From the NCBI RefSeq assembly GCF_910592395.1, contig NC_088326.1, positions 13,149,001 to 13,213,000 on the forward strand: a DNA stretch of 64,000 nt. The letters run 5' to 3'. The notes beneath the pieces were generated by a model. That model did not search any database, was not told the origin of the DNA, and saw only the letters and a program-made list of their open reading frames with translations. The stretch comes from Lineus longissimus (Eukaryota > Nemertea > Pilidiophora > Heteronemertea > Lineidae). The translations under genes and the position numbers were made by a program. Below, one piece after another: positions 1-64,000 of this stretch (within the stretch, counting starts at the first letter, position 1; every line of letters begins with the position of its first letter).

Positions 1-216
1 GTTGTATCTTGCTAGTTGTCATTGAACCACCTATCTACTTGCCAAAACGTGTAAAAGCATTTATAAATCAATTGTTTGTTCTCTTACATGTAACCGTATA
101 CGATACCAACCTCCAAACCTGTCGTAGTTCTAGTTGTCGTTGTCGGTAAAGCATGCGCATTTCTACCCAGGCCGCGCTCATCACCTCATGCGCTGACCCC
201 TGATATTATGTTTCAG

Positions 217-299
217 GATATCGGCCAGATTGGCATGCTCCATGCACCTTCATAAGTATCCTTTTGATACACAAGAATGTCCTATGATGTTGGAGAGTT
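217..299 (+). CDS. Alternative Cys-loop exon, version 5a
   Basis: This is an 83-nt exon, the size of the Cys-loop exon in vertebrate GlyR and GABA-A genes. The acceptor is tttcag at 211-216 and the donor gtaagt starts at 300. One base belongs to the preceding codon, and the exon leaves one base (T) for the next. It encodes [21 protein letters not shown], the disulfide loop that touches the M2-M3 linker during gating. The second version lies 530 bp downstream. Confidence 0.92.
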
Positions 300-3200
300 G
301 TAAGTCGATCGGTTCCTTCTATCATCGGACAGAGAGGGTGACGTGGTCAGCCACGGTTACAGTGGAAATGGTCAACGTTAACAAAGTTAATTTCTTAACG
401 TTTTGCCGGAAAAAGCACAATTTGAGAAAACCGTCCTTGGAAATTACAAAAATACTTTTTTTTTGTTAACGGACCAAATGTCGGAACAAATATGCTCCAA
501 TTGGCTATTGTTCTTCGGCATAGTCTTGGTTCCGGAGAATCTCTCTTTTGGCGCTGCAGCATGGCTCACTCTTTGTCCGCTACATCCGGGACCCAGCCAA
601 TGCACATTTCATGTCCATCGCGCTGCTAAAAAATGTAAACATTCCAATTTTTGGATAAATAACTAAAATCAAATTTGTTTAAAATCAGTTGGATCAAAAT
701 TGGTATTAGCGCGCGATTCATATCTGATCTTGACCTTTTGCATTGACCTTGACCTTCGTCACGCTCTCTGTCAGTGTTGTCCGTTTCTATGTTTACATGT
801 TATACACGCTAACTACATTATTATTTCAGAATCTCGGCTCGATTGGCGTGCTCGTTCCGCTTGCATAAATACCCTCATGACACACAGGAATGCCCAATGC
901 TGCTGGAGAGCTGTAAGTGGGACTATACTGCTTTAAATTGAAAGACGTCCATTATGGTCGGCCACGGTTAGAGTGGAAATAGTCAACTGTAACAACAGCC
1001 ATAAAAAGACGGCCATTAAAAAAGAAGCCAGGTGACCTGTTGACGAAGCCATTAAGATGGACACACACCGAGCCGATTCGGACCCGGTAGGAAGCAACTC
1101 CAGATATGTCTTCTGAAGATTCCGCCTCTTTCAATTTTTTAAAAATGTTTCAGAGACTTACAGTTACACGTCTCTGAGCACTTCAAGTAAAAACAGATGA
1201 TGCTATACCCCGAGTTGTGAATTCACAACCCCCTTTTCCTATCAGAGACTTACACAAAATTATGAGTACAGATCTGCCAGAGCCTATTTTTACGTCTTCT
1301 TTATCCCCTAAAGCTGTCACTATCTTTTAATGAAACATTGGCGAGCGTCTCCCTGTGTTGATCATGCTCATTGACCATGATAGTCATACAGACCATGATG
1401 GTCACTCACCGTCGAATGATCTGGAGCGTGTCTCCTGGGCATTGCGTGGGTTTCCTTCGCGGTGACCGATTGTGCTTACAACTTGTCTTGGTCATACTGA
1501 AACCATATTAGCAAGAAGCGACATAGAGCAGTCTTCCTATTGTGGTCCGAGTGGCAATGCGCAAGAGTCCGTTCACCACCTGTGTGGAGTTGTTTAAATG
1601 TATACACAACGCCCTCTTTAAATACCTTTGTGCACTACGTTTTAATGCTAAACCTCCCACAAATCCACACTTTGGTGGTGTTCTGTTTGCGCAAACTGAT
1701 GGGACTTCGTCGACGTTAAGGTCCTTGTACTTGGCATTAAACTACAAAAGTTAAACGTTTGTCAATTTGTTCCCTATGCTCTATCGGTGTGTGTCTGCAT
1801 TAAAGGTTCACAGGCTTGTGTCCCAACTCTGAGTAGTATCTCAGGTAAAGTTGAAATGTACGTTTATGTACGTCAGTTAATCTAATATATATGTCAAAGC
1901 AACGATGAAGTGTGACGGAAATTAACTGCGATGCTTGGAGTAAAGTCTGTTCGACAAGATTAATGGTAGAGCTTTGCTGTGCCCCAATTCGTTGATGATG
2001 TATATACACTATCAGTGTTGTTTTGGGACGACATACATGACATAAGCCCGCCGTATATTTGGGAAAGTAAAGCTCTACCTTGAATTGCTGAACAATTAAA
2101 ATACCCCAACTCCAGGGTCAACTCCTCTTCTAAAACACCTGCAACAACTGTTACCCATCTTACAAACCATTTAACGCCCCTTTAAATTGTTTGTCCGCTT
2201 TTTATAATGGCTTCAGAAGGTATTTTCAGAGTATAACTTGTACACTAATTACTTGTTCTGTCGTTGACGTCCGGGTCAGAGGTTCGGAGACACCCCGTAC
2301 ACCTAAACTGTAGTGTAAAAGCAATAAAATTACGTGTACACCATATACAGTGGAATTTCGTACATCAAGCCTTCTGAATTCAATTTAAAGCTCAATGTTT
2401 TTTCCATTAAAATATATGTTGCACTGACTGCTATCAAAATATTTCAGGATTTTAGTTTTGTGTTGGATTCCTTAAAAGGTATTTTAAGGTTTCCTCGCCT
2501 CACAATTTTAGGTTCATTTTGTTTTTTGGATTGCAGTATCATTTGACAGGGAAATAAACTATGTTTGTGGCATCAGTCAGAATAATCAACATTCCTTTAT
2601 GAAATATCATAAAAAATCATAAAAATGCCATGTAAAAGCACAAAATCTATATCGTAAAGTAGGCCTAGGTTTTTAGTGTGAACCCCACCGTAATTATAGG
2701 CGACATATAAATCAAGACAACGTATATATTTCTCTGAAAAATATGGTTCTTATCACAAAAAGTTTTTATCCGTTATAAAAAGGTATGCTTAAAAAATACG
2801 ATTACACAGTGTAGTAGTAGCATTCTCATATCCTCAAAACCATTTCACAATTCGCACACTACGCACACCACTTCATGCTACTGGCTATATTCATATCTAG
2901 TCTCTTCTGATTAGCTTCCGAATGTCTCACCAGGACTGATCAGTCAAATCGTCATTCAACATCTCATTCACCATGATTATTTTGCAATGGGGGATCGGAA
3001 ACTAATCTGCCCCTGCATCACCAAAACTATCCCACCACAGTTTGAATAACGGCACCCCAAGGTAAAAAATCTCGCTAAGACTCTTACATAGAGCTGACAA
3101 GCATGCATAAAAACCCTAACGGCCAAGTTAGAAAACACTAACGCCTGTCCGCCATGTTTGAACGACCGGTCAGCCATGTTTCGAAAGCCGTCAGATATGA

Positions 3201-6200
3201 TAGGCTACCAGTAGGCCGCAGTGGCGCTACCGTATTCAACAAACAGTGCACTGGATGTGGAGCACAGATATGAGTTCATACGTCTTACTATAAGTGGCCA
3301 TTTCGACCTCGCGCGACTAGTGATTGAGAAATCGAATGCTACCTCATCAGACAGTTCTTCAATAGACGCATGGTCTTAATAATACTAGCAAAGCGGGAGA
3401 TTGTTGAAACTGAATATGGTACACATGGTACAAAAGATGCCATTCTGTCAGCTTGTACGTGAAATACAAAACTGAAAAATATGTTGATTTACAACAACGG
3501 ATTCATGGCATAGTTGGTAAGACGGTAAGGGTCAAGTGGCATGGGTTCCTAGTTCGAATCCGCTCGAGGACATTTTTCATTTTTTTCTTTTCACCAGAGC
3601 GTCTCTGTGACCTGTCTCTTCAATGAACTTGTTGTTTGTGCAGTCAAGTGAGACCAGTGGCTGGGTGTCTATCATGTTTCAAGTGAAGTTGGTCGTTTGG
3701 TTGTCGGGCGTTTGTGTTTTCTGGCTTGGCCGTTGCTGCGTTACGGTTTTTATGCATGCATGCCAGCTTAAAGATCTTACCAGTTACATTTACATGTACA
3801 TGTACATCCATACGTGTTACAAGATTCTTGTAAAAATTCGTTAAATATCTTAAATGAGAATCGTACAAGAATCTTGTAAAGATCGTACATGTATAATGTA
3901 CAAGAAACTTAAGAAGACCTTAATCAAGAATGATACCGGTATGCAGAAGTTTTTTGTTGTTTTTTTTCAAATCTCTCAAGTTGGAACGATTAAAAATATA
4001 TACCGATGAGTTGACTTTTTGCTGAAAAAAACGAAATATATCCTAATGAATCCAGTTTGTTGGAACAAAAATGGATGTCTTTCACTTTGAAGCATGTGTG
4101 GCCCGCCATTTTGGTTTTGTTCGCTGGTCTGACAACGCTTCTTTGCTCAAAATTAATACAGCAAATACTACCTTTATTTTTGCAACACACGAAAATTTCT
4201 GAAAAACTAAAATTACACGATGAATATTTGAGCAGATTTTCATATTGAGAAAAATCGAGATTTTTAATTGGCTAAATCTGCAAAAATAAAACGCCCGAGA
4301 AAATTTGGGAGTTTGATAATTTGATATTTTTTGTTTTGAACGTTCAAAATAACATAGAAGAGTGTATTTTATTCGTCAGCTTAGTGATATGAATCTTTAT
4401 TTCCTACCGTAAGAAATCATTTAAGTAGGCCAAATAAATTAGCAATTCATGCTTATAAAACAGAATGAGAAAAGTTCTCTCAGCAAAAAAGACAAGTGTT
4501 TCAATTTGAAAATTCCTATAGGAATCTTAAACATTCTTATTTGATATATCAATCAAATTCTTGAACAGGTACATGTACAATCTGTACAAGATTCTTGTAA
4601 GATCTTAACTCAGAAGCTTTTAAAGATTCACTATAGAGGTACATATGAAACCAGATCGTAATTATACCCAAATTTTATCTAGTTTTTGACCTGGTTATTA
4701 ACTTTTTCAATCAATGCATCAAAATAAGCATGGCTTTATATGTTTACTTGCTCAAAACATGTCGTTGGGATCACTTGGTGCCATGGTAGCACTCAAAGAA
4801 CCAGTACATTGTTCATGCCCGGCTGGTCTATCAAAGGCTTTCGATAGCAAGCATAAGCTTGTCAACATAACCGACGCTTCTTTTCATAAAAACACATTAT
4901 CCTGTATAATTAATGGACGTACACGTCTAAAGATGCAACTCTTTCAGACAACTCATCTAATACTGCGTCCGTCTACATCTCATTGTTTATCTCAACAACA
5001 TCAAGACGCAGACACACCAGCAAATTGAATACGATGAACTTGGCTAATGTGTCCCAGATGATTTTTAGTAGCTTTGTTATTGCTTTCGATCGGTTTCACC
5101 ATGATATAAGACCATTAGCAAAACTTGAGGGAATACCTAAGCAAATGAATTGCTATAGAGCCAAATAATGTAGTTCTCTTATGTTTTCCTATGATATCTC
5201 AACAAAGACAGCGCAGTACATGAAGCACCAAAACAATAGGTTGTAACAGAACAATCACATTCCGCTCTCCAATCTACATCATCCAAAACACCAGACTATA
5301 ATCACAAAATGAGAAGTTAGTGGAAGGCTTGAGAAAACAAATCTCTCTTGGATCAAATGGTTGTTAAAACAGGAGGGTTTGCAGTCCATCTGGGTCAAAG
5401 AGCTTGTCAGATCAGCGACAATATCTCCATCAGATGCGCGCGTTCTGCTGTCTTCATGGGCAATGTTAATATCTTTCAATGCTCTTAGGATTATGGTGGT
5501 GGTGAATAATATTATCAGTGGTAAATATGTGGTCAATTCTAGTTGCTGTAGCAGATTGTCACAAGTCGAGAAGTTCAAGTATGGTTGAGAGTTGTTGATA
5601 GGTTTGGCAGAAGTTTTAAAACAGAACTTTTCAAATATAGAACAAGTTACATTGCTCTACCATTGGCAAATAATGCTCATACCAGTCGGAAATTCGGCTA
5701 ATATTCCTGTTTAAGACAACCTTCAGTTAACCAGTCTTTGTGCACTTTGATAGTTGCATATGTATTATTCAAATTGCACATGTGCATGAATAGTACGAAA
5801 CTGGCGTGTACGTATTAAAGATTATTTACACGAATATTACCGGAAATTTCGACCTTGGTGTAAACGTATAAAAAAGTACCAAACACGAATATTACCGAAA
5901 TTTCGACTTCGGATTAGATTATGATTTGATCGACTTGATCGACTTGATCGACTTGATACTAGACAAGTCGTTAGATAATTTTTATTGTGAGTTCGAAATT
6001 GAGCTATTAGAATCAATATTAGGCTTCAGCAACTGCAACATAATAATTGTATGCTATAAATGAGCGCTTTGAACACAGTCATCAACGCATTTGGTGCTGG
6101 GGAGCTTAAAGTTGACAGCATTCTTTAGAGCTTTTAAGTATTTTAATCATATTAACATTTAAGTACAACATTCCACTTTCTCCGTTATGCTTCTTTGCTA

Positions 6201-9200
6201 ACACAGTTTCGTTGTCATGTCATACACGGGCTGTGTCAGTCGTGAATCGTAGTGAAGAAGGTAGATTGTATTACACTTTTGTTATCAACTGCTTCATGGA
6301 AGGGTTTTAAACATAATCTAACTCATAATCTAGTCATGTTTTATTATCAACACATTAAGCTGAACTATTATATCTTACTTACCAAGCCGCGCATAGATTA
6401 CATGCAGATCCATATCTCTTTGAACATTGTATTGATGTCAATGCATGATTCGTGTACGTCGCAGTGTCGCCCCCTATTGTTTTGTTTCGTTCTGCTCCAG
6501 CCAGTTCCGTCATGTCCAAGTTGTACAAAGTGAATCCAACATCAACAGAAATTGAATTGAAAATAAGTGCAAAGAATTTGAAGGAAGTTAAGATTATTTA
6601 TGTCAGATTTGTCGTCGAATTTTTGTCTTAACTAAAAGACTTAATATCTAGAAAACAGTTTTAATCCACTCTGTGAAAAAACCATTCGGGGGTTTTCTAC
6701 TTTAAAAAGATAAATTTTCTTCGTCTATATTTATGTTAAAGAAAATGAAACAACTACTAAAACTTGTTAACTAACCCTTGTCGAGTTGTAGATGTCCTAT
6801 ATATATCTTCTGTGACGCTTTGCATGGCAAATATTTGTATTTCTGTAGCTAACAATGCATGCCTACACGAACCTATGTGCGCATGCGTGCGTATCTTATC
6901 AGCGTTGTAGTATCTCCATGACAATCTGTCTAATACAGCCTATCATGGCGGAGGGCCTACTTTAATGGTGGTCTCTAAGCTTAAAAGTAATTGGTATGTT
7001 TTACCTAAAACAACAGCAATAAGTGCACAGCAGCACTTTGCACTATGTATCCCCTAAAAGATATCTGCTGATGACATTTTATTGCCAGTGGGACAAAACT
7101 GGCTTTATCTTGTAATCCCAATTATATCTTTGAAACAACTTGAGATGATTTTATGCGGAAGAATAGATATGAAGCAATTAAACGTAAGGTGAATTGATTA
7201 GTAGGTCACTGCACCAAATTTAAATGACAAGTTCTGTGAATGAATGTGCCCTCTTTAAACTTAGGGAGCCAACAGAAATAGAGAAAACTGTTTGCAGGTG
7301 AATGTACAGCCATCATAGTTACTCTTGAGTTACTCTGTTGAATAGGTTGTACTACTGGTATTTTAAAGAGGCTACACTTATTCATATATCATTTAAAGGA
7401 AGATGAGTGACCACAGAAAAGAGAGCATAGTTACTAATTCATCTTCTGGTATCTGGAGGCTGGCTCACAGTTTAGGCCACAGACACCGTGTCAAAATCCA
7501 ACTGAATATATCTAGAGACCACCTCGAACATCCGTGAGACCAGATACAGTGTCCATGTCGACTATCTCGGAATCTCGCAATGACGTAATCGGGAGTTGAA
7601 CAGTTGTGTTCGTTTCTTGATGGAAGGGTGCATGTCTAAACCCTCTCTTTCTCAATTCCATAGTCGGGCACACCATGGACACCGTAATATTTAAATTCTT
7701 GGATGACAGAGACCCGGTCGAACACGACGTGTTAGACATGCCTCAATTCACTCTCGCTGACATTAAATTAATTGACTGTTCGCTTAATTATTCGACAGGT
7801 AAGTTAGTATTAAAGAGAATGGACGCCGAGATAGCAGGCGGCGGGTCGGTTGCGCGGCGCCTGCGTCTATGCGCACGGTTCGCTGAGAGTGCGGTCGCTG
7901 ATATGCCCAGGTTATCGTGAGAAAACAGCGGATGGAAATTTTTCTTAATACCAAAAATACAGATTCTAAAAAAAATGAGAAAAAAGACATTTGAGTATCA
8001 AAATTTGCGTCTGCCATTATTTTTAGTTATCTTCAAGCACCATTGGAGCTTGTTAAGACCAATTCTTAATTGGCATTTGTATCAGCCTGTGTTCCCTAGG
8101 ATGGTTTTTTTCTACTCCAAGAATCTCAGTTAAAAATGTTTAGTTAGGGAATAAACACTAAGATTCCCTGTCGTACTGAACTATTCTTTAAAAAAAATTG
8201 AAACCGTAACGGTTGTTGCATATTCAGCGATCCTTGACGTCACAGGCTCCTCGGAACGAACCCGTGGCGCCATCTGTTAAGGGCTCTTTCTTTTCACCTC
8301 ATTCTCAACCTGCTTGTAATTTCACCTCGTCCCTAGAACGTTTGCAACTTTTGGCTATTTTCAACTTTTTCAAATTTTACCGTGGAGCAACTAACATGGT
8401 TTTAGCGCCTGGACCGTAGACCCAAACTCCATTCTACTTGAAAAATCGGGCATGCGCATGCGAAAAAGAAACTTGAGCTTAAAGCGCAGCTTGTGATGAC
8501 GTCAGCCACATGAATTCCGTGACTGCAATTTTATGTTCAAAGATAAAATTCTAGGTCATCTTATTCAATGTTCTTACTCGTAACTCTTTCTTTCATTCTA
8601 ATAACAAAAACAGTGAAATACCGGTAACACGACCACTCATGGAATCGAGGTTGCATGGTCGCGTTACCGGGGTGGTCGCGTTAGTGAAGTTGAAAATCCG
8701 GGGAGAAATTAAGTTTTCCTGCAAAATTGCCAAAAATGTTGGCAAAACTTGTTCATAAGTTCAAAATTCTGAAAAGTTTTCAAAGCCAAAATTCTTTTGG
8801 GGCTGATGATGTTTCTTCATTTTGAGCAGAAAAAAAGTTTAAAAAATATTTGAACTGAGAAATTTTTTCATCCTTCAGAGTTGAACTTTTTCTTTAGTTC
8901 AAAATTCTTAAAAAATTTCAAAGCCAAAGTGTTTTGGGGCTGATGTTTCTTCATTTTGAGCAGAAGAAAACAAATGAAAAAAATATTTGGACTCAGAAAT
9001 TTTTTCATCCTTCCGAGTTGAATTTTTTCATAAGTCCAAAATTCTGAAAAACATTTTTTGGGACTGATGATGTTTCTTCATATTTTAGCAGAAAAAAGAC
9101 AAGCGAACAAATATTTGGACTCCTTCAGAGTTGAATTTGTTCCTTAGTTCGAAATTCTGAAAAAAATATTTTTGGGGGTGATGATGTTTCTTCATTTTTG

Positions 9201-12200
9201 AGCAGAAAAAAAAAAGAAAGAAAATATTTGGACTTGAAAAAAAATTTCATCTCTAATTAGCCGCAATCAATTTCAATTACAGAAGTCATGGCAGTATTCG
9301 TCTTTTCAGGCAATTAGGCCCTTAGGCCCTAGGTCGGGTTAGAGGGGTGAATTTGGTCATTGGGACCGCCCAATCCAGTTGTCGTGGTCTGGGTACCGGG
9401 GTGGTCGTGTTACCGGGAGCCTTGTAATAGTAATTAGAGAGGAAACCATTCGGGACCGGCGATTCTTTGTCGTCATAGTGGGATGGTCGCCGACCGGGGT
9501 TCCACTGCACAGTCATGTACAGTGCAGGCTGTCCCTGCCGCTAGCATCCTTCTTGTTGTCCCCTCAATAAAAAAACTCTCAAACGATGACGTCTGTTCTT
9601 TTTACCTTTATGGGAACTTTATGAGTAAGCCACTTCGGAAAAATTACCGAAGAAAATCCTATAAATGGGTCGTCTCCTACTTTCAAATATTTTGGAGTTT
9701 TACTGTCATTTGCTGGGAATTTTCATTTCATTTGGAGAATTATGTGCGCCGTTAGCCTGTTTTTGGGGTAACTAAATGCTAATGTCATGAAATAAACGAT
9801 GGGTGAACTAAACCAGTAATGTTTAGACGCCCTTCCCTCTTTCCCCGACATGTCCAAGTTGATGTACGTACCTTTATAGATGTTCTAGAAACGAGATGTA
9901 GTTTGTCGCCAACCGCACCCATGTTAGAAGTTCCACGGACTTTTTTGTATTTTCTCGTCGTTTGAGGCCATTCGGAAATTTTGTAAACTAACACAACTTT
10001 TGGTGTCTGCAGCCTACTAACATTTTCTTTTCTCAATTTTGTCTTATATTTGGGAAGTTTCTGTCTCCGAACAGAAGCAAAGGTGTCAGTTTAGTTTTTT
10101 CTCTTAAGTCACGTGATTTAACCTGTCAGATCACGTGCTATTTCATGAGGCTGGCGACATTCCTGATGCTATTGCAAGGTATGGTTTAGTCTTGCGCAAG
10201 CGGCTGCGTGCGTCTTATAGAATGGAGATACAGATCTTCGGTCGGGCCGTCTTCCTTGCCCAAGACCTCATCCGGGTCTTTTAGTCTGCATTAAGTTCTT
10301 CCGTACTTGTTGGAATAGAGTTTTTGAGATCTTACTCTGATTTCCTTTGACTAGTCTCAGTAGGCCGATAATTGCGAGATCATGCGAGAGTTTGCGAGAG
10401 GCGTCATGCGATTGAATTGAGGCAATTCGGGATCGTCAGAATTCGGTCGGCTCTTGCTCCATAGTCACGTGACCCTGGTATGTAATCATCCCCCGAGACC
10501 CATGTAGATAGTGTGAAAATTGTAGCTTTTTAAAGTGAGAATTCTCCCACCAGAGTGGGGCTTCTTTTTTTCTTTATTGAAATCGCGTGGATCATTTATA
10601 TATAAGTCGCGTGCGCATGTCTAACATTATTTCCGTATATGTTGTAAATGTTGTAATTAAAAGATGTTATAATTTTTGTTTTCCAATTTTGATAAAATAT
10701 TTTATCCGCAAATTTGAAATGGCTGTGTCTTCTAATACAGAGACCTACATGTCTCTCGAAATAGTCTTCTTTTGCTAGCGTCAGTAGCCGATCCCTCAGC
10801 GTTGCGAAATCTCTTCTGAGACCACAAGTACTGACTGAAAATAAACATTATATGATAACGGAGAAAAGACGCATGGCAATGCGGCAATTCTCATTCTACT
10901 TTCTCTGCTGGACGTGCGGCATTTATGCATATTCAGCATGTGGCTACGCGGTTCATTTAATATTTAGATATTTACACGCGCAGACATTCCGAATTATTGT
11001 TGTAGACATCATTCCAAAGGCTTTTTAGGCTCTCTCGTTTGGACTGAGCTGTGTATACCTAACCCTGCATGAAAGTCTTGCACTACAGACTCATATCTAT
11101 CATATATACGCTCTCTATTTGCTATCATCTATACGCATGCATACACAAGACGCATGGGAAATTAACTAAGCACATCGCACAACTGACAATAAAATTTGAA
11201 TTTGAAATTAAAACATGAAAGAAGAATTATATAAGTGTAGCGATGATTATTGAATGTGTATATTTTCGTATGAAAATGCATGACTGTGCGATAAAGCGAT
11301 GTATATTTATTGTTATTCAGTGGATTGAGTTATTTATACAATGTAATGTATGGAATTATATGTATTATGCACACTAACAAGAAATGAATCTCATTTTCAA
11401 CTTCATTTTCATAAATAGGTTTAGTATAACAAAATTCTCATGAAATGAAAACTGTATAATTCTAATTATTGCTTAGTCATTTCAGTCATCGAAATTATTT
11501 GGGATTTGAACCCAGAGATTTGGCAAGAAGATTTGACGAGCGCCTCTATGAAACGAAATAAAACATACTCGTAGGTTGTTGCCCTTAAAAGTTAAACAAA
11601 AATCTATAACATTGAAACACTTATAATGCATATTAAACGTGTACATTGTACTGGTTAATTCACTACTTAGAATATCATGTTTTATACACACCATACCACT
11701 TAAACAATTCACCGCCCCAAACCAGCAGGTTTGAAAGTTGTTCTCCCAGCATGCAGCAGGAAAGGTCACCTGACTCAATTAAATTATAGGGATTGTGCTG
11801 ATTAGAACCTGTCAAACTGGCTGGAGTATGATGTCTTAAAGCGCTACAGTTTTTACATAGATGTGCAACTACGATGTTTGCAGAATAACTCCTAAACGAC
11901 CTATCTTACTATTTTTGTATACAACCCTGCGACCTGTCGATCATTGTAGACCTTTTTTTATAACATATCCGTTCTGTTTGGGTCTCTTCTTAAAATTTCC
12001 GTTGTTTGATTTTTTTCATGGGTGTTCTATCATGGCACTGAGGGACCGGTGGACACGTGATTCAGCTGACCAATCATGTCTGCTGCAGATCACGTGACAT
12101 ACACCTACCACCATTTAGCCCATCTTTAGTTTTAAACTCATTGTTTTCCGTTTCAAATACCAGCAGCAGAACATGCGGCCATTTTGAAACCATGAATTCC

Positions 12201-15200
12201 CTCCTACACTTTAAGTGTCCCTCCTCATAAACAAATGGTCTTTATTTAGCTCGATTTTTGAATAATGACCTTTTAACCTTTCGCCCCTTTCCAGTCGGCT
12301 ATACCAGTGAAACCGTTGTATTTAAATTTTTGGACGACCGAAATCCCGTGGCCTTCGACGATATGGCGCTAGAGCTGCCTCAATTCAGTTTAAATGGCGA
12401 TCCTAAATTAAAAGACTGTTCGACAAACTATAGTACTGGTAAGTAACGGTAGAGGGAGTGATATTGCACGCGCGATATGCAAATTAGACAAAGCATGAGA
12501 AGTATTTTAGGTGTTGCTGTTGTTTCAACATATCTCGTCCCCTGAGTTTCGGCAAATTCGACTTATTCTGAGGTACAAGTGGATGACTGATCACCCCATC
12601 ATCTGCCTTCTTCTGTAGCCCACAGCCATGGTACTGTTAACGTCGACTGATGTTATCAACCACGTCAACAGATCTGCAGATCAGCCTTCTCATGATTTGA
12701 TGTTAATATTTGCTGGTCGCGCCCGTCATAGGCCTTTTTCACCTCCATGCACAGTATTCTCCAAATCACGCCGTGATCATATGCACCATATGACCTACAT
12801 ATGCACCATGTGATGTGAAATGCACTTATAACCAAGTCTGACAACAACTAAAATCCTTCTATCATTTGGAAAATCTGAGTTAAACTGTTTGCTTTGTCGT
12901 CCTATCTGATTCAGAAATCGAAACATTCTTTGGCCAACTCGGATGATGAAGTTATTTCAAGCTCTATAAAGCTTTGAAATTCAAATTGAGGGTTACCCAT
13001 AGAAAATCAAAATCCAAGCTCAGGAGTTAAGCTCAAGTTTATTGTATTTAATGAACATGACTTGGTACAAATCACTGATTCAGGCTGTGCATCAAGTCAC
13101 TCACATTCAAACTCCAAGCACTGGTCTGAGGTCACGGTGTTGAGGCTTACACTGCAGTGCATTATGGATTGAATGTGTATGTAGATACAGGTATGGCTGC
13201 ATGGAGGTAGGAGAGTGCCCGCACGTGCTGGATTAGTGTAGAAAACCGCGGTGCTTTGACTCAAGCGATAGCGTGATTCTTTAGGCATACAACAAGCGTT
13301 GAGCGTCGCATTAGAATGCATTTATAGAGAGCTTAAGAAGCATGTACGTGTTCATTTTCGTACGTAGGTTATTGCGTATGCAAATGGCCTATTGCGTCAC
13401 GAGTTTCATGATAATGTCATTGAACTATCCTCAACAACACACTCGTTACTACTTCTCAAGCTCTCTAACAGCGAAAACCTCTGTAAACTCAAATTTGTAT
13501 TTTGTTGCGAATGTGACCCTATTTTCACCAACGGCTACTTATTTCGATGATGTTCCTCTTCCATGTACACTTTATTAGAACTGTGTATACTCCTGCCGCA
13601 TCATTGAAATAAGCCAGGCAAAGGTCTGCTTCATCTATCAGATTAGTTAGATAGGTTTCTTTACAGTCTCTCAAATATGAAGTATCAAACTCGAAGCAAT
13701 GCCTTTTCTGTTTCAAACTCCTTTCTTCTTCTTTCAACTGCGCTGTCTTTTCATTTCAAACTTCTGTACTCTGTGAAATGCAAGATAAGTCTCGTGATTG
13801 AGACGGAATGGCACAATGATCATTTTTACGCCATACTGGAATCATTCTCTCAATCATGCCTTATAAGATCGTCATGCTTGTTCTTTGGGTCTAGTTACCA
13901 TGGTAACCCTTATGACACGCCACCTAGCGTTGTGTGTTTGTCATGCCAAGCTTCTCTATCGCTGTAGTTAGTTCTCAACTCTGCTGAAAGATGTCGTGTA
14001 TCGGAAATCTTTCCGCCATTTTGTTTGTATCGCATGAAACTGGGGTCTCAGTTATTTTCAAGTGAAGCGAATAGATGTTGTGACAGTATTGAACGGGCTG
14101 TACAGGGCTGTACAAGCATAACCGTATCATTTGTGAAAAGTTTGAACATATCAGCTTCAACTTGAATAACATTATGTCGGATAAATTGCGTTTCGAAAAT
14201 TCTAAATTTGGCAATGGCGTGGCACTATTGATATTATAATGCTACTAAAATAGGGCATCATTTGTTCAGAGGGAAATCTAGATAAGGCAAAGGGAAAAAA
14301 GTTTTTTTCTACTGAAATGCTGTATGTGTTATGGCTAGAACGTGAAATGTCGTACAGCTCTCCACCATTCTATTCAAATCTTATAGCCATTTACGTTATC
14401 ATCTGCGCATGCGCGAGGCGATATGGCTGCAATATCCCTCCCAAGCGCGTGAGATCTGTAGCTTTAAATGAACTGACTCTCTCATTCAGAGACTGAATCT
14501 GAAATCCGCCATCTGGCTTTGACTCTTTTTGGGTAGATAGAAAGAGCACGAAGCCTCAAGAGTATCCGGTGGGTGGTGGCAACACAACAGACGTACCAAA
14601 GATGGCGACCGTGGACAATTCCGATGGCAAATACCACATTCATTTGCCAATTCTCCCGGTTTGGTTTTTGACAATTCTAAAAGCCAAATCATAGCCATCA
14701 GGAAAACTGTTGTTTTACCATGCCCCTGCTGCAATGTATTAACATAGTGCATGGCCATGATCCACTGCAAGGCCAAGATACATCCTGTTCGCCATAAGTA
14801 AGTATGATATAGAACCCAAGCCTGGTTGGCCGACTGGAAACTAGAAATAAAGCTTCTAAATGTAATCTAAACCTATGTACCAGCTTCTAAATGTAATCTG
14901 TCGAGCTTACTTTTCAAATGGCAATGCTGTGTTGTCTATCTTTCTATTTTTAATGCGCCATTTCATCATTAGCGCTATGCTTTGATGTATTCATGCGCCA
15001 ATCTGCGCAAAAGATGGCGCACTGCGCATTGTGCGGCATCATGGCTATTCGCCACAATAAGTAAATCTACATGACGTCATACCTTGGCTATTTTTACAAG
15101 TTTTGAATGTATTACGTGACGTCATGCGCAAACAAGCGGTGTCGCGACAGCGTATGCGCACCTTTGATTATGAAGCGTCGTTCTAGTCGGCCACACCATG

Positions 15201-18200
15201 GATACAGTGCGATTCGGTTGGCTCGATGACATAGATACCGTAGAGAGAGGAGAGTACCTCGACTTGCCTCAGTTCGAGCTCTTCAATATCGAACTCATAG
15301 ACTGCTCAAAAAACTACTCAACAGGTAAGATTATTCAGGACACATAAGAAGTAAATGTGACTCATACTCTACTTGTAAAATGTAAAACGCGTAATTTTAA
15401 TTTCTATTGTGGTTGTGGTTTAAGTGTTAGGTTAGAGTCTTCTTGACTTTCTCATCTACACAGGTAATTTTGTAATTCTAGTGTTTTGCTCGTTTTCGTT
15501 TTTCAAATACGTTTTATACCCTAGCATGAATTTTGCGTTTATATCTAACCATAAGGTCCAGGTAAGATATAGACAAGAAGACTATTTGAAATACTAGCCA
15601 TTTTATTTACCATTTTCTTCAAGTTATTTAATAACCATATTATCATACCTCATTAATGTGTAGGATTATCACTTAACGTAATTTAGAGTCACCTGGGGTA
15701 AAATAATTTTTAATATTTTATGGCATGATTTTATGGAAGGGTCAATAACCCAACAATTATCTAACAATTTTCCAGAAATGTTTCTTTGAAGACTGTTTGA
15801 GGCGAAATCGTGTCTCTCATATTTTGGCAGAATATTTTTCAAAAATAAAAGTCACCAATTTTCACAATAAAGCTGAGAATAAACTTGAATATTTTGATTT
15901 TTTTCTGAGATTCACATGTATTTCTAGATCAATCAGTAAACACGTTCCTTCAGGGTTTTTTTAAATCCATTCAAGACAAACTCGTCAGAGGATGAGGTGT
16001 GATAAGATAATGCAATACCAGTATTCAGTTTACTTTACTGGCTTGACATGGCGAAACGTTATCATGAACATCTGTTATATTCATCTTTAAATCCCTTACA
16101 GTTTTGAACGTTAAGAATATCATTCGTTTGAACACTAGAAAATATAGCTTAATAGCCAAAGCAATTTTGTATACCGAACTTTTTTCGAAGTTATTTAAAG
16201 ACTAACTGTTCCTGTAACTCAAGAAACGGCGTTTCCTAATTGATAGAACTTTCGTATACTCTGAAAGTGTGTTCTATTCACATCCTTTGAGGAAGTCAAC
16301 AGCAACATCAGAACCAGTAGCGATTGTCTCCGTTTAGCATGTGTTCCATATTTCCAGCATTGGTAAACTATACTATTAGACGGAATGTGTCATGCAAGTC
16401 GCATCATTCGCACTTCAACTCGATCAGCTTAACCCTGACGACTGACATCATTGAGCTTGAAATAGCATCCGACCTTCAAATTTGCACCAAAAATACATTT
16501 AACTTGTACAGCATGAAACTTTCGTCTGTCCGAGTATGGCACATTACTCAAGAATTGCTTTGAAATTTCAGGAGCTTACCCCTGCCTTCAAATAAAATTC
16601 ATCCTAAAGCGGGACATCGGATATTACCTTATACAGGTATATGTGCCGAGTATTCTCATCGTGATTCTATCCTGGGTGGCTTTCTGGATCAACATCGAGG
16701 CCATCCCTGCCAGAGTCTCTCTGGGGCTGCTAACAGTGCTTACCATGACCACACAGAGTTCAGGAGCAAGGCAGGGCTTACCGAGAGTATCGTATATAAA
16801 GGTAATTAAGACGGGGCTTCCACGAGTCTCGTATATAAAGGTAATTAAGACGGGGCTTCCACGAGTCTCGTATATAAAGGTAATTAAGAAGGGTGTAAAG
16901 GTAATTACCTAAGACGGAGCTTTCTAAAAGTCTTCGACATAGAAGAAGCTGGTGATCCGGGTTTTATGTCTCATTTCGTCGACTTATAATTGTGTTTCTG
17001 AGAAAATTTTCCAATGAATTTAAGAATAGATGTAAAGCTACATTCTCAAACATTCCCACTTTTGATCTTTTTCCCCAGGCTATAGACGTGTGGATGTCCA
17101 TGTGTCTCGTCTTCGTCTTCACTTCGCTGCTGGAATTCGCTGTGGTCAATGTCTTCTCTCGGAAAGAGATAAAATTGAAAAGTATGCCGGATCCGGAAAC
17201 GATCCCTATGGGGGAGGTGAGTGATTTTCACGTGAGTTGCTTTCAGTAGGATGGTTCCTTGGCCCGCCGTTGGCGGTGCTGCTGGTAGCAGCGCCACGAT
17301 CGGCGAGTCAAAGAACCAGAGTAGAGCTTCACAACAGCTGGCTCAATTTTGATTAACTTGCGCTTACACTTAGAATTAATACTTGAACATAATCTGAACG
17401 ACTTTGCCAGAAATGATGCCTATGGACCACTACTAACTTAGGGGACTGGATGCATCGTTCATTTTACTCAGTATGGACCACATTTTCTTTAAAAATCAGG
17501 TTCTCTAGTCCAAAGATCATCTGAAAGTTAAAATGGGCAGAATTTGATTTGGTTAACGCCTTATGATCAGGCTTTGAGAGCAAATTTACAAGCCTAGGGT
17601 GACCTTTACCAAAGTGAAACTCGCTTTGGTCACGACAGTTCAAGTGTAAAATCAACTACATTTTGTCTCATGAACATTTTCAGACTGTAGGTATCTCTTT
17701 AATAGGCTATATAAATGCCACTGATTCATTAATTCCTTTACCACTTCTTCCTGCACTTTCACTATAATAATTACCTTTCCTAAAAGAAAACGAATAGTTT
17801 ATGCCATTACCCTGTGAACCACCCGGGTAAAGCATTTTGCCATTACCTAGTTCACCACCCTGGTAAATATTTAAAACCGTATTTTACTTCAATTGTGCAC
17901 TTTCAAATTAACTCTTTGTAATGTGATGTGTCGGTCATGTCAACCTGCATGCAGTGGATACAACTGTTTTACAAATCTTGGCAAAGAAAGTGCCCACATG
18001 ACGTTTTTCACCCCCTCAGGCATAAAATAATTCAAACAAACCTCACACCTCGGTTGTTCTATTGTGTTAAAAATACAACAAATTCATTGATGCTTGAGCA
18101 TAATCTGCAGGCTAAACCGACCTCCTTGACTGTTCTATTGTCTTAAACAAAGCTCACCCATGTGCTAGCTTCAACGAGAAAAGACATGCTTGAAACATCG

Positions 18201-21200
18201 ATATGTTTATTGTGTAACATTCCAATAAAATTACTAAAATGTCACAGGTCCAAAGTATTCGTGGTCAAGTCTTTGGTACATTGTAACTGGCAATGTCGTT
18301 CAACACGTTTCAAATCATAGGGTAGACTCCCAACAAAATGAGATGGTGTACAATTTCAAATCATAAAAGTTGGAAGACCCTATAATCCTACCAGCTTCAA
18401 ATTTCATTATCTTTTAAAACAAATGGTTTATGATGTTCTACATCCACAGCAACTGTGTGTTCCTGAGTAAGAAAAATCACATTTTTACCCTTTTGGGCAA
18501 TATTTGATATGAACACCTTCCCTTTTGTCATTGAACTTTGAGGAATGGATATTGAACAAGATTTTCAGCCTCAACACTGTAAAATGTAATTATAAATGTT
18601 CTCAAAGATTTTTCCAATAAGAGAATAATACACCTGAAGCGATAATTGACGGTAAAGCATGTCATAGCAAGCATTACACATTGCCGTTTATATCAAATTA
18701 GTGAAGGTTTGTGACCTGTACGTTATCACCCCTTACAGTTTAAGTGTAATGTATGTAGATGTTAATTTGCCAGACTAACATTTTCATTATAAACCTTTCT
18801 GAACATTACAATATTAGTTATTCTTTGAAAGTTTGTTTCATTTGTTATGTGGTTGTCTCGTAGTTGAAACTTTTACAACACCCTACACTAGCATAGTTAG
18901 CTCTCATCGCCAATGAACAAAGATTCTCTAGTTTCCCGAATCTGAGACTGCTGCATTAAGTCAAGGCATGGCCGCCACTAGGCCGAGTTCATGGTGTCAT
19001 GACCAACGGACAACTTGGTTTTCCCCACCGATCGCCCATCCCAATTGAACATATTGAATGGTATCAAACTACCATGAGCTGGATATCTTTGAAGACTCGG
19101 CTTAAATACTCCGTTTTGCCTTCGAAAGAACTACGAGAAAAGATTCCAGATTTTGCATCCGGTTACGCATGCGCATAGATAAGTAACCAAGATAATCAAA
19201 CCGTAACTACGGATAGTAATTCATGCGCATGCGTAATGTTTGCAAAACTGTGAACATTTTGTTCGAATTTCTGCAACCGCAATGCTGATTTAGTATCGAT
19301 CTCAAACAAAAATGTCCACTGAAAAAAAAATTGTACAAAAAACAGACACCTTACAAACAATGGCCGAGTCACTGTTTGTCAACAACAAATCATTTTATAA
19401 AATTTGTTATTTTCGTCTTACATTCATATTTACATGTACTAACCTTTTAGCAAAAAATATTAACGTTTCGAATACATTTCTACTGCAAGCAGTGGACACC
19501 TCTGGTAGGCCTAGAAGTATATGAATGTATAATATGCATTATACATGTTATGCATCATTATTACAAGTGTGGGATGACAGACTAGCTTTTGGCATCGAAA
19601 GGGTTAAATCCAACCTACCAAACGAACCAACTCCTAAGGTTGCGATTATATAGAGGTCACGTTTTCAAATGTAACTCGTCACAGTTCACTTTTCATGCGT
19701 GAAATGAAGAACGAACAAGTCATGTCCAAAGAGCGGGCTGCATACCTCACGTCGTGTTTTAAGCCTAAGTCACTTAACTATTGACTTGTGAAACATGACA
19801 AGTGACAACGTGAATCCTATATAACTCCGGCCTAATACGATACTGCATCACAATGCACATTAAATTAATTTTCGCTCTCACTTTATTTTTAATTCGAAAG
19901 ATGAGCAGACTGGTACGTTGCCTATTTTTTGTGATGTTATGGGCAGGTGTTTTTCCCTGTGGAATGAATGTAGCATTGGGTCAGTTATCCAAGGTCCGTG
20001 TTAGCCCTACATGCAGCAAAATTCACCTCCTTCCTTTGAATTTTTTTGCAACGTTTTTAATGTGTAGGTGCATATTTTCAAGTTCTCCTCACAATATCTA
20101 GGAGATTGTGTGAATGTTGCTAGAGGTTCCTTGAAAGTAAATTCTGGCTGCATGAACCCTTTTTTATAAAACGCTAAGAAAAAGCAACAGCGTAAGATGT
20201 ATTTGGCCCTCATAGATTTTTCACGGCTGTTGAAACCCCTACAGGAATTTCTCGAAAATGATTTGGGAGATTTTTTGCCAAATTCATCTCATGTTATTTC
20301 ACGAAATCCCTGGGTGTTTGCTCGAAAGCTGAAAATATTTGAAATACGTACTCTTGAAAACCCAGAGTAGACAATTTTTAAGTGTGTTAGAGTGTGTTTA
20401 TTTTATAAAAGTAGGCTACTCGACAGTTTTAAAACCTGGATAACTGACTCCAATCCTGGGGCAATGTTGACATCTTTGCCAAGCAACTGGTGCAAGTCTC
20501 TCGCCTCGCCACACTATCGTGCACGATCTTCTCTCGATGTTAGCAAATATCGCTGTCTTTCTTGTTCTGTTTCAACATAAACACAACTGCCAATGACGTA
20601 ATTTTCGGATCAGGTGATCAGATTCCACGGACCAATGACGCTTGAGGACGCAAATTCGAATTGGGATGACATGTATGAGGGATAGTATGCCCTTTCTCTT
20701 GAACTTGACTCGTATGCGATTGTACGGTTCTCCTTAAACGTTGTCTCTGGCACTTGTGCATACTGAGTTTAATTTCAGACCAATTCTGTCTCAGTCTGTA
20801 GAAGAGATTACAAATCTCGAACGAATGTTTATAGTTAGCAAAGGCTTGGCTCACAAACGAGCTGTCTTCATGGTGTTTGCTGAATTCCTACTGCAGATGT
20901 GTGTCTTTATGCTTTGTTTACATAGAGTTTACGCTGCCACTTGTAACGTGAAAACGAACAAGTCATTTCCCAAGAGCGGGTTACATATGATTCACGTGTC
21001 ACTTATCACCCTCATGTCATGTCTTGTTATGTCTTCAGGTCGAGGTCAGTTATCGAACTGACTAGTGACAAGTAAATCCTAAATAAACCCTTTCCGTACA
21101 GCAATATGACCCACAATCACGTGGATCGACGAGTCAAAATGATACACCGGTTAATGACGTAACGGGCCATAATGCACTCACCGGAACAAGTTACAGGAGC

Positions 21201-22607
21201 AAGAAATGATTCCGAAGAGTCTATTGTGGCCTGAAACGGTATATCGATTTGGGCCGCCGCCATGACAATGGGTGATATGAATAAAGACAAGCAAATGCTT
21301 TTATCTAAAACTCCATGTACATTTACACTTGACCTTTCTGTACAAAATTGAAGTAAAAGCATTTGCTAGACTTTATTCATATCAGCCAATGACTGGAGAG
21401 TTACATGCCCACATCTCCTACAACCTCGCATTTGGTTGAACAGCCCAGAGAGTATTCCACACTATCATTGCAGTACAAATGTGTTCACTTTGAAACAGAA
21501 CAATTTCTTTCTCTGCTTTCACTGTCCACCCATTGGTTCCTTTCCATACTGCTTATCTAGCTCTTAATTAGCTCAATAAGTTATGTTAGAAAGTACTTGT
21601 CAAACAGCGTCAGGTCTGGTGGAATATACAGTTGATTAGGTCTCCATGAAATAAATACACAGAACTTCAATTTGAGTAATCACATATAATTCTAGTTCCA
21701 GTGTAAACGTTTGAAATGTCCTGATAAGGATTCTGTTTTTAGATGTTAAGCACATAATAGAATCTTTTGTTACACGGACATTCCACACCGATTCCGATCA
21801 ATTGAATCGTTTCCAGTCGTTACCGGTGTGACAGCGGATATAGTCCCCCTGGAGTCATAGTCCGGTAGCATTGTATTTGACCAATTAAGCAGCATGATCT
21901 ATTGTACCGCTAACCCTAACCAAAACATTTAGCAATGCGGGCTATTGTTACACGGACTATCAGCCCTAGGACTACTATCCCTTGCACACCGGCTGTGAAT
22001 AGTAACGCTTCAATAAATATATATATTGTAACTATTACCTTTCGCAAACGCCCACAGACCTGCGTTGACTATTTCTGTGCTTTACATTTGTGTTCGAACT
22101 TTGTAGAAGAAATGAGTTTTCAGCAGCAAATACTATATTTTTTTATCACCATTTCATGACTCAACAGACGATAAAGGACTCTTTTAGGCATTACGCTATG
22201 GAAAGCCATACAGGATGACACTGAAGGAATGTGATCATTTGTATTGTTTGTATAAGGGTACAGCGAGGCCTTATCAAATGGTATCAGTTTCGAAGCTGTG
22301 ACACCAATCACCAATTAAGTACAAATTTCGCGTGAAATAGTTTATGGTATCTTACTTATTTGGTAAACCCTTGTGGTTTTGATGAAGAAACGATGTTTAA
22401 ACTTGTCTTCTAAGTTTGATCTTTTCGTTTTTCCAGGTGAACATCATTGTAGAAAACGGGAAGGAGCCTCGCCACACTAAGACAATGATTCCAGACCCGG
22501 ACGGTAAAACAAAAGCTCGGCGAATAGACAAACTTTCCAGACGGCTCTTTCCCATGGCCTTTCTTATATTCAACGTTATATACTGGGTCTTTTACCTAGT
22601 CATCTAA
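217..22607 (+). CDS. Glycine/GluCl-like Cys-loop anion channel gene, 3' part (5' end lies before the window)
   Basis: Subunit of a pentameric ligand-gated chloride channel in the plasma membrane. Coding exons seen: 217-299 or 830-912 (alternative), 7664-7798, 12295-12438 or 15187-15324 (alternative), 16572-16801, 17079-17216 and 22437-22607 (stop). All join in phase. The protein shows the Cys-loop (C-x13-C with YPFD), loop B (SFG[HY]T), LPQF, a second cysteine pair C-x10-C as in GlyR, GluCl and HisCl receptors, M1, an M2 starting with PAR (the anion-selectivity signature), M3, a short M3-M4 loop of about 60 residues rich in Lys/Arg and Pro, and M4 ending in YLVI. Loop C keeps the Tyr and Thr used for agonist binding in GlyR (N-Y-S-T-G). 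M2 has Ser at 2' and Leu at 6', where most relatives have Thr at 6'. The ligand cannot be assigned: glycine, glutamate, histamine or another amine are all possible. The N-terminal exons (signal peptide, loops D, A, E) are upstream of base 1. Confidence 0.93.
344..384 (+). promoter_or_regulatory. Conserved intronic element downstream of exon 5a
   Basis: A 41-nt segment starting 44 nt after the 5a donor matches 955-995, which starts 42 nt after the 5b donor, at about 36 of 41 positions. The two 83-nt exons match at only about 70 percent. Noncoding sequence better kept than its coding neighbour, at a fixed distance from the donor, suggests an intronic splicing element. The function is inferred. 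Confidence 0.55.
830..912 (+). CDS. Alternative Cys-loop exon, version 5b
   Basis: A second 83-nt exon with the same phases as 5a: acceptor ttatttcag ending at 829 and donor gtaagtgg starting at 913. It encodes [23 protein letters not shown]. It differs from 5a at the tip of the Cys-loop, with His where 5a has Phe in the conserved [FY]P[FLM]D motif. Including both copies adds 166 nt and breaks the frame, so only one can be used per productive transcript. Confidence 0.92.
955..995 (+). promoter_or_regulatory. Conserved intronic element downstream of exon 5b
   Basis: Partner of the element at 344-384, with the same orientation and nearly the same distance from the donor. The shared core reads GCCACGGTTA, then AGTGGAAAT, then GTCAAC. 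A splice-control role is an inference. Confidence 0.55.
3092..3453 (-). mobile_element. MITE-like element, family A, copy 1
   Basis: It begins with AGCTGACAAGCATGCATAAA and ends in TGTCAGCT. The interior is colinear, in reverse orientation, with the copy at 26443-26876: shared stretches include CCGGTCAGCCATGTTT-like, GGTAGCGCCA-like and CATCAGACAGTTC-like blocks. It has no transposase reading frame, so it is a non-autonomous element. The end near 3453 is degraded. Confidence 0.65.
3500..3580 (+). repeat. tRNA-derived SINE head or tRNA pseudogene
   Basis: TGGCATAGTTGG matches a polymerase III A box and AGTTCGAATCC matches a B box, about 36 nt apart, followed by a T-rich tail. A clean acceptor stem could not be closed by eye, so this is more likely a tRNA-derived SINE than a functional tRNA. 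Confidence 0.5.
3657..3768 (+). mobile_element. MITE family A, end fragment
   Basis: The stretch ending in TATGCATGCATGCCAGCT repeats the right end of the full copy at 26443-26876, including the upstream GTTTTCTGRCTTGGCCGTT block. The other end is not recognisable here. Confidence 0.55.
7664..7798 (+). CDS. Alternative ligand-site exon 6a (135 nt)
   Basis: Acceptor ccatag ends at 7663 and donor gtaagtta starts at 7799. The reading frame is [31 protein letters not shown]. It carries loop B, the beta8-beta9/loop F segment and the first cysteine of the second disulfide. The phases (two bases in, one base out) match both versions of exon 5 and the M1-M2 exon. It is the first of three alternatives. 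Confidence 0.9.
8611..9507 (+). mobile_element. Non-autonomous DNA element with CAGTG termini, containing a tandem array
   Basis: The left end CAGTGAAATACCGGTAACAC and the right end ACCGGGGTTCCACTG are inverted relative to each other. The left end repeats the family seen at 55221-55307 (GGTAACACGACCACTCATG, GGTCGCGTTAGTGA). No transposase is present. TIRs beginning CAGT recall pogo-like MITEs, but a TA target duplication is not obvious here. Confidence 0.5.
8745..9245 (+). repeat. Degenerate tandem array, about four units of 110-140 bp
   Basis: CTGATGATGTTTCTTCATTT followed by GAGCAGAAAAA recurs near 8802, 8940, 9065 and 9177, with GAATTTTTTC- and TTCAAAATTCTGAAAA-like spacers. Units shorten downstream. 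It sits inside the inverted-repeat element. Confidence 0.7.
9508..12294 (+). other. Intron between exons 6a and 6b
   Basis: No gene or further exon copy seen. It contains several CACGTG-core palindromes (for example near 10112, 10135, 10464 and 12090). Confidence 0.5.
12295..12438 (+). CDS. Alternative ligand-site exon 6b (144 nt)
   Basis: Acceptor ctttccag ends at 12294 and donor gtaagtaa starts at 12439. It encodes [34 protein letters not shown]. It has the same phases as 6a but three more codons in the loop F region. It keeps the GlyR-like FGYT in loop B, where 6a and 6c have FGHT. Confidence 0.9.
12439..15186 (+). other. Intron between exons 6b and 6c
   Basis: No coding sequence recognised. 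Two TGACGTCA palindromes lie at 15072-15079 and 15117-15124, and a GCGCATGCGC (NRF1-type) site lies near 14405. Confidence 0.5.
15187..15324 (+). CDS. Alternative ligand-site exon 6c (138 nt)
   Basis: Acceptor ttctag ends at 15186 and donor gtaaga starts at 15325. It encodes [34 protein letters not shown]. It is the most acidic of the three, and its 138-nt length equals the vertebrate counterpart. Its acceptor lacks a strong pyrimidine tract, which may make it the weaker choice. Confidence 0.9.
16572..16801 (+). CDS. Channel exon for loop C end, M1 and M2
   Basis: Acceptor tttcag ends at 16571 and donor gtaatt starts at 16802. It supplies the second cysteine of the C-x10-C pair, pre-M1 (RDIGYYLIQ), M1 ([13 protein letters not shown]), the M1-M2 turn with PAR, and M2 ([17 protein letters not shown]). 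It ends in the M2-M3 linker (LPRVSYIK). M2 has Ser 2' and Leu 6'. Thr at 6' is a known determinant of picrotoxin block, so low picrotoxin sensitivity is predicted. Confidence 0.93.
16776..16906 (+). repeat. 39-bp tandem triplication carrying the 5' splice site
   Basis: Three copies of a 39-bp unit (near 16776-16814, 16815-16853, 16854-16892) repeat the last eight codons of the exon plus AAG|GTAATT. Candidate donors stand at 16802, 16841, 16880 and, in a shortened fourth copy, 16901. All spacings (39, 39, 21) are multiples of three and the frame stays open. Downstream donors would insert 13, 26 or 33 residues into the M2-M3 linker. Confidence 0.85.
17079..17216 (+). CDS. Channel exon for M3
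   Basis: Acceptor ccccag ends at 17078 and donor gtgagt starts at 17217, phase 0 on both sides. It encodes [14 protein letters not shown] with M3, then a basic start of the intracellular loop (SRKEIKLK). It continues the M2-M3 linker directly (SYIK then AIDVW, as in GlyR SYVK-AIDIW). Confidence 0.93.
19710..19826 (+). repeat. Dispersed repeat, copy 1
   Basis: AACGAACAAGTCAT, AAGAGCGGG, GACAAGTGACAA and AATCCTA-TATAA blocks recur in order at 20953-21088. The element type is not determined. Confidence 0.45.
20953..21088 (+). repeat. Dispersed repeat, copy 2
   Basis: Colinear with 19710-19826, with an extra segment around 21010-21050. Confidence 0.45.
21269..21388 (+). mobile_element. 120-bp MITE, family B, copy 1
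   Basis: Termini TGGGTGATATGAATAAAG and CTTTATTCATATCAGCCA are inverted repeats, extended inward by AGCAAATGCTTTTA-type sequence. A copy of identical length lies at 32775-32894. There is no coding capacity. Confidence 0.8.
22437..22607 (+). CDS. Terminal channel exon: M3-M4 loop and M4
   Basis: Acceptor ttttccag ends at 22436, and TAA at 22605-22607 is the stop. It encodes a Lys/Arg-rich loop ([11 protein letters not shown]) and M4 ([20 protein letters not shown]). RIDKLSR-x-x-FPMAFL is the standard pre-M4 signature of GlyR and GABA-A subunits. Confidence 0.93.
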   Translation: MNIIVENGKEPRHTKTMIPDPDGKTKARRIDKLSRRLFPMAFLIFNVIYWVFYLVI

Positions 22608-23355
22608 GGAGAGTGAATGGCAACAAAATCCATTTTGGATATCCGTGATTCAGTGATTTCAAGATACCTGTATACATAGTTCTGATCAGTTTCCAATCTG
22701 TGCGCCAGGGGGCGTCATTTTTCTCCATTGTGAACAGGAAATGGAGACGTCTCCTATTAGTGTGTTTTGGTACTTGCTGAGTATGTATGAAGTGAGGATG
22801 AGTGCTGCACTGTTTATGAAAAAAATCTGACCCCTTGACCCAATTTCTAAATAAGGAGTTGCGGAGTATGCGCATGTGTGATAGCGGTCAGGATAAAGAA
22901 GAAAAGCTGAGACAATTTCAGTAAAAATCACAGAAAGGTGTGGTTCTGTCAGTAGGCGGTTCATGAAGCACCAGGTCACGGCCCAGGCCGAGATTGAACT
23001 CATGTGCTAGTGGCGCCAACCGGAATCATGTGATGCAGATCACGTGATGTAAATATGGATGCAGGTATCACGTGATGTAGACATGGATAACAGTTGCAGT
23101 ACATTCTGTTTATACAAAGCGTGGCTGCCATTCACTGTGTATCTGGACCTATCAGATCCATAGACTGAAACATAGACTTTGATGGGATATGTTACACTCA
23201 CTGCTAGCTTAGTGATTCTCATGCGCCACTCACGAAGACCAAAGGGGCATATATTCAATATTTGTTCCAAATCGTGGGGAAAAGAATAGAAGAACGGTAA
23301 CCATCTTGATGTTTAGATAGTTCGCAATAACAGACAATTTCTCTCCATTCTTTGC

Positions 23356-23361
23356 AATAAA
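23356..23361 (+). terminator. Candidate polyadenylation signal of the channel gene
   Basis: AATAAA lies 750 bp after the stop. It is the first exact hexamer found after the coding region; the cleavage site is not shown. Confidence 0.4.
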
Positions 23362-26300
23362 ACTGTTGTGTTGCTTGCGACTGATGCCAGCGGCGGTTTT
23401 ATTTTATCTCACGAGATGCAGGTCAAAGCCATGTCTATCTTGTTATGCAGATTTAGGGCATGATCTCTAAGTTTGGAGGGTGTGTATTCAATGACTCTGA
23501 TTCTTATTCCAATGTTAAAATAAATCCTGGTTTTTATGATATATAATCTTCCTTCTTATCCCGAAACCATTAAATCATGATAGTCAAGTAAACTTAAAAC
23601 TGTTGTACTAAATCCCAAGTAGTGATATAGTGTACGTATAATACTGAAAATGTGAATCTGTTGCTGGGGAATCGATAAAAATGCCCCCAAGAAATCGAAA
23701 AAGCCTCATTTCCATTCAAAACGAATATTATTGAGCCGTCACCAGATTGCCTGTTGACAACAATTTTAAAATTTCAAAAGAAAACACATATTCAGCTTTT
23801 GTTTCTGTCACATGCAGGTGTTCTTGCATGTTACGTGTTTCCGAGTCAAGCAAGCGGCGAATCAGTTTCTTCAGCTGTGTCACATGATGTCTTATAGCTA
23901 ATCAGTTCTAAGCTCTGTTTATTATAGAAGCAGGGCGATGTCGTTGACGTCATCGGTCCTTCTTTCTACGGATGGTGTGTAATCAAAGCCAAATTATTGA
24001 TGACGTCATCAGATCTATATCTGTTTGTAAAGTTTATCGGTGACATCTTTTTCCGATTCTAATGGTGTATTTTTTAAAGTTGAATTGTGTTGCAACATGG
24101 TTTACATAATGCTTGTATTGTCAAACGACAAATCAAAACATAATCAAACTAAAACACTAGATACAAGACATTGTGATGACGTTTGAAAAGATGCCATCTA
24201 CGTCAGTGAAATAGGGTGATGACGTCATCATAACTGCTTCCTAGGTTTTTCATTAATGCTGTAGGATGAACGTTGCTGTAGATTTGATGGTAGAATTGAC
24301 TTGCCTTGTGTATTTGCATCAAGGCTTGTTTTATAACCTGTAAAATGCCATTATGATGTCACGGTATATGAGGTCACAGTATATGACGTCATATATGATA
24401 AAGTTGTTTTCTGTTCATAGTACGAAACAATGAGGATCAACACCACATTAAAGATGTAGTTTTTACACCAGGCGTGCTTCCCACTTAAGGTCTCGTGTTG
24501 TCTGACGTCACAATCAGATACACGATGGTGTAATAAAAAGGTTTTCATATGAAAGATTTGTAGAGGCAAGCTTTCGGAAACTCGTAAGAAAAGGCCGCCA
24601 CATAAATTCGCGTTTTTTCAAGATGAGTGTCCGAAGTCGTGGAGCTCGCTATGGGGAAATAAAATGGCCGACTTATTGGGTCGGCCGTTGACCTTTCCGA
24701 CAGTACATCAGACGTCGACATCGAGAGCCGCCTCAAGAGCAAACATTCTGCTGCTGGTCATTCTCGAGGTCTACATCAGGTTAGACATGAATCTCCTTCA
24801 TAGGTTCCGTTACAGCCAAGAAGGTAATAAACGGTTTATTTTTACCGGACAATTCACTGAAAACTTTCCTTAACCTGTGGCACAACTGCCGAAATGGCCG
24901 CCAAGAAACATTGCTGCGATAAAAACACTGACTAACTGATACCTAATCTGCTCGCTAGATGGTAGGAAGAAATGGCCAGTTCCAAATGTTATCTCGCCTG
25001 AAGAGCGTGCATCAATTTTCACCTGCAAGACCGAAGTTTACATGCATGCATCATTCCGAAATGGCGGGCCTGACCGATCCTTTCACTCATTCTATACTGC
25101 CATCTGGAGTGTAGATCCTGTACCATTGATGACAATGCCAACGGATCATCTAACATATCATTTGTAATATGCGCAGGGTAGACACTTTGTTTAGCCTTTT
25201 CTAGTTATAAAATAATAAAGAATACTTTTTCAAAAAACATGCTGTACTCCCAATAAATAAATGAATACATCACGTGTTTCACGGGTTAAAACCTCACTAC
25301 ACCACTGTCATAATTAACATATTCATAACGTAATTTGCATATTCATGAAGTTAGTAACATATCGATTCAGTTATCATTTAATCCCCATTTCTCTCTCTTT
25401 CGGGTTGAATCATTGTGCACTGTACATTTGTCATTCAAACTACCGGTATTTCAAGAGAAATCGAAAAAAATCCTATTTATTTTGTTTATTATATTTAAGC
25501 CTGTAAATATTCGTATCAAAACGGCTGCTATCGAAGTGACGTCATGAAAGGTATAATCACATGACCAGTGATAACACTGGCTGGTTCGGTGAATGAAGCA
25601 GAGCAAAGAGGGATGGTTAAGTGCGTCAACATGGCCTGTTTCTCTACGTCACAAAAGCAATGTCACACATGTGCAGTAATTGTTGAATATCTAACTCAAA
25701 CGACATTTTGATCATGGACTAGGGGTACATCGATTGCTAAGAGTAACTCATTTGACTAAACTCACTCACATACAACCATATGAACTCGACTTCCCGCGTG
25801 ATACACTAGATGATGAGCATATTCCCCGTAATTACGAAATCAAATGTGACGATTTACCACATTCTTGCTGGAAACATTGAGATCAACTAAAACATGTCGT
25901 TTTCAAACAAAATGAGAAAGAAATGATCAGAAATAACGTTGTCTTTCTATTATAAATACTGTATCGTCATCGGTTGTTCTTTTTTTCGTTCTCTCTCCAC
26001 GAATATATAGCCAATGTCGTCAGAGGTCACGTGACAATGGATTCAACATGGCGTGGTGTTCGCATTTACTCAATAAAATTGAAAGTATGAAATAAAAATG
26101 TACATTAAACATTTTTTCGGTTTAAATAGAACGACATAATCACGTGCTGTAAATATTATGCATAATATAAAAAGGTAGGTTTTCTCATCTTTTTTCGTGA
26201 CGTCATAAACGATGGCGGCCGTGTCATCCAATCAGTGATCCTGATTTGCATTCTGCTGCCACGTGTTGGTGTCTTCGTTAACTAAAGGTTTGCCATTAAC

Positions 26301-26442
26301 CCATTCACCTGCTTCTCACATTTGCAAGCCTTATTTTGTACAACCATGTAACATAACGAAACGTATAGCTTTTTCTATTGAAATAAATTATGTTAAACAT
26401 CATAGGTCACTCGCTTTTCTTCCTTTCTTGTCACCATAGTAA
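23362..26442. other. Intergenic region rich in TGACGTCA palindromes
   Basis: No gene recognised. Exact TGACGTCA sites (CREB/ATF type) occur at 23945, 24001, 24220, 24384, 24503, 25537 and 26198, against well under one expected by chance in this length. CACGTG cores also recur near 25270, 26030, 26140 and 26260. Confidence 0.5.
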
Positions 26443-26876
26443 AGCTGACATGCATGCATAAAAACCCTGATGTGAATTCATGAGACACATAATCAGGAGA
26501 TGAACATAACACCCTCTGATGATTATAGGAGCACACAGCTATTTTTCGAATTTTAAAGACGCAAAACAATTCCCCGCTTTGCTAGTATTCAAACCATGCG
26601 TGTATTGAGGAACTGTCTGATGAGGTGGTATTCGATTTCAAACAATGGTCGCGCGATATTGCAACGGCCACTTATAAGATGAACTGATGGTCATATCTGT
26701 GCTCCACATCAAGTACTCTGTTGGTGAATACGGTAGCGCCATTGCGGCCTGCTTGTCGTCTGTCATATCTGATGGCGTTAGAAACATGGTCGTCTGACCG
26801 GTCGTTCCAAACATAGCGGACGGGCGTAAGTGTTTTCTGACTTGGCCGTTAGGGTTTTTATGCATGCATGTCAGCT
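26443..26876 (+). mobile_element. MITE-like element, family A, full copy (434 bp)
   Basis: The ends AGCTGACATGCATGCATAAA and TTTATGCATGCATGTCAGCT are perfect inverted repeats, about 26 bp each including ACCCT/AGGGT. The interior has no transposase. Related copies are at 3092-3453 and 3657-3768. Confidence 0.85.
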
Positions 26877-26886
26877 ATAAGTAGGG

Positions 26887-27011
26887 ACTTTTCGCCAATC
26901 CCCGAAACGCCAACTTGAACGCCTTCCCCAGCGTTCGACCTCCTGATAACTCTATCGTACAATGGGATATATAGGTGTTCGTGTCGACGTTTCGGGGGAT
27001 AAGCGAAAACT
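26887..27011 (+). mobile_element. MITE, family C, copy 1
   Basis: ACTTTTCGCCAATCCCCGAA at the left mirrors TTTCGGGGGATAAGCGAAAA at the right. Related elements lie at 50568-50680 and 52280-52365. It abuts the family A element. Confidence 0.65.
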
Positions 27012-27240
27012 TACTATCAAAAACAAACGCCTTTCGTCAAGATTTTGAAATGTTAAACTTGTTTGTTGTGTATGAATATAAATTGAAGAGACTACAGATA
27101 CTATGAATTAGATAAAGTTAAAAAGAAAACTTTTTGCGGGTGTTCTAGGCCGGGCTTACATTGGGTTCATATTTGTTACTTGTCACTGTTCACTTCTCAA
27201 GGAGCATTGGTTAGCAAATTTCAGCAAATTCTAAACAGTA

Positions 27241-27613
27241 GGTTTATCAACCAATATTTATTTACCAAATCTTTACAAACAGCAGGTAAGGTCGTCCAAT
27301 CAACTTTTTCATTCATCAAAGCTTTACAAGCAAACGGTCGACAAATCAACATTTTCATTCATCGAAGCTTTACAAACAGCAGGTCGACCAATCAACTTTT
27401 TCATTCATCGAAGCTTTACAAGCAAACGGTCGACAAATCAACATTTTCATTCATCGAAGCTTTACAAACAGCAGGTCGACCAATCAACTTTTTCATTCAT
27501 CGAAGCTTTACAAGCAAACGGTCGACAAATCAACATTTTCATTCATCGAAGCTTTACAAACAGCAGGTCGACCAATCAACATTTTCATTCATCGAAGCTT
27601 TACAAACAGCAGG
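27241..27613 (+). repeat. 46-bp minisatellite with 92-bp higher-order period
   Basis: About eight 46-bp units. Two unit types alternate: GTCGACCAATCAACTTTTTC ending CAAGCAAACG, and GTCGACAAATCAACATTTTC ending CAAACAGCAG. The true period is therefore 92 bp. Because 46 is not a multiple of three, the open frame running through it is not a credible gene. Confidence 0.9.
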
Positions 27614-27834
27614 TGGACAAATTAGCACAGATATGACAGAAATACAAATACAATGTACCAATAGTTTTACTGTTATCGTTTTAACGACCTCATGATGCAA
27701 AAAAAGAGGTTATCCGATCGTGTCATTCAATTAATCAAAACTCTATATATAGTAATTTCCTCCTTTAGTTTGGCAATGGTGTATAAAAACCTCCACACAA
27801 TGACAAGACATGCGAATTATGACGCGAACTGTAC

Positions 27835-29511
27835 TTAGGTGAGGCGCTCCCTGCTGTTGGTCCCCTGTTTCCTCTTCTGATAAAAGTAGATAATTGCACC
27901 TGTAACGACCAGAATCAGAAACAGAACAACAAAGGCAATCCCGACATACAGCCCAACATCCACATACTCAGAAGGCTCACTGCACACCTCTTCATGTGTG
28001 AGTTTTACTAAAAACTTGCCCTTGAGACCGCTAGGGGTCACGCATCTGACGTCAGCAGTGAAGTTATGGTTCTCTTTGATCCATGTTCTCAAGGGGTCAA
28101 GGTCGCATGTGCAGTCCCATGGGTTATCGTGTAGGAAGACCTCGGTGGCAGCCACAGGTTTCAAACAGGCAACAGCGAGAGTGGTCAGAGAGTTGTAATC
28201 TAGCCTCAAAGCGTTGAGGTTGCCGAGTCCAGCGAATGCGTTATCCTCGATACGGCTTATCCTATTGTGGGCGAGCGAAAGCATATTCAGTGATGTCAAG
28301 CCCTTGAATAAGTCATTGGGAAGTGTGATCAGTTTGTTCGAGTCCAAAGAAAGCGAACTCAGGTTTTGCAGGCCCGAGAACATTCCCGGGGTGATGACCT
28401 CGAGGCTAGACTGGTCAAGGTTGAGTGTGGTCAAGCTGGTCAATCCTTTGAAGACGCCTCCGTCAGGTTGGGCGATCCTCGTACCGTTCATATCGAGTGT
28501 AGTCAGCTCTGAGAATGGGCTGAATGCACCTAGGGTGATAACCATTCCTGCACCAGTTCCGGCTGAGTTACTGACCAAGCGGAGTTCCTTCAAAGACGTT
28601 AAATTGGCAAGAGCAGTTCCAGGAAAGGTTTCTATCCTATTACCAGACAAGTCGATTTTTTCAAGCTTTGCAATTGGTTGAAAGTCCTCCGGTGTGAATG
28701 TTTTAAGTCCGCCATCTTGAATAGAGAGGCTGCGCAGTTTGTCCAATCCACGAAAAACGTCAGTTGGGAGCGTATCCGATCCGAATACTGAGTCAAGCTT
28801 GAGAGACTTAAGTCGAGATAAACTCCCAAAGCCTGCAGAGGAAATGTTCATGTTTTTGTTAGAAGACAACGACAATGTTTCCAGCTTTAGCAGCTCAGTA
28901 AAAGTGGCATTCGAAATTTCCTTAATCTTGTTGTTTTCTAAGTTCAAGGTCACTAAACAACTACTCGCGTTTTTGAATGTTTCGTCTGCTAATGTTTCTA
29001 TGGCGTTGTTGGTGAATTCGATACTTTCTACGCATGCGCCGGCGCTAAACACCCCGCTCGGTACACTGGTCACATTTTGGTGCTGATTGAAATGCAGTTC
29101 TTGAAGTTTTGCTACGCCATCTAGTAATCCAGTTGGAATCGTGGTCAAGGACGTTCCCGCGAATGACAAGGTCGTAAGATTTGAAAGTCCTTTAAAAGAA
29201 CCTGCCTCCACTGACTCGATCTGTGTCAACCACCAAAACATCTTGGTCAGCCCATTTGAAAAGGTTAAGTTTGAAAACATTCCCTCTGTGATGTTTCCCA
29301 GTGATCCCACCAAATGGAGTTCAGAGAGGTTTGCTGGAAGTTCCGAAATATCCTTTTGGAATGTCGTAGAATTTGGAAACTTGCACAGAGCACTGACCGA
29401 ATCGGCTTCGCTGTTTTGCCAGCAGCTGCAATAGGGTGTGCAAGCAGCTGCCATGGCTATGGAGATGCAGGAAAAAAATGCGCCAAAATGGAAGACATTT
29501 AAGACAGCCAT
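27835..29511 (-). CDS. LRR cell-surface receptor 1 (558 aa, intronless)
   Basis: Type I membrane protein. A signal peptide (residues 1 to about 21) is followed by a Cys-containing N-cap and about 15 leucine-rich repeats (LxxLxLxxNxL, for example LSLAHNRISRI). The LRR C-terminal cap starts NPWDCTCDL and closes near residue 505 (HEEVC). One membrane helix follows (VGIAFVVLFLILVV), then a basic tail of about 15 residues (QKRKQG). There is no TIR, kinase or Ig domain, so any signalling needs a partner. The layout resembles LRR-only receptors and the VLR-like proteins of invertebrates; ligand unknown. Its paralogue LRR 2 lies head-to-head, 1.6 kb away. The start is the first Met of the frame and gives a good signal peptide. 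Confidence 0.92.
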   Translation of the reverse strand: MAVLNVFHFGAFFSCISIAMAAACTPYCSCWQNSEADSVSALCKFPNSTTFQKDISELPANLSELHLVGSLGNITEGMFSNLTFSNGLTKMFWWLTQIESVEAGSFKGLSNLTTLSFAGTSLTTIPTGLLDGVAKLQELHFNQHQNVTSVPSGVFSAGACVESIEFTNNAIETLADETFKNASSCLVTLNLENNKIKEISNATFTELLKLETLSLSSNKNMNISSAGFGSLSRLKSLKLDSVFGSDTLPTDVFRGLDKLRSLSIQDGGLKTFTPEDFQPIAKLEKIDLSGNRIETFPGTALANLTSLKELRLVSNSAGTGAGMVITLGAFSPFSELTTLDMNGTRIAQPDGGVFKGLTSLTTLNLDQSSLEVITPGMFSGLQNLSSLSLDSNKLITLPNDLFKGLTSLNMLSLAHNRISRIEDNAFAGLGNLNALRLDYNSLTTLAVACLKPVAATEVFLHDNPWDCTCDLDPLRTWIKENHNFTADVRCVTPSGLKGKFLVKLTHEEVCSEPSEYVDVGLYVGIAFVVLFLILVVTGAIIYFYQKRKQGTNSRERLT

Positions 29512-29958
29512 CTTGGTTGCTTGTTACTAAAGGTCTGAAGCGAATTGGTAGCGTGATTTAAGGTGTCTATGCCTGTCATCGATTGACCAACATTCCTGAG
29601 TGTTTGGGAGATAGTAGTGCATCTTAATGTGTATGGATGTGTGATGCATGGACATTGAAGGCCACACGCGCTCTCTACGGATGTTAACATGTATTTGAAC
29701 AACCCGTTTCCTCTTTAGGGCATTCGAACTAGGCAGACTGATATGATTGATAATGATGATTATCTCAGTGGTATCTAATAAGGCTGTCCTGATAGAAAGT
29801 ACTCGAGACGAAGAATGACAGAATAGCCTGAATACGAACGGCGTATTGTTTTAAGTAGGCACATGCAATATTTGATATCTTTGTCGGGATTGTATTTTCG
29901 GAACTCAATTTCATCTCTAGACTATAGCTTGGCTTCAAAGCATTGAAATGTGATGACG

Positions 29959-30387
29959 TCAGCACTTTTCATCGGCGCCTTCTCCTCTTTTCTCCTCCCT
30001 TTCACTGATATATTTCTTGAATCCGCACATGAATATAGTAACCGAGATTAGCGTAGATCCGGCCCAGCTGAGATTATTCGGCAGGGAACCTTAGACAAAG
30101 AGTTGGAGAAGATAAGGTGTTGGGATCTCTGAGACCCTGACAATAGAAACTATAGCGGCTGTCGTCATTTTCAGCGCATGGAAAACACATATACGAGAGC
30201 CGAAGTGGACTACAGACATCCCAATCTGTAATAGCCACGTTTCAGCATCTGTAGGAAAACTCCAAGATGTGTCCATTTTCGAAAGCATCATCCCAGTAAC
30301 TACCAGGCCCAGGCTGATCTGACAGTTAAGTGTTGTGGAGTCGACTTCCTTGCACTTCCGTGTGGTCACATAACTCCCAGTCGCCAT
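29959..30387 (-). pseudogene. SLC35G/EamA-like transporter fragment with an in-frame stop
   Basis: The minus-strand frame starting ATGSYVTTRKCKEV reads like the second half of a drug/metabolite-transporter superfamily protein: W-L-L-Q-I-G-M, then A-L-K-M-T-T-A-A-I-V-S-I-V-R, then EIPTPYLLQLFV. A TAA at 30091-30093 interrupts it, but the same frame continues with GSLPNNLSWAGSTL and a final helix plus charged tail, ending in TGA at 29959-29961. The homology on both sides argues that the TAA replaced a sense codon. Upstream exons for the first helices were not found, so this is a truncated or decayed copy. A living gene with an allele-specific stop is the alternative. The SLC35G assignment is from motif recall. 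Confidence 0.6.
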
Positions 30388-31084
30388 GACCGCTTACAAA
30401 TAAGTAGACAAGCCAGCCCTCTGGAAATGGTTAGCATATCATGTTTATCAGAGGGTAATTCGACGCAGTTTGCCGTGTAGCCATTAGGGATGAACATTGA
30501 CATCTTCGGCAGCTCGGTAGCCCATTGAAATAGACTCCGATCCGCTGTATATCGAACCTAAGTGCGGCCTAATTCCAGCCGTATATATGCAATCTAGCCT
30601 ACTGCGCAGCTCCTGCGCAGACGGAGGCCATGTAATGTATTTACTCTGTCGTTCCCGTGCGTGGAGCTGTTTTTCAGGGTAGATGTTTTGTTTGGAGATT
30701 GCCTCACTATCCAAGCACTATGTTAGGAGATCATCAGACGTTCACCAGGTGCATGCCATATGTTATTGTCGAATCGACCAATCACAGTTCGTGTGGTGAT
30801 TTGCGACGTCTGAAATAGTTAGTGTCACAAAGCTGTTCATTTACGGCCTGGCTAATAAAGCGCCACCGTTCGAGAGCAATGCCAATCAATCTTGTGGAGG
30901 TGTGGGCAAGTCGATCTACAATACAGTTCTCCCGGTCAGAGGACTTGGCCATATGACCTCGTGCCCTATGGCCAATAAACAATACCATGCTTATCATCGT
31001 CATAATCTAATTTTTTAGTCGATTGATTACTTAAAATAGAACATTGCCTAATTAGTATATTAATTTTTGTAACAAGCGGCCATT

Positions 31085-32299
31085 ATGTCTGCCATTAAAT
31101 TCAGTGTCTTTCGTGCGTTTCTCGCTTGCATCTTCATTGGAATCGTTTTCACATCTGAACATTGTGAAGATTACTGCGAACTTATCGCCCGTGAAGATGG
31201 TGTGGAGGCTTCATGCAGCTTTTACCCAAACCCTACGTGTTTCCTGGAGGACATTCAAGCTCTTCCAGCAAACGTCACAGAACTTCTTCTTTCGGGAAAT
31301 CTCGGAGTAATTTATCCGGAAATATTCTCAAACTTATCTCATACAAGTAGGTTGAACACAATCATATTTTGGTGGAAAAGTAATATCGAATCCGTGCAGG
31401 TCGGTTCCTTTGAAGGACTTCCAAACCTCAAAGATTTGTCTTTCGATTCTACGTCGTTGACTTCAATACCGACGGGGTTGGTTGATAGAGTCCCAAACCT
31501 GCGTACGCTGCATTTCATTAACCAAAATGTGACCAGTGTAGACACCGGGGTATTCAGCGCCGATGCATGCGTAGAAATTATCGATCTCCACAACAACAAC
31601 ATAAAAACTTTAGCAGACGAAGCATTCACAAACGTGGGTAGTTGTTTAGAGACCTTGAACTTAGCAATCAACGAGATTGGGGAAGTTTCGAATGTCATTT
31701 TTACTAACCTACAAAAGCTGGAAACATTAAACCTGTCTTCGAACAAAAACATACACGTTAACGGTGGATTTAACGGACTAACCGCCTTGAAGACCCTCGA
31801 CCTTGACCGAAGTGGTCTCGAAGACATCACCCCAGAAATGTTCTCGGGCCTGGGAAACCTAATCTTACTTTCTTTGAGCGGGAATAGCCTGACAACGCTT
31901 CCCACTGATGTATTCAAGGGCTTGACATCACTGAAGAAGCTTTCGCTCGCCCACAATAGGATAAGCCGTATCGAGGATAACGTGTTCGATAGACTCCATC
32001 ACCTGAAGGAATTGAGATTAGATTTCAACAATCTGACCAATCTTAAACCTGTGGCTGCCACCGAGGTCTTCCTCCACGATAACCCATGGGACTGCACATG
32101 CAACCTCGACCCCTTGATAACATGGATCAAAGAGAGAAAAAATTCCTCTCAGGACGCCAGGTGCAAGACCCCTGATAATCTCTTGGGCCAATCATTGGCT
32201 AATCTCACCCTTAAAGAGGTGTGTGGTGAACCCAGCGTGCATACGAATAATTGCATCCTTACGTTGTTGATATCAATAGCCGTAGTCGCTCTTTTTTAA
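31085..32299 (+). CDS. LRR cell-surface receptor 2 (404 aa), short or GPI-like form
   Basis: Paralogue of LRR 1 with a signal peptide (about 1-23), a Cys-rich N-cap, about ten LRRs (about five fewer than LRR 1), and the C-terminal cap NPWDCTCNL through KEVC. The LRR core is closely related (LSLAHNRISRIEDN is shared). Instead of a membrane helix with a basic tail, this frame ends in a hydrophobic stretch (CILTLLISIAVVALF) preceded by small residues (SVHTNN), as in GPI-attachment signals. A second tail, matching the LRR 1 membrane anchor, lies just downstream (32382-32552). Confidence 0.88.
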   Translation: MSAIKFSVFRAFLACIFIGIVFTSEHCEDYCELIAREDGVEASCSFYPNPTCFLEDIQALPANVTELLLSGNLGVIYPEIFSNLSHTSRLNTIIFWWKSNIESVQVGSFEGLPNLKDLSFDSTSLTSIPTGLVDRVPNLRTLHFINQNVTSVDTGVFSADACVEIIDLHNNNIKTLADEAFTNVGSCLETLNLAINEIGEVSNVIFTNLQKLETLNLSSNKNIHVNGGFNGLTALKTLDLDRSGLEDITPEMFSGLGNLILLSLSGNSLTTLPTDVFKGLTSLKKLSLAHNRISRIEDNVFDRLHHLKELRLDFNNLTNLKPVAATEVFLHDNPWDCTCNLDPLITWIKERKNSSQDARCKTPDNLLGQSLANLTLKEVCGEPSVHTNNCILTLLISIAVVALF

Positions 32300-32381
32300 T
32301 TGGTGTTTGCTGTATCAAAGAAATAGGGGAGGAGGTGTGAGACCCCTGATTAACATATCATTGACTAACCTCACACATAAG

Positions 32382-32552
32382 GACTTCTGCAGGAAACCTC
32401 CGGAGTATGTGGGGCTCTCTGTCGGGATACCCTTTGTTGTTCTGTTTCTGGCCGTTGCATGTGCAATCTACTTTTGTCAGAAGAGGAAAAAAAGTAACCA
32501 ATTCGGTGTAACGTTTTTGAGTGTCTCCACTGAGTGTATTCCCTCATTGTAG
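32382..32552 (+). CDS. Alternative transmembrane tail exon of LRR receptor 2
   Basis: The frame D-F-C-R-K-P-P-E-Y-V-G-L-S-V-G-I, then FVVLFLAVACAIYF and QKRKK aligns with the LRR 1 tail (CSEPSEYV, FVVLFL, IIYFYQKRK). A phase-0 splice from GAG|GTGTGT (donor 32219) to ATAAG|GAC (acceptor ending 32381) would join it to the LRR core, restore the last cap cysteine and give a 434-aa membrane protein. A CTAAC branch-point-like motif lies before the acceptor, but the pyrimidine tract is poor. Otherwise it is a relic of a partial tandem duplication of the 3' end. Confidence 0.55.
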   Translation, partial: DFCRKPPEYVGLSVGIPFVVLFLAVACAIYFCQKRKKSNQFGVTFLSVSTECIPSL

Positions 32553-32774
32553 GGAACGCCAACAGGCTAAAGGCCGATTGACACGTTTTTTCTGTGTTTC
32601 ACCCTATTGAACAATCATTGTCTCCGCAGATGCCTATTGTATGGAAACATTGAAATATGGGGATCCGCCACCTACGAGCGACCAGAAACATATTTAGAGG
32701 TGAAATTGAATACCCGGCCAGATTAAATAAGCTTGGGCTCTTCTCGTTGTGCCATGACGTGAAATGCTGGATAT

Positions 32775-32894
32775 TGGGTGATATGAATAAAGAGTAGTAA
32801 ATGCTTTTATCTGAAACTCCATGTACATTTACACAAGGCCTTTCTGTACAAAATTGAAGTAAAAGCATTTGCTAGTCTTTATTCATATCACCCA
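32775..32894 (+). mobile_element. 120-bp MITE, family B, copy 2
   Basis: TGGGTGATATGAATAAAGAG at the start and CTTTATTCATATCACCCA at the end. It is highly similar along its length to 21269-21388, so the family was probably active relatively recently. Confidence 0.85.
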
Positions 32895-32941
32895 TTGATT
32901 TCTTACACAGCTGTCTGAGTGTCTCTCTTCCTGCCGCTGAA

Positions 32942-33049
32942 TACAGTAGAACCCTTGGGACTGATAAATGATGTCCTAAATAGAGAGGTGTCCTTATTAG
33001 AGAGGTTGTCTTTCATAGAGGGGTGTCCACTAAGGGAGGTTCAACTGTA
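32942..33049 (+). mobile_element. Pogo-like MITE, short copy
   Basis: Ends TACAGTAGAACCCT and AGGTTCAACTGTA are inverted. The interior has AATAGAGAGGTGTCCTTA repeats, as in 63134-63314. TA borders fit Tc1/mariner/pogo insertion. Confidence 0.7.
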
Positions 33050-34620
33050 TGTTCATTTTATTCGAGGAGAGATTACAAAGGAATCGTCAAGTTGTGGAAT
33101 CAATCACGCAGTGAGAACTCCTTTACAGATTTAAGAGTGAAGACATAAGTTTTGTACAAAGAGAAACTTGATTATTTTATTCTAATATCTTACCGTTATG
33201 CATCATGACGTATGTGTTAGACAAATTCAACATGGCGAATGTACTTATATTTATTATCATTTGAGGGCAGTGTCACTTTAGAGGCCTTTCATCTGACTGT
33301 GCAATGTAAATATATCTGTAGTTGTACATTTAAATTGTTGTGGTTTTGTGCAATATCGGTATTAATATGATGGCATAATAAATCTTCAATAAAAAAGGGA
33401 TGTCATACCGGCATCAAAATGATTCATGTGATCAAAAAATACACTGCATAACTGACTTTAGTGAGATTTTTTTGCATTTGCCAGACTATTTTGATAACCT
33501 AAAATATATATACAAAATTGATATTTGTCAGTGATCATGCTTTAGTATTGATCATTTTGTCTAGTTTGTGTTCATGCCCTCCAAAGTGTTGTAAACACTT
33601 AATGAATAAAATCCTTATTGAGTTGAATATATTTTGATCGCTTTCAATGCAATCGCATTGATTTGAGAATCAAATGTGCCCTGGTGGCACTGAAGGCACA
33701 AAATCATCAAGGGAATACAATACATGTACATGTCATGCCTTCATTACGTTTATTTGGTCTCAACGGTTCAGGCCTATAAACTCCACGATAGCTGTTCGTG
33801 AAGTCGATGTTAGGAAGATGCCCTAATGACTATTTGATTAGACAGTAGAACAGAAGGAATTTAGACTGTGACTGATTTCTTTTATATGTGAGGATAGGGA
33901 GAAAGAAACGAAGTCTTTCTTTACTTCACCTTACCTGTTATAAATAGGTGGAAAGTGAGCGCTTTGCCAGCTGCTCCTTTTAGCTCCTCAAGTGCATCTG
34001 CTCACCTTACGAGGTCATCTGCTCCTACAGATCCATGCACTTGATTGGGACCAGTTTACGAAAACGTCGCGTCTCGTCACGTTACACTAATGTAAAATGC
34101 ATGGTGACGTGACGACGGCCAACACTACGTCTTGTAAACGTTGTTCCCAATCAAGTGCATGAATCTATAGCTTCAACCAAAGCGCACAAAAACCTTGTTT
34201 GGGGACAGAAGTTTTCGGCGAGTGTTCCCTTTCTTTGGAGCCAGCTGCCGGCCTAGGTAGGCAGACAGTATCATTTGGTTCAAGATGTCGCTGAGGATGT
34301 CAACGACGTTTTAGTACCTACACCATTCACGTTTTCATTATCTTTGTATGCTATTATCACCACTGTTTAACTGATAGAATGCATGCATCTGATGGTTGTA
34401 ATAAACAAAATTCACTTTCTATTTATATTTTCACACTTTCACTTTTTATTTCAAATTGCCAGTGTCGTCGTGTTATCTTGGAAATCGATGTCTTCACGAT
34501 GACGTCACATTGATGTTCCTCGAGAGCAAAGCGACATCTATCAGCACAAAGGCGATTGTTCTTGAGATATGATAAAGATAACGAGGAAACAATAGTTACT
34601 CTACTTCTCAAGCTAACATA
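33050..34620. other. Intergenic stretch, one hairpin element only
   Basis: No coding region recognised; AT-rich, with the inverted-repeat element at 34030-34165 as its only clear structure. Confidence 0.5.
34030..34165 (+). mobile_element. MITE, family D (136 bp)
   Basis: GATCCATGCACTTGATTGGG at the left is mirrored by CCCAATCAAGTGCATGAATC at the right, with imperfect pairing continuing for about 40 bp. There is no coding capacity. Confidence 0.75.
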
Positions 34621-34626
34621 TTTATT
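34621..34626 (-). terminator. Candidate polyadenylation signal of the secreted-peptide gene
   Basis: TTTATT on the + strand is AATAAA on the minus strand, about 110 bp past the stop codon. Another AATAAA overlaps the stop itself. Confidence 0.45.
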
Positions 34627-34735
34627 TCGCAATCGGGCCTCTACATTATAATTTGGTTGTTATGATTACAATCCGATTTTTCCGCCAATAGATACATTAA
34701 CACACATGTCAGGCCGCTGGCAACTTGACCGATGT

Positions 34736-37068
34736 TTATTTGCAGCTGACCGACCCGTCGCTCCTGCATCGGCACTCTTGGCCCCAGTTATCGTAAGTCT
34801 TGTACAACGTCCATTCCTCGACGTAGCCAACCTCGACATGGGTCTTACAATCGCCCTCTGAAATGAGGAGAACCATACCATTAGAGAGGCTACGACGGAA
34901 GGCTACGAACCAATCAAGCAATACAACGCTTATAAGTTTTTAAAATGAAATTTTCCAACGACCAGTCAAAAGCCGAAACCGGGGTATGAAATCATTGCCA
35001 AGATAGCTACATCAGTAATTGAAAGACTCTGGTTACATGGATTCTCAGGCATAAAGGTTTTGAGCTCTGGAAAAGGCTTTGGGGGATTTTCGGTCGATTC
35101 AAGTATGCATCCCGTAGAGCTTTTTCAGTAGAATGAAAAATCCTGAAGGTTTTTCAGAATCTCGAAATCGAAAAGGGATATTTTTCATTTTACAGAAAAT
35201 AATATTCTAAAGGGTACAGTTGTGTTGTTGTCCGAAAACCCTTTAAAACCTTTTTAAAAGCATTGCAAACTAAAGGATTTAGCTGCAAATTAAGGGCATT
35301 TGCATTCCTAATTTTTGTAACATGCTTCAAGCACAACTTTTTAAACTTAATCTGGTTATACAATGTAATTACACTTGCCTTTACATGTGACGGTAAAATT
35401 ACTGGCTTTAGAAATGTCGCCTGAAATAAAACAATACGGATTTAGTGCCGCCTGGTGCGACAGAAATCAAACAATCCCGTTTGTCATTGATACCAACGGA
35501 ATCTCTGATTGTATTCAACTCGCTGTTCTGGTGCAAAGAATGATGTTTTCAACATGTCGAACACCGCGATCGCGACCACCGGTACCAAGTCGGACAACCA
35601 AACTGCGAGGGGACTAGATTTTCAAAAATAGATCGCTAAATGTTTCGTGACAGATAAAATTGAGGGGTGCGTGTGGTGCATTTCCGATCGGGAGGATCGG
35701 ATGGGTCTGTATCCTTTTGGGAAATGTACCGCCAGCCCACGAATTCGGTCGTACGATTGGGAATCGGGGTAGATGCAAAGAGGGACACTCCAGGTTTATT
35801 TGCCCGTGCAAGTTTTGGCCTATTGACCAAATGCTGATTTGGGGTGGATTGTATCAGCATTCGGCCTAATAACTCTTTGTTAAGAATGCAGAACAGTGTG
35901 AATAAAGGCCTCGGGGTGAGCGGGTTTTGTTTGAAGACAATAGACCATGTATTGGACAAGCCGGCATTCCTCTAACACCAAAGTAAGGGATGCACAATTG
36001 ACGTTCATTTAGCGCCGCCTGTGACATGCATCAAGCAGCGCACTTTTAATCGCTAGATAAGGGGCAAACTAGCGTACAGTCATAAGTTTACATATTGTAA
36101 CTTGGCGTTCATTATCCTTTCGCTGATGAATTGTTTGATTGAAGTTACCTTCTGTCGATTTGTTGATCATCTTGCTAAGCCACCCACATACATTCATACA
36201 ACTTTGAAACAATAACGCCAAAACCTATGACTTATCAACAGAGAGCACGAGGTGAAAATGTATCGATTTCTTGTCTGTAGCCTCTCTTACTTAATATATT
36301 TCAGGAATAATCAACCGAGAGGCACATTTCATATGAACCAAAGTGGTTACATTCGACTCACGAAAAAAAAAATCGGGGTAGCGAATACATCATCAATTAT
36401 AAAAATGAACCATATTAACCAAGTGGTTTTAGAATTACATACCATCATTCACGGGTGGACATTCGCATCCTGTTACACATCGCTCCATTGTACACGTTCC
36501 TGGAAGAGAATCAAATACGACAATCTGAAAACCTAAACATTGTCGTACACTTCTGCAGAAAGTTTACAGAGCTTGCCCCTGGCTGTGCCACACCCGTGCA
36601 CCACTCTAGACCTGCCTTCACAACATGAACACCAGTTCACACGAATATTTGGGTGCATATTTGTGTTGGTTTTCACAGTGTACTCAGCCTGGTACGCCCT
36701 TACCCACCATCAACACCACCTTTCGACTCTTCGCAAAGCCGTGTTTTGGAAGGAAGAGCAGCAAGGCCAAAGAGATCGCGTTTGATTTAGTGTCGAATGA
36801 CGTGTAACACTTTCAATTTAGACTCTTCATGCGGCATGAAAAAATTGGATGCGGTGTAGAAGGTGGAAATTTCCTAGGATAGAATGTCCAGTGGTATTTT
36901 GTGTTCAGGCAAAAAGAAGGGGTGGTTGCAAGGGAGATAATCTAGTTATGGTATCTCGAGAAGAAAGTTTTTTAGTAACTGTGGATCATTCTTACCTGTG
37001 GCTTGGACCTCGGCTGCGACAAATGCGCCAACCAGGAGAACAGCAGCGAGAACAAACTGAATGTTCAT
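34736..37068 (-). CDS. Small secreted eight-cysteine peptide (83 aa, three exons)
   Basis: Coding exons: 37068-36996 (signal peptide MNIQFVLAAVLLVGAFVAA, then EVQA), 36499-36443 and 34857-34736 (stop). Donors are GTAAG and GTATGT, acceptors are TTCCAG and TTTCAG, and both introns are phase 1, as in modular extracellular proteins. Cysteines fall at residues 27, 32, 36, 38, 47, 72, 74 and 82, spaced C-x4-C-x3-C-x-C-x8-C-x24-C-x-C-x7-C. The last exon (W-T-L-Y, then CRCRSDGSVSC) resembles half of a von Willebrand C or fibronectin type I fold. The middle exon (GCECPP) recalls TIL-type inhibitors. Exported; function unknown (inhibitor, defence peptide or matrix factor are all possible). Exons 1 and 3 are also phase-compatible without exon 2, giving a four-Cys form. 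Confidence 0.75.
34858..36442 (-). other. Second intron of the secreted-peptide gene
   Basis: Nothing convincing inside. An 80-codon + strand frame at 35375-35617 has no recognisable domain. Confidence 0.45.
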
Positions 37069-37196
37069 TATTAGCTTGGATTGAACTGGAACGATATAAA
37101 TATGGACTGATTAGGTTCATGTTTAAAGGTGATTTCTTTGCGAGTCATTCTTCACTACATGTATGTGCATTAGAGGAGAGATTCTAACCTGGAAAA

Positions 37197-38135
37197 GGGA
37201 AGAAACAGCCAAGTTTTCAGTAACCCACATTGGGGGAGACTAATTTCTGTCGTAATTACACAAAGGCAGGAAACAGCCAAGTTTTCAGTGACCCATCTTT
37301 GAGAAGACTGACTCCCGTCGTAGCTGCACATAGGAAGGAAACAGCCAAGTTTTCAGTGACCTATCTTTGAGAAGACTGACTCCCGTCGTAGCTGCACATA
37401 GGAAGGAAACAGCCAAGTTTTCAGTGACCTATCTTTGAGAAGACTGACTCCCGTCGTAGCTGCACATAGGAAGGAAACAGCCAAATTTTCAGTGACCTAT
37501 CTTTGAGAAGACTGACTCCCGTCGTAGCTGCACATAGGAAGGAAACAGCCAAGTTTTCAGTGACCTATCTTTGAGAAGACTGACTCCCGTCGTAGCTGCA
37601 CATAGGAAGGAAACAGCCAAGTTTTCAGTGACCTATCTTTGAGAAGACTGACTCCCGTCGTAGCTGCACATAGGAAGGAAACAGCCAAGTTTTCAGTGAC
37701 CTATCTTTGAGAAGACTGACTCCCGTCGTAGCTGCACATAGGAAGGAAACAGCCAAATTTTCAGTGACCTATCTTTGAGAAGACTGACTCCCGTCGTAGC
37801 TGCACATAGGAAGGAAACAGCCAAATTTTCAGTGACCTATCTTTGAGAAGACTGACTCCCGTCGTAGCTGCACATTGGAAGGAAACAGCCAAATTTTCAG
37901 TGACCTATCTTTCAGAAGACTGACTCCCGTCGTAGCTGCACATAGGAAGGAAACAGCCAAGTTTTCAGTGACCTATCTTTGAGAAGACTGACTCCCGTCG
38001 TAGCTGCACATAGGAAGGAAACAGCCAAGTTTTCAGTGACCTATCTTTCAGAAGACTGACTCCCGTCGTAGCTGCACATAGGAAGGAAACAGCCAAGTTT
38101 TCAGTGACCTATCTTTCAGAAGACTGCCGCAGCCA
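37197..38135. repeat. 68-bp minisatellite, about 13.5 units
   Basis: The unit holds GGAAACAGCCAAGTTTTCAG, TGACCTATCTTTGAGAAGAC and TGACTCCCGTCGTAGCTGCA. The first and last units are diverged and the inner ones nearly identical. Variants (CAAG/CAAA, TTTGAG/TTTCAG) are shared between neighbouring units, the mark of recent slippage or unequal exchange. It lies 130 bp upstream of the secreted-peptide start codon, so it may sit in its promoter or 5' UTR. Confidence 0.95.
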
Positions 38136-41100
38136 AGTTTTTAATCACCTACCTTGGGAAGACTGTGGGGTGTGGAGCGAAATGCGATGTTGTCTGATAG
38201 AGTTCGGCGAGACGAATGGTGAAAACTGAGACAAATCCGGTTTTTATTCCCATTTGGGCGAGATCGATTGCGAACAATCAACAAATTGATGAGTTCTATT
38301 TGACTATGCCACACCTCGTCCTTTGCGAATGAATAATGGCTCTGCCAATCAAGACCTGAGGTGAGCACTTTAAACCACCTGTTGATCAATGATCAACAAT
38401 ATATATTGACACAGCAATAATTATCTCCAACTTAAAAAGCAGCTGCGTTTGTTTTGAAGCTCTCACCAACATTCTGTTTAATCAGTGGATGCAATTCAAA
38501 GCACATTGCAAACTCTTGAACTCATATCCACGAGGTCGGCGGTCAGTTCAGCCATGAGATCTCCCATCCTCGAGGTCGGCGGTCAGTCCACCCGTGAGAT
38601 AAAAATATCAAAGAAAACACGTGCGAATCTGGGCTCGCAATGTTGAGACATATTGATTTGCACTTACAACGCATTGAATTATACATGCACAAAACTATAT
38701 CCGATGGACGGTATTAGGTGACGCAACCTTTTCTTACTTTACGTTTATTGGATCACGTAAGTGTCCATTATAATCGGTCAGAAAATTTGTGACCTAGTTC
38801 CTTTTGTCAACGATAAGTCGTTTTAAATAGAATCACATAATTATTTTAATTGATGAATGGTTATACCTTATGTTTATGCGTTACTGTATAGTTTGTGGGG
38901 TGTATCTGATGAATGTAAATGTGGTTTTAAGAGGGGAAATCCGTTGTTCTTCTAGCAAATCTATTTTTGGTTTGTCGGGGAATCCCCAAATTCCGACTGT
39001 ATGATGAAGGAAAAATGCGCGTCAGATAGAATTTTATGCGAATTATATGTATTTTTTGGTAACGAATTGTGACGAATGATTGTTTAGTTTCTGGGTTGTT
39101 TTTGAAGAATGCTAAGGCCATTTTAAGGGGGAAATCCGTCATTTCTGACCCATTCTATTTTTAGCCTTTATCGGTTTCCCCAGGCATGTGATTAGACTGG
39201 TTCCCGTATTTTACGCTATGCGGCGCTGATGTACCAAGAGAAAATAATAAATTGTACTTTTACGTTTCATAACTGACACTTTTTCTTCATATTTGTACCA
39301 TCACCTACCCCATCATAACAACAGATTCATTGCTAAATGGTGTCAACATGCCTCCTTCCACACCCACAACCAAAGCCACACCTACGTGACCCCAGTCGCC
39401 GCAAGGCTTGTTTTGCATTTCGCTGCCTATGTCATCGTGCATTTACACACAGGCAAAATGGTCATTTCAGGGAACATTGATGGACCCATGGATTGGTCTT
39501 TGCTATTGATTGTCAATGAACCACGTTTTACCCACGGATGCCATCATAGATTCTATGATGGACAATGGTAGACCTAATGACGGTGGGTCCAATATAAAAA
39601 AATTCAATTTCTGTAGTGATATTTAAACGTTTCATTTTCGTGTTGTGGTATAAATGAACGATGCAGTCGGTCGGAATTATATATCTTAGCAATACAAGGC
39701 ACCTGTACCAACAGATCACCGCCAGCCTGGCAGGGAACGGAACTAGAATAGCAAAGTCAGACATCTGATCTCACCTCTAGAAGAGGGGGAATGGATGCCA
39801 TGTTTACTTAATAATTGATGTATTCAGAAAACGGGGTACAGTCTGAGCCATAATAAAGGAAAATTGTAGAGGTATGGCCAGGTGCAGCTTGTCTACTCTG
39901 CTTTACCCAGAAGTATTAAGGTAGCAGGATGGGGTGGACGTTTGTGGTTTTTGAGTGTGAGGGGGTATAGTGGTGTCGGTTGACTGTGCTTTAATGCCTA
40001 GTCTCTCTTAAAGCACAGTCAACAGACATGTGGTTTCAATATTAGGTCTTTCATTATAGCAATGCGAAAATGTAAGTTATTTTGGTAAGGTCCGTCATAA
40101 AATAGAGTGACTCAACCACTCTCTTGATTACAGCGGCCGCCTCAGCGCCACTATGCGGGGCTTAATGGTATTAGGCTAAGTAGCTTCGCGCGATATGCAC
40201 CATTCTGGGAAAACTCAATGTGGAAGTATGCTCATAAGCATAATCTATTCTTAGCTCCAGCTCGAGGTAATCTTGCGCAGTGTTTCTTCAGCCCAGATAC
40301 ATTGTGATGGAAAACGTCTGGGTATGGTACATTGAACGCCTGGCTTGCGCCAGACTAATAAGTGAAGATGGTCTGGCTGCGCGAGACTACTGTGATAAAA
40401 ATGCCCATTTTGCAGAGACTCTGTGACGTAGGCATATACTTTTTACAATTAAAAATGCTCTCAAAAGACGATAAGGAATGATTATTTATTAAAATTTCCT
40501 GAACTATATACCTTCTAATTATCACTTTACATAAATAAGTTGGCATTAGGTCCGATGCAGAATTTTTGACGGGCATCATGAACGAATTTATATTAGAAGT
40601 GGTGAACAATTCTTATTTTCAAGAATTCTGAAGACTGTTACTCAAGTGGGTTTGTAACAGGCCAATCAAAGATCCAGGATGAAGACCGTTGCTTGTGTTC
40701 TTCAAATTTTCCCCCCCCCCCCCGCCAGCTCCTGACTATAGTCCCTCTTTAAAACCACATTGAACTAGTGCAACAGTAGTTGAGAGATATTGCCGACGCT
40801 AAGTGGTAATATTAACATGTTCTAGACTGTACGCTCTGTTTATTCTATTGGATATTGAGTACACGAGGTACATACACCATCATACAGAACGTGCCATATT
40901 GGACAGAAAACCGAAGTCAGAAAACCACTTCACTTCGTCCAATGTGACTCCATTTTCTATCGGAAAAATCTCTGAACGGGACAACCTTGTTTCCAGGTGG
41001 CAACTATTGATTTCCTGACATTTCTTCGTTGTTATTTCCACTGCTGTTTTACTCGGACGAGGTTTGTTGTGGTGGTGTACTGCTATTCAAGAATCGGGGT

Positions 41101-42983
41101 TCGTATCATGGCCGAGCTGGATATTCAGTAGGATTCTTTGCAGGGAGTATGGGTATGTATGGTACTGTGTTTCATCATACTCTTTTTTATTCCTTGGGGA
41201 GGGGAGTTCATTGAAGGAATTGATGTTGTACCGTCATGACTTTTGCTATTGGTTTAAGGAATTGATAGCGAACAGGAGGGATTAGTTGTCTCACCAAAAC
41301 CGACAGTGGCATCAATTTCTATTCTAAAACATCTCAAATTTTCGGTTGTGGCTGCCTACCATAATCGCTGAATGCAAAACGAGGCGAATATCCAACCAAA
41401 TACCACTTGGCTTGAGATCAAATGTAGGTCAAACCCGGGGCACCTTGCCGAGGGTTTGTATCAAATGACACCTAAGTACGACAACTCTGTCGGCTGAAAA
41501 TCTGAGAATGAAAAACTCACTGGTTACTGGGATATAAGGGCACGAAAATTTGAAAATATTATTTCACGAAATGAACGTAAGCTTTGAATATATTTATTTT
41601 AAACTATCGGACATACACGGTGTGAAAAAGTTCCGTTCTTTTGAACGCGTGAATACTTTATCGTCACACCCTGTACATTACCAACGACTACCGATGCAAA
41701 TCCCCAGAAACATCAGCATGACTTCAATACGCTGTATTTCTATTTCTGTTTTAAATACAATTATTCCAAACATGACAGGGCATTAATTTTATCTAATTAT
41801 AGCAAATGGACGATTCGTACAGATAATATCACAATAAAACAAAATGTCATTTCCAGACAAATGGTATTTCATGAATTTGTGTTGGCTGAATGTCTGATCA
41901 GAATCAGCAGGCATGGTCACGTGCAGACACAATCTCTCAATAAGAGAACGGCGCACATTTTTGTACCTGTTCATCAGACTTATATATCTCTCAGCAGCCA
42001 AAATCTATTCGGGACAGAGTCGCAGTCTTAGCTCTCTGTAAGACCAAATGCAGGTCAGGACAAAGTCGCAATCAGGATAATAATAATAATAATTTAATTA
42101 TTTATTTATTTATATAGCGCCACTTTAAAATTAATTGTCAGTGGCGCTGTACAGTGTCGGCACATGTATGACAAAATGCTCTGGCTCTACAAGACCAGAA
42201 GGTCCGATTCGGTCAGGTCGTGGCGGTTTTATCTCACTCTCCGTGCTGAGAAGACGGTGAACAACCACATTCCGCTCAGGTTGGGTGTGGCTTTATGTAG
42301 CCCCAGCTCGCACCGCTCGTTTGGCAAGATGGTTGGGCGGCCTGGTCTCGTCAAATATATGTTGGCTGCTAAATCCCATTTGAGGCAGAATGGTTGCAGT
42401 CCAAGTTCTATATGAGACCAAATGCAGGGCAGGACAAAATCGCAATCTGGCTAAGACCAGGTCACGCTGGGACGCATTCGCAACAGATCGACAATGTTGT
42501 CCTGTCGTCATGATTGCACAACGGTGGGTCAGCCCTGTGAGAAGACGGTATAGTTTTATATATATCTTTAACTGTTGTTTTTCAGGCTGGGGCCAACAGA
42601 ACACCAAGCAAGAGCAGTGGATGCAACTTCACCACACCCGACTAGACTTCCGTAAAAGCAATGACGTCATACGTTTAAAAACGTCATCTTAACGTTGAAA
42701 AGGAAAATCGACGCAATCAAAGTTCCCTATTATGTGCACTTCGTCATCATAACTTGTTATTGGAGTTGTTGACATGCATTTGAGAACGATCGAATGTGTC
42801 AACGTATCTTGCCGCAGTCGTAAAGAGACTTCAGTTAGTATGACCAAGTCTGTGACCTCGAAAAGCAGTTTTCATACAGCCGAATTGTCCAATCGCAGTC
42901 GTTTAATTCTGCATCGCCGTCGACTTGCAGGAGAAATGAGGCAATCACGAGGAACTACTTTTGTGGAGACTTGTTTTTTTCAG
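38136..42983. other. Intergenic region without a recognised gene
   Basis: It contains a poly-C run near 40710-40724, an (AAT)n tract leading into TTTATATAGCGCCAC at 42080-42125 with inverted AGTGGCGCT, and a 34-bp imperfect direct repeat (AGACCAAATGCAGG, then CAGGACAAA) at 42040-42073 and 42415-42448. Acceptor TTTTTTTCAG near 42983 marks the start of the 5' UTR exon of the next gene. Confidence 0.5.
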
Positions 42984-43054
42984 GATATACTTGGTATTTG
43001 AGCTGCTGATATAGATTTCCTCTCCACTCCCTACATCCTCGCCAAAGTCCGGCA

Positions 43055-44092
43055 ATGTATCCCTCCATTCCATTCCGAATGGCCCTAGCGAGAAGAAGAG
43101 GAACTAAAGGCTTTACATTTTTTGTCTTCGTGATTTCTAGTGCATTTCTCGCCGCTTATTGCTTCATCTTCTACGAGAAATGGTCACCGGACTTTAAAAT
43201 CGACCAAACTGGGCGGCAGAAACCCTTTGAGCGTCAAACAATAAGAAGGGAGAAACTTCCGCGCGTACTGATCCTAACCCTACTTCATAACTCGGAGAAA
43301 AAGCTGCCGCACTATTTTGAACTGGTGAACGGCCTGAGCTACCCCAAGGAGTTAATTTCCCTAGTCCTCGGCGAGGACAACAGTAAGGATGATACGAGGA
43401 TGGTTGCAGAACAGGGCGTCAAAGATTTGAAGGGATTTTGGAGGGCTGAGTTCCGCCATCTTGAACCTCTGGAGGGGAAGCATAAAGGATGGGGAACTGA
43501 ACACCACAGCAAGCATTACAAAAACATCCAATATCAACGCAGACGCCATCTTGCTTTGGCGCGGAATTTACTGATGTCACACGCCCTCTATGATGAAGAA
43601 TACGTACTGTGGTTAGACAGCGACGTGATGGAATTTCCAAAGGATTTGATTGAACAACTGTTGCAACCCGATAAAGACATCATTGTGCCCAACTGTTTGA
43701 TACGTTACGTTGGTAACGTGGTGTTGCCATACGACTTATCAAGTTGGCGGGAAACGCAGGCGTCACTTGCATACCAGGCGTCGAAGAAGCCAGATTATTT
43801 GTTCCTGGAAGGTCATAACCAAAAAAGACCAAAACGAACTTACCTCAATGATCTAAAACGGGAGGGAAAACTCGTCAAGCTGGATGGAGCCGGTTCCTGT
43901 GTGATTTTAATCAAAGCGATTCACTTTAGAACTGGTTTAAACTACCCGAGTTTCGTCTTCATGAACCAGATTGAGTCCGAGGGCTTGGCGAGAGTGGCGG
44001 CCGCCATGGATTTACGAATCTGGGGGCTGCCATTTTTAGAAGTGTTTCACGCATGTGACTTTGAGTCTGCGCATTGGACTTGCCCGCAGTGA
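43055..44092 (+). CDS. Anp1/Mnn9-type (GT62) Golgi glycosyltransferase, 345 aa
   Basis: Type II membrane enzyme: short basic N-terminus, one signal-anchor helix (about residues 16-36, FTFFVFVISSAFLAAYCFIF) and a lumenal GT-A domain. Family features are LILTLLHNS near residue 72, L-V-L-G-E-D-N-S-K-D-D-T near 107, the metal- and nucleotide-sugar-binding acidic motif WLDSDV (Asp 188 and 190), and DIIVPNC near 211. In fungi, Anp1, Mnn9 and Van1 form alpha-1,6-mannan polymerases; the activity in this animal is not known. The coding region is one exon, with a spliced 5' UTR exon starting near 42984. A downstream Met (at 43079) could also start. Confidence 0.85.
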   Translation: MYPSIPFRMALARRRGTKGFTFFVFVISSAFLAAYCFIFYEKWSPDFKIDQTGRQKPFERQTIRREKLPRVLILTLLHNSEKKLPHYFELVNGLSYPKELISLVLGEDNSKDDTRMVAEQGVKDLKGFWRAEFRHLEPLEGKHKGWGTEHHSKHYKNIQYQRRRHLALARNLLMSHALYDEEYVLWLDSDVMEFPKDLIEQLLQPDKDIIVPNCLIRYVGNVVLPYDLSSWRETQASLAYQASKKPDYLFLEGHNQKRPKRTYLNDLKREGKLVKLDGAGSCVILIKAIHFRTGLNYPSFVFMNQIESEGLARVAAAMDLRIWGLPFLEVFHACDFESAHWTCPQ

Positions 44093-45147
44093 TAAAAGAT
44101 CAAAATAATTTGGCAAGTTTAGTCGCGATATTTCCAGCCGTTGCTTCGAAACTTCTCCGAAGTGGCCTGATATCCTCCAATCTTCCAATACTCTTTTTAC
44201 CCCTGAAACCGGAAGAGACCAAATGTAGACGGTCTATCACTAAGCAACCGTTACTAACGGCGAGATTGGATATCTTCGAAGCACCCAGCGCCACCTAGGG
44301 ATCGGCTCAGAATCGGGGCCTCGAGAGTGACATGAAGACCTTGGGTCATTCTTAGAAGGAACTGGAGAGGATCGCTAGGGACAGAAGCCTCGCTCTCAGT
44401 GGAGCGATGGGTTAAAGTGGGCTATTTTTCAAAAATAAGAAAGGACGTCAATGAGGGTCAGGGAGGTGAAATATATCTATACACAAGGTCATTTTCTGAT
44501 AACATATCTTCCCACTTAGAGTAAGTAATTGTATCTCTACATCCTCTTTTACTTAACAACACAATACTATACATGTATATACATAGTCAAAAATACGTTA
44601 CTATATTGGCCATGAGTATTATATAACAGTTAATAATTTACATTTTTAACATGATTACACTTTCTAAGATTGCGATCTGTTTGGTTATCCTTCAATTTTA
44701 ATGAATGTAGCTTTTCTAACAATATTACTATACGTTAATATTTGCAGTATCCAAATTTTACAAAACATGTACATGTAATTAAGTAATAACGAATTAGTCG
44801 ATGTGCAGAGGCGAGTAGAGGATTCCAAGCTTTCCTTTTGTGTTTGCATTAGATCATCCTCAACAGTGTCCATCACTATGGCCTTCACTGTGTTCTTCAC
44901 AGCTGTTTTAAAGGGACAATATAGGCAGCAGCTAGGCAGGCAACATAAAGTTACACAAAATTGTCAATAGGGGTCTCTCACATCTCACAAAACGTCGAAA
45001 TGATTCACGCTTGTACGAGGAATATATTTAGTACTGAATCTGACTGGGCCCTAACTGTGTATATTAGTGACTCGAAGATGGCCAAATTAGCCCCTCTGCT
45101 CCTGCCTATAGTCACCCTTTAACATTAGTAACACCAGCTACGAAGGC
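44093..45147. other. Intergenic stretch, no gene seen
   Basis: The 3' flank of the glycosyltransferase gene is AT-rich and has short frames only. Confidence 0.45.
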
Positions 45148-45993
45148 TTATTTCTTCTTACTGACATATTTCTTTGTCCCTTTGTTCTTTACATCGACAG
45201 CAGTACTGAACCCAGCATCAAAGGTTGTGTCAGCTGCAGCGTCGCCATCTACCGGCGCGTCTAATCCCACCATGTTTGCGCCCTTCACCACCATGTCCAA
45301 TTTCGAACCAACCTCGCCCCTAAAGGCCTGCTTTCCCAAATCTTTTCCCACGCTTCCCACCGCAGATAAGCTCCGTTCTTCGTTGATTTTTTTGCCGCCC
45401 TTGATTGCTGTTGAGATGTATCCTAACTTGCCTTCCTTTGAGTTCAACACGAGGTCCTTGGCGCCATCCGTGTCTCCCGAGGCAAGAGCTAGACCAAGCT
45501 GAAGTTGGCCCTTGTCTACACCGGTAGTGGCTGTCAAGACTGTCTGAGCAGTTTCCACGTTGGCGACGCCTCTGACTCCGGACTTCGCTAGGCTCAGGGC
45601 CTTCGAACCTAAAGGCACAGAGGCTGCTTTCTTTTCCAACTTCGCGTCAGCTTCAGCCATCTTTTTCTCAACTCTGGCTTTGGATTCTTTGTTTTTCTGC
45701 CTCACTTTGAAGACGAAGTTGGCAAGTTTGCCCTTTTTTTTCGAGCCCGCTGTGGTAAACACATCACCTTCTGTATCCTCGATCACACTTGTTGTTTTTT
45801 TTTTAAACCCACCGAGTGACCACTTCCGGAGTATTTTCGATTTGTCCTTGACCTTACTGGAGACTGTTCCCAAGGCATCTCCTGTCTGGTCGCTGACAGC
45901 ACTTAGCTTTGACCCGGCACTCTTTGATCTTACCTTCAGCTTGCTTAGGTTCACTTTCGGAGCTTTTAAACTTTTTTTAACGGATTTTGACAT
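45148..45993 (-). CDS. Lysine-rich protein of unknown function (281 aa)
   Basis: The start is the Met at 45993 (MSKSVKKSLKAPKVN). A splice acceptor (CTTTTTTCAG on the minus strand, exon from 46019) lies just upstream, which makes the earlier in-frame Met codons intronic. The N-terminal third is very basic (KSVKK, RSKSAGSK, FKKKTT), the middle is charged and probably helical (R-V-E-K-K-M-A-E-A-D-A-K-L-E-K-K), the C-terminal half is Gly/Ala-rich with mild hydrophobicity, and it ends KKYVSKKK. There are no Cys residues, signal peptide or membrane helix. No family recognised; a nucleic-acid- or membrane-associated basic protein is possible. Confidence 0.65.
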   Translation of the reverse strand: MSKSVKKSLKAPKVNLSKLKVRSKSAGSKLSAVSDQTGDALGTVSSKVKDKSKILRKWSLGGFKKKTTSVIEDTEGDVFTTAGSKKKGKLANFVFKVRQKNKESKARVEKKMAEADAKLEKKAASVPLGSKALSLAKSGVRGVANVETAQTVLTATTGVDKGQLQLGLALASGDTDGAKDLVLNSKEGKLGYISTAIKGGKKINEERSLSAVGSVGKDLGKQAFRGEVGSKLDMVVKGANMVGLDAPVDGDAAADTTFDAGFSTAVDVKNKGTKKYVSKKK

Positions 45994-46049
45994 CTTGAGG
46001 CGCTTTTCTTCACAACTACCTGAAAAAAGCCGATTTCTTATGATACAAC

Positions 46050-46182
46050 TTTTATTCTGGAACCAGAATTGTGGTGACATTCTATGACCTGATACCTGAA
46101 AAGTGTCAATATTTACTTTTATTCTGGAACCAGAATGTGGTGACACTCTATGACCTGATACATGAAAAGTGTCAATATTTAC
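46050..46182. repeat. Two tandem copies of a 67-bp unit in the intron upstream of the lysine-rich exon
   Basis: 46050-46116 and 46117-46182 are nearly identical. Each begins TTTTATTCTGGAACCAGAA, with a near-palindrome TTCTGGAACCAGAA, and includes TCTATGACCTGATAC. Confidence 0.85.
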
Positions 46183-47099
46183 TTAGTATGTTTATTTAAG
46201 GAAATACGAGACCAAGTCATCTATCTTGAGAGCAAATCTTTTCACACGAAGTCGGAAAGAATTGGAGCCGAGGGTAAACCAGGATTTGTAGTCTGGATGA
46301 ACTGGCTCTTCACAGTCCTTTGACTGAAACTTAAAACGGAGGCTCCTTGTATTTGGTGCTTTTGCCAGGGCAAAAAATAGACCCAACCAAGTGAGGAACA
46401 TATTTAGCTTGCGTGGACAACGTTTCACGACCGAAAGGCCCTGGGCGTAATGGTCAGTATGATGACTGCGGCGCAGGATGTGAAAGAAAGAAAAAGAAAG
46501 AAAGAACTGAAGTGAAGTTAGGTTAACTGAGGTGAAGAACCGCCGGCAACAGCTTTCTTGACACATGATAAAGGCGTCTTATCAATTGCAGTATTGCAAA
46601 AAAGGCGATTTGGACAAGCCTATATTTTGGCTTTGAATTTAAAGACCTGGTCTACCATGATCAGGATGAACTCTAGATTCACTGATCTATGACCTCTTGG
46701 ACATCATTTTGGCCCATCATGGTTCAATGCCAGTCGACATGTTTTCTGGGGCAGTCATGATCGGTCTCAGGTCGGTGCATCTGGAGCATGTATTTACTGA
46801 TTTTAATTAGTCGTCATGGCCTTGGTGTGCGTGACGAAGACAAAAAGACATTCCCCACTGGATTAATCACAACACTTACTTAGACCATTATTCGTTATTT
46901 TTCGCCTCATTTCCCATCATCTTGTCATCGACATTGGCCCTGACACAACCTTATTTCTTCCGCACTGTTAGTCACACATGTATAAGAAATTATTCGAGGG
47001 TGGATGCGCCACTAAAACTAACTCATAGTGTCAGTGATGTATTGCACGTTATACATCTATATACATCGTGTATTGCTGGTATTAAGATGAGACTTAAAG

Positions 47100-47365
47100 G
47101 GACATCTTGGGCGTGGTATCAACCTAGCCAGGGAGATAATGACCCTACTTGCCACCATGCGCTGCCACCTGTAGTAGCACACTAATGCTGAATTCTAATT
47201 ATTATCGGACAGTGTTGGGAGGCAGTTTTGGACATGGCATGTGAATTTCAGCCAGTCCTATGATTACACCCCATTCTAGTGCATTGTTTATTGCAGTTAA
47301 ATGACTTTTTGGAGAAGTCGTGGTCCTGCTAGAAGCCATTTTTGTTGGAAAAACCAACATATTTC
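47100..47365 (+). repeat. Dispersed repeat family E, copy 1
   Basis: Shared blocks: GCCAGGGAGATAAT, ATGCGCTGCC, CACTAATGCTG, GTGCATTGTTTATTGCAGTT and GTCGTGGTCCTGCT. They recur in the same order at 48828-49110 and inverted at 54912-55188. Confidence 0.65.
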
Positions 47366-48827
47366 ATTACCTAGTTGCCCCTTTAACAGAATAGCCCCTA
47401 ATGATTATTATTACATAAATTTGTCATAACAATCACTGTTTGTCAGATAAACTCTTAGAAATAAAAATTCATGAGACTTTTTAAAATCTTTTCAGTCAAC
47501 TCAAAGATGCAGCCTTCTTGGGAATGAAATACATTTTGAGGTTTTTCGGAAAACAAAATCGTTCGGAAGTTTCTCACTTCTCTGAAATATTTCTAGAGGG
47601 TGCATATTTATGTTGGCTGGAAAACCCCAAAAGGTTTTCAGAAACACGATATTTGTAGATACGAGTAGATATTTCATGAAAATACCATAACATCCAAAAT
47701 ATGTTATGATAGGGTGGTTTCCTCCGGGTTGGCCGGTTTTCTCCTAAATTTCAACACACCAAAACATTTGTCAAAATGCTCAATAACGAGCCAAAATAGA
47801 CAAGTGCCCTCGACTCATTATAAAGAGGTTAGGAGTGGTAAAAACTGATAACCAAATAATTCGTTGGTATACTGTACATGACAATGAGGAAATTCGGAAA
47901 AGAGGAATATCGATAGAAAATGAACTTACAAATAAAAAGTCTGGAAAATGGAGAAACTCTCGAGTATCACGCTCGCCAGTGTCACAAGGCAAGTTTGGTC
48001 AATAAGGAAGGGGTTGGTTATGCTGATGCCTCGCGAACCTTAAACTTAGTCATTACTTGGAGGACCTCCAAGGTCATTATATGTCACCAATAGGATTGAA
48101 GGATCCTCTAGTCTATACTTATATATTACGTATAACGTCAAGCTACCCGCTACCTGTCGAGCAAAGATCCTGGCACCCATTCGGCCGGCGACCCCCCGCA
48201 ACTCTTCGATTTGACTGCACAGCGAGATCAGGGATTTTCATGGAGCTTAATGGTATACTCCCCGGACAGTCCATTGCGTCGCCGGTCCAATGCGTTCGGA
48301 GTGTATAGTAACAAATGGCCGAATATCCAAGAATAAGGCAATACGTGTATTTTACACCGTGTATAAAAACCGTGCGCTATCTCACTAAATCTTACTGATT
48401 GCCACCTGGCGACCAATAGACAGAGCGAAGATATTCTCTCACAGGCAGTAAACACGGCTGTGTATTTCAAATTCATTTATGACATTGACAAGATATAGAA
48501 CTACACTTCTGCAAAGTTTGATGAAAATCCTGCCGCAGCATTGATTTTTTTTAATCTCGAAAATAGATGTAGACAGGATGAACACGGAATGTATAGCAGA
48601 TTTAATTGTGTACCGAGCCCGCCAATAGACAGAGCGAATTGGGAAATCAGCACAAGGACAATAAGCAGATGTTAGCTTTTTAGACGCGTTTTCGCGAGAG
48701 TACAGTGAGGGTAAGACTGTTGGCAGTGGTCGAATCTGCGGCCGGGCGTATAGGGCGAAATAGCGCTCTTGGGCGATTTCTTGTCGTTCGGGAATTCTCG
48801 GCTGACATATAAAAGGGGTGCTCATTT

Positions 48828-49110
48828 AAGATAACTTGTGTCTGGCTATAGATAGCCAGGATGATATTACCCCTACTCGCCCCCCCCCCCCCCCCCATGC
48901 GCCCCCATATGCAGCATAACACTAAAGCTGGCCCCTAATAAATGATTTCCGCAGATATTGCGAGGCGGCTTTGAATACGGCTTGCGAATTTCGGGCATAC
49001 AGTTACATTCCGTCACAGTGCACCGTTTATTGTCGATTTTTCCATGATCCCGTTTGGAGAACTCACGGCACTGATGGAGACATTTTGTATAAAAAACAAC
49101 ATATCTCCTG
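48828..49110 (+). repeat. Dispersed repeat family E, copy 2
   Basis: Colinear with 47100-47365 but more diverged. It contains a run of about 18 C residues (48880-48896) where copy 1 has ordinary sequence. Confidence 0.6.
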
Positions 49111-49382
49111 TCCAACTTTTCGTTCTAAGTCACATCTAAGATATATTAAAGCATTACAATGTACATCCAACATAGTAGATCAGTTATTAGCAGTTACACG
49201 ATGCGAGTGGGTCTCCTCCTCTTCCACATCCACGCCAGGGTAATGCAGACGCAACGCTCGGCGACCAATTGGACGAAGCTGTGGTGAAGGAGAGCAACGT
49301 TCCTGTGTTTTTATAATCGCAAGTGACGTTGCTTTGGTCAAAATGGGCGCCATATTTTCGCTTACGCACCCTAACGGATGTG

Positions 49383-50481
49383 CTATGAACTAACATGCAT
49401 TCCACCCTTGCCTTCAGCGACCGCTTTTGACAAATTTTCCGCAATATCGAACGCCGTTTGTCTCGTTCTGCGGGCGACGTCTACATTTTTCTTCAACCTT
49501 GTCGCAACCATAACCAGCTGGTCCTCTCCTCGTATTGTCGTTAGATCAGTATCCTTCAAGCCCCAAACTTTCTGTTGTGTCGCGTCCAAATCGGCTGTCA
49601 CGCTCGTGATGTCATCCTTCAAACTCTCAAGCTGTTGTGACGCCCAGTCCCATTCGCTACCAGATCTCGCCTCACACGAGATTTCATTCCATAGCTCCTT
49701 TTTTCGCCTCTGCAGATCGTCAATTTGTCTCTCCACGAGAGCTAACATCGCCTGTAACTCGTGCGCCCTCTTTTGTCTAGCTTCTTTCTCCCGTTTCGCT
49801 GTTTCCTTTATCTTTGTTTCAAGCGAATGTATGGCCTTGCCGTCCGACTCTAACTGTTTTTTCAGCTCTACACTTTCTGCGAAAGACTTCTCTATTTGTT
49901 CCTTCATTTCGACGTTCAAGACTCCTCTGTCCTTGACATCATGTTCAGAATGGTCGGCCAATAAGCAAACATGACACAATCGCACGGAACAGGTCTCACA
50001 GTACAATTTCAAAGGTTCCTCATGAGGATCGCACACCTCCTGAATCTGTATGATCTTGTGATTCGATGTCGCAGCGGTCCGGGAATGCTTTTCTGAACAT
50101 GACGTACACAAGTGTATTCCTCCGCCGCACTCTTCGCAATACCTCGTCGCAACCGACACCCTACAGACACGACATGTTGGTGACTCCGTGTCCGCCGCTG
50201 ATTTCTCCTTATTCGGCTGCGCCGCCTTCAACGCCCTGATCAAGCTGACTGCTCGGAAATCGTTCTGTAGGCCCGCTGCACCGTCGTAGGGGATAGAATA
50301 AGTCCTCCGACAGGTCGGGCAAGGGAACACGCCTTTGTGTTTGTTGTTTCGGATGACACCTTCAAGACACTGGCTGCAGAACGTGTGGTGACAGGCGCCG
50401 ACATATTTCGGATTGTTGTAAGTGTCGAGGCAGATGCCACATTGAAGTTCTTGTTGGATCAAGCTTTCATCGATTGATGCC
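49383..50481 (-). CDS. TRIM-type RING/B-box/coiled-coil protein, main and last exon
   Basis: Probable E3 ubiquitin ligase. The exon begins after acceptor TGTTTGCAG (minus strand) with A-S-I-D-E-S-L. It carries a C3HC4 RING (CGICLD, C-x-H-x2-C-x2-C, CPTC), B-box 1 (CRVCRVS, CEECGG, CTSCSEKH), B-box 2 (CDPHEEP, YCETC, CHVC, DHSEHD) and a coiled coil of about 110 residues (KKQLESDGKAIHSLETKIKE and onward). It stops without NHL, filamin or B30.2 domains. The start codon must lie in an upstream exon not identified here. The unspliced upstream extension (to 50600) overlaps a MITE and is unlikely to be coding. TRIM RBCC-only proteins often act in innate immunity or proteostasis; no specific substrate can be inferred. 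Confidence 0.88.
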
Positions 50482-50567
50482 CTGCAAACACAAGTAAATG
50501 GATAATTTGCAAGAAGACGAAGCCGTTGTACTTGCTGTTTTACGGCTGTCGCGTATATAATGAGGCG

Positions 50568-50680
50568 AGTTTTCACAAAGCCCGCGAAACGCCTATCCAA
50601 TTGTTCGAGCTCCTGATCACGATGTCGAACAATGGGACAGGTGTTTGCGCTGGATTGCGTTTCGGGGATTCGCGAAAACT
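50568..50680 (+). mobile_element. MITE, family C, copy 2
   Basis: AGTTTTCACAAAGCCCGCGA at the left and GTTTCGGGGATTCGCGAAAA at the right form a long inverted repeat. The inner CAATTGTTCGA and TCGAACAATGG pair as well. It lies upstream of the TRIM exon. Confidence 0.75.
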
Positions 50681-51372
50681 CATGATTGATTCCGCGCCGG
50701 ACTTGATAACACCATTTCCGGCGTCGTTCATTTTAAGGTTGCGAAACCTGTCTAATGTAGAAAAGATATCTCTGATGGACAAGCCTCTATTAAATGTTAG
50801 TATCATAGACTAACTAAATAATCTGTTGAGATCGTAATGCTTGATGTGACATTTAACTAACATGATGTAGGTCAGCCTATACAAAAAACTACAAGTAGGC
50901 CTATACGTGTAGGCATAAGTATTATCGTTGCATGTAATAATGTGATGTAGGCATTTGACTGAATGTTGTTCGTGTGGGTCAGGAGGCCGTCATCGGCGAC
51001 TGACGAACCCCTAGACCATGTAGGCTAGTACCTAGTTTGCCGTATGTCTTGTGTATAGCATGTGCTTCAAATACGTCATCCCCAAAATTTTTGGGGTTTC
51101 TGGGCATATATTATCCTGAGAACCTAGAATGAAGTCAAAATAGGGTAAATGGTAATAAGGGCCTTACAGATGGACAGCTAAGACAAGGCCCCGGAGTTGG
51201 TCTGTAGACCATGTTTTGGCTCCTATCCTACCCCTCTCTCCCCCGACCGAGCCCCTAGTGGGCGTGTGGTGATATCGCACTACGTACAGCTCAGGAAGAA
51301 GATAAGTCCTACGAGAAGTCAAAATACATACCAAAATATATACCAGTGCCTGGTGGTTCAAAGCCAAATTCT

Positions 51373-51466
51373 GTCACAAACGCTGGCGTAACTCAACGTG
51401 CCATTATCTCCTTCATTAAGGCCTTAGACTTAACGCTAAGTTAAGTTAACGCCAGCGTTAGTGATT
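51373..51466 (+). mobile_element. Short inverted-repeat element (about 94 bp)
   Basis: TCACAAACGCTGGCGTAACT at the left mirrors GTTAACGCCAGCGTTAGTGA at the right. A related end occurs near 52940-52985. Confidence 0.6.
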
Positions 51467-52279
51467 AAACTAGTTTTGATCAACTTGGCCCAGGATATAA
51501 AGGATTACCTTACTCACATTGCCGGTGACACTTCACATTCAACACACTGTTGCTGATCTTTTCTTCTACCTGCTACCAAACAGTTGACCCGCACCTTTGA
51601 CACTGACTATCAGTGATACTTCTGCTACCATACAACTGTCTTGTTACATAGAGTTCGTTGAAACTCAAGCTCAGCAAAATTCTACAGCGGGAATTCCCCA
51701 GGTTGAATGGATTGCGCAGCGAATCGATTCAGGGAATCCCAACAATCGTACAATGCTGGGTTGCGGTCTAATCACTCTACTCTAATCGGTCTAGTCATTC
51801 TACACGTGTTATCCCCAAAAGCGGGAGCTAAACATTACAATGCAAGTCTTCCCTCACAATTTGGGATATGATACGGCACTTGGCCTAATTTGGCTTAATA
51901 TTTTCGGTTTTAGCGCCCTGGTGGCCAAGTCCAGAAGCAGATCGGACCGAAATTGGGTGTTGGAGGTTATCTGAAGCGGGTTCCATTTGATAGCCTCGGC
52001 GGTTATGAAAGATCCCGTGCTAACGGAAGGATGACGACTGATTGTGAGACTCTGACTAGTGAGTGCTCTGGCTGTGATGCCGGTGTAGAAGTTTAAAATG
52101 TCCTAGGATAGAATTCCCGGGAAATAAAGGATTCTATTATGCGCTTCAATCTCTGAGCTATTGACGGTCAGTGTCTCTATAGAACCATATTGCCGAATAC
52201 AATAGGGCCGGACACTTTTTCCAGGGGGGGGGGGCATTTGTTACTGTTACACCGGGATTGTTTCGGCTCTGCTTATGTG

Positions 52280-52365
52280 AGTTTTCACAAAGCCCCCGAA
52301 ACGCCAACGCGAACGCCTGTTCCATTGTTCGAGCTCCTGTTTACGACAGGTGTCCACGTGGACGG
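52280..52365 (+). mobile_element. MITE, family C, truncated copy 3
   Basis: AGTTTTCACAAAGCCCCCGA, then ATTGTTCGAGCTCCTG match 50568-50680. The right terminus is missing. Confidence 0.6.
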
Positions 52366-53361
52366 TTCGAGTGCTTTGCCAAAACTCCATAATAATGGAA
52401 GTTGGCCAACTTCCATCATTAGCAAATTTTGCTTACGTCACGGGTTAATTGTGGCAGATGATATATGTCGTAGTGATGCATAGGCCTAAGTGTTTAGTAT
52501 AGTCCAGCTCATATAAATATCAGCATTTATGACCCGTGGTATCCTAAAATTCCTGAAAGCAAATTTCAAGGGTGTGAGTCTGTTCTTTTTCCCGATGACA
52601 GTGTTCAGGGTTTCACCTCATTTTGAAGGCATTCTAATTGTTTTAGGGTGCCAGGTTCTGATCAAAATGGCGGTGCCTATGGTCAACCCTTAATAATCAT
52701 AACCATTTTCATTGGTCAAGCATGTACTAGGCCATTATGTCATTGGTACTTCCGCTAGGTCACGTGGATGGACAACATCATTGAAAAGCAATGCATCGCC
52801 TGGCATTGCACGGCATCGGTCAATCGAAAAAAGGTGCGAGTGCGGGCCGGTGAAATTTAAAGGATTTAACAGCAGCTGTGTGTTCCTACGAAAAAGGTAT
52901 GTTATATCGTTTCCTGGGCCGTGTGTTTCAAAACAAGTTTTATCGCTAACGCTTGCGTTAACTTTACTTAGCGTTAAGTCTAACGGCTTTTAAAACTGAA
53001 GTAGATATCGCTATATGCATTACATTTGTGAGTCTGCCACGAGCGCCATACACTGGCGACATTTTGGGAGCTTATAAGGAGGGACAATATATATATATAT
53101 AATGCCTTTCGTCGTTCGATGCCAATCGAGATAAACAAGAGGGGGATGACAACAAGTTGTCTAACATTTGCGATGGTCATGACACCACATCCTGCCCTTG
53201 GCTATTTTTGTGTCGATTATTTCACAGCAAGGGCAGATAGGCCCTGAGCCAATAAGGTATGAAGGGCCTTTGTACTGGGGGCGATCAGGCCCCGAGATTG
53301 AACCGGTGTAAGATCGATGAGTCTAGAGTATTTTCATTTCCTGCAGATCACAGTCTTCAAC

Positions 53362-56300
53362 ATGGGAACATTCGATGATGTTTTGATAAAAATCGGAGAA
53401 TTCGGTCGCTTTCAAATTCTGGTGTTTTTCTTCTTCTCGGCTTCGTATCTTTCTTCCGGCTGGCACGCCGCCTCAATGGTCTTTCTCGGAGCGAACAAAG
53501 ATCATTGGTGCCATGTGACAGCCTTGAGGAATCTGACAGAAAGCCAGCAGAGGAATATTGTGGAACCTATCACTTGCCCGGATGACGTGAAAAGCGCCAC
53601 CTGTCGGCAGTGTTATGGAAACGTGCTCAACTATAGCAGGTATAAAAAACAGACCTCGGCAATTCATTTAAGGCCTTCCTCCACCTACGATATATCCCTT
53701 TCACGCGGGGTTTATTGTGCAGGTGATTTGTTGTAGACGTGTCGAACCACAAAACCGATATATAGATGTTACTACAATCGGTTGAGTATATTTTGATCTA
53801 GGGATTATCTATCTGAGAGGAACAAATTTAGTACCATTATTGTAATTATTGCCCGCATGCCTCATTACCAAGATAATGTGGGTTACTGCTGATCAGCTGA
53901 GGCCTTGAACTGCAGCAACCTATATATGCGCTCGGTGTCATGTACCCGATGGCACTTATCATTACGAGGTCCCAATCTGAACAACCCGTATACGTGATGG
54001 AACAAAATAGACTAAAATGAAAATTGCTGTGCATCTGTGACCTGGATCACACTCGGGCCAATGACGTATTGTAACCATATTTTGTTCACAGAAAATGATT
54101 TTGTTAACCTCACTTGTTTTTACCCGGTGACCTGCATATTTCATTTATGTAACAAGCCTCCTGGCTCATCCCACGGCCTCGGCGGAGAATGAGGCTCGAG
54201 GACAGGCCTTTAATCAAAAGTAAGAAAAAACAATTTGGCAAAAATTTATTTCTGATTAATTGCCTCACTCTAGATACTCGTTTGAGGACCTCACGTCATG
54301 GAACCGCTCCAAGCAGCTTGATGGAACCATCACGTCTGAGAAATGCCAAGCTTGGGAGTTTAGTTCAGAGGCTTACACCTCAACGCTCGTGGACCAGGTA
54401 AGATTTACCTACCAACCCAGGATCAACCTCAATCACCCAACGAGAGGATAGCTAGCATTTGCTCCGTAGGGCAAAAGTACGCTAGTAAACGGTGCTAGTC
54501 TATCACTAAGCAACCGTTATCAAGGGGATGCTTGGAGATTAAACCTTGTCTGGTTCACGAAGTTGGAAGATAAGCCATTCGTCAGCCTCGAGTCTGATGC
54601 AAACTCTTTGACACTCGGCCCAGAGGTGTGACCAAAGCACCAAACAGTTGTCCCGACCACTTCCGAGCGTAAATTAGCGCACGCGAAAGTTACCGATTGC
54701 CTCTTTTATTCTAGTTCTCCCTCACCTGCGACCGAGAATGGATGATCGCCATGCTGCAGACGATATATATGACCGGCTATTTGATTGGTTGCCTCGTTTT
54801 CGGTTCCATATCGGATAGGTAGGCGAGCTTGCGAAAAAAAATTGGTATCAATATGTCCCCATCGGTCGTGCACGTGTGACAGCCCACTGATCGCTACTTG
54901 AGCATAAGATATGTGAATTCTCCATACAAAACCAGCTACCAGCAGGACCGCAACTTCTCCCATCAGGATCATTGAAAAATCATTACACTGCAATAAACAA
55001 TGCACTAGAATGGGGTATAGCCTTTGGCCTGCCTGAAATTCGCAAGCCATGCCCAAAACTGCCTCGCAACACTTGCGAAAATCATTAACAGGGGTCAGCA
55101 CTAGTGTCATACTACAAGTGGCGGCGCATGGTGTCAATTAAGGGTGTTATCTTCCTGGCTATAGGTAAATCCCAAACCTAAGTTGTCCATTTAAGGCATA
55201 ATCAAGGGGAAATACGTTAGAGTGGAACCCCGGTAACACGACCACTCATGGGACCGAGGTTGAATGGTCGCGTTACCGCGGTGGTCGCGTTAGTGAGGTT
55301 GAAATCCCAGGACACATGCATGATTGTTTTCCCTCTTCCAGCTTCGGTCGAATGAAGGCCTACCTCTTGGCTCTTATCTTGGAGGTATTCTTCGCCGTTG
55401 TCGCCATCTACGTCCCCTGGTACCCGCTATATGCCGTCTTTAGATTCATGCTGGGAGCGACTTCCGGAGCCGTTTATACGTGCGCGTATGTTATAAGTAA
55501 GTCAACGAATTAAGAGGCGAATGCGAAATGTCAACTTTCAGTTTCTCTGCCGTGGCTGGCTGGAGCTGATCCGGAGGTTTCTTTTCTTCGTCCAGGAAAC
55601 CAATGTCGTCTGCCTATTCCAGTTCCAGTGGCCCTTCTGGTCTCGGCCATGCTCATCCTCTTGAGACCAATCTCTGGGTGTCCCAGAGTCAACAGTTCTG
55701 GAGCACATGATGTCTGATCTAATGTGTTGCACTGGCACCTTCCAGAATCGGCCAATAACAGTGCCTAATGATTTGCGTTCATCCTTACGATATTCCTGTA
55801 CAAATCCTTACGTTGCAGTCGTCGAAATGATGGGACCACGCCACCGAACTGCCGTGGGTATTTTCAACCAATGGGGCTTCGATGTTGGTGTTTTGCTCTG
55901 CACTGCTGTGGGATATTCCATCAAGGACCACTACTCGATGCAATGGGCATTTGCTGTGCCTCCAATAATATTCCTTCTTGGGAAATTGTAAGTAATCTTG
56001 AGGCAGTCTCCAAGCCTCGCCATTTGTAATGGTTGTTTAAGGCGCACTTTTGCTACGGAGCAAATGTTAACTATCCTCTCATTGGGAGATACACTCGCTA
56101 TTCATTTCTGACGCACGTCATCACAACACACTCTCTATTCATTGATGACATCATCACAGTACCCTCTCTATGACGTCATCACAATACTCTGTCTATTCAT
56201 TTCTGATGTCATCACAATACCCCATCTGTTTTCTAGCATCATCCCCGAGTCCCCTCGTTGGTTGGTTACGAAAGGCCGGCTGGATGAAGCGGAACAATTC

Positions 56301-58904
56301 CTCCGGAAAATCGCCAAGTTCAACCAGAACCCGATCACAAAGACAGGAAAACTTGTCGCCTCCATTGACATTGAGGCCAAACCGGTTGAGACCAGTTTTG
56401 TTGATCTCTTTCGGACGCCAAACTTGAGGAAGCGATCCTTGCTGTCGTTCTATGTCTGGTGAGTGCGAGTTTCAGTTCTAAATGTTTGCTAAAACCCCAA
56501 AACCAACACTTGGTTCGTGAAAAAAAACAAGTCTTGGGGCAGATAGCCGGTGCAGCAGTTGTCCCACTGAAAATGAGTCCTGCCCTATTATATGGTGACG
56601 GATAACTAAGTATAATTGTAAAGAGAACCAGGACATTCAATACATCATTACTAAGAGCGCATACTCCTTTGTTCCAGTACACTCACTCCCAGAACATCTG
56701 TCCTACCGCAGCGGGGTAACAGTTTTAGTTGTCCCAGACTTATATTTGATTTGAATACTACCTCTCATGAACTGCTTTTTTTTCAGGTTCTCGAATAGTG
56801 CAATATACTACGGTTTGATGTTCAGCGCGAGTGGCTTCGGCTTCTCGATCTTTGTCAACCTGGCCTCAAGCGGAGCCTCCGCAGTTATAAGCTACTTCGT
56901 CGTCTACGTGTTGTTTAATAAAGTTGGGAGACGTTTCTCGATGATGGGCTCTCTCGTGTTTTCAGGTGTCGCCCTCTTTATCTGCATTCCGTTACTATAC
57001 GTTGATTGTAAGTAGATTGATTTCAAAAAGATGGCCACTGTACAAACGTTGTCGATTGGTAATCGACGGTCATTGAAACATATTATAATCTGCTTCTAAA
57101 TCACGTGTTCCCTGCTTTGACATCTTTTATCGTCTGTTTTTAGAGCATGTGTCATCTGCTCATCTGCACCAAGATCAGGTGTCATCTGCTGTAAGATTAT
57201 GTCAACTGTCCTCAGACAAAGTGTCATCTGCTTGCAGACTTTGCCATCTGTTTTTGAATGAAATGCCCTCGTCTGATTTCAAATGATGTGTCATCTGCCT
57301 TTAGATGTCATTTGCATGTACGATCTGAACCGATTTTAAAATCCTGTGGCATCTGCATTATTCAAAACATGACGTGTCATCTGCATTATTCAAAACATGA
57401 CGTGTTATCTGCATTATTCAAAACATGACGTGTCATCTGCATTATTCAAAACATGACGTGTCATCTGCATTATTCAAAACATGACGTGTCATCTGCATTA
57501 TTCAAAACATGACGTGTCATCTGCATTATTCAAAACATGACGTGTCATCTGCATTATTCAAAACATGACGTGTCATCTGCATTATTCAAAACATGACGTG
57601 TCATCTGCATTTCAACTATTACCTGTCATCTCAGATTGCGCCGTCTCCTTCCAGATTTGTGGCCACTCCTCTTAGTAGTCTCGTTCCTAGGCAAAGTGGC
57701 CAACTCGGCCGCATTTTGCGGGGGCTACCTCCACAGCTCTGAGTATTACCCAACAGTCATTAGGAGTATTGGTGTAGGCTGTGCGTCCCTGTTCGCGAGG
57801 GTTGGTGGCCTGCTGGCTCCACAGATAGCAAGACTGGTAGGTATTGGAATCCCATCTAAACCTAATGTTATATCTGAACTGGCACTTTCCATCTCATCTG
57901 TTAGATTTCTATCTAAACTATCAGTTCAGTTGAAAGAAATCGGGCAGCCGATTTTGACCCTTTTTCAATTCATTGAGCGAGTTATTTCCTTGGCTTTTTA
58001 AACCTAACTTTGAAGCATAGTTCAAGAAGCACGATGTGTGTTTATTAGAAAACGCATTAGAGTTGACCTGGCGGTTTTGTCGTCAATTCTCTTTTCATCA
58101 TCGTCGCCTTTGTTTCAGTCCACCGTGTGGCAGCCATTTCCTGCCATAATTCTGGGAACAATCGCCATCACTGCCGGGCTTTGTAATTTCTTCCTCCCAG
58201 AGACGCTCAACAAGAAACTGCCCGAGACTTTAGAAGATGGTGAGAATTTCGGAACGTAAGTTTTCTTTGTAAACCTAGACATGTGCCAATGCAGAACGAA
58301 AGTCCATCATCGGCGCCAACAACTACATGTTTTCTTTTGACCCTGCCAGAGTCTTTCAAAACCACCTATTGATTGACTCTGACCCTGCTGACCTCGATTT
58401 TTAAAAACTTTTAAAAAACGGCCATTTAAACGTTAAATCAACTGCAAACATAATCTTTCATATCACTGAGGTATATGGATAGGATATGTTGAGAAAAATC
58501 TGTACAACTATCGAAATATACGATTACTTGGAACTATTTCGGACAATCACTCTGCCACCTGCGCCACCTTGTCACAATTGCTTCGCGCTCTTTTGCATAT
58601 CGCATATAAGAGGCGCATAAAATCTCCATTACAGCGTGAAAGCCTTGACGGTTCAGCGCTGAGAATGTTTGACTGTGGATCGGCTGGTCACGGGTTCGAC
58701 TCCCGGTGAATCTGCCGCAGTATTTTTTTCTCTTCTTACTGATCTTGTTTTCTGATCATCCAAGTACAGATATCTTTTTTTCTATTTTGGAAGCTACATT
58801 GGGGTGAATATGTAAATTTCTCCTCTTTTCTTTTCAGGACGGCGGAGACTCAGTCTGATGAGGCGGGGGTTCCGTTAACAGAAAAAGAACCTGCCCTGGT
58901 CTGA
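53362..58904 (+). CDS. SLC22-type organic ion transporter (MFS), 552 aa, ten coding exons
   Basis: Polyspecific organic cation, anion or carnitine transporter of the plasma membrane. Exons: 53362-53639, 54274-54397, 54715-54818, 55342-55496, 55819-55987, 56237-56458, 56787-57007, 57655-57836, 58119-58255, 58838-58904. All have GT-AG borders, and the joined length is 1659 nt, in frame with a TGA end. Hallmarks: TM1 followed by a long Cys-bearing outer loop (exons 1-2, with S-T-L-V-D-Q before F-S-L-T-C-D-R-E-W), the MFS motif after TM2 (SDSFGRMK, where most members have SDRFGRK), P-E-S-P-R-W-L-V after TM6 (exon 6), GRR after TM8, and E-Y-Y-P-T-V-I-R-S-I-G-V-G with ARVGG in exon 8. The end is FFLPETLNKKLPET. 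About 12 membrane helices and the usual family length. The Arg to Ser change in the TM2-3 motif is unusual. Substrate not predictable. A spliced 5' UTR exon begins near 53347. Confidence 0.93.
54912..55188 (-). repeat. Dispersed repeat family E, copy 3 (inverted), in SLC22 intron 3
   Basis: On the minus strand it carries CTATAGCCAGGAAGATAAC, CACCATGCGCCGCCACTTG and GTGCATTGTTTATTGCAGTG, matching 47100-47365. Its open frame on this strand is accidental. Confidence 0.65.
55221..55307 (+). mobile_element. Pogo-like MITE end (GGTAACACGACC subfamily), in SLC22 intron 3
   Basis: AGTGGAACCCCGGTAACACG, then GGTCGCGTTACCGCGGTGGT, match 8611-8690. It ends 35 bp before exon 4, close to its splice acceptor. 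Confidence 0.6.
57349..57600 (+). repeat. 28-bp minisatellite, nine near-perfect units, in SLC22 intron 7
   Basis: The unit is TCATCTGCATTATTCAAAAC plus ATGACGTG. Each unit junction creates the palindrome ATGACGTGTCAT. Looser GTGTCATCTGC repeats precede it from about 57140, showing the seed from which it expanded. It lies 54 bp upstream of exon 8. Confidence 0.95.
58637..58720 (+). repeat. tRNA-like sequence or SINE head in the last SLC22 intron
   Basis: GGGTTCGACTCCCG forms a perfect T-arm with B box. The 5' half is a weak A box and no clean acceptor stem closes. A T-rich tail follows. A tRNA-derived SINE is more likely than a working tRNA. Confidence 0.45.
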
Positions 58905-59068
58905 TTCTCAGGGCTATAACGTTGGCGTGAAGTTAAATGATACTATAGTGAATGAAATTTCCTGAAGAATATATGATACTCAGTTTGTTGTTTGTCTTTC
59001 GTAGATGTTGGGATGACGTGCTTGATGAAACAGCCCAGTGGATATGTTTTAAATCAATGTTTTAAATC

Positions 59069-59074
59069 AATAAA
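59069..59074 (+). terminator. Polyadenylation signal of the SLC22 gene
   Basis: AATAAA lies 165 bp after the TGA, in an AT-rich 3' UTR. Confidence 0.6.
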
Positions 59075-59816
59075 TATGGTATATGAAAAAACGTGAAACC
59101 GTTTTCTTTTGGTGTTCAACGTGGCGTCATTGGGTACCTACCTCGCTTCCCCCTTCGAATGTGATGCGTGAATGTGTCAATGCTAAGACAAGCAGATGAC
59201 TGTGACGTACTAGTATTTCAACGACAGGATCGCCAACATAGTCAACTTTGAGTCCATGCACTGTCACATCTCGAATTGAGCTCGGTGAATTGAGACGCGT
59301 ATAAAGCATTGCTCTGTCCCAGTGAGAAAGGAGAGTTTGTCCTGTGACAGAGAGGACGTGTCACAACCAGTCATTGACTATGATGTTGAAACATTTGCTA
59401 GTCGCATTTGAATAGCTATGGCCAAGTCCAAATCAACAGTGTAAGAAAAAACAATGGTCCAGCCTGATTGTGACTTCGTCTCGACGTCCCCCAGTCTTAT
59501 ACATGTTATAGCGACAGGACAATATTGTCTGAGTTGGAGTATAAGGACATCATTTCTTAGCTCGCTAGTAACATCTCCAGACAATCTGAAGTTCAAAAAT
59601 TTCCATGTGCGTGGAGTTATTTTAAAGATCAATACTAATTAAGAATTTAATCAATACATTCTGAGGAAACCTATATTGAGACCTTATCAATCGATGGCCT
59701 GGATTTCATTGAGTTTTACTCTTGGATACTTGGCCAATGTCACCACGAAGCAAGAGTGACAGGCAGACTGCCGAGGGGAAGTGATAGATTAGAATTTGTC
59801 AACAGACGAAGACGCT

Positions 59817-62800
59817 ATGGCGAAACACAGAGGTGAGTAGTTTACTGTGGACTCGTCTAATTGTGTTGTTTTACGCGAGTTTGACATCGAGCAGTTTTTG
59901 CTCTGGTATCTCCAAGGTACACTGATAGGCTACGTTGTAAGGTATACTGTCGAATGAGGGACGGGGAATTCGAGCAACATGGGCCGGGAGAGACAACCTC
60001 GACTACCAGCGTCAACGCACTTGTAGGCTCCCCGGGTACTAATATGCAAGGATTCGAAGGAGCTCAGGATGATGTGCCGAGTGAAAGGCCCTGAAGCTCA
60101 GGATGGGGGCAAGGCAGCCCCTGCTATTCTTTCGCAATTTTATCCTCGTTAATTTGTAATACGGTAGATCGAAAAAAATTGGTGGCCACGTCCCCCTTTT
60201 CCCGTTTTGATAACAGTACAGTGGCTCCTCTATCCTAACATGTAGGAACTAATCATCTGTTGGGCTGTCCACTACTGTAAAATGGTCAGGGGCCGTTGCG
60301 ACTGCCATGTTTTACACATCACGTGTATTCCTATCGTTAATGTTTCTGACGACTCCTGGATGTAGAGCAAAACCGTGCGTGCAGGCCAAAATGAGAATGG
60401 TTTGTCCAAGAGCCATAAACAAGTGACTGTCTTACCCGATCACAGGTAACTCCCGTCTCCGGGGGTGACTTGCCCATAATGCACAGGACAATGCCGGGGG
60501 GGACAGCACGTGGTATTGATTTGTATCGGTCAGTTGCCCAGCAACAGTCTATTAGCGTAAATTGGCTCTTCTCTTCCCAACGCTCACCCTTCACTAAAAT
60601 TGGAAATGCTTTTCGCCAACTCTGAAGAGCTTTCTTCAAAAACATAAAGGACAATTTTCTCCTGCTCTCGTATCATTGATTGATTAAAAGTCAAGTTTAG
60701 ATTGAAAATGTTTCTCATTATTTATTAAGATCAGTGGAGTGCAACCAGTTTCTTGGAAGAGCTATTACTGCAGGATGGGAAATTCGAACGAATAGGGTTG
60801 TCGACCATGTTTCCCATAAATTTTTGATGAGGATAATCATTCAAATAACTGCATATTGTGAAGAGGTAATTTATTCACTCGTACTAATTGAGTGATGTAA
60901 CAATTGATGCTGTAATAAGGAACGATAGGCGCGAATTTGAAAGCGCTGCTTTTATGCGTTTGGTGAAAAACTGCCTTTGAAAAAGTTTTGATGCGAATGT
61001 TTTGATTTGTTTGTAGTGCATTTTCATGTACAAATGTACAGGTGTACAGGGTGACCCCAAAGAATGTCACAACTATGCAACCTGTCAAAGTAAGGCTAAG
61101 GCATGAGAGAGTCTCATCTTGTCAAGTTAGTGAGAGGCAGGGCAGGTAATCATGAAATTAGAGTGAGTGACTCGGTCACTGTTGTCAGCTGTCACAAGAA
61201 TCGTGTCCCCTCACTCTTGGCTCTCACCTCGCATGCTCTGCTCGGCCTCAGTTAGCTCCGCCACACGGCCCACAAGGCCACTGGCAATGCACGGGAAGGC
61301 CAAGGCCCCATCAACATCAATTGTACGATTTCACTGAACACTCACTCGGTAGTCAGTCAATTGGCTCTTGACTTGAGTGACAGGCCCCCAAAAGCTGCCA
61401 GTCATGTCCTTTCGGAACCAAAACCACTGTCCTCGATGCTGCCTACAGAGGTGTCCACAAAGGAAGGTTCCGCTGTATGTCTTTTGGTGTATGTTACAAT
61501 TTGCTTAAGCTCATTGAACTAATGTGTTTTTTAGGGCCCAGAACTATAGTTCATATCAGTTCAATCTGTTTATCAACATTGTTTTTGTTGACGTTGGACT
61601 TTGAGAAATCAAACACACCGATGAATTCCTTTTGTTTGGCCTAACCACGCCATTATAACAGAATAAATTCATGAAAAGTACTTAATGTTTATGTGCATAC
61701 ATTTCACAGGAGTGGCCGATTGTATACTATTTAAGAATAACAACTTTAATGGATACTTCACATTATGTCTGTCATAAAAATTTGGTAACCAAACATCTAC
61801 AAATTTTGTCAGGTTTTTGTGTTATTGGTAGTGTTTTGGTGAGCGTGCTGAGACGTTGATTCAGTTTGTGGTCTGAGGATATATCTTGAAAGATTTCTCA
61901 TGTTATTTCTTACATTGTTTCATCAAAATGTGGAGTCATCGAGGTTTGTATCAAGTTGTACATTATTAGAGTTGAGATCCAAAGCCACTATCCACTTCAC
62001 ATCTCTTCAAGGCCACTTTTCTGCTGTGACTTAGTTTTATAACACGAGGTCACTTTCTTTTTTCTTGCAGTTCACTTTGGGGAAATGCCGTCCCCAACAA
62101 AGTCTGACCCGCGTAGCTATGTGCGGATGCGACCGCCCCCCTCACCGTCCCACCGTGCCATCAAAATCGACGCAAGGAGCGCGACAATCTACACAGCTTC
62201 AACACCCAGTCGTGATGAGGTGCGGAAAGATAACTATGATCGACGATACGATCAGATGACGCAGCGCGGCTTCTGGGCGGTGTCGTATAAACCGTACAAA
62301 GGCATCGGTGACCCGTTCTACCTCGACGAGAGGAAGCTAATAATGCACGCCCTCGGACAGTGGGATGAGGTAGGGCCATTTTCACATCATTGGACTCGAC
62401 AGCTAAAGATCGTGGCAGAAAAAAGCAACTTCGTTAATCTATATGGCTTATGTTACTAGTATTTTACATGTTAGAGATCCAACTCTTCATAGTCTCCTCT
62501 CCTCTGATTACTGAGTATTAATTATTATGATCATGTTGATCAAGTATGGCTTTCAGTCACTGTTGTTATTCGCTATCAATCTTAAGATTAATTGTTTTCT
62601 TTTGTTGATGAATTCAATTAGCAGGCTGTGTTGCTGTCATCAATCACATGGTATGACATTGATTGAAAAGCTATTGATCATGATTGATACTGGTAAAGGA
62701 GCACCTTTCTTTGCTTGCTGTCACTGTAATGTCAGAGCTTGGGTAGGGATATCACTGGGGAAGAGGGTCAGCCTCATGATCGAGAAGTCTTTACAGTAGT

Positions 62801-63376
62801 AGTTACAGGGTGCCAAGCTGAACTAGGGGGCACCAGAAGCCATCAGGCTACTGACCTCAGGAGTAACATGCAAAAAGGAATTTCACTGGCTGAAGATTGA
62901 GTCATTTGGCAAGTAACCCAAAGCGTCTCCCACTGAGTGGACACACCACATAAACCTCACCCAATCAAACAGAGAGAAGATAACTACATGTCAATCAATC
63001 AATTAGTGAGATAGCTTCTCCCCTGAGAATTATCATCACGCAAATTGTGTTAAATAATTTATTCTCAGCTGGATGATAATACCGTGATTGCAAACAGGTT
63101 GACTGCACCCAGTGCAGTGTTGCATTATGAAATTACAGTGGAACCTCTCTATCAAGGACACCATCGGGACTGACAAGTGCTGTCCTTAATAGAGAGGTGT
63201 CCTGATTAGAGAGGTCAAAATGAATGTAAATGAACTATTTGGGACCGAAACTAGTGTCCTTAATAGAGAGGTGTCCTTAGTAGAGAGGTGTCCGCTAAGG
63301 GAGGTTCTACTGTATTGTATTGACTTCATTATAATTTCATCAGGTGTTGAAAGCCATTGCGATGACAATGGGATGA
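59817..63376 (+). CDS. Small gene of unknown function (115 aa, three exons)
   Basis: Exons: 59817-59832 (MAKHR, donor gtgagt), 62071-62369 (acceptor cttgcag, donor gtaggg) and 63344-63376 (acceptor catcag; ends A-M-T-M-G, TGA). The phases agree and the joined length is 348 nt. The protein is basic and Pro/Ser-rich at the N-terminus (MRPPPSPSHR), then charged and Tyr-rich (DNYDRRYDQM), with a likely folded C-terminal part (GFWAVSYKPYKGIGDPFYLD, then HALGQWDEVLKAI). There is no signal peptide, membrane helix or Cys cluster. I do not recognise the family. The tiny first exon is less certain; a Met in exon 2 (GEM) could start instead. A MITE ends 29 bp before the last acceptor. Confidence 0.65.
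59833..62070 (+). other. First intron of the small unknown gene
   Basis: No other exon seen. A pogo-like MITE end (AGAGGTGTCCACAAAGGAAGG then GCTGTA, split here for length) lies at 61438-61478. Confidence 0.4.
61438..61478 (+). mobile_element. Pogo-like MITE, end fragment
   Basis: ACAGAGGTGTCCACAAAGGA followed by AGGTTCCGCTGTA matches the right end of 63134-63314. Confidence 0.5.
63134..63314 (+). mobile_element. Pogo-like MITE, full copy (181 bp)
   Basis: Ends TACAGTGGAACCTC and GAGGTTCTACTGTA are inverted repeats starting with TA. Inside are direct repeats of CTTAATAGAGAGGTGTCCT. Shorter relatives lie at 32942-33049 and 61438-61478. Confidence 0.8.
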
Positions 63377-64000
63377 GACGATTTTGATTTACAGTTTTAT
63401 GTATTATTGAGTGAGTTTCTGATTCATCATGAGATAGACCAGTGGGCCTAATGACATTGCTTGGGTTGGATGCTTCTAACGAAATTCAACATCCTGTTCA
63501 TTTCAGTTCTTGGAGAAATTAGTTTCTCATGTCAATTCTCCGTATTTTGTGTTAATTCTTGAAGAAGGCATAACCCAGCAGATAATATCTCACTGTTTAT
63601 TTAAATGAGAATGTGTTCAAATCAACGTCATTTGAATATACAAATCAGTCATGTCTTGCATCCCTCTGTGATAAGTCGACACACAGTCTAAAACATGTAA
63701 GAGTAAATCCCACCATGATGTCAAACTTATCAAAAAAATTCAAAATTTTTCTTTTCATTTGCTGAATTAAGCATGGATAAAGTCCAGTTAAGTGTCTTGT
63801 CCAAGATTAGTGATTTTTGCTGTGTGCCAACCAAATGCAATGTGACTTATTTGTGGTGGATTAACATTGCAATTACATCGAATAACAGGAGGGGCCGTGG
63901 AGATTAAGTTGAGTAAAAAATTAGGCACAGTTTGATATGGATTATCCTGATCCAAGTAAAACATCAGGGAAGCTACATCTATACAAACTTATACATGTTA
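63377..64000. other. 3' flank of the small unknown gene to window end
   Basis: AT-rich; nothing recognised. Confidence 0.4.

Follow-up and report, generated by a model that had tools for sequence, protein, structure and literature searches.

Organization of the locus

The window, a 64 kb stretch of DNA from the nemertean Lineus longissimus, contains a receptor gene on the + strand, apart from its exons 1-4, which are located further upstream. Two 83-nt versions of the Cys-loop exon, 5a (217..299) and 5b (830..912), are followed by three versions of exon 6, which encodes the end of loop B, loop F and the first half of loop C: 6a (7664..7798, 135 nt), 6b (12295..12438, 144 nt) and 6c (15187..15324, 138 nt). 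The first-pass annotation had placed all five exons at these coordinates, which proved exact to the base, and every copy has AG...GT borders. Its claim of equal phases within each cluster was also borne out, as 5a agrees with 5b, and 6a, 6b and 6c agree at both ends; in 5a and 5b the first base is the last of a split codon, and the final base is the first of the next codon. Adjacent homologous exons of equal phase, the arrangement found here, are one mark of clusters of mutually exclusive exons.

We searched the exon peptides against the window, considering rows with E below 1. Exons 5a and 5b matched each other with an E of 1.8e-13, and the exon 6 copies matched one another with E values from 1.8e-14 to 2.6e-7. 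No convincing further copy of any exon was found elsewhere in the window, the best match outside the gene having an E of 0.043, and the count of exon 5 copies covers the window only, from base 1. Downstream of the clusters lie exon 7 (16572..16801, 230 nt; second half of loop C, M1, M2 and the M2-M3 loop), exon 8 (17079..17216, 138 nt; M3) and the coding part of exon 9 (22437..22607; M4 and the stop codon). Each was located once, in agreement with the single M1-M4 set proposed earlier. A 12-nt microexon encoding MSRL (19901..19912), which was absent from the earlier account, was also observed.

Class of the receptor

Exons 5b, 6b, 7, 8 and 9 match with 100% identity the database protein P0001, named 'glycine receptor subunit beta-like isoform X3', which also includes the residues of the microexon. 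The ligand-binding and transmembrane domains of P0001 (PF02931, E 3.5e-47; PF02932, E 8.9e-39) are those of a Cys-loop (pentameric) ligand-gated ion channel, and translation of both exon 5 versions revealed two cysteines with 13 residues between them. Exon 7 carries the PAR motif of the anion branch before M2, as PARV, and the channel is predicted to be anion-selective. The nearest solved structures in the PDB were the glycine receptor (GlyR) alpha-2 (E 4.8e-73), GABA-A beta-1 (1e-58) and GluCl (1.5e-50). In a tree of 43 rows, built without a GABA-A outgroup and without verified Schistosoma or Aplysia GluCls, the receptor fell within a clade of lophotrochozoans and flatworms (26 rows, support 100/99), outside the chordate glycine receptor clade (5 rows, support 100/98).

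Residues at the ligand site were then compared with the patterns of known classes. A glycine receptor is expected to have a loop A without arginine at position 101 and a serine at position 129 in loop E, and the four chordate rows had A or T at 101 and S at 129; P0001 has R and A at these positions, and departs from the pattern. Arginine in loop A is used to recognize lophotrochozoan GluCls in the available excerpts of PMC4338433, and is present in P0001 (R at 101). The same class is expected to have a serine in loop E and a loop B that does not begin with glutamate, and here P0001 differs (A129, E157). Identity as Rdl or as an ecdysozoan GluCl was ruled out by the PDB ranking, the tree and the site residues. 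Annelid Alpo5 and Alpo6 are described as gated by glycine, GABA and taurine in the excerpts of PMC4801368. Judged by its sequence, the Lineus gene encodes a lophotrochozoan channel subunit of glycine-receptor-like type.

Residues altered by the alternative exons

The earlier annotation had proposed that isoforms differ in both agonist site and gating, and this held in part. Residues E157, F159, Y202 and T204 (GlyR numbering), which we take to be the agonist-contact positions encoded by these exons, are identical in all exon versions. Differences between the alternative exons fall at positions 161 and 200, in loop F and in the Cys-loop (4 of 27 residues). Since the contact residues are unchanged while these other positions vary, a modest reading is that exon swaps bring about tuning and not a new ligand; they would tune coupling (through the Cys-loop) and agonist sensitivity (through loops F and C) of an anion channel.

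A deficit of amino-acid changes was seen in all four comparisons of exon copies (P values uncorrected). Exons 5a and 5b differ by 7 non-synonymous and 14 synonymous changes (P 5e-6), and the P values for exon 6 were 6e-6 (6a/6c), 0.002 (6a/6b) and 0.018 (6b/6c). The common phases, splice borders, open frames and purifying selection therefore make it unlikely that any of the five exons is a relic.

Reading frame and candidate splicing signals

Translation of alternative joins revealed a difference between the two clusters. Joining 5a to 5b creates a TAA at the junction. A transcript without exon 5, read with 6c, stops early, and one without exon 6, read with 5b, has a TGA where the flanking exons meet. 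The joins 6a+6b and 6a+6b+6c remain open, without a stop, so the reading frame enforces exclusivity of exon 5 and not of exon 6. Faulty exon 5 joins would be lost by nonsense-mediated decay.

A 41-nt element is found in the intron behind each exon 5 copy, at 344..384 (45 nt after the 5a donor) and 955..995 (43 nt after the 5b donor). The two copies are identical at 36 of 41 positions, even though synonymous sites in the exons have reached saturation (pS 0.86) and the surrounding intron sequence aligns poorly; the 64 kb window has no further copy. Our guess is that the element is a candidate splicing signal, which would steer the choice of exon through a bound protein. It showed no special folding (z -0.55 and -0.72), and its best pairing partner was no better than those of shuffled sequences (11 of 20 shuffles were as good). 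TGCATG was absent from four stretches around 5a and 5b, shorter splicing-factor motifs being too common to use, and the window had no Rfam match at the gathering threshold. Mixing of U2 and U12 sites, or a steric clash, is not a likely mechanism, because by eye the donors resemble U2-type sites and 530 nt of intron separate 5a from 5b. Exon 5 is probably exclusive, then, because faulty joins would be lost and the duplicated element would steer the choice.

For exon 6, six comparisons of the flanks within 600 nt of 6a, 6b and 6c gave one weak match above shuffles, upstream of 6a and 6b (score 17.5, where shuffles reached 17.0 at most). Among the 25 longest of 37 inverted repeats (at least 18 nt, in 913-16571, collected with no shuffle control), none had, by eye, the one-to-many layout of docking and selector sequences. 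The exon 6 version would be picked by trans-acting regulators.

Isoforms and alternative explanations

We consider it probable (about 0.8) that this nemertean glycine-receptor-like gene has two neighbouring clusters, 5a/5b and 6a/6b/6c, from each of which one exon is spliced onto a common pore. Of the 2 x 3 isoforms proposed in the first-pass annotation, the two tandem clusters, the single pore and the compatible phases were all found, but as protein only the combination 5b+6b was directly seen, in P0001; the other five combinations are inferred. Exons 5a, 6a and 6c were not present in any protein among the best 120 matches of each search, where clustering at 90% would hide such isoforms.

That 5b+6b is the sole combination in the listed proteins may indicate that it alone works, and that the other exons are old duplicates used rarely or never; exon 6c also has the weakest pyrimidine tract of the alternative exons by eye. 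This we regard as unlikely, given the open frames, intact splice borders and deficit of amino-acid changes in every comparison. The cluster of P0001 has 10 member sequences, and this number, together with the name isoform X3, is compatible with several annotated isoforms, which ones being unspecified. Models from the annelid Owenia fusiformis also argue against it. Outside exon 6, P0011 resembles P0017 and P0010 resembles P0005, whereas within exon 6 the members of each pair differ; from the identity outside exon 6 each pair would represent one gene. The Owenia models of these two related genes read as exon 6 isoforms.

The open joins between exon 6 copies raise the alternative that these copies are not exclusive, and that two or three loop B-F-C segments are regularly built into one subunit. 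Two consecutive copies of exon 6 are present in Owenia P0004 and P0005 and in amphioxus P0076, and the excerpts of PMC2045683 describe silkworm nAChR alpha6 transcripts with exon 3a, exon 3b or both in tandem. Double inclusion is therefore possible, though gene-prediction error could yield these three models. Duplication of a beta-strand segment should upset the fold, gene finders are prone to string open exons together, and single-copy Owenia models that are alike outside exon 6 also exist; regular double inclusion therefore appears very unlikely. An exon 6 tree (46 columns) left 12 of 17 inner branches open, and did not tell shared from independent duplication.

An assembly artefact, or haplotype copies set in tandem, is hardly credible: nothing at the Lineus locus points to it, although the sturgeon model P0071 with identical repeats suggests that such cases occur, and the Lineus copies, separated by 0.5 to 4.5 kb and with introns that differ, disagree at about 27-42% of aligned bases. 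P0071, with its repeated exons 5 and 6, is itself likely to be an artefact, the copies being identical and the source label one of unverified contamination.

Tandem donors of exon 7

The donor of exon 7 lies within a 39-nt tandem repeat (16785..16893, 2.8 copies, 97% matches), and in-frame donor-like sites are found after 16801, 16840, 16879 and 16900. With the same donor at the repeat ends, use of these sites would lengthen the M2-M3 loop by 13, 26 or 33 residues. None of 159 related proteins had a repeated M2-M3 loop. Six isoforms would be a lower bound should either the microexon or the tandem donors be optional. The Cys-loop and the M2-M3 loop are in mutual contact, and the choices of exon 5 and of exon 7 donor could for that reason be coupled. 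Variation of the gating path at three places at once (the Cys-loop, the loop B-F-C segment and the length of the M2-M3 loop), perhaps with coupled choices, is a distinctly improbable reading; were it true, dozens of receptors could be formed, with the coupling interface set by splicing.

Comparison with known systems

Vertebrate GLRA2, a glycine receptor gene, has alternative exons 3A and 3B in its ligand domain. As proposed for Lineus, ligand-domain exons are exchanged, but in GLRA2 exon 3 is involved, the change is small and there is one cluster; four fish models contain both exon 3 copies in one protein. The models from Owenia (P0004/P0011/P0017 and P0005/P0010) come from related lophotrochozoan genes and resemble the Lineus gene in that the exon 6 version at this site varies from model to model. 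They belong to a neighbouring subclade, and no exon 5 variants were seen among them, which the 90% clustering would hide.

The earlier annotation had invoked insect Rdl and GluCl as precedents for ligand-domain exon swapping; the source excerpts bear out RDL exon 6 and supply nAChR alpha4 exon 4 besides. Insect RDL has alternative exons 3 and 6, exon 6 changing loops C and F, and splicing affects agonist potency in Drosophila (excerpts of PMC2064938 and PMC4019635). RDL thus shares with the Lineus gene two alternative clusters in one anion-channel subunit, but its second cluster lies at exon 3, near loop D, and not at the Cys-loop exon, and it belongs to another subfamily and phylum; the two exons 6 are likened by their loops. 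Exon 4/4' of insect nAChR alpha4 changes residues near the Cys-loop, as Lineus exon 5 does, and assembly is poorer when the subunit contains exon 4' (parts of PMC2064938 and PMC2045683). That exon also alters loop E, the subunit is an nAChR, and only the exon 4 cluster is named in these parts. The 2 x 3 design recurs in insect nAChR alpha6, where exons 3a/3b and 8a/8b/8c are present in most insects named and all six combinations were obtained from Tribolium by RT-PCR (excerpts of PMC2064938 and PMC1919356); in this nAChR subunit the alternatives concern exon 3 and the exon that encodes M2. For Tribolium RDL and nAChR alpha6, all six combinations of the two clusters are reported as detected (PMC2064938, in part).

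The annotation had known of no gene varying the Cys-loop exon together with a loop B/F exon, and our searches of open-licence PMC papers found none. Each half is known there from insects, and for the pairing in one gene we found no earlier report in the portions of that literature at hand. One gene could yield six or more receptors. Since the Cys-loop is varied besides the loop C/F segment, splicing within it could adjust coupling and agonist sensitivity separately, which would make the Lineus gene a natural experiment on the coupling of binding to gating. Variation of loops C and F by alternative exons is reported for insects and is seen in annelid models, in this nemertean gene and perhaps in amphioxus, which suggests that one part of the receptor has repeatedly been used for tuning; to this the Lineus gene adds variation of the Cys-loop, the part that relays the signal to the pore.

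Exon organisation of the receptor gene

The first-pass annotation had proposed a gene encoding 2 x 3 receptor isoforms, and the coordinates it assigned to the five alternative exons were borne out, each with AG/GT borders: two Cys-loop versions (exons 5a and 5b, 217-299 and 830-912) and three versions of a ligand-site exon (6a, 6b and 6c, 7664-7798, 12295-12438 and 15187-15324). Translation and inspection of the borders also confirmed that phase is identical within each set. The downstream exons form a single set, as had been claimed; we find that it consists of exon 7 (16572-16801), exon 8 (17079-17216), a 12-nt microexon (19901-19912) and exon 9 (22437-22607), while exons 1-4 lie upstream of the window start. 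The Cys-loop is encoded by exon 5, whose versions 5a and 5b are both 83 nt long and differ at 4 of 27 residues. Aligned to glycine receptors, the exon 6 versions run from what we take to be the last part of loop B through loop F into loop C, whose first half they include. This 2 x 3 arrangement in a lophotrochozoan glycine-receptor-like gene is real and probably functional.

Among the best 120 of a longer match list, the top protein was P0001, the database model of a 5b+6b isoform annotated as 'glycine receptor subunit beta-like isoform X3' of Lineus longissimus. Its sequence was 100% identical to window exons 5b, 6b, 7, 8 and 9, and contained the microexon residues MSRL, which assigns the window to this nemertean or to a species very close to it. 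The P0001 cluster holds 10 member sequences at 90% identity; since a 5a+6c isoform is 93% identical to P0001, such isoforms would be concealed within it. A membership of that size is consistent with several annotated isoforms but does not say which they are.

Constraint on the exon copies

Exons 5a and 5b differ by 7 non-synonymous and 14 synonymous changes (pN 0.11 vs pS 0.86, with synonymous sites saturated), which has a binomial P of 5e-6 if the copies were unconstrained. The same test gave P values of 6e-6 for 6a/6c, 0.002 for 6a/6b and 0.018 for 6b/6c, all raw values from four comparisons. By this sequence measure, the copies of exons 5 and 6 are old duplicates under constraint, making it unlikely that any is a relic; all versions are likely to be used in this gene.

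Control of exon choice

Translation of wrong joins produced a TAA at the 5a+5b junction, an early stop when exon 5 was omitted (tested with 6c) and a TGA at the junction when exon 6 was omitted (tested with 5b). The frame stayed open throughout 6a+6b and 6a+6b+6c joins. The reading frame thus constrains exon 5 and requires that some version of exon 6 be present, and leaves the number of exon 6 copies unconstrained. Because the donors appear by eye to be U2-type and the shortest intron separating alternatives is 530 nt, the two simplest mechanical blocks, U2/U12 mixing and steric clash, probably play no part here.

A 41-nt element lies 45 nt past the 5a donor (344-384) and again 43 nt past the 5b donor (955-995). 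The copies are identical at 36 of 41 bases, and so more similar than exons 5a and 5b themselves (61/83); the match scored 31, where 100 shuffles gave a null value of 12.2 (sd 1.4), and the flanking sequence aligned poorly. A scan of both strands of the 64 kb with a 32-base consensus, tolerating as many as 3 mismatches, turned up no third copy, and folding or pairing of the element was no better than in shuffles. The element is a plausible candidate for a bound splicing signal that would have been retained after duplication. Six comparisons of the 600 nt on either side of the exon 6 copies yielded a single match that beat shuffles, a weak one upstream of 6a and 6b.

The exon 7 donor lies in a 39-nt tandem repeat (16785-16893; 2.8 copies, 97% matches), with donor-like AAAG/gtaatt sites after 16801, 16840, 16879 and 16900. 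P0001 is spliced from the first; splicing from one of the later three would keep the frame and extend the M2-M3 loop by 13, 26 or 33 residues. A repeated M2-M3 loop was found in 0 of 159 proteins. The array looks young, and may therefore be neutral.

Ligand site

With agonist-contact positions taken to follow GlyR numbering, E157 is encoded by both 5a and 5b, F159 arises across the exon 5/6 junction in all six combinations, and Y202 and T204 are unchanged among 6a, 6b and 6c. Residues predicted to contact agonist are the same across all exon versions. Changes fall at position 161 (H/Y/H in 6a/6b/6c), at position 200 (L/T/K), in loop F, where both length and sequence vary, and in the Cys-loop, where the residue following the YP proline is F in 5a and H in 5b, one of several changes.

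Diagnostic sites were tabulated for 32 proteins. Here the window gene resembles lophotrochozoan GluCls in its loop A arginine, retains the loop B glutamate of glycine/GABA receptors and has no serine at the loop E site. The 19 table rows that the tree assigns to its clade all have the arginine, the glutamate, and A, V or T replacing the serine. M2 position 6' (exon 7) is leucine in the window gene vs threonine in chordate rows; across the 26 lophotrochozoan and flatworm rows it is Leu 25 times and Val once, and the leucine may confer low picrotoxin sensitivity. Residue criteria follow PMC4338433 and PMC4178172, and the annelid channels Alpo5 and Alpo6 are described in PMC4801368 as gated by glycine, GABA and taurine. 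Our guess is that the product is an amino-acid-gated anion channel.

Relatives and exon copies elsewhere

Three protein searches listed the best 120 of 1626, 2583 and 2441 matches, respectively, the third scoring only the 8000 candidates with most words in common. Among the matches listed, exon 6 matched 187 of 188 proteins, six of them twice: far apart in P0124 and P0160, like two receptors fused in one model, and side by side in P0004, P0005, P0071 and P0076. Exon 5 matched 181 of 188, four of them twice, far apart in P0124, P0160 and P0161 and side by side in P0071. In P0071, from a sturgeon, the copies of exon 5 and of exon 6 are identical, and this model is probably an artefact. No other convincing exon 5 pair occurred among the 188 listed proteins, in which 90% clustering would conceal isoforms differing only in exon 5.

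In Owenia fusiformis, P0011 equals P0017 outside exon 6, and P0004 carries both exon 6 versions in tandem; P0010 equals P0005 outside exon 6, with three versions across both models. Our reading is that these models represent two genes in which copies of exon 6 alternate. In a tree built from 43 proteins, the window gene's nearest companions are Tubulanus P0003 and the long-branched P0119 (89/77), and all three sit within a group of seven that includes Owenia P0008/P0027 and Macrostomum (86/88). The exon 6 variants of Owenia belong to genes in an adjacent group of 11 (97/96). P0001/P0015, P0003/P0031 and Owenia P0004, P0005, P0008, P0010, P0011, P0017 and P0027 are related receptors, within each species probably on one chromosome.

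Other features of the window

Two long leucine-rich-repeat open frames on opposite strands (27838-29523, minus; 31073-32296, plus) share sequence stretches by eye. At 27087-27692 (plus), all three forward frames are open over a 92-nt repeat (27289-27605; 3.4 copies, 98%). A 68-nt tandem repeat occupies 37198-38126 (13.7 copies, 96% matches). The frame at 43010-44089 (plus) matches the Anp1 glycosyltransferase family (PF03452, E 2.1e-51), known from fungal mannan synthesis, and that at 49386-50732 (minus) is TRIM-like, with RING and B-box.

Comparison with insect receptors

Alternative exons are described in insect RDL, at exons 3 and 6 (PMC2064938, PMC4019635), and in insect alpha6, at exons 3 and 8 (PMC2064938), with all six combinations detected for both in Tribolium (PMC2064938); insect alpha4 has exon 4/4', with alterations near the Cys-loop (PMC2064938, PMC2045683). 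No earlier report of such an exon pair in one gene was found in the open-access papers searched. The window gene unites RDL-type exon 6 variation with alpha4-type Cys-loop variation.
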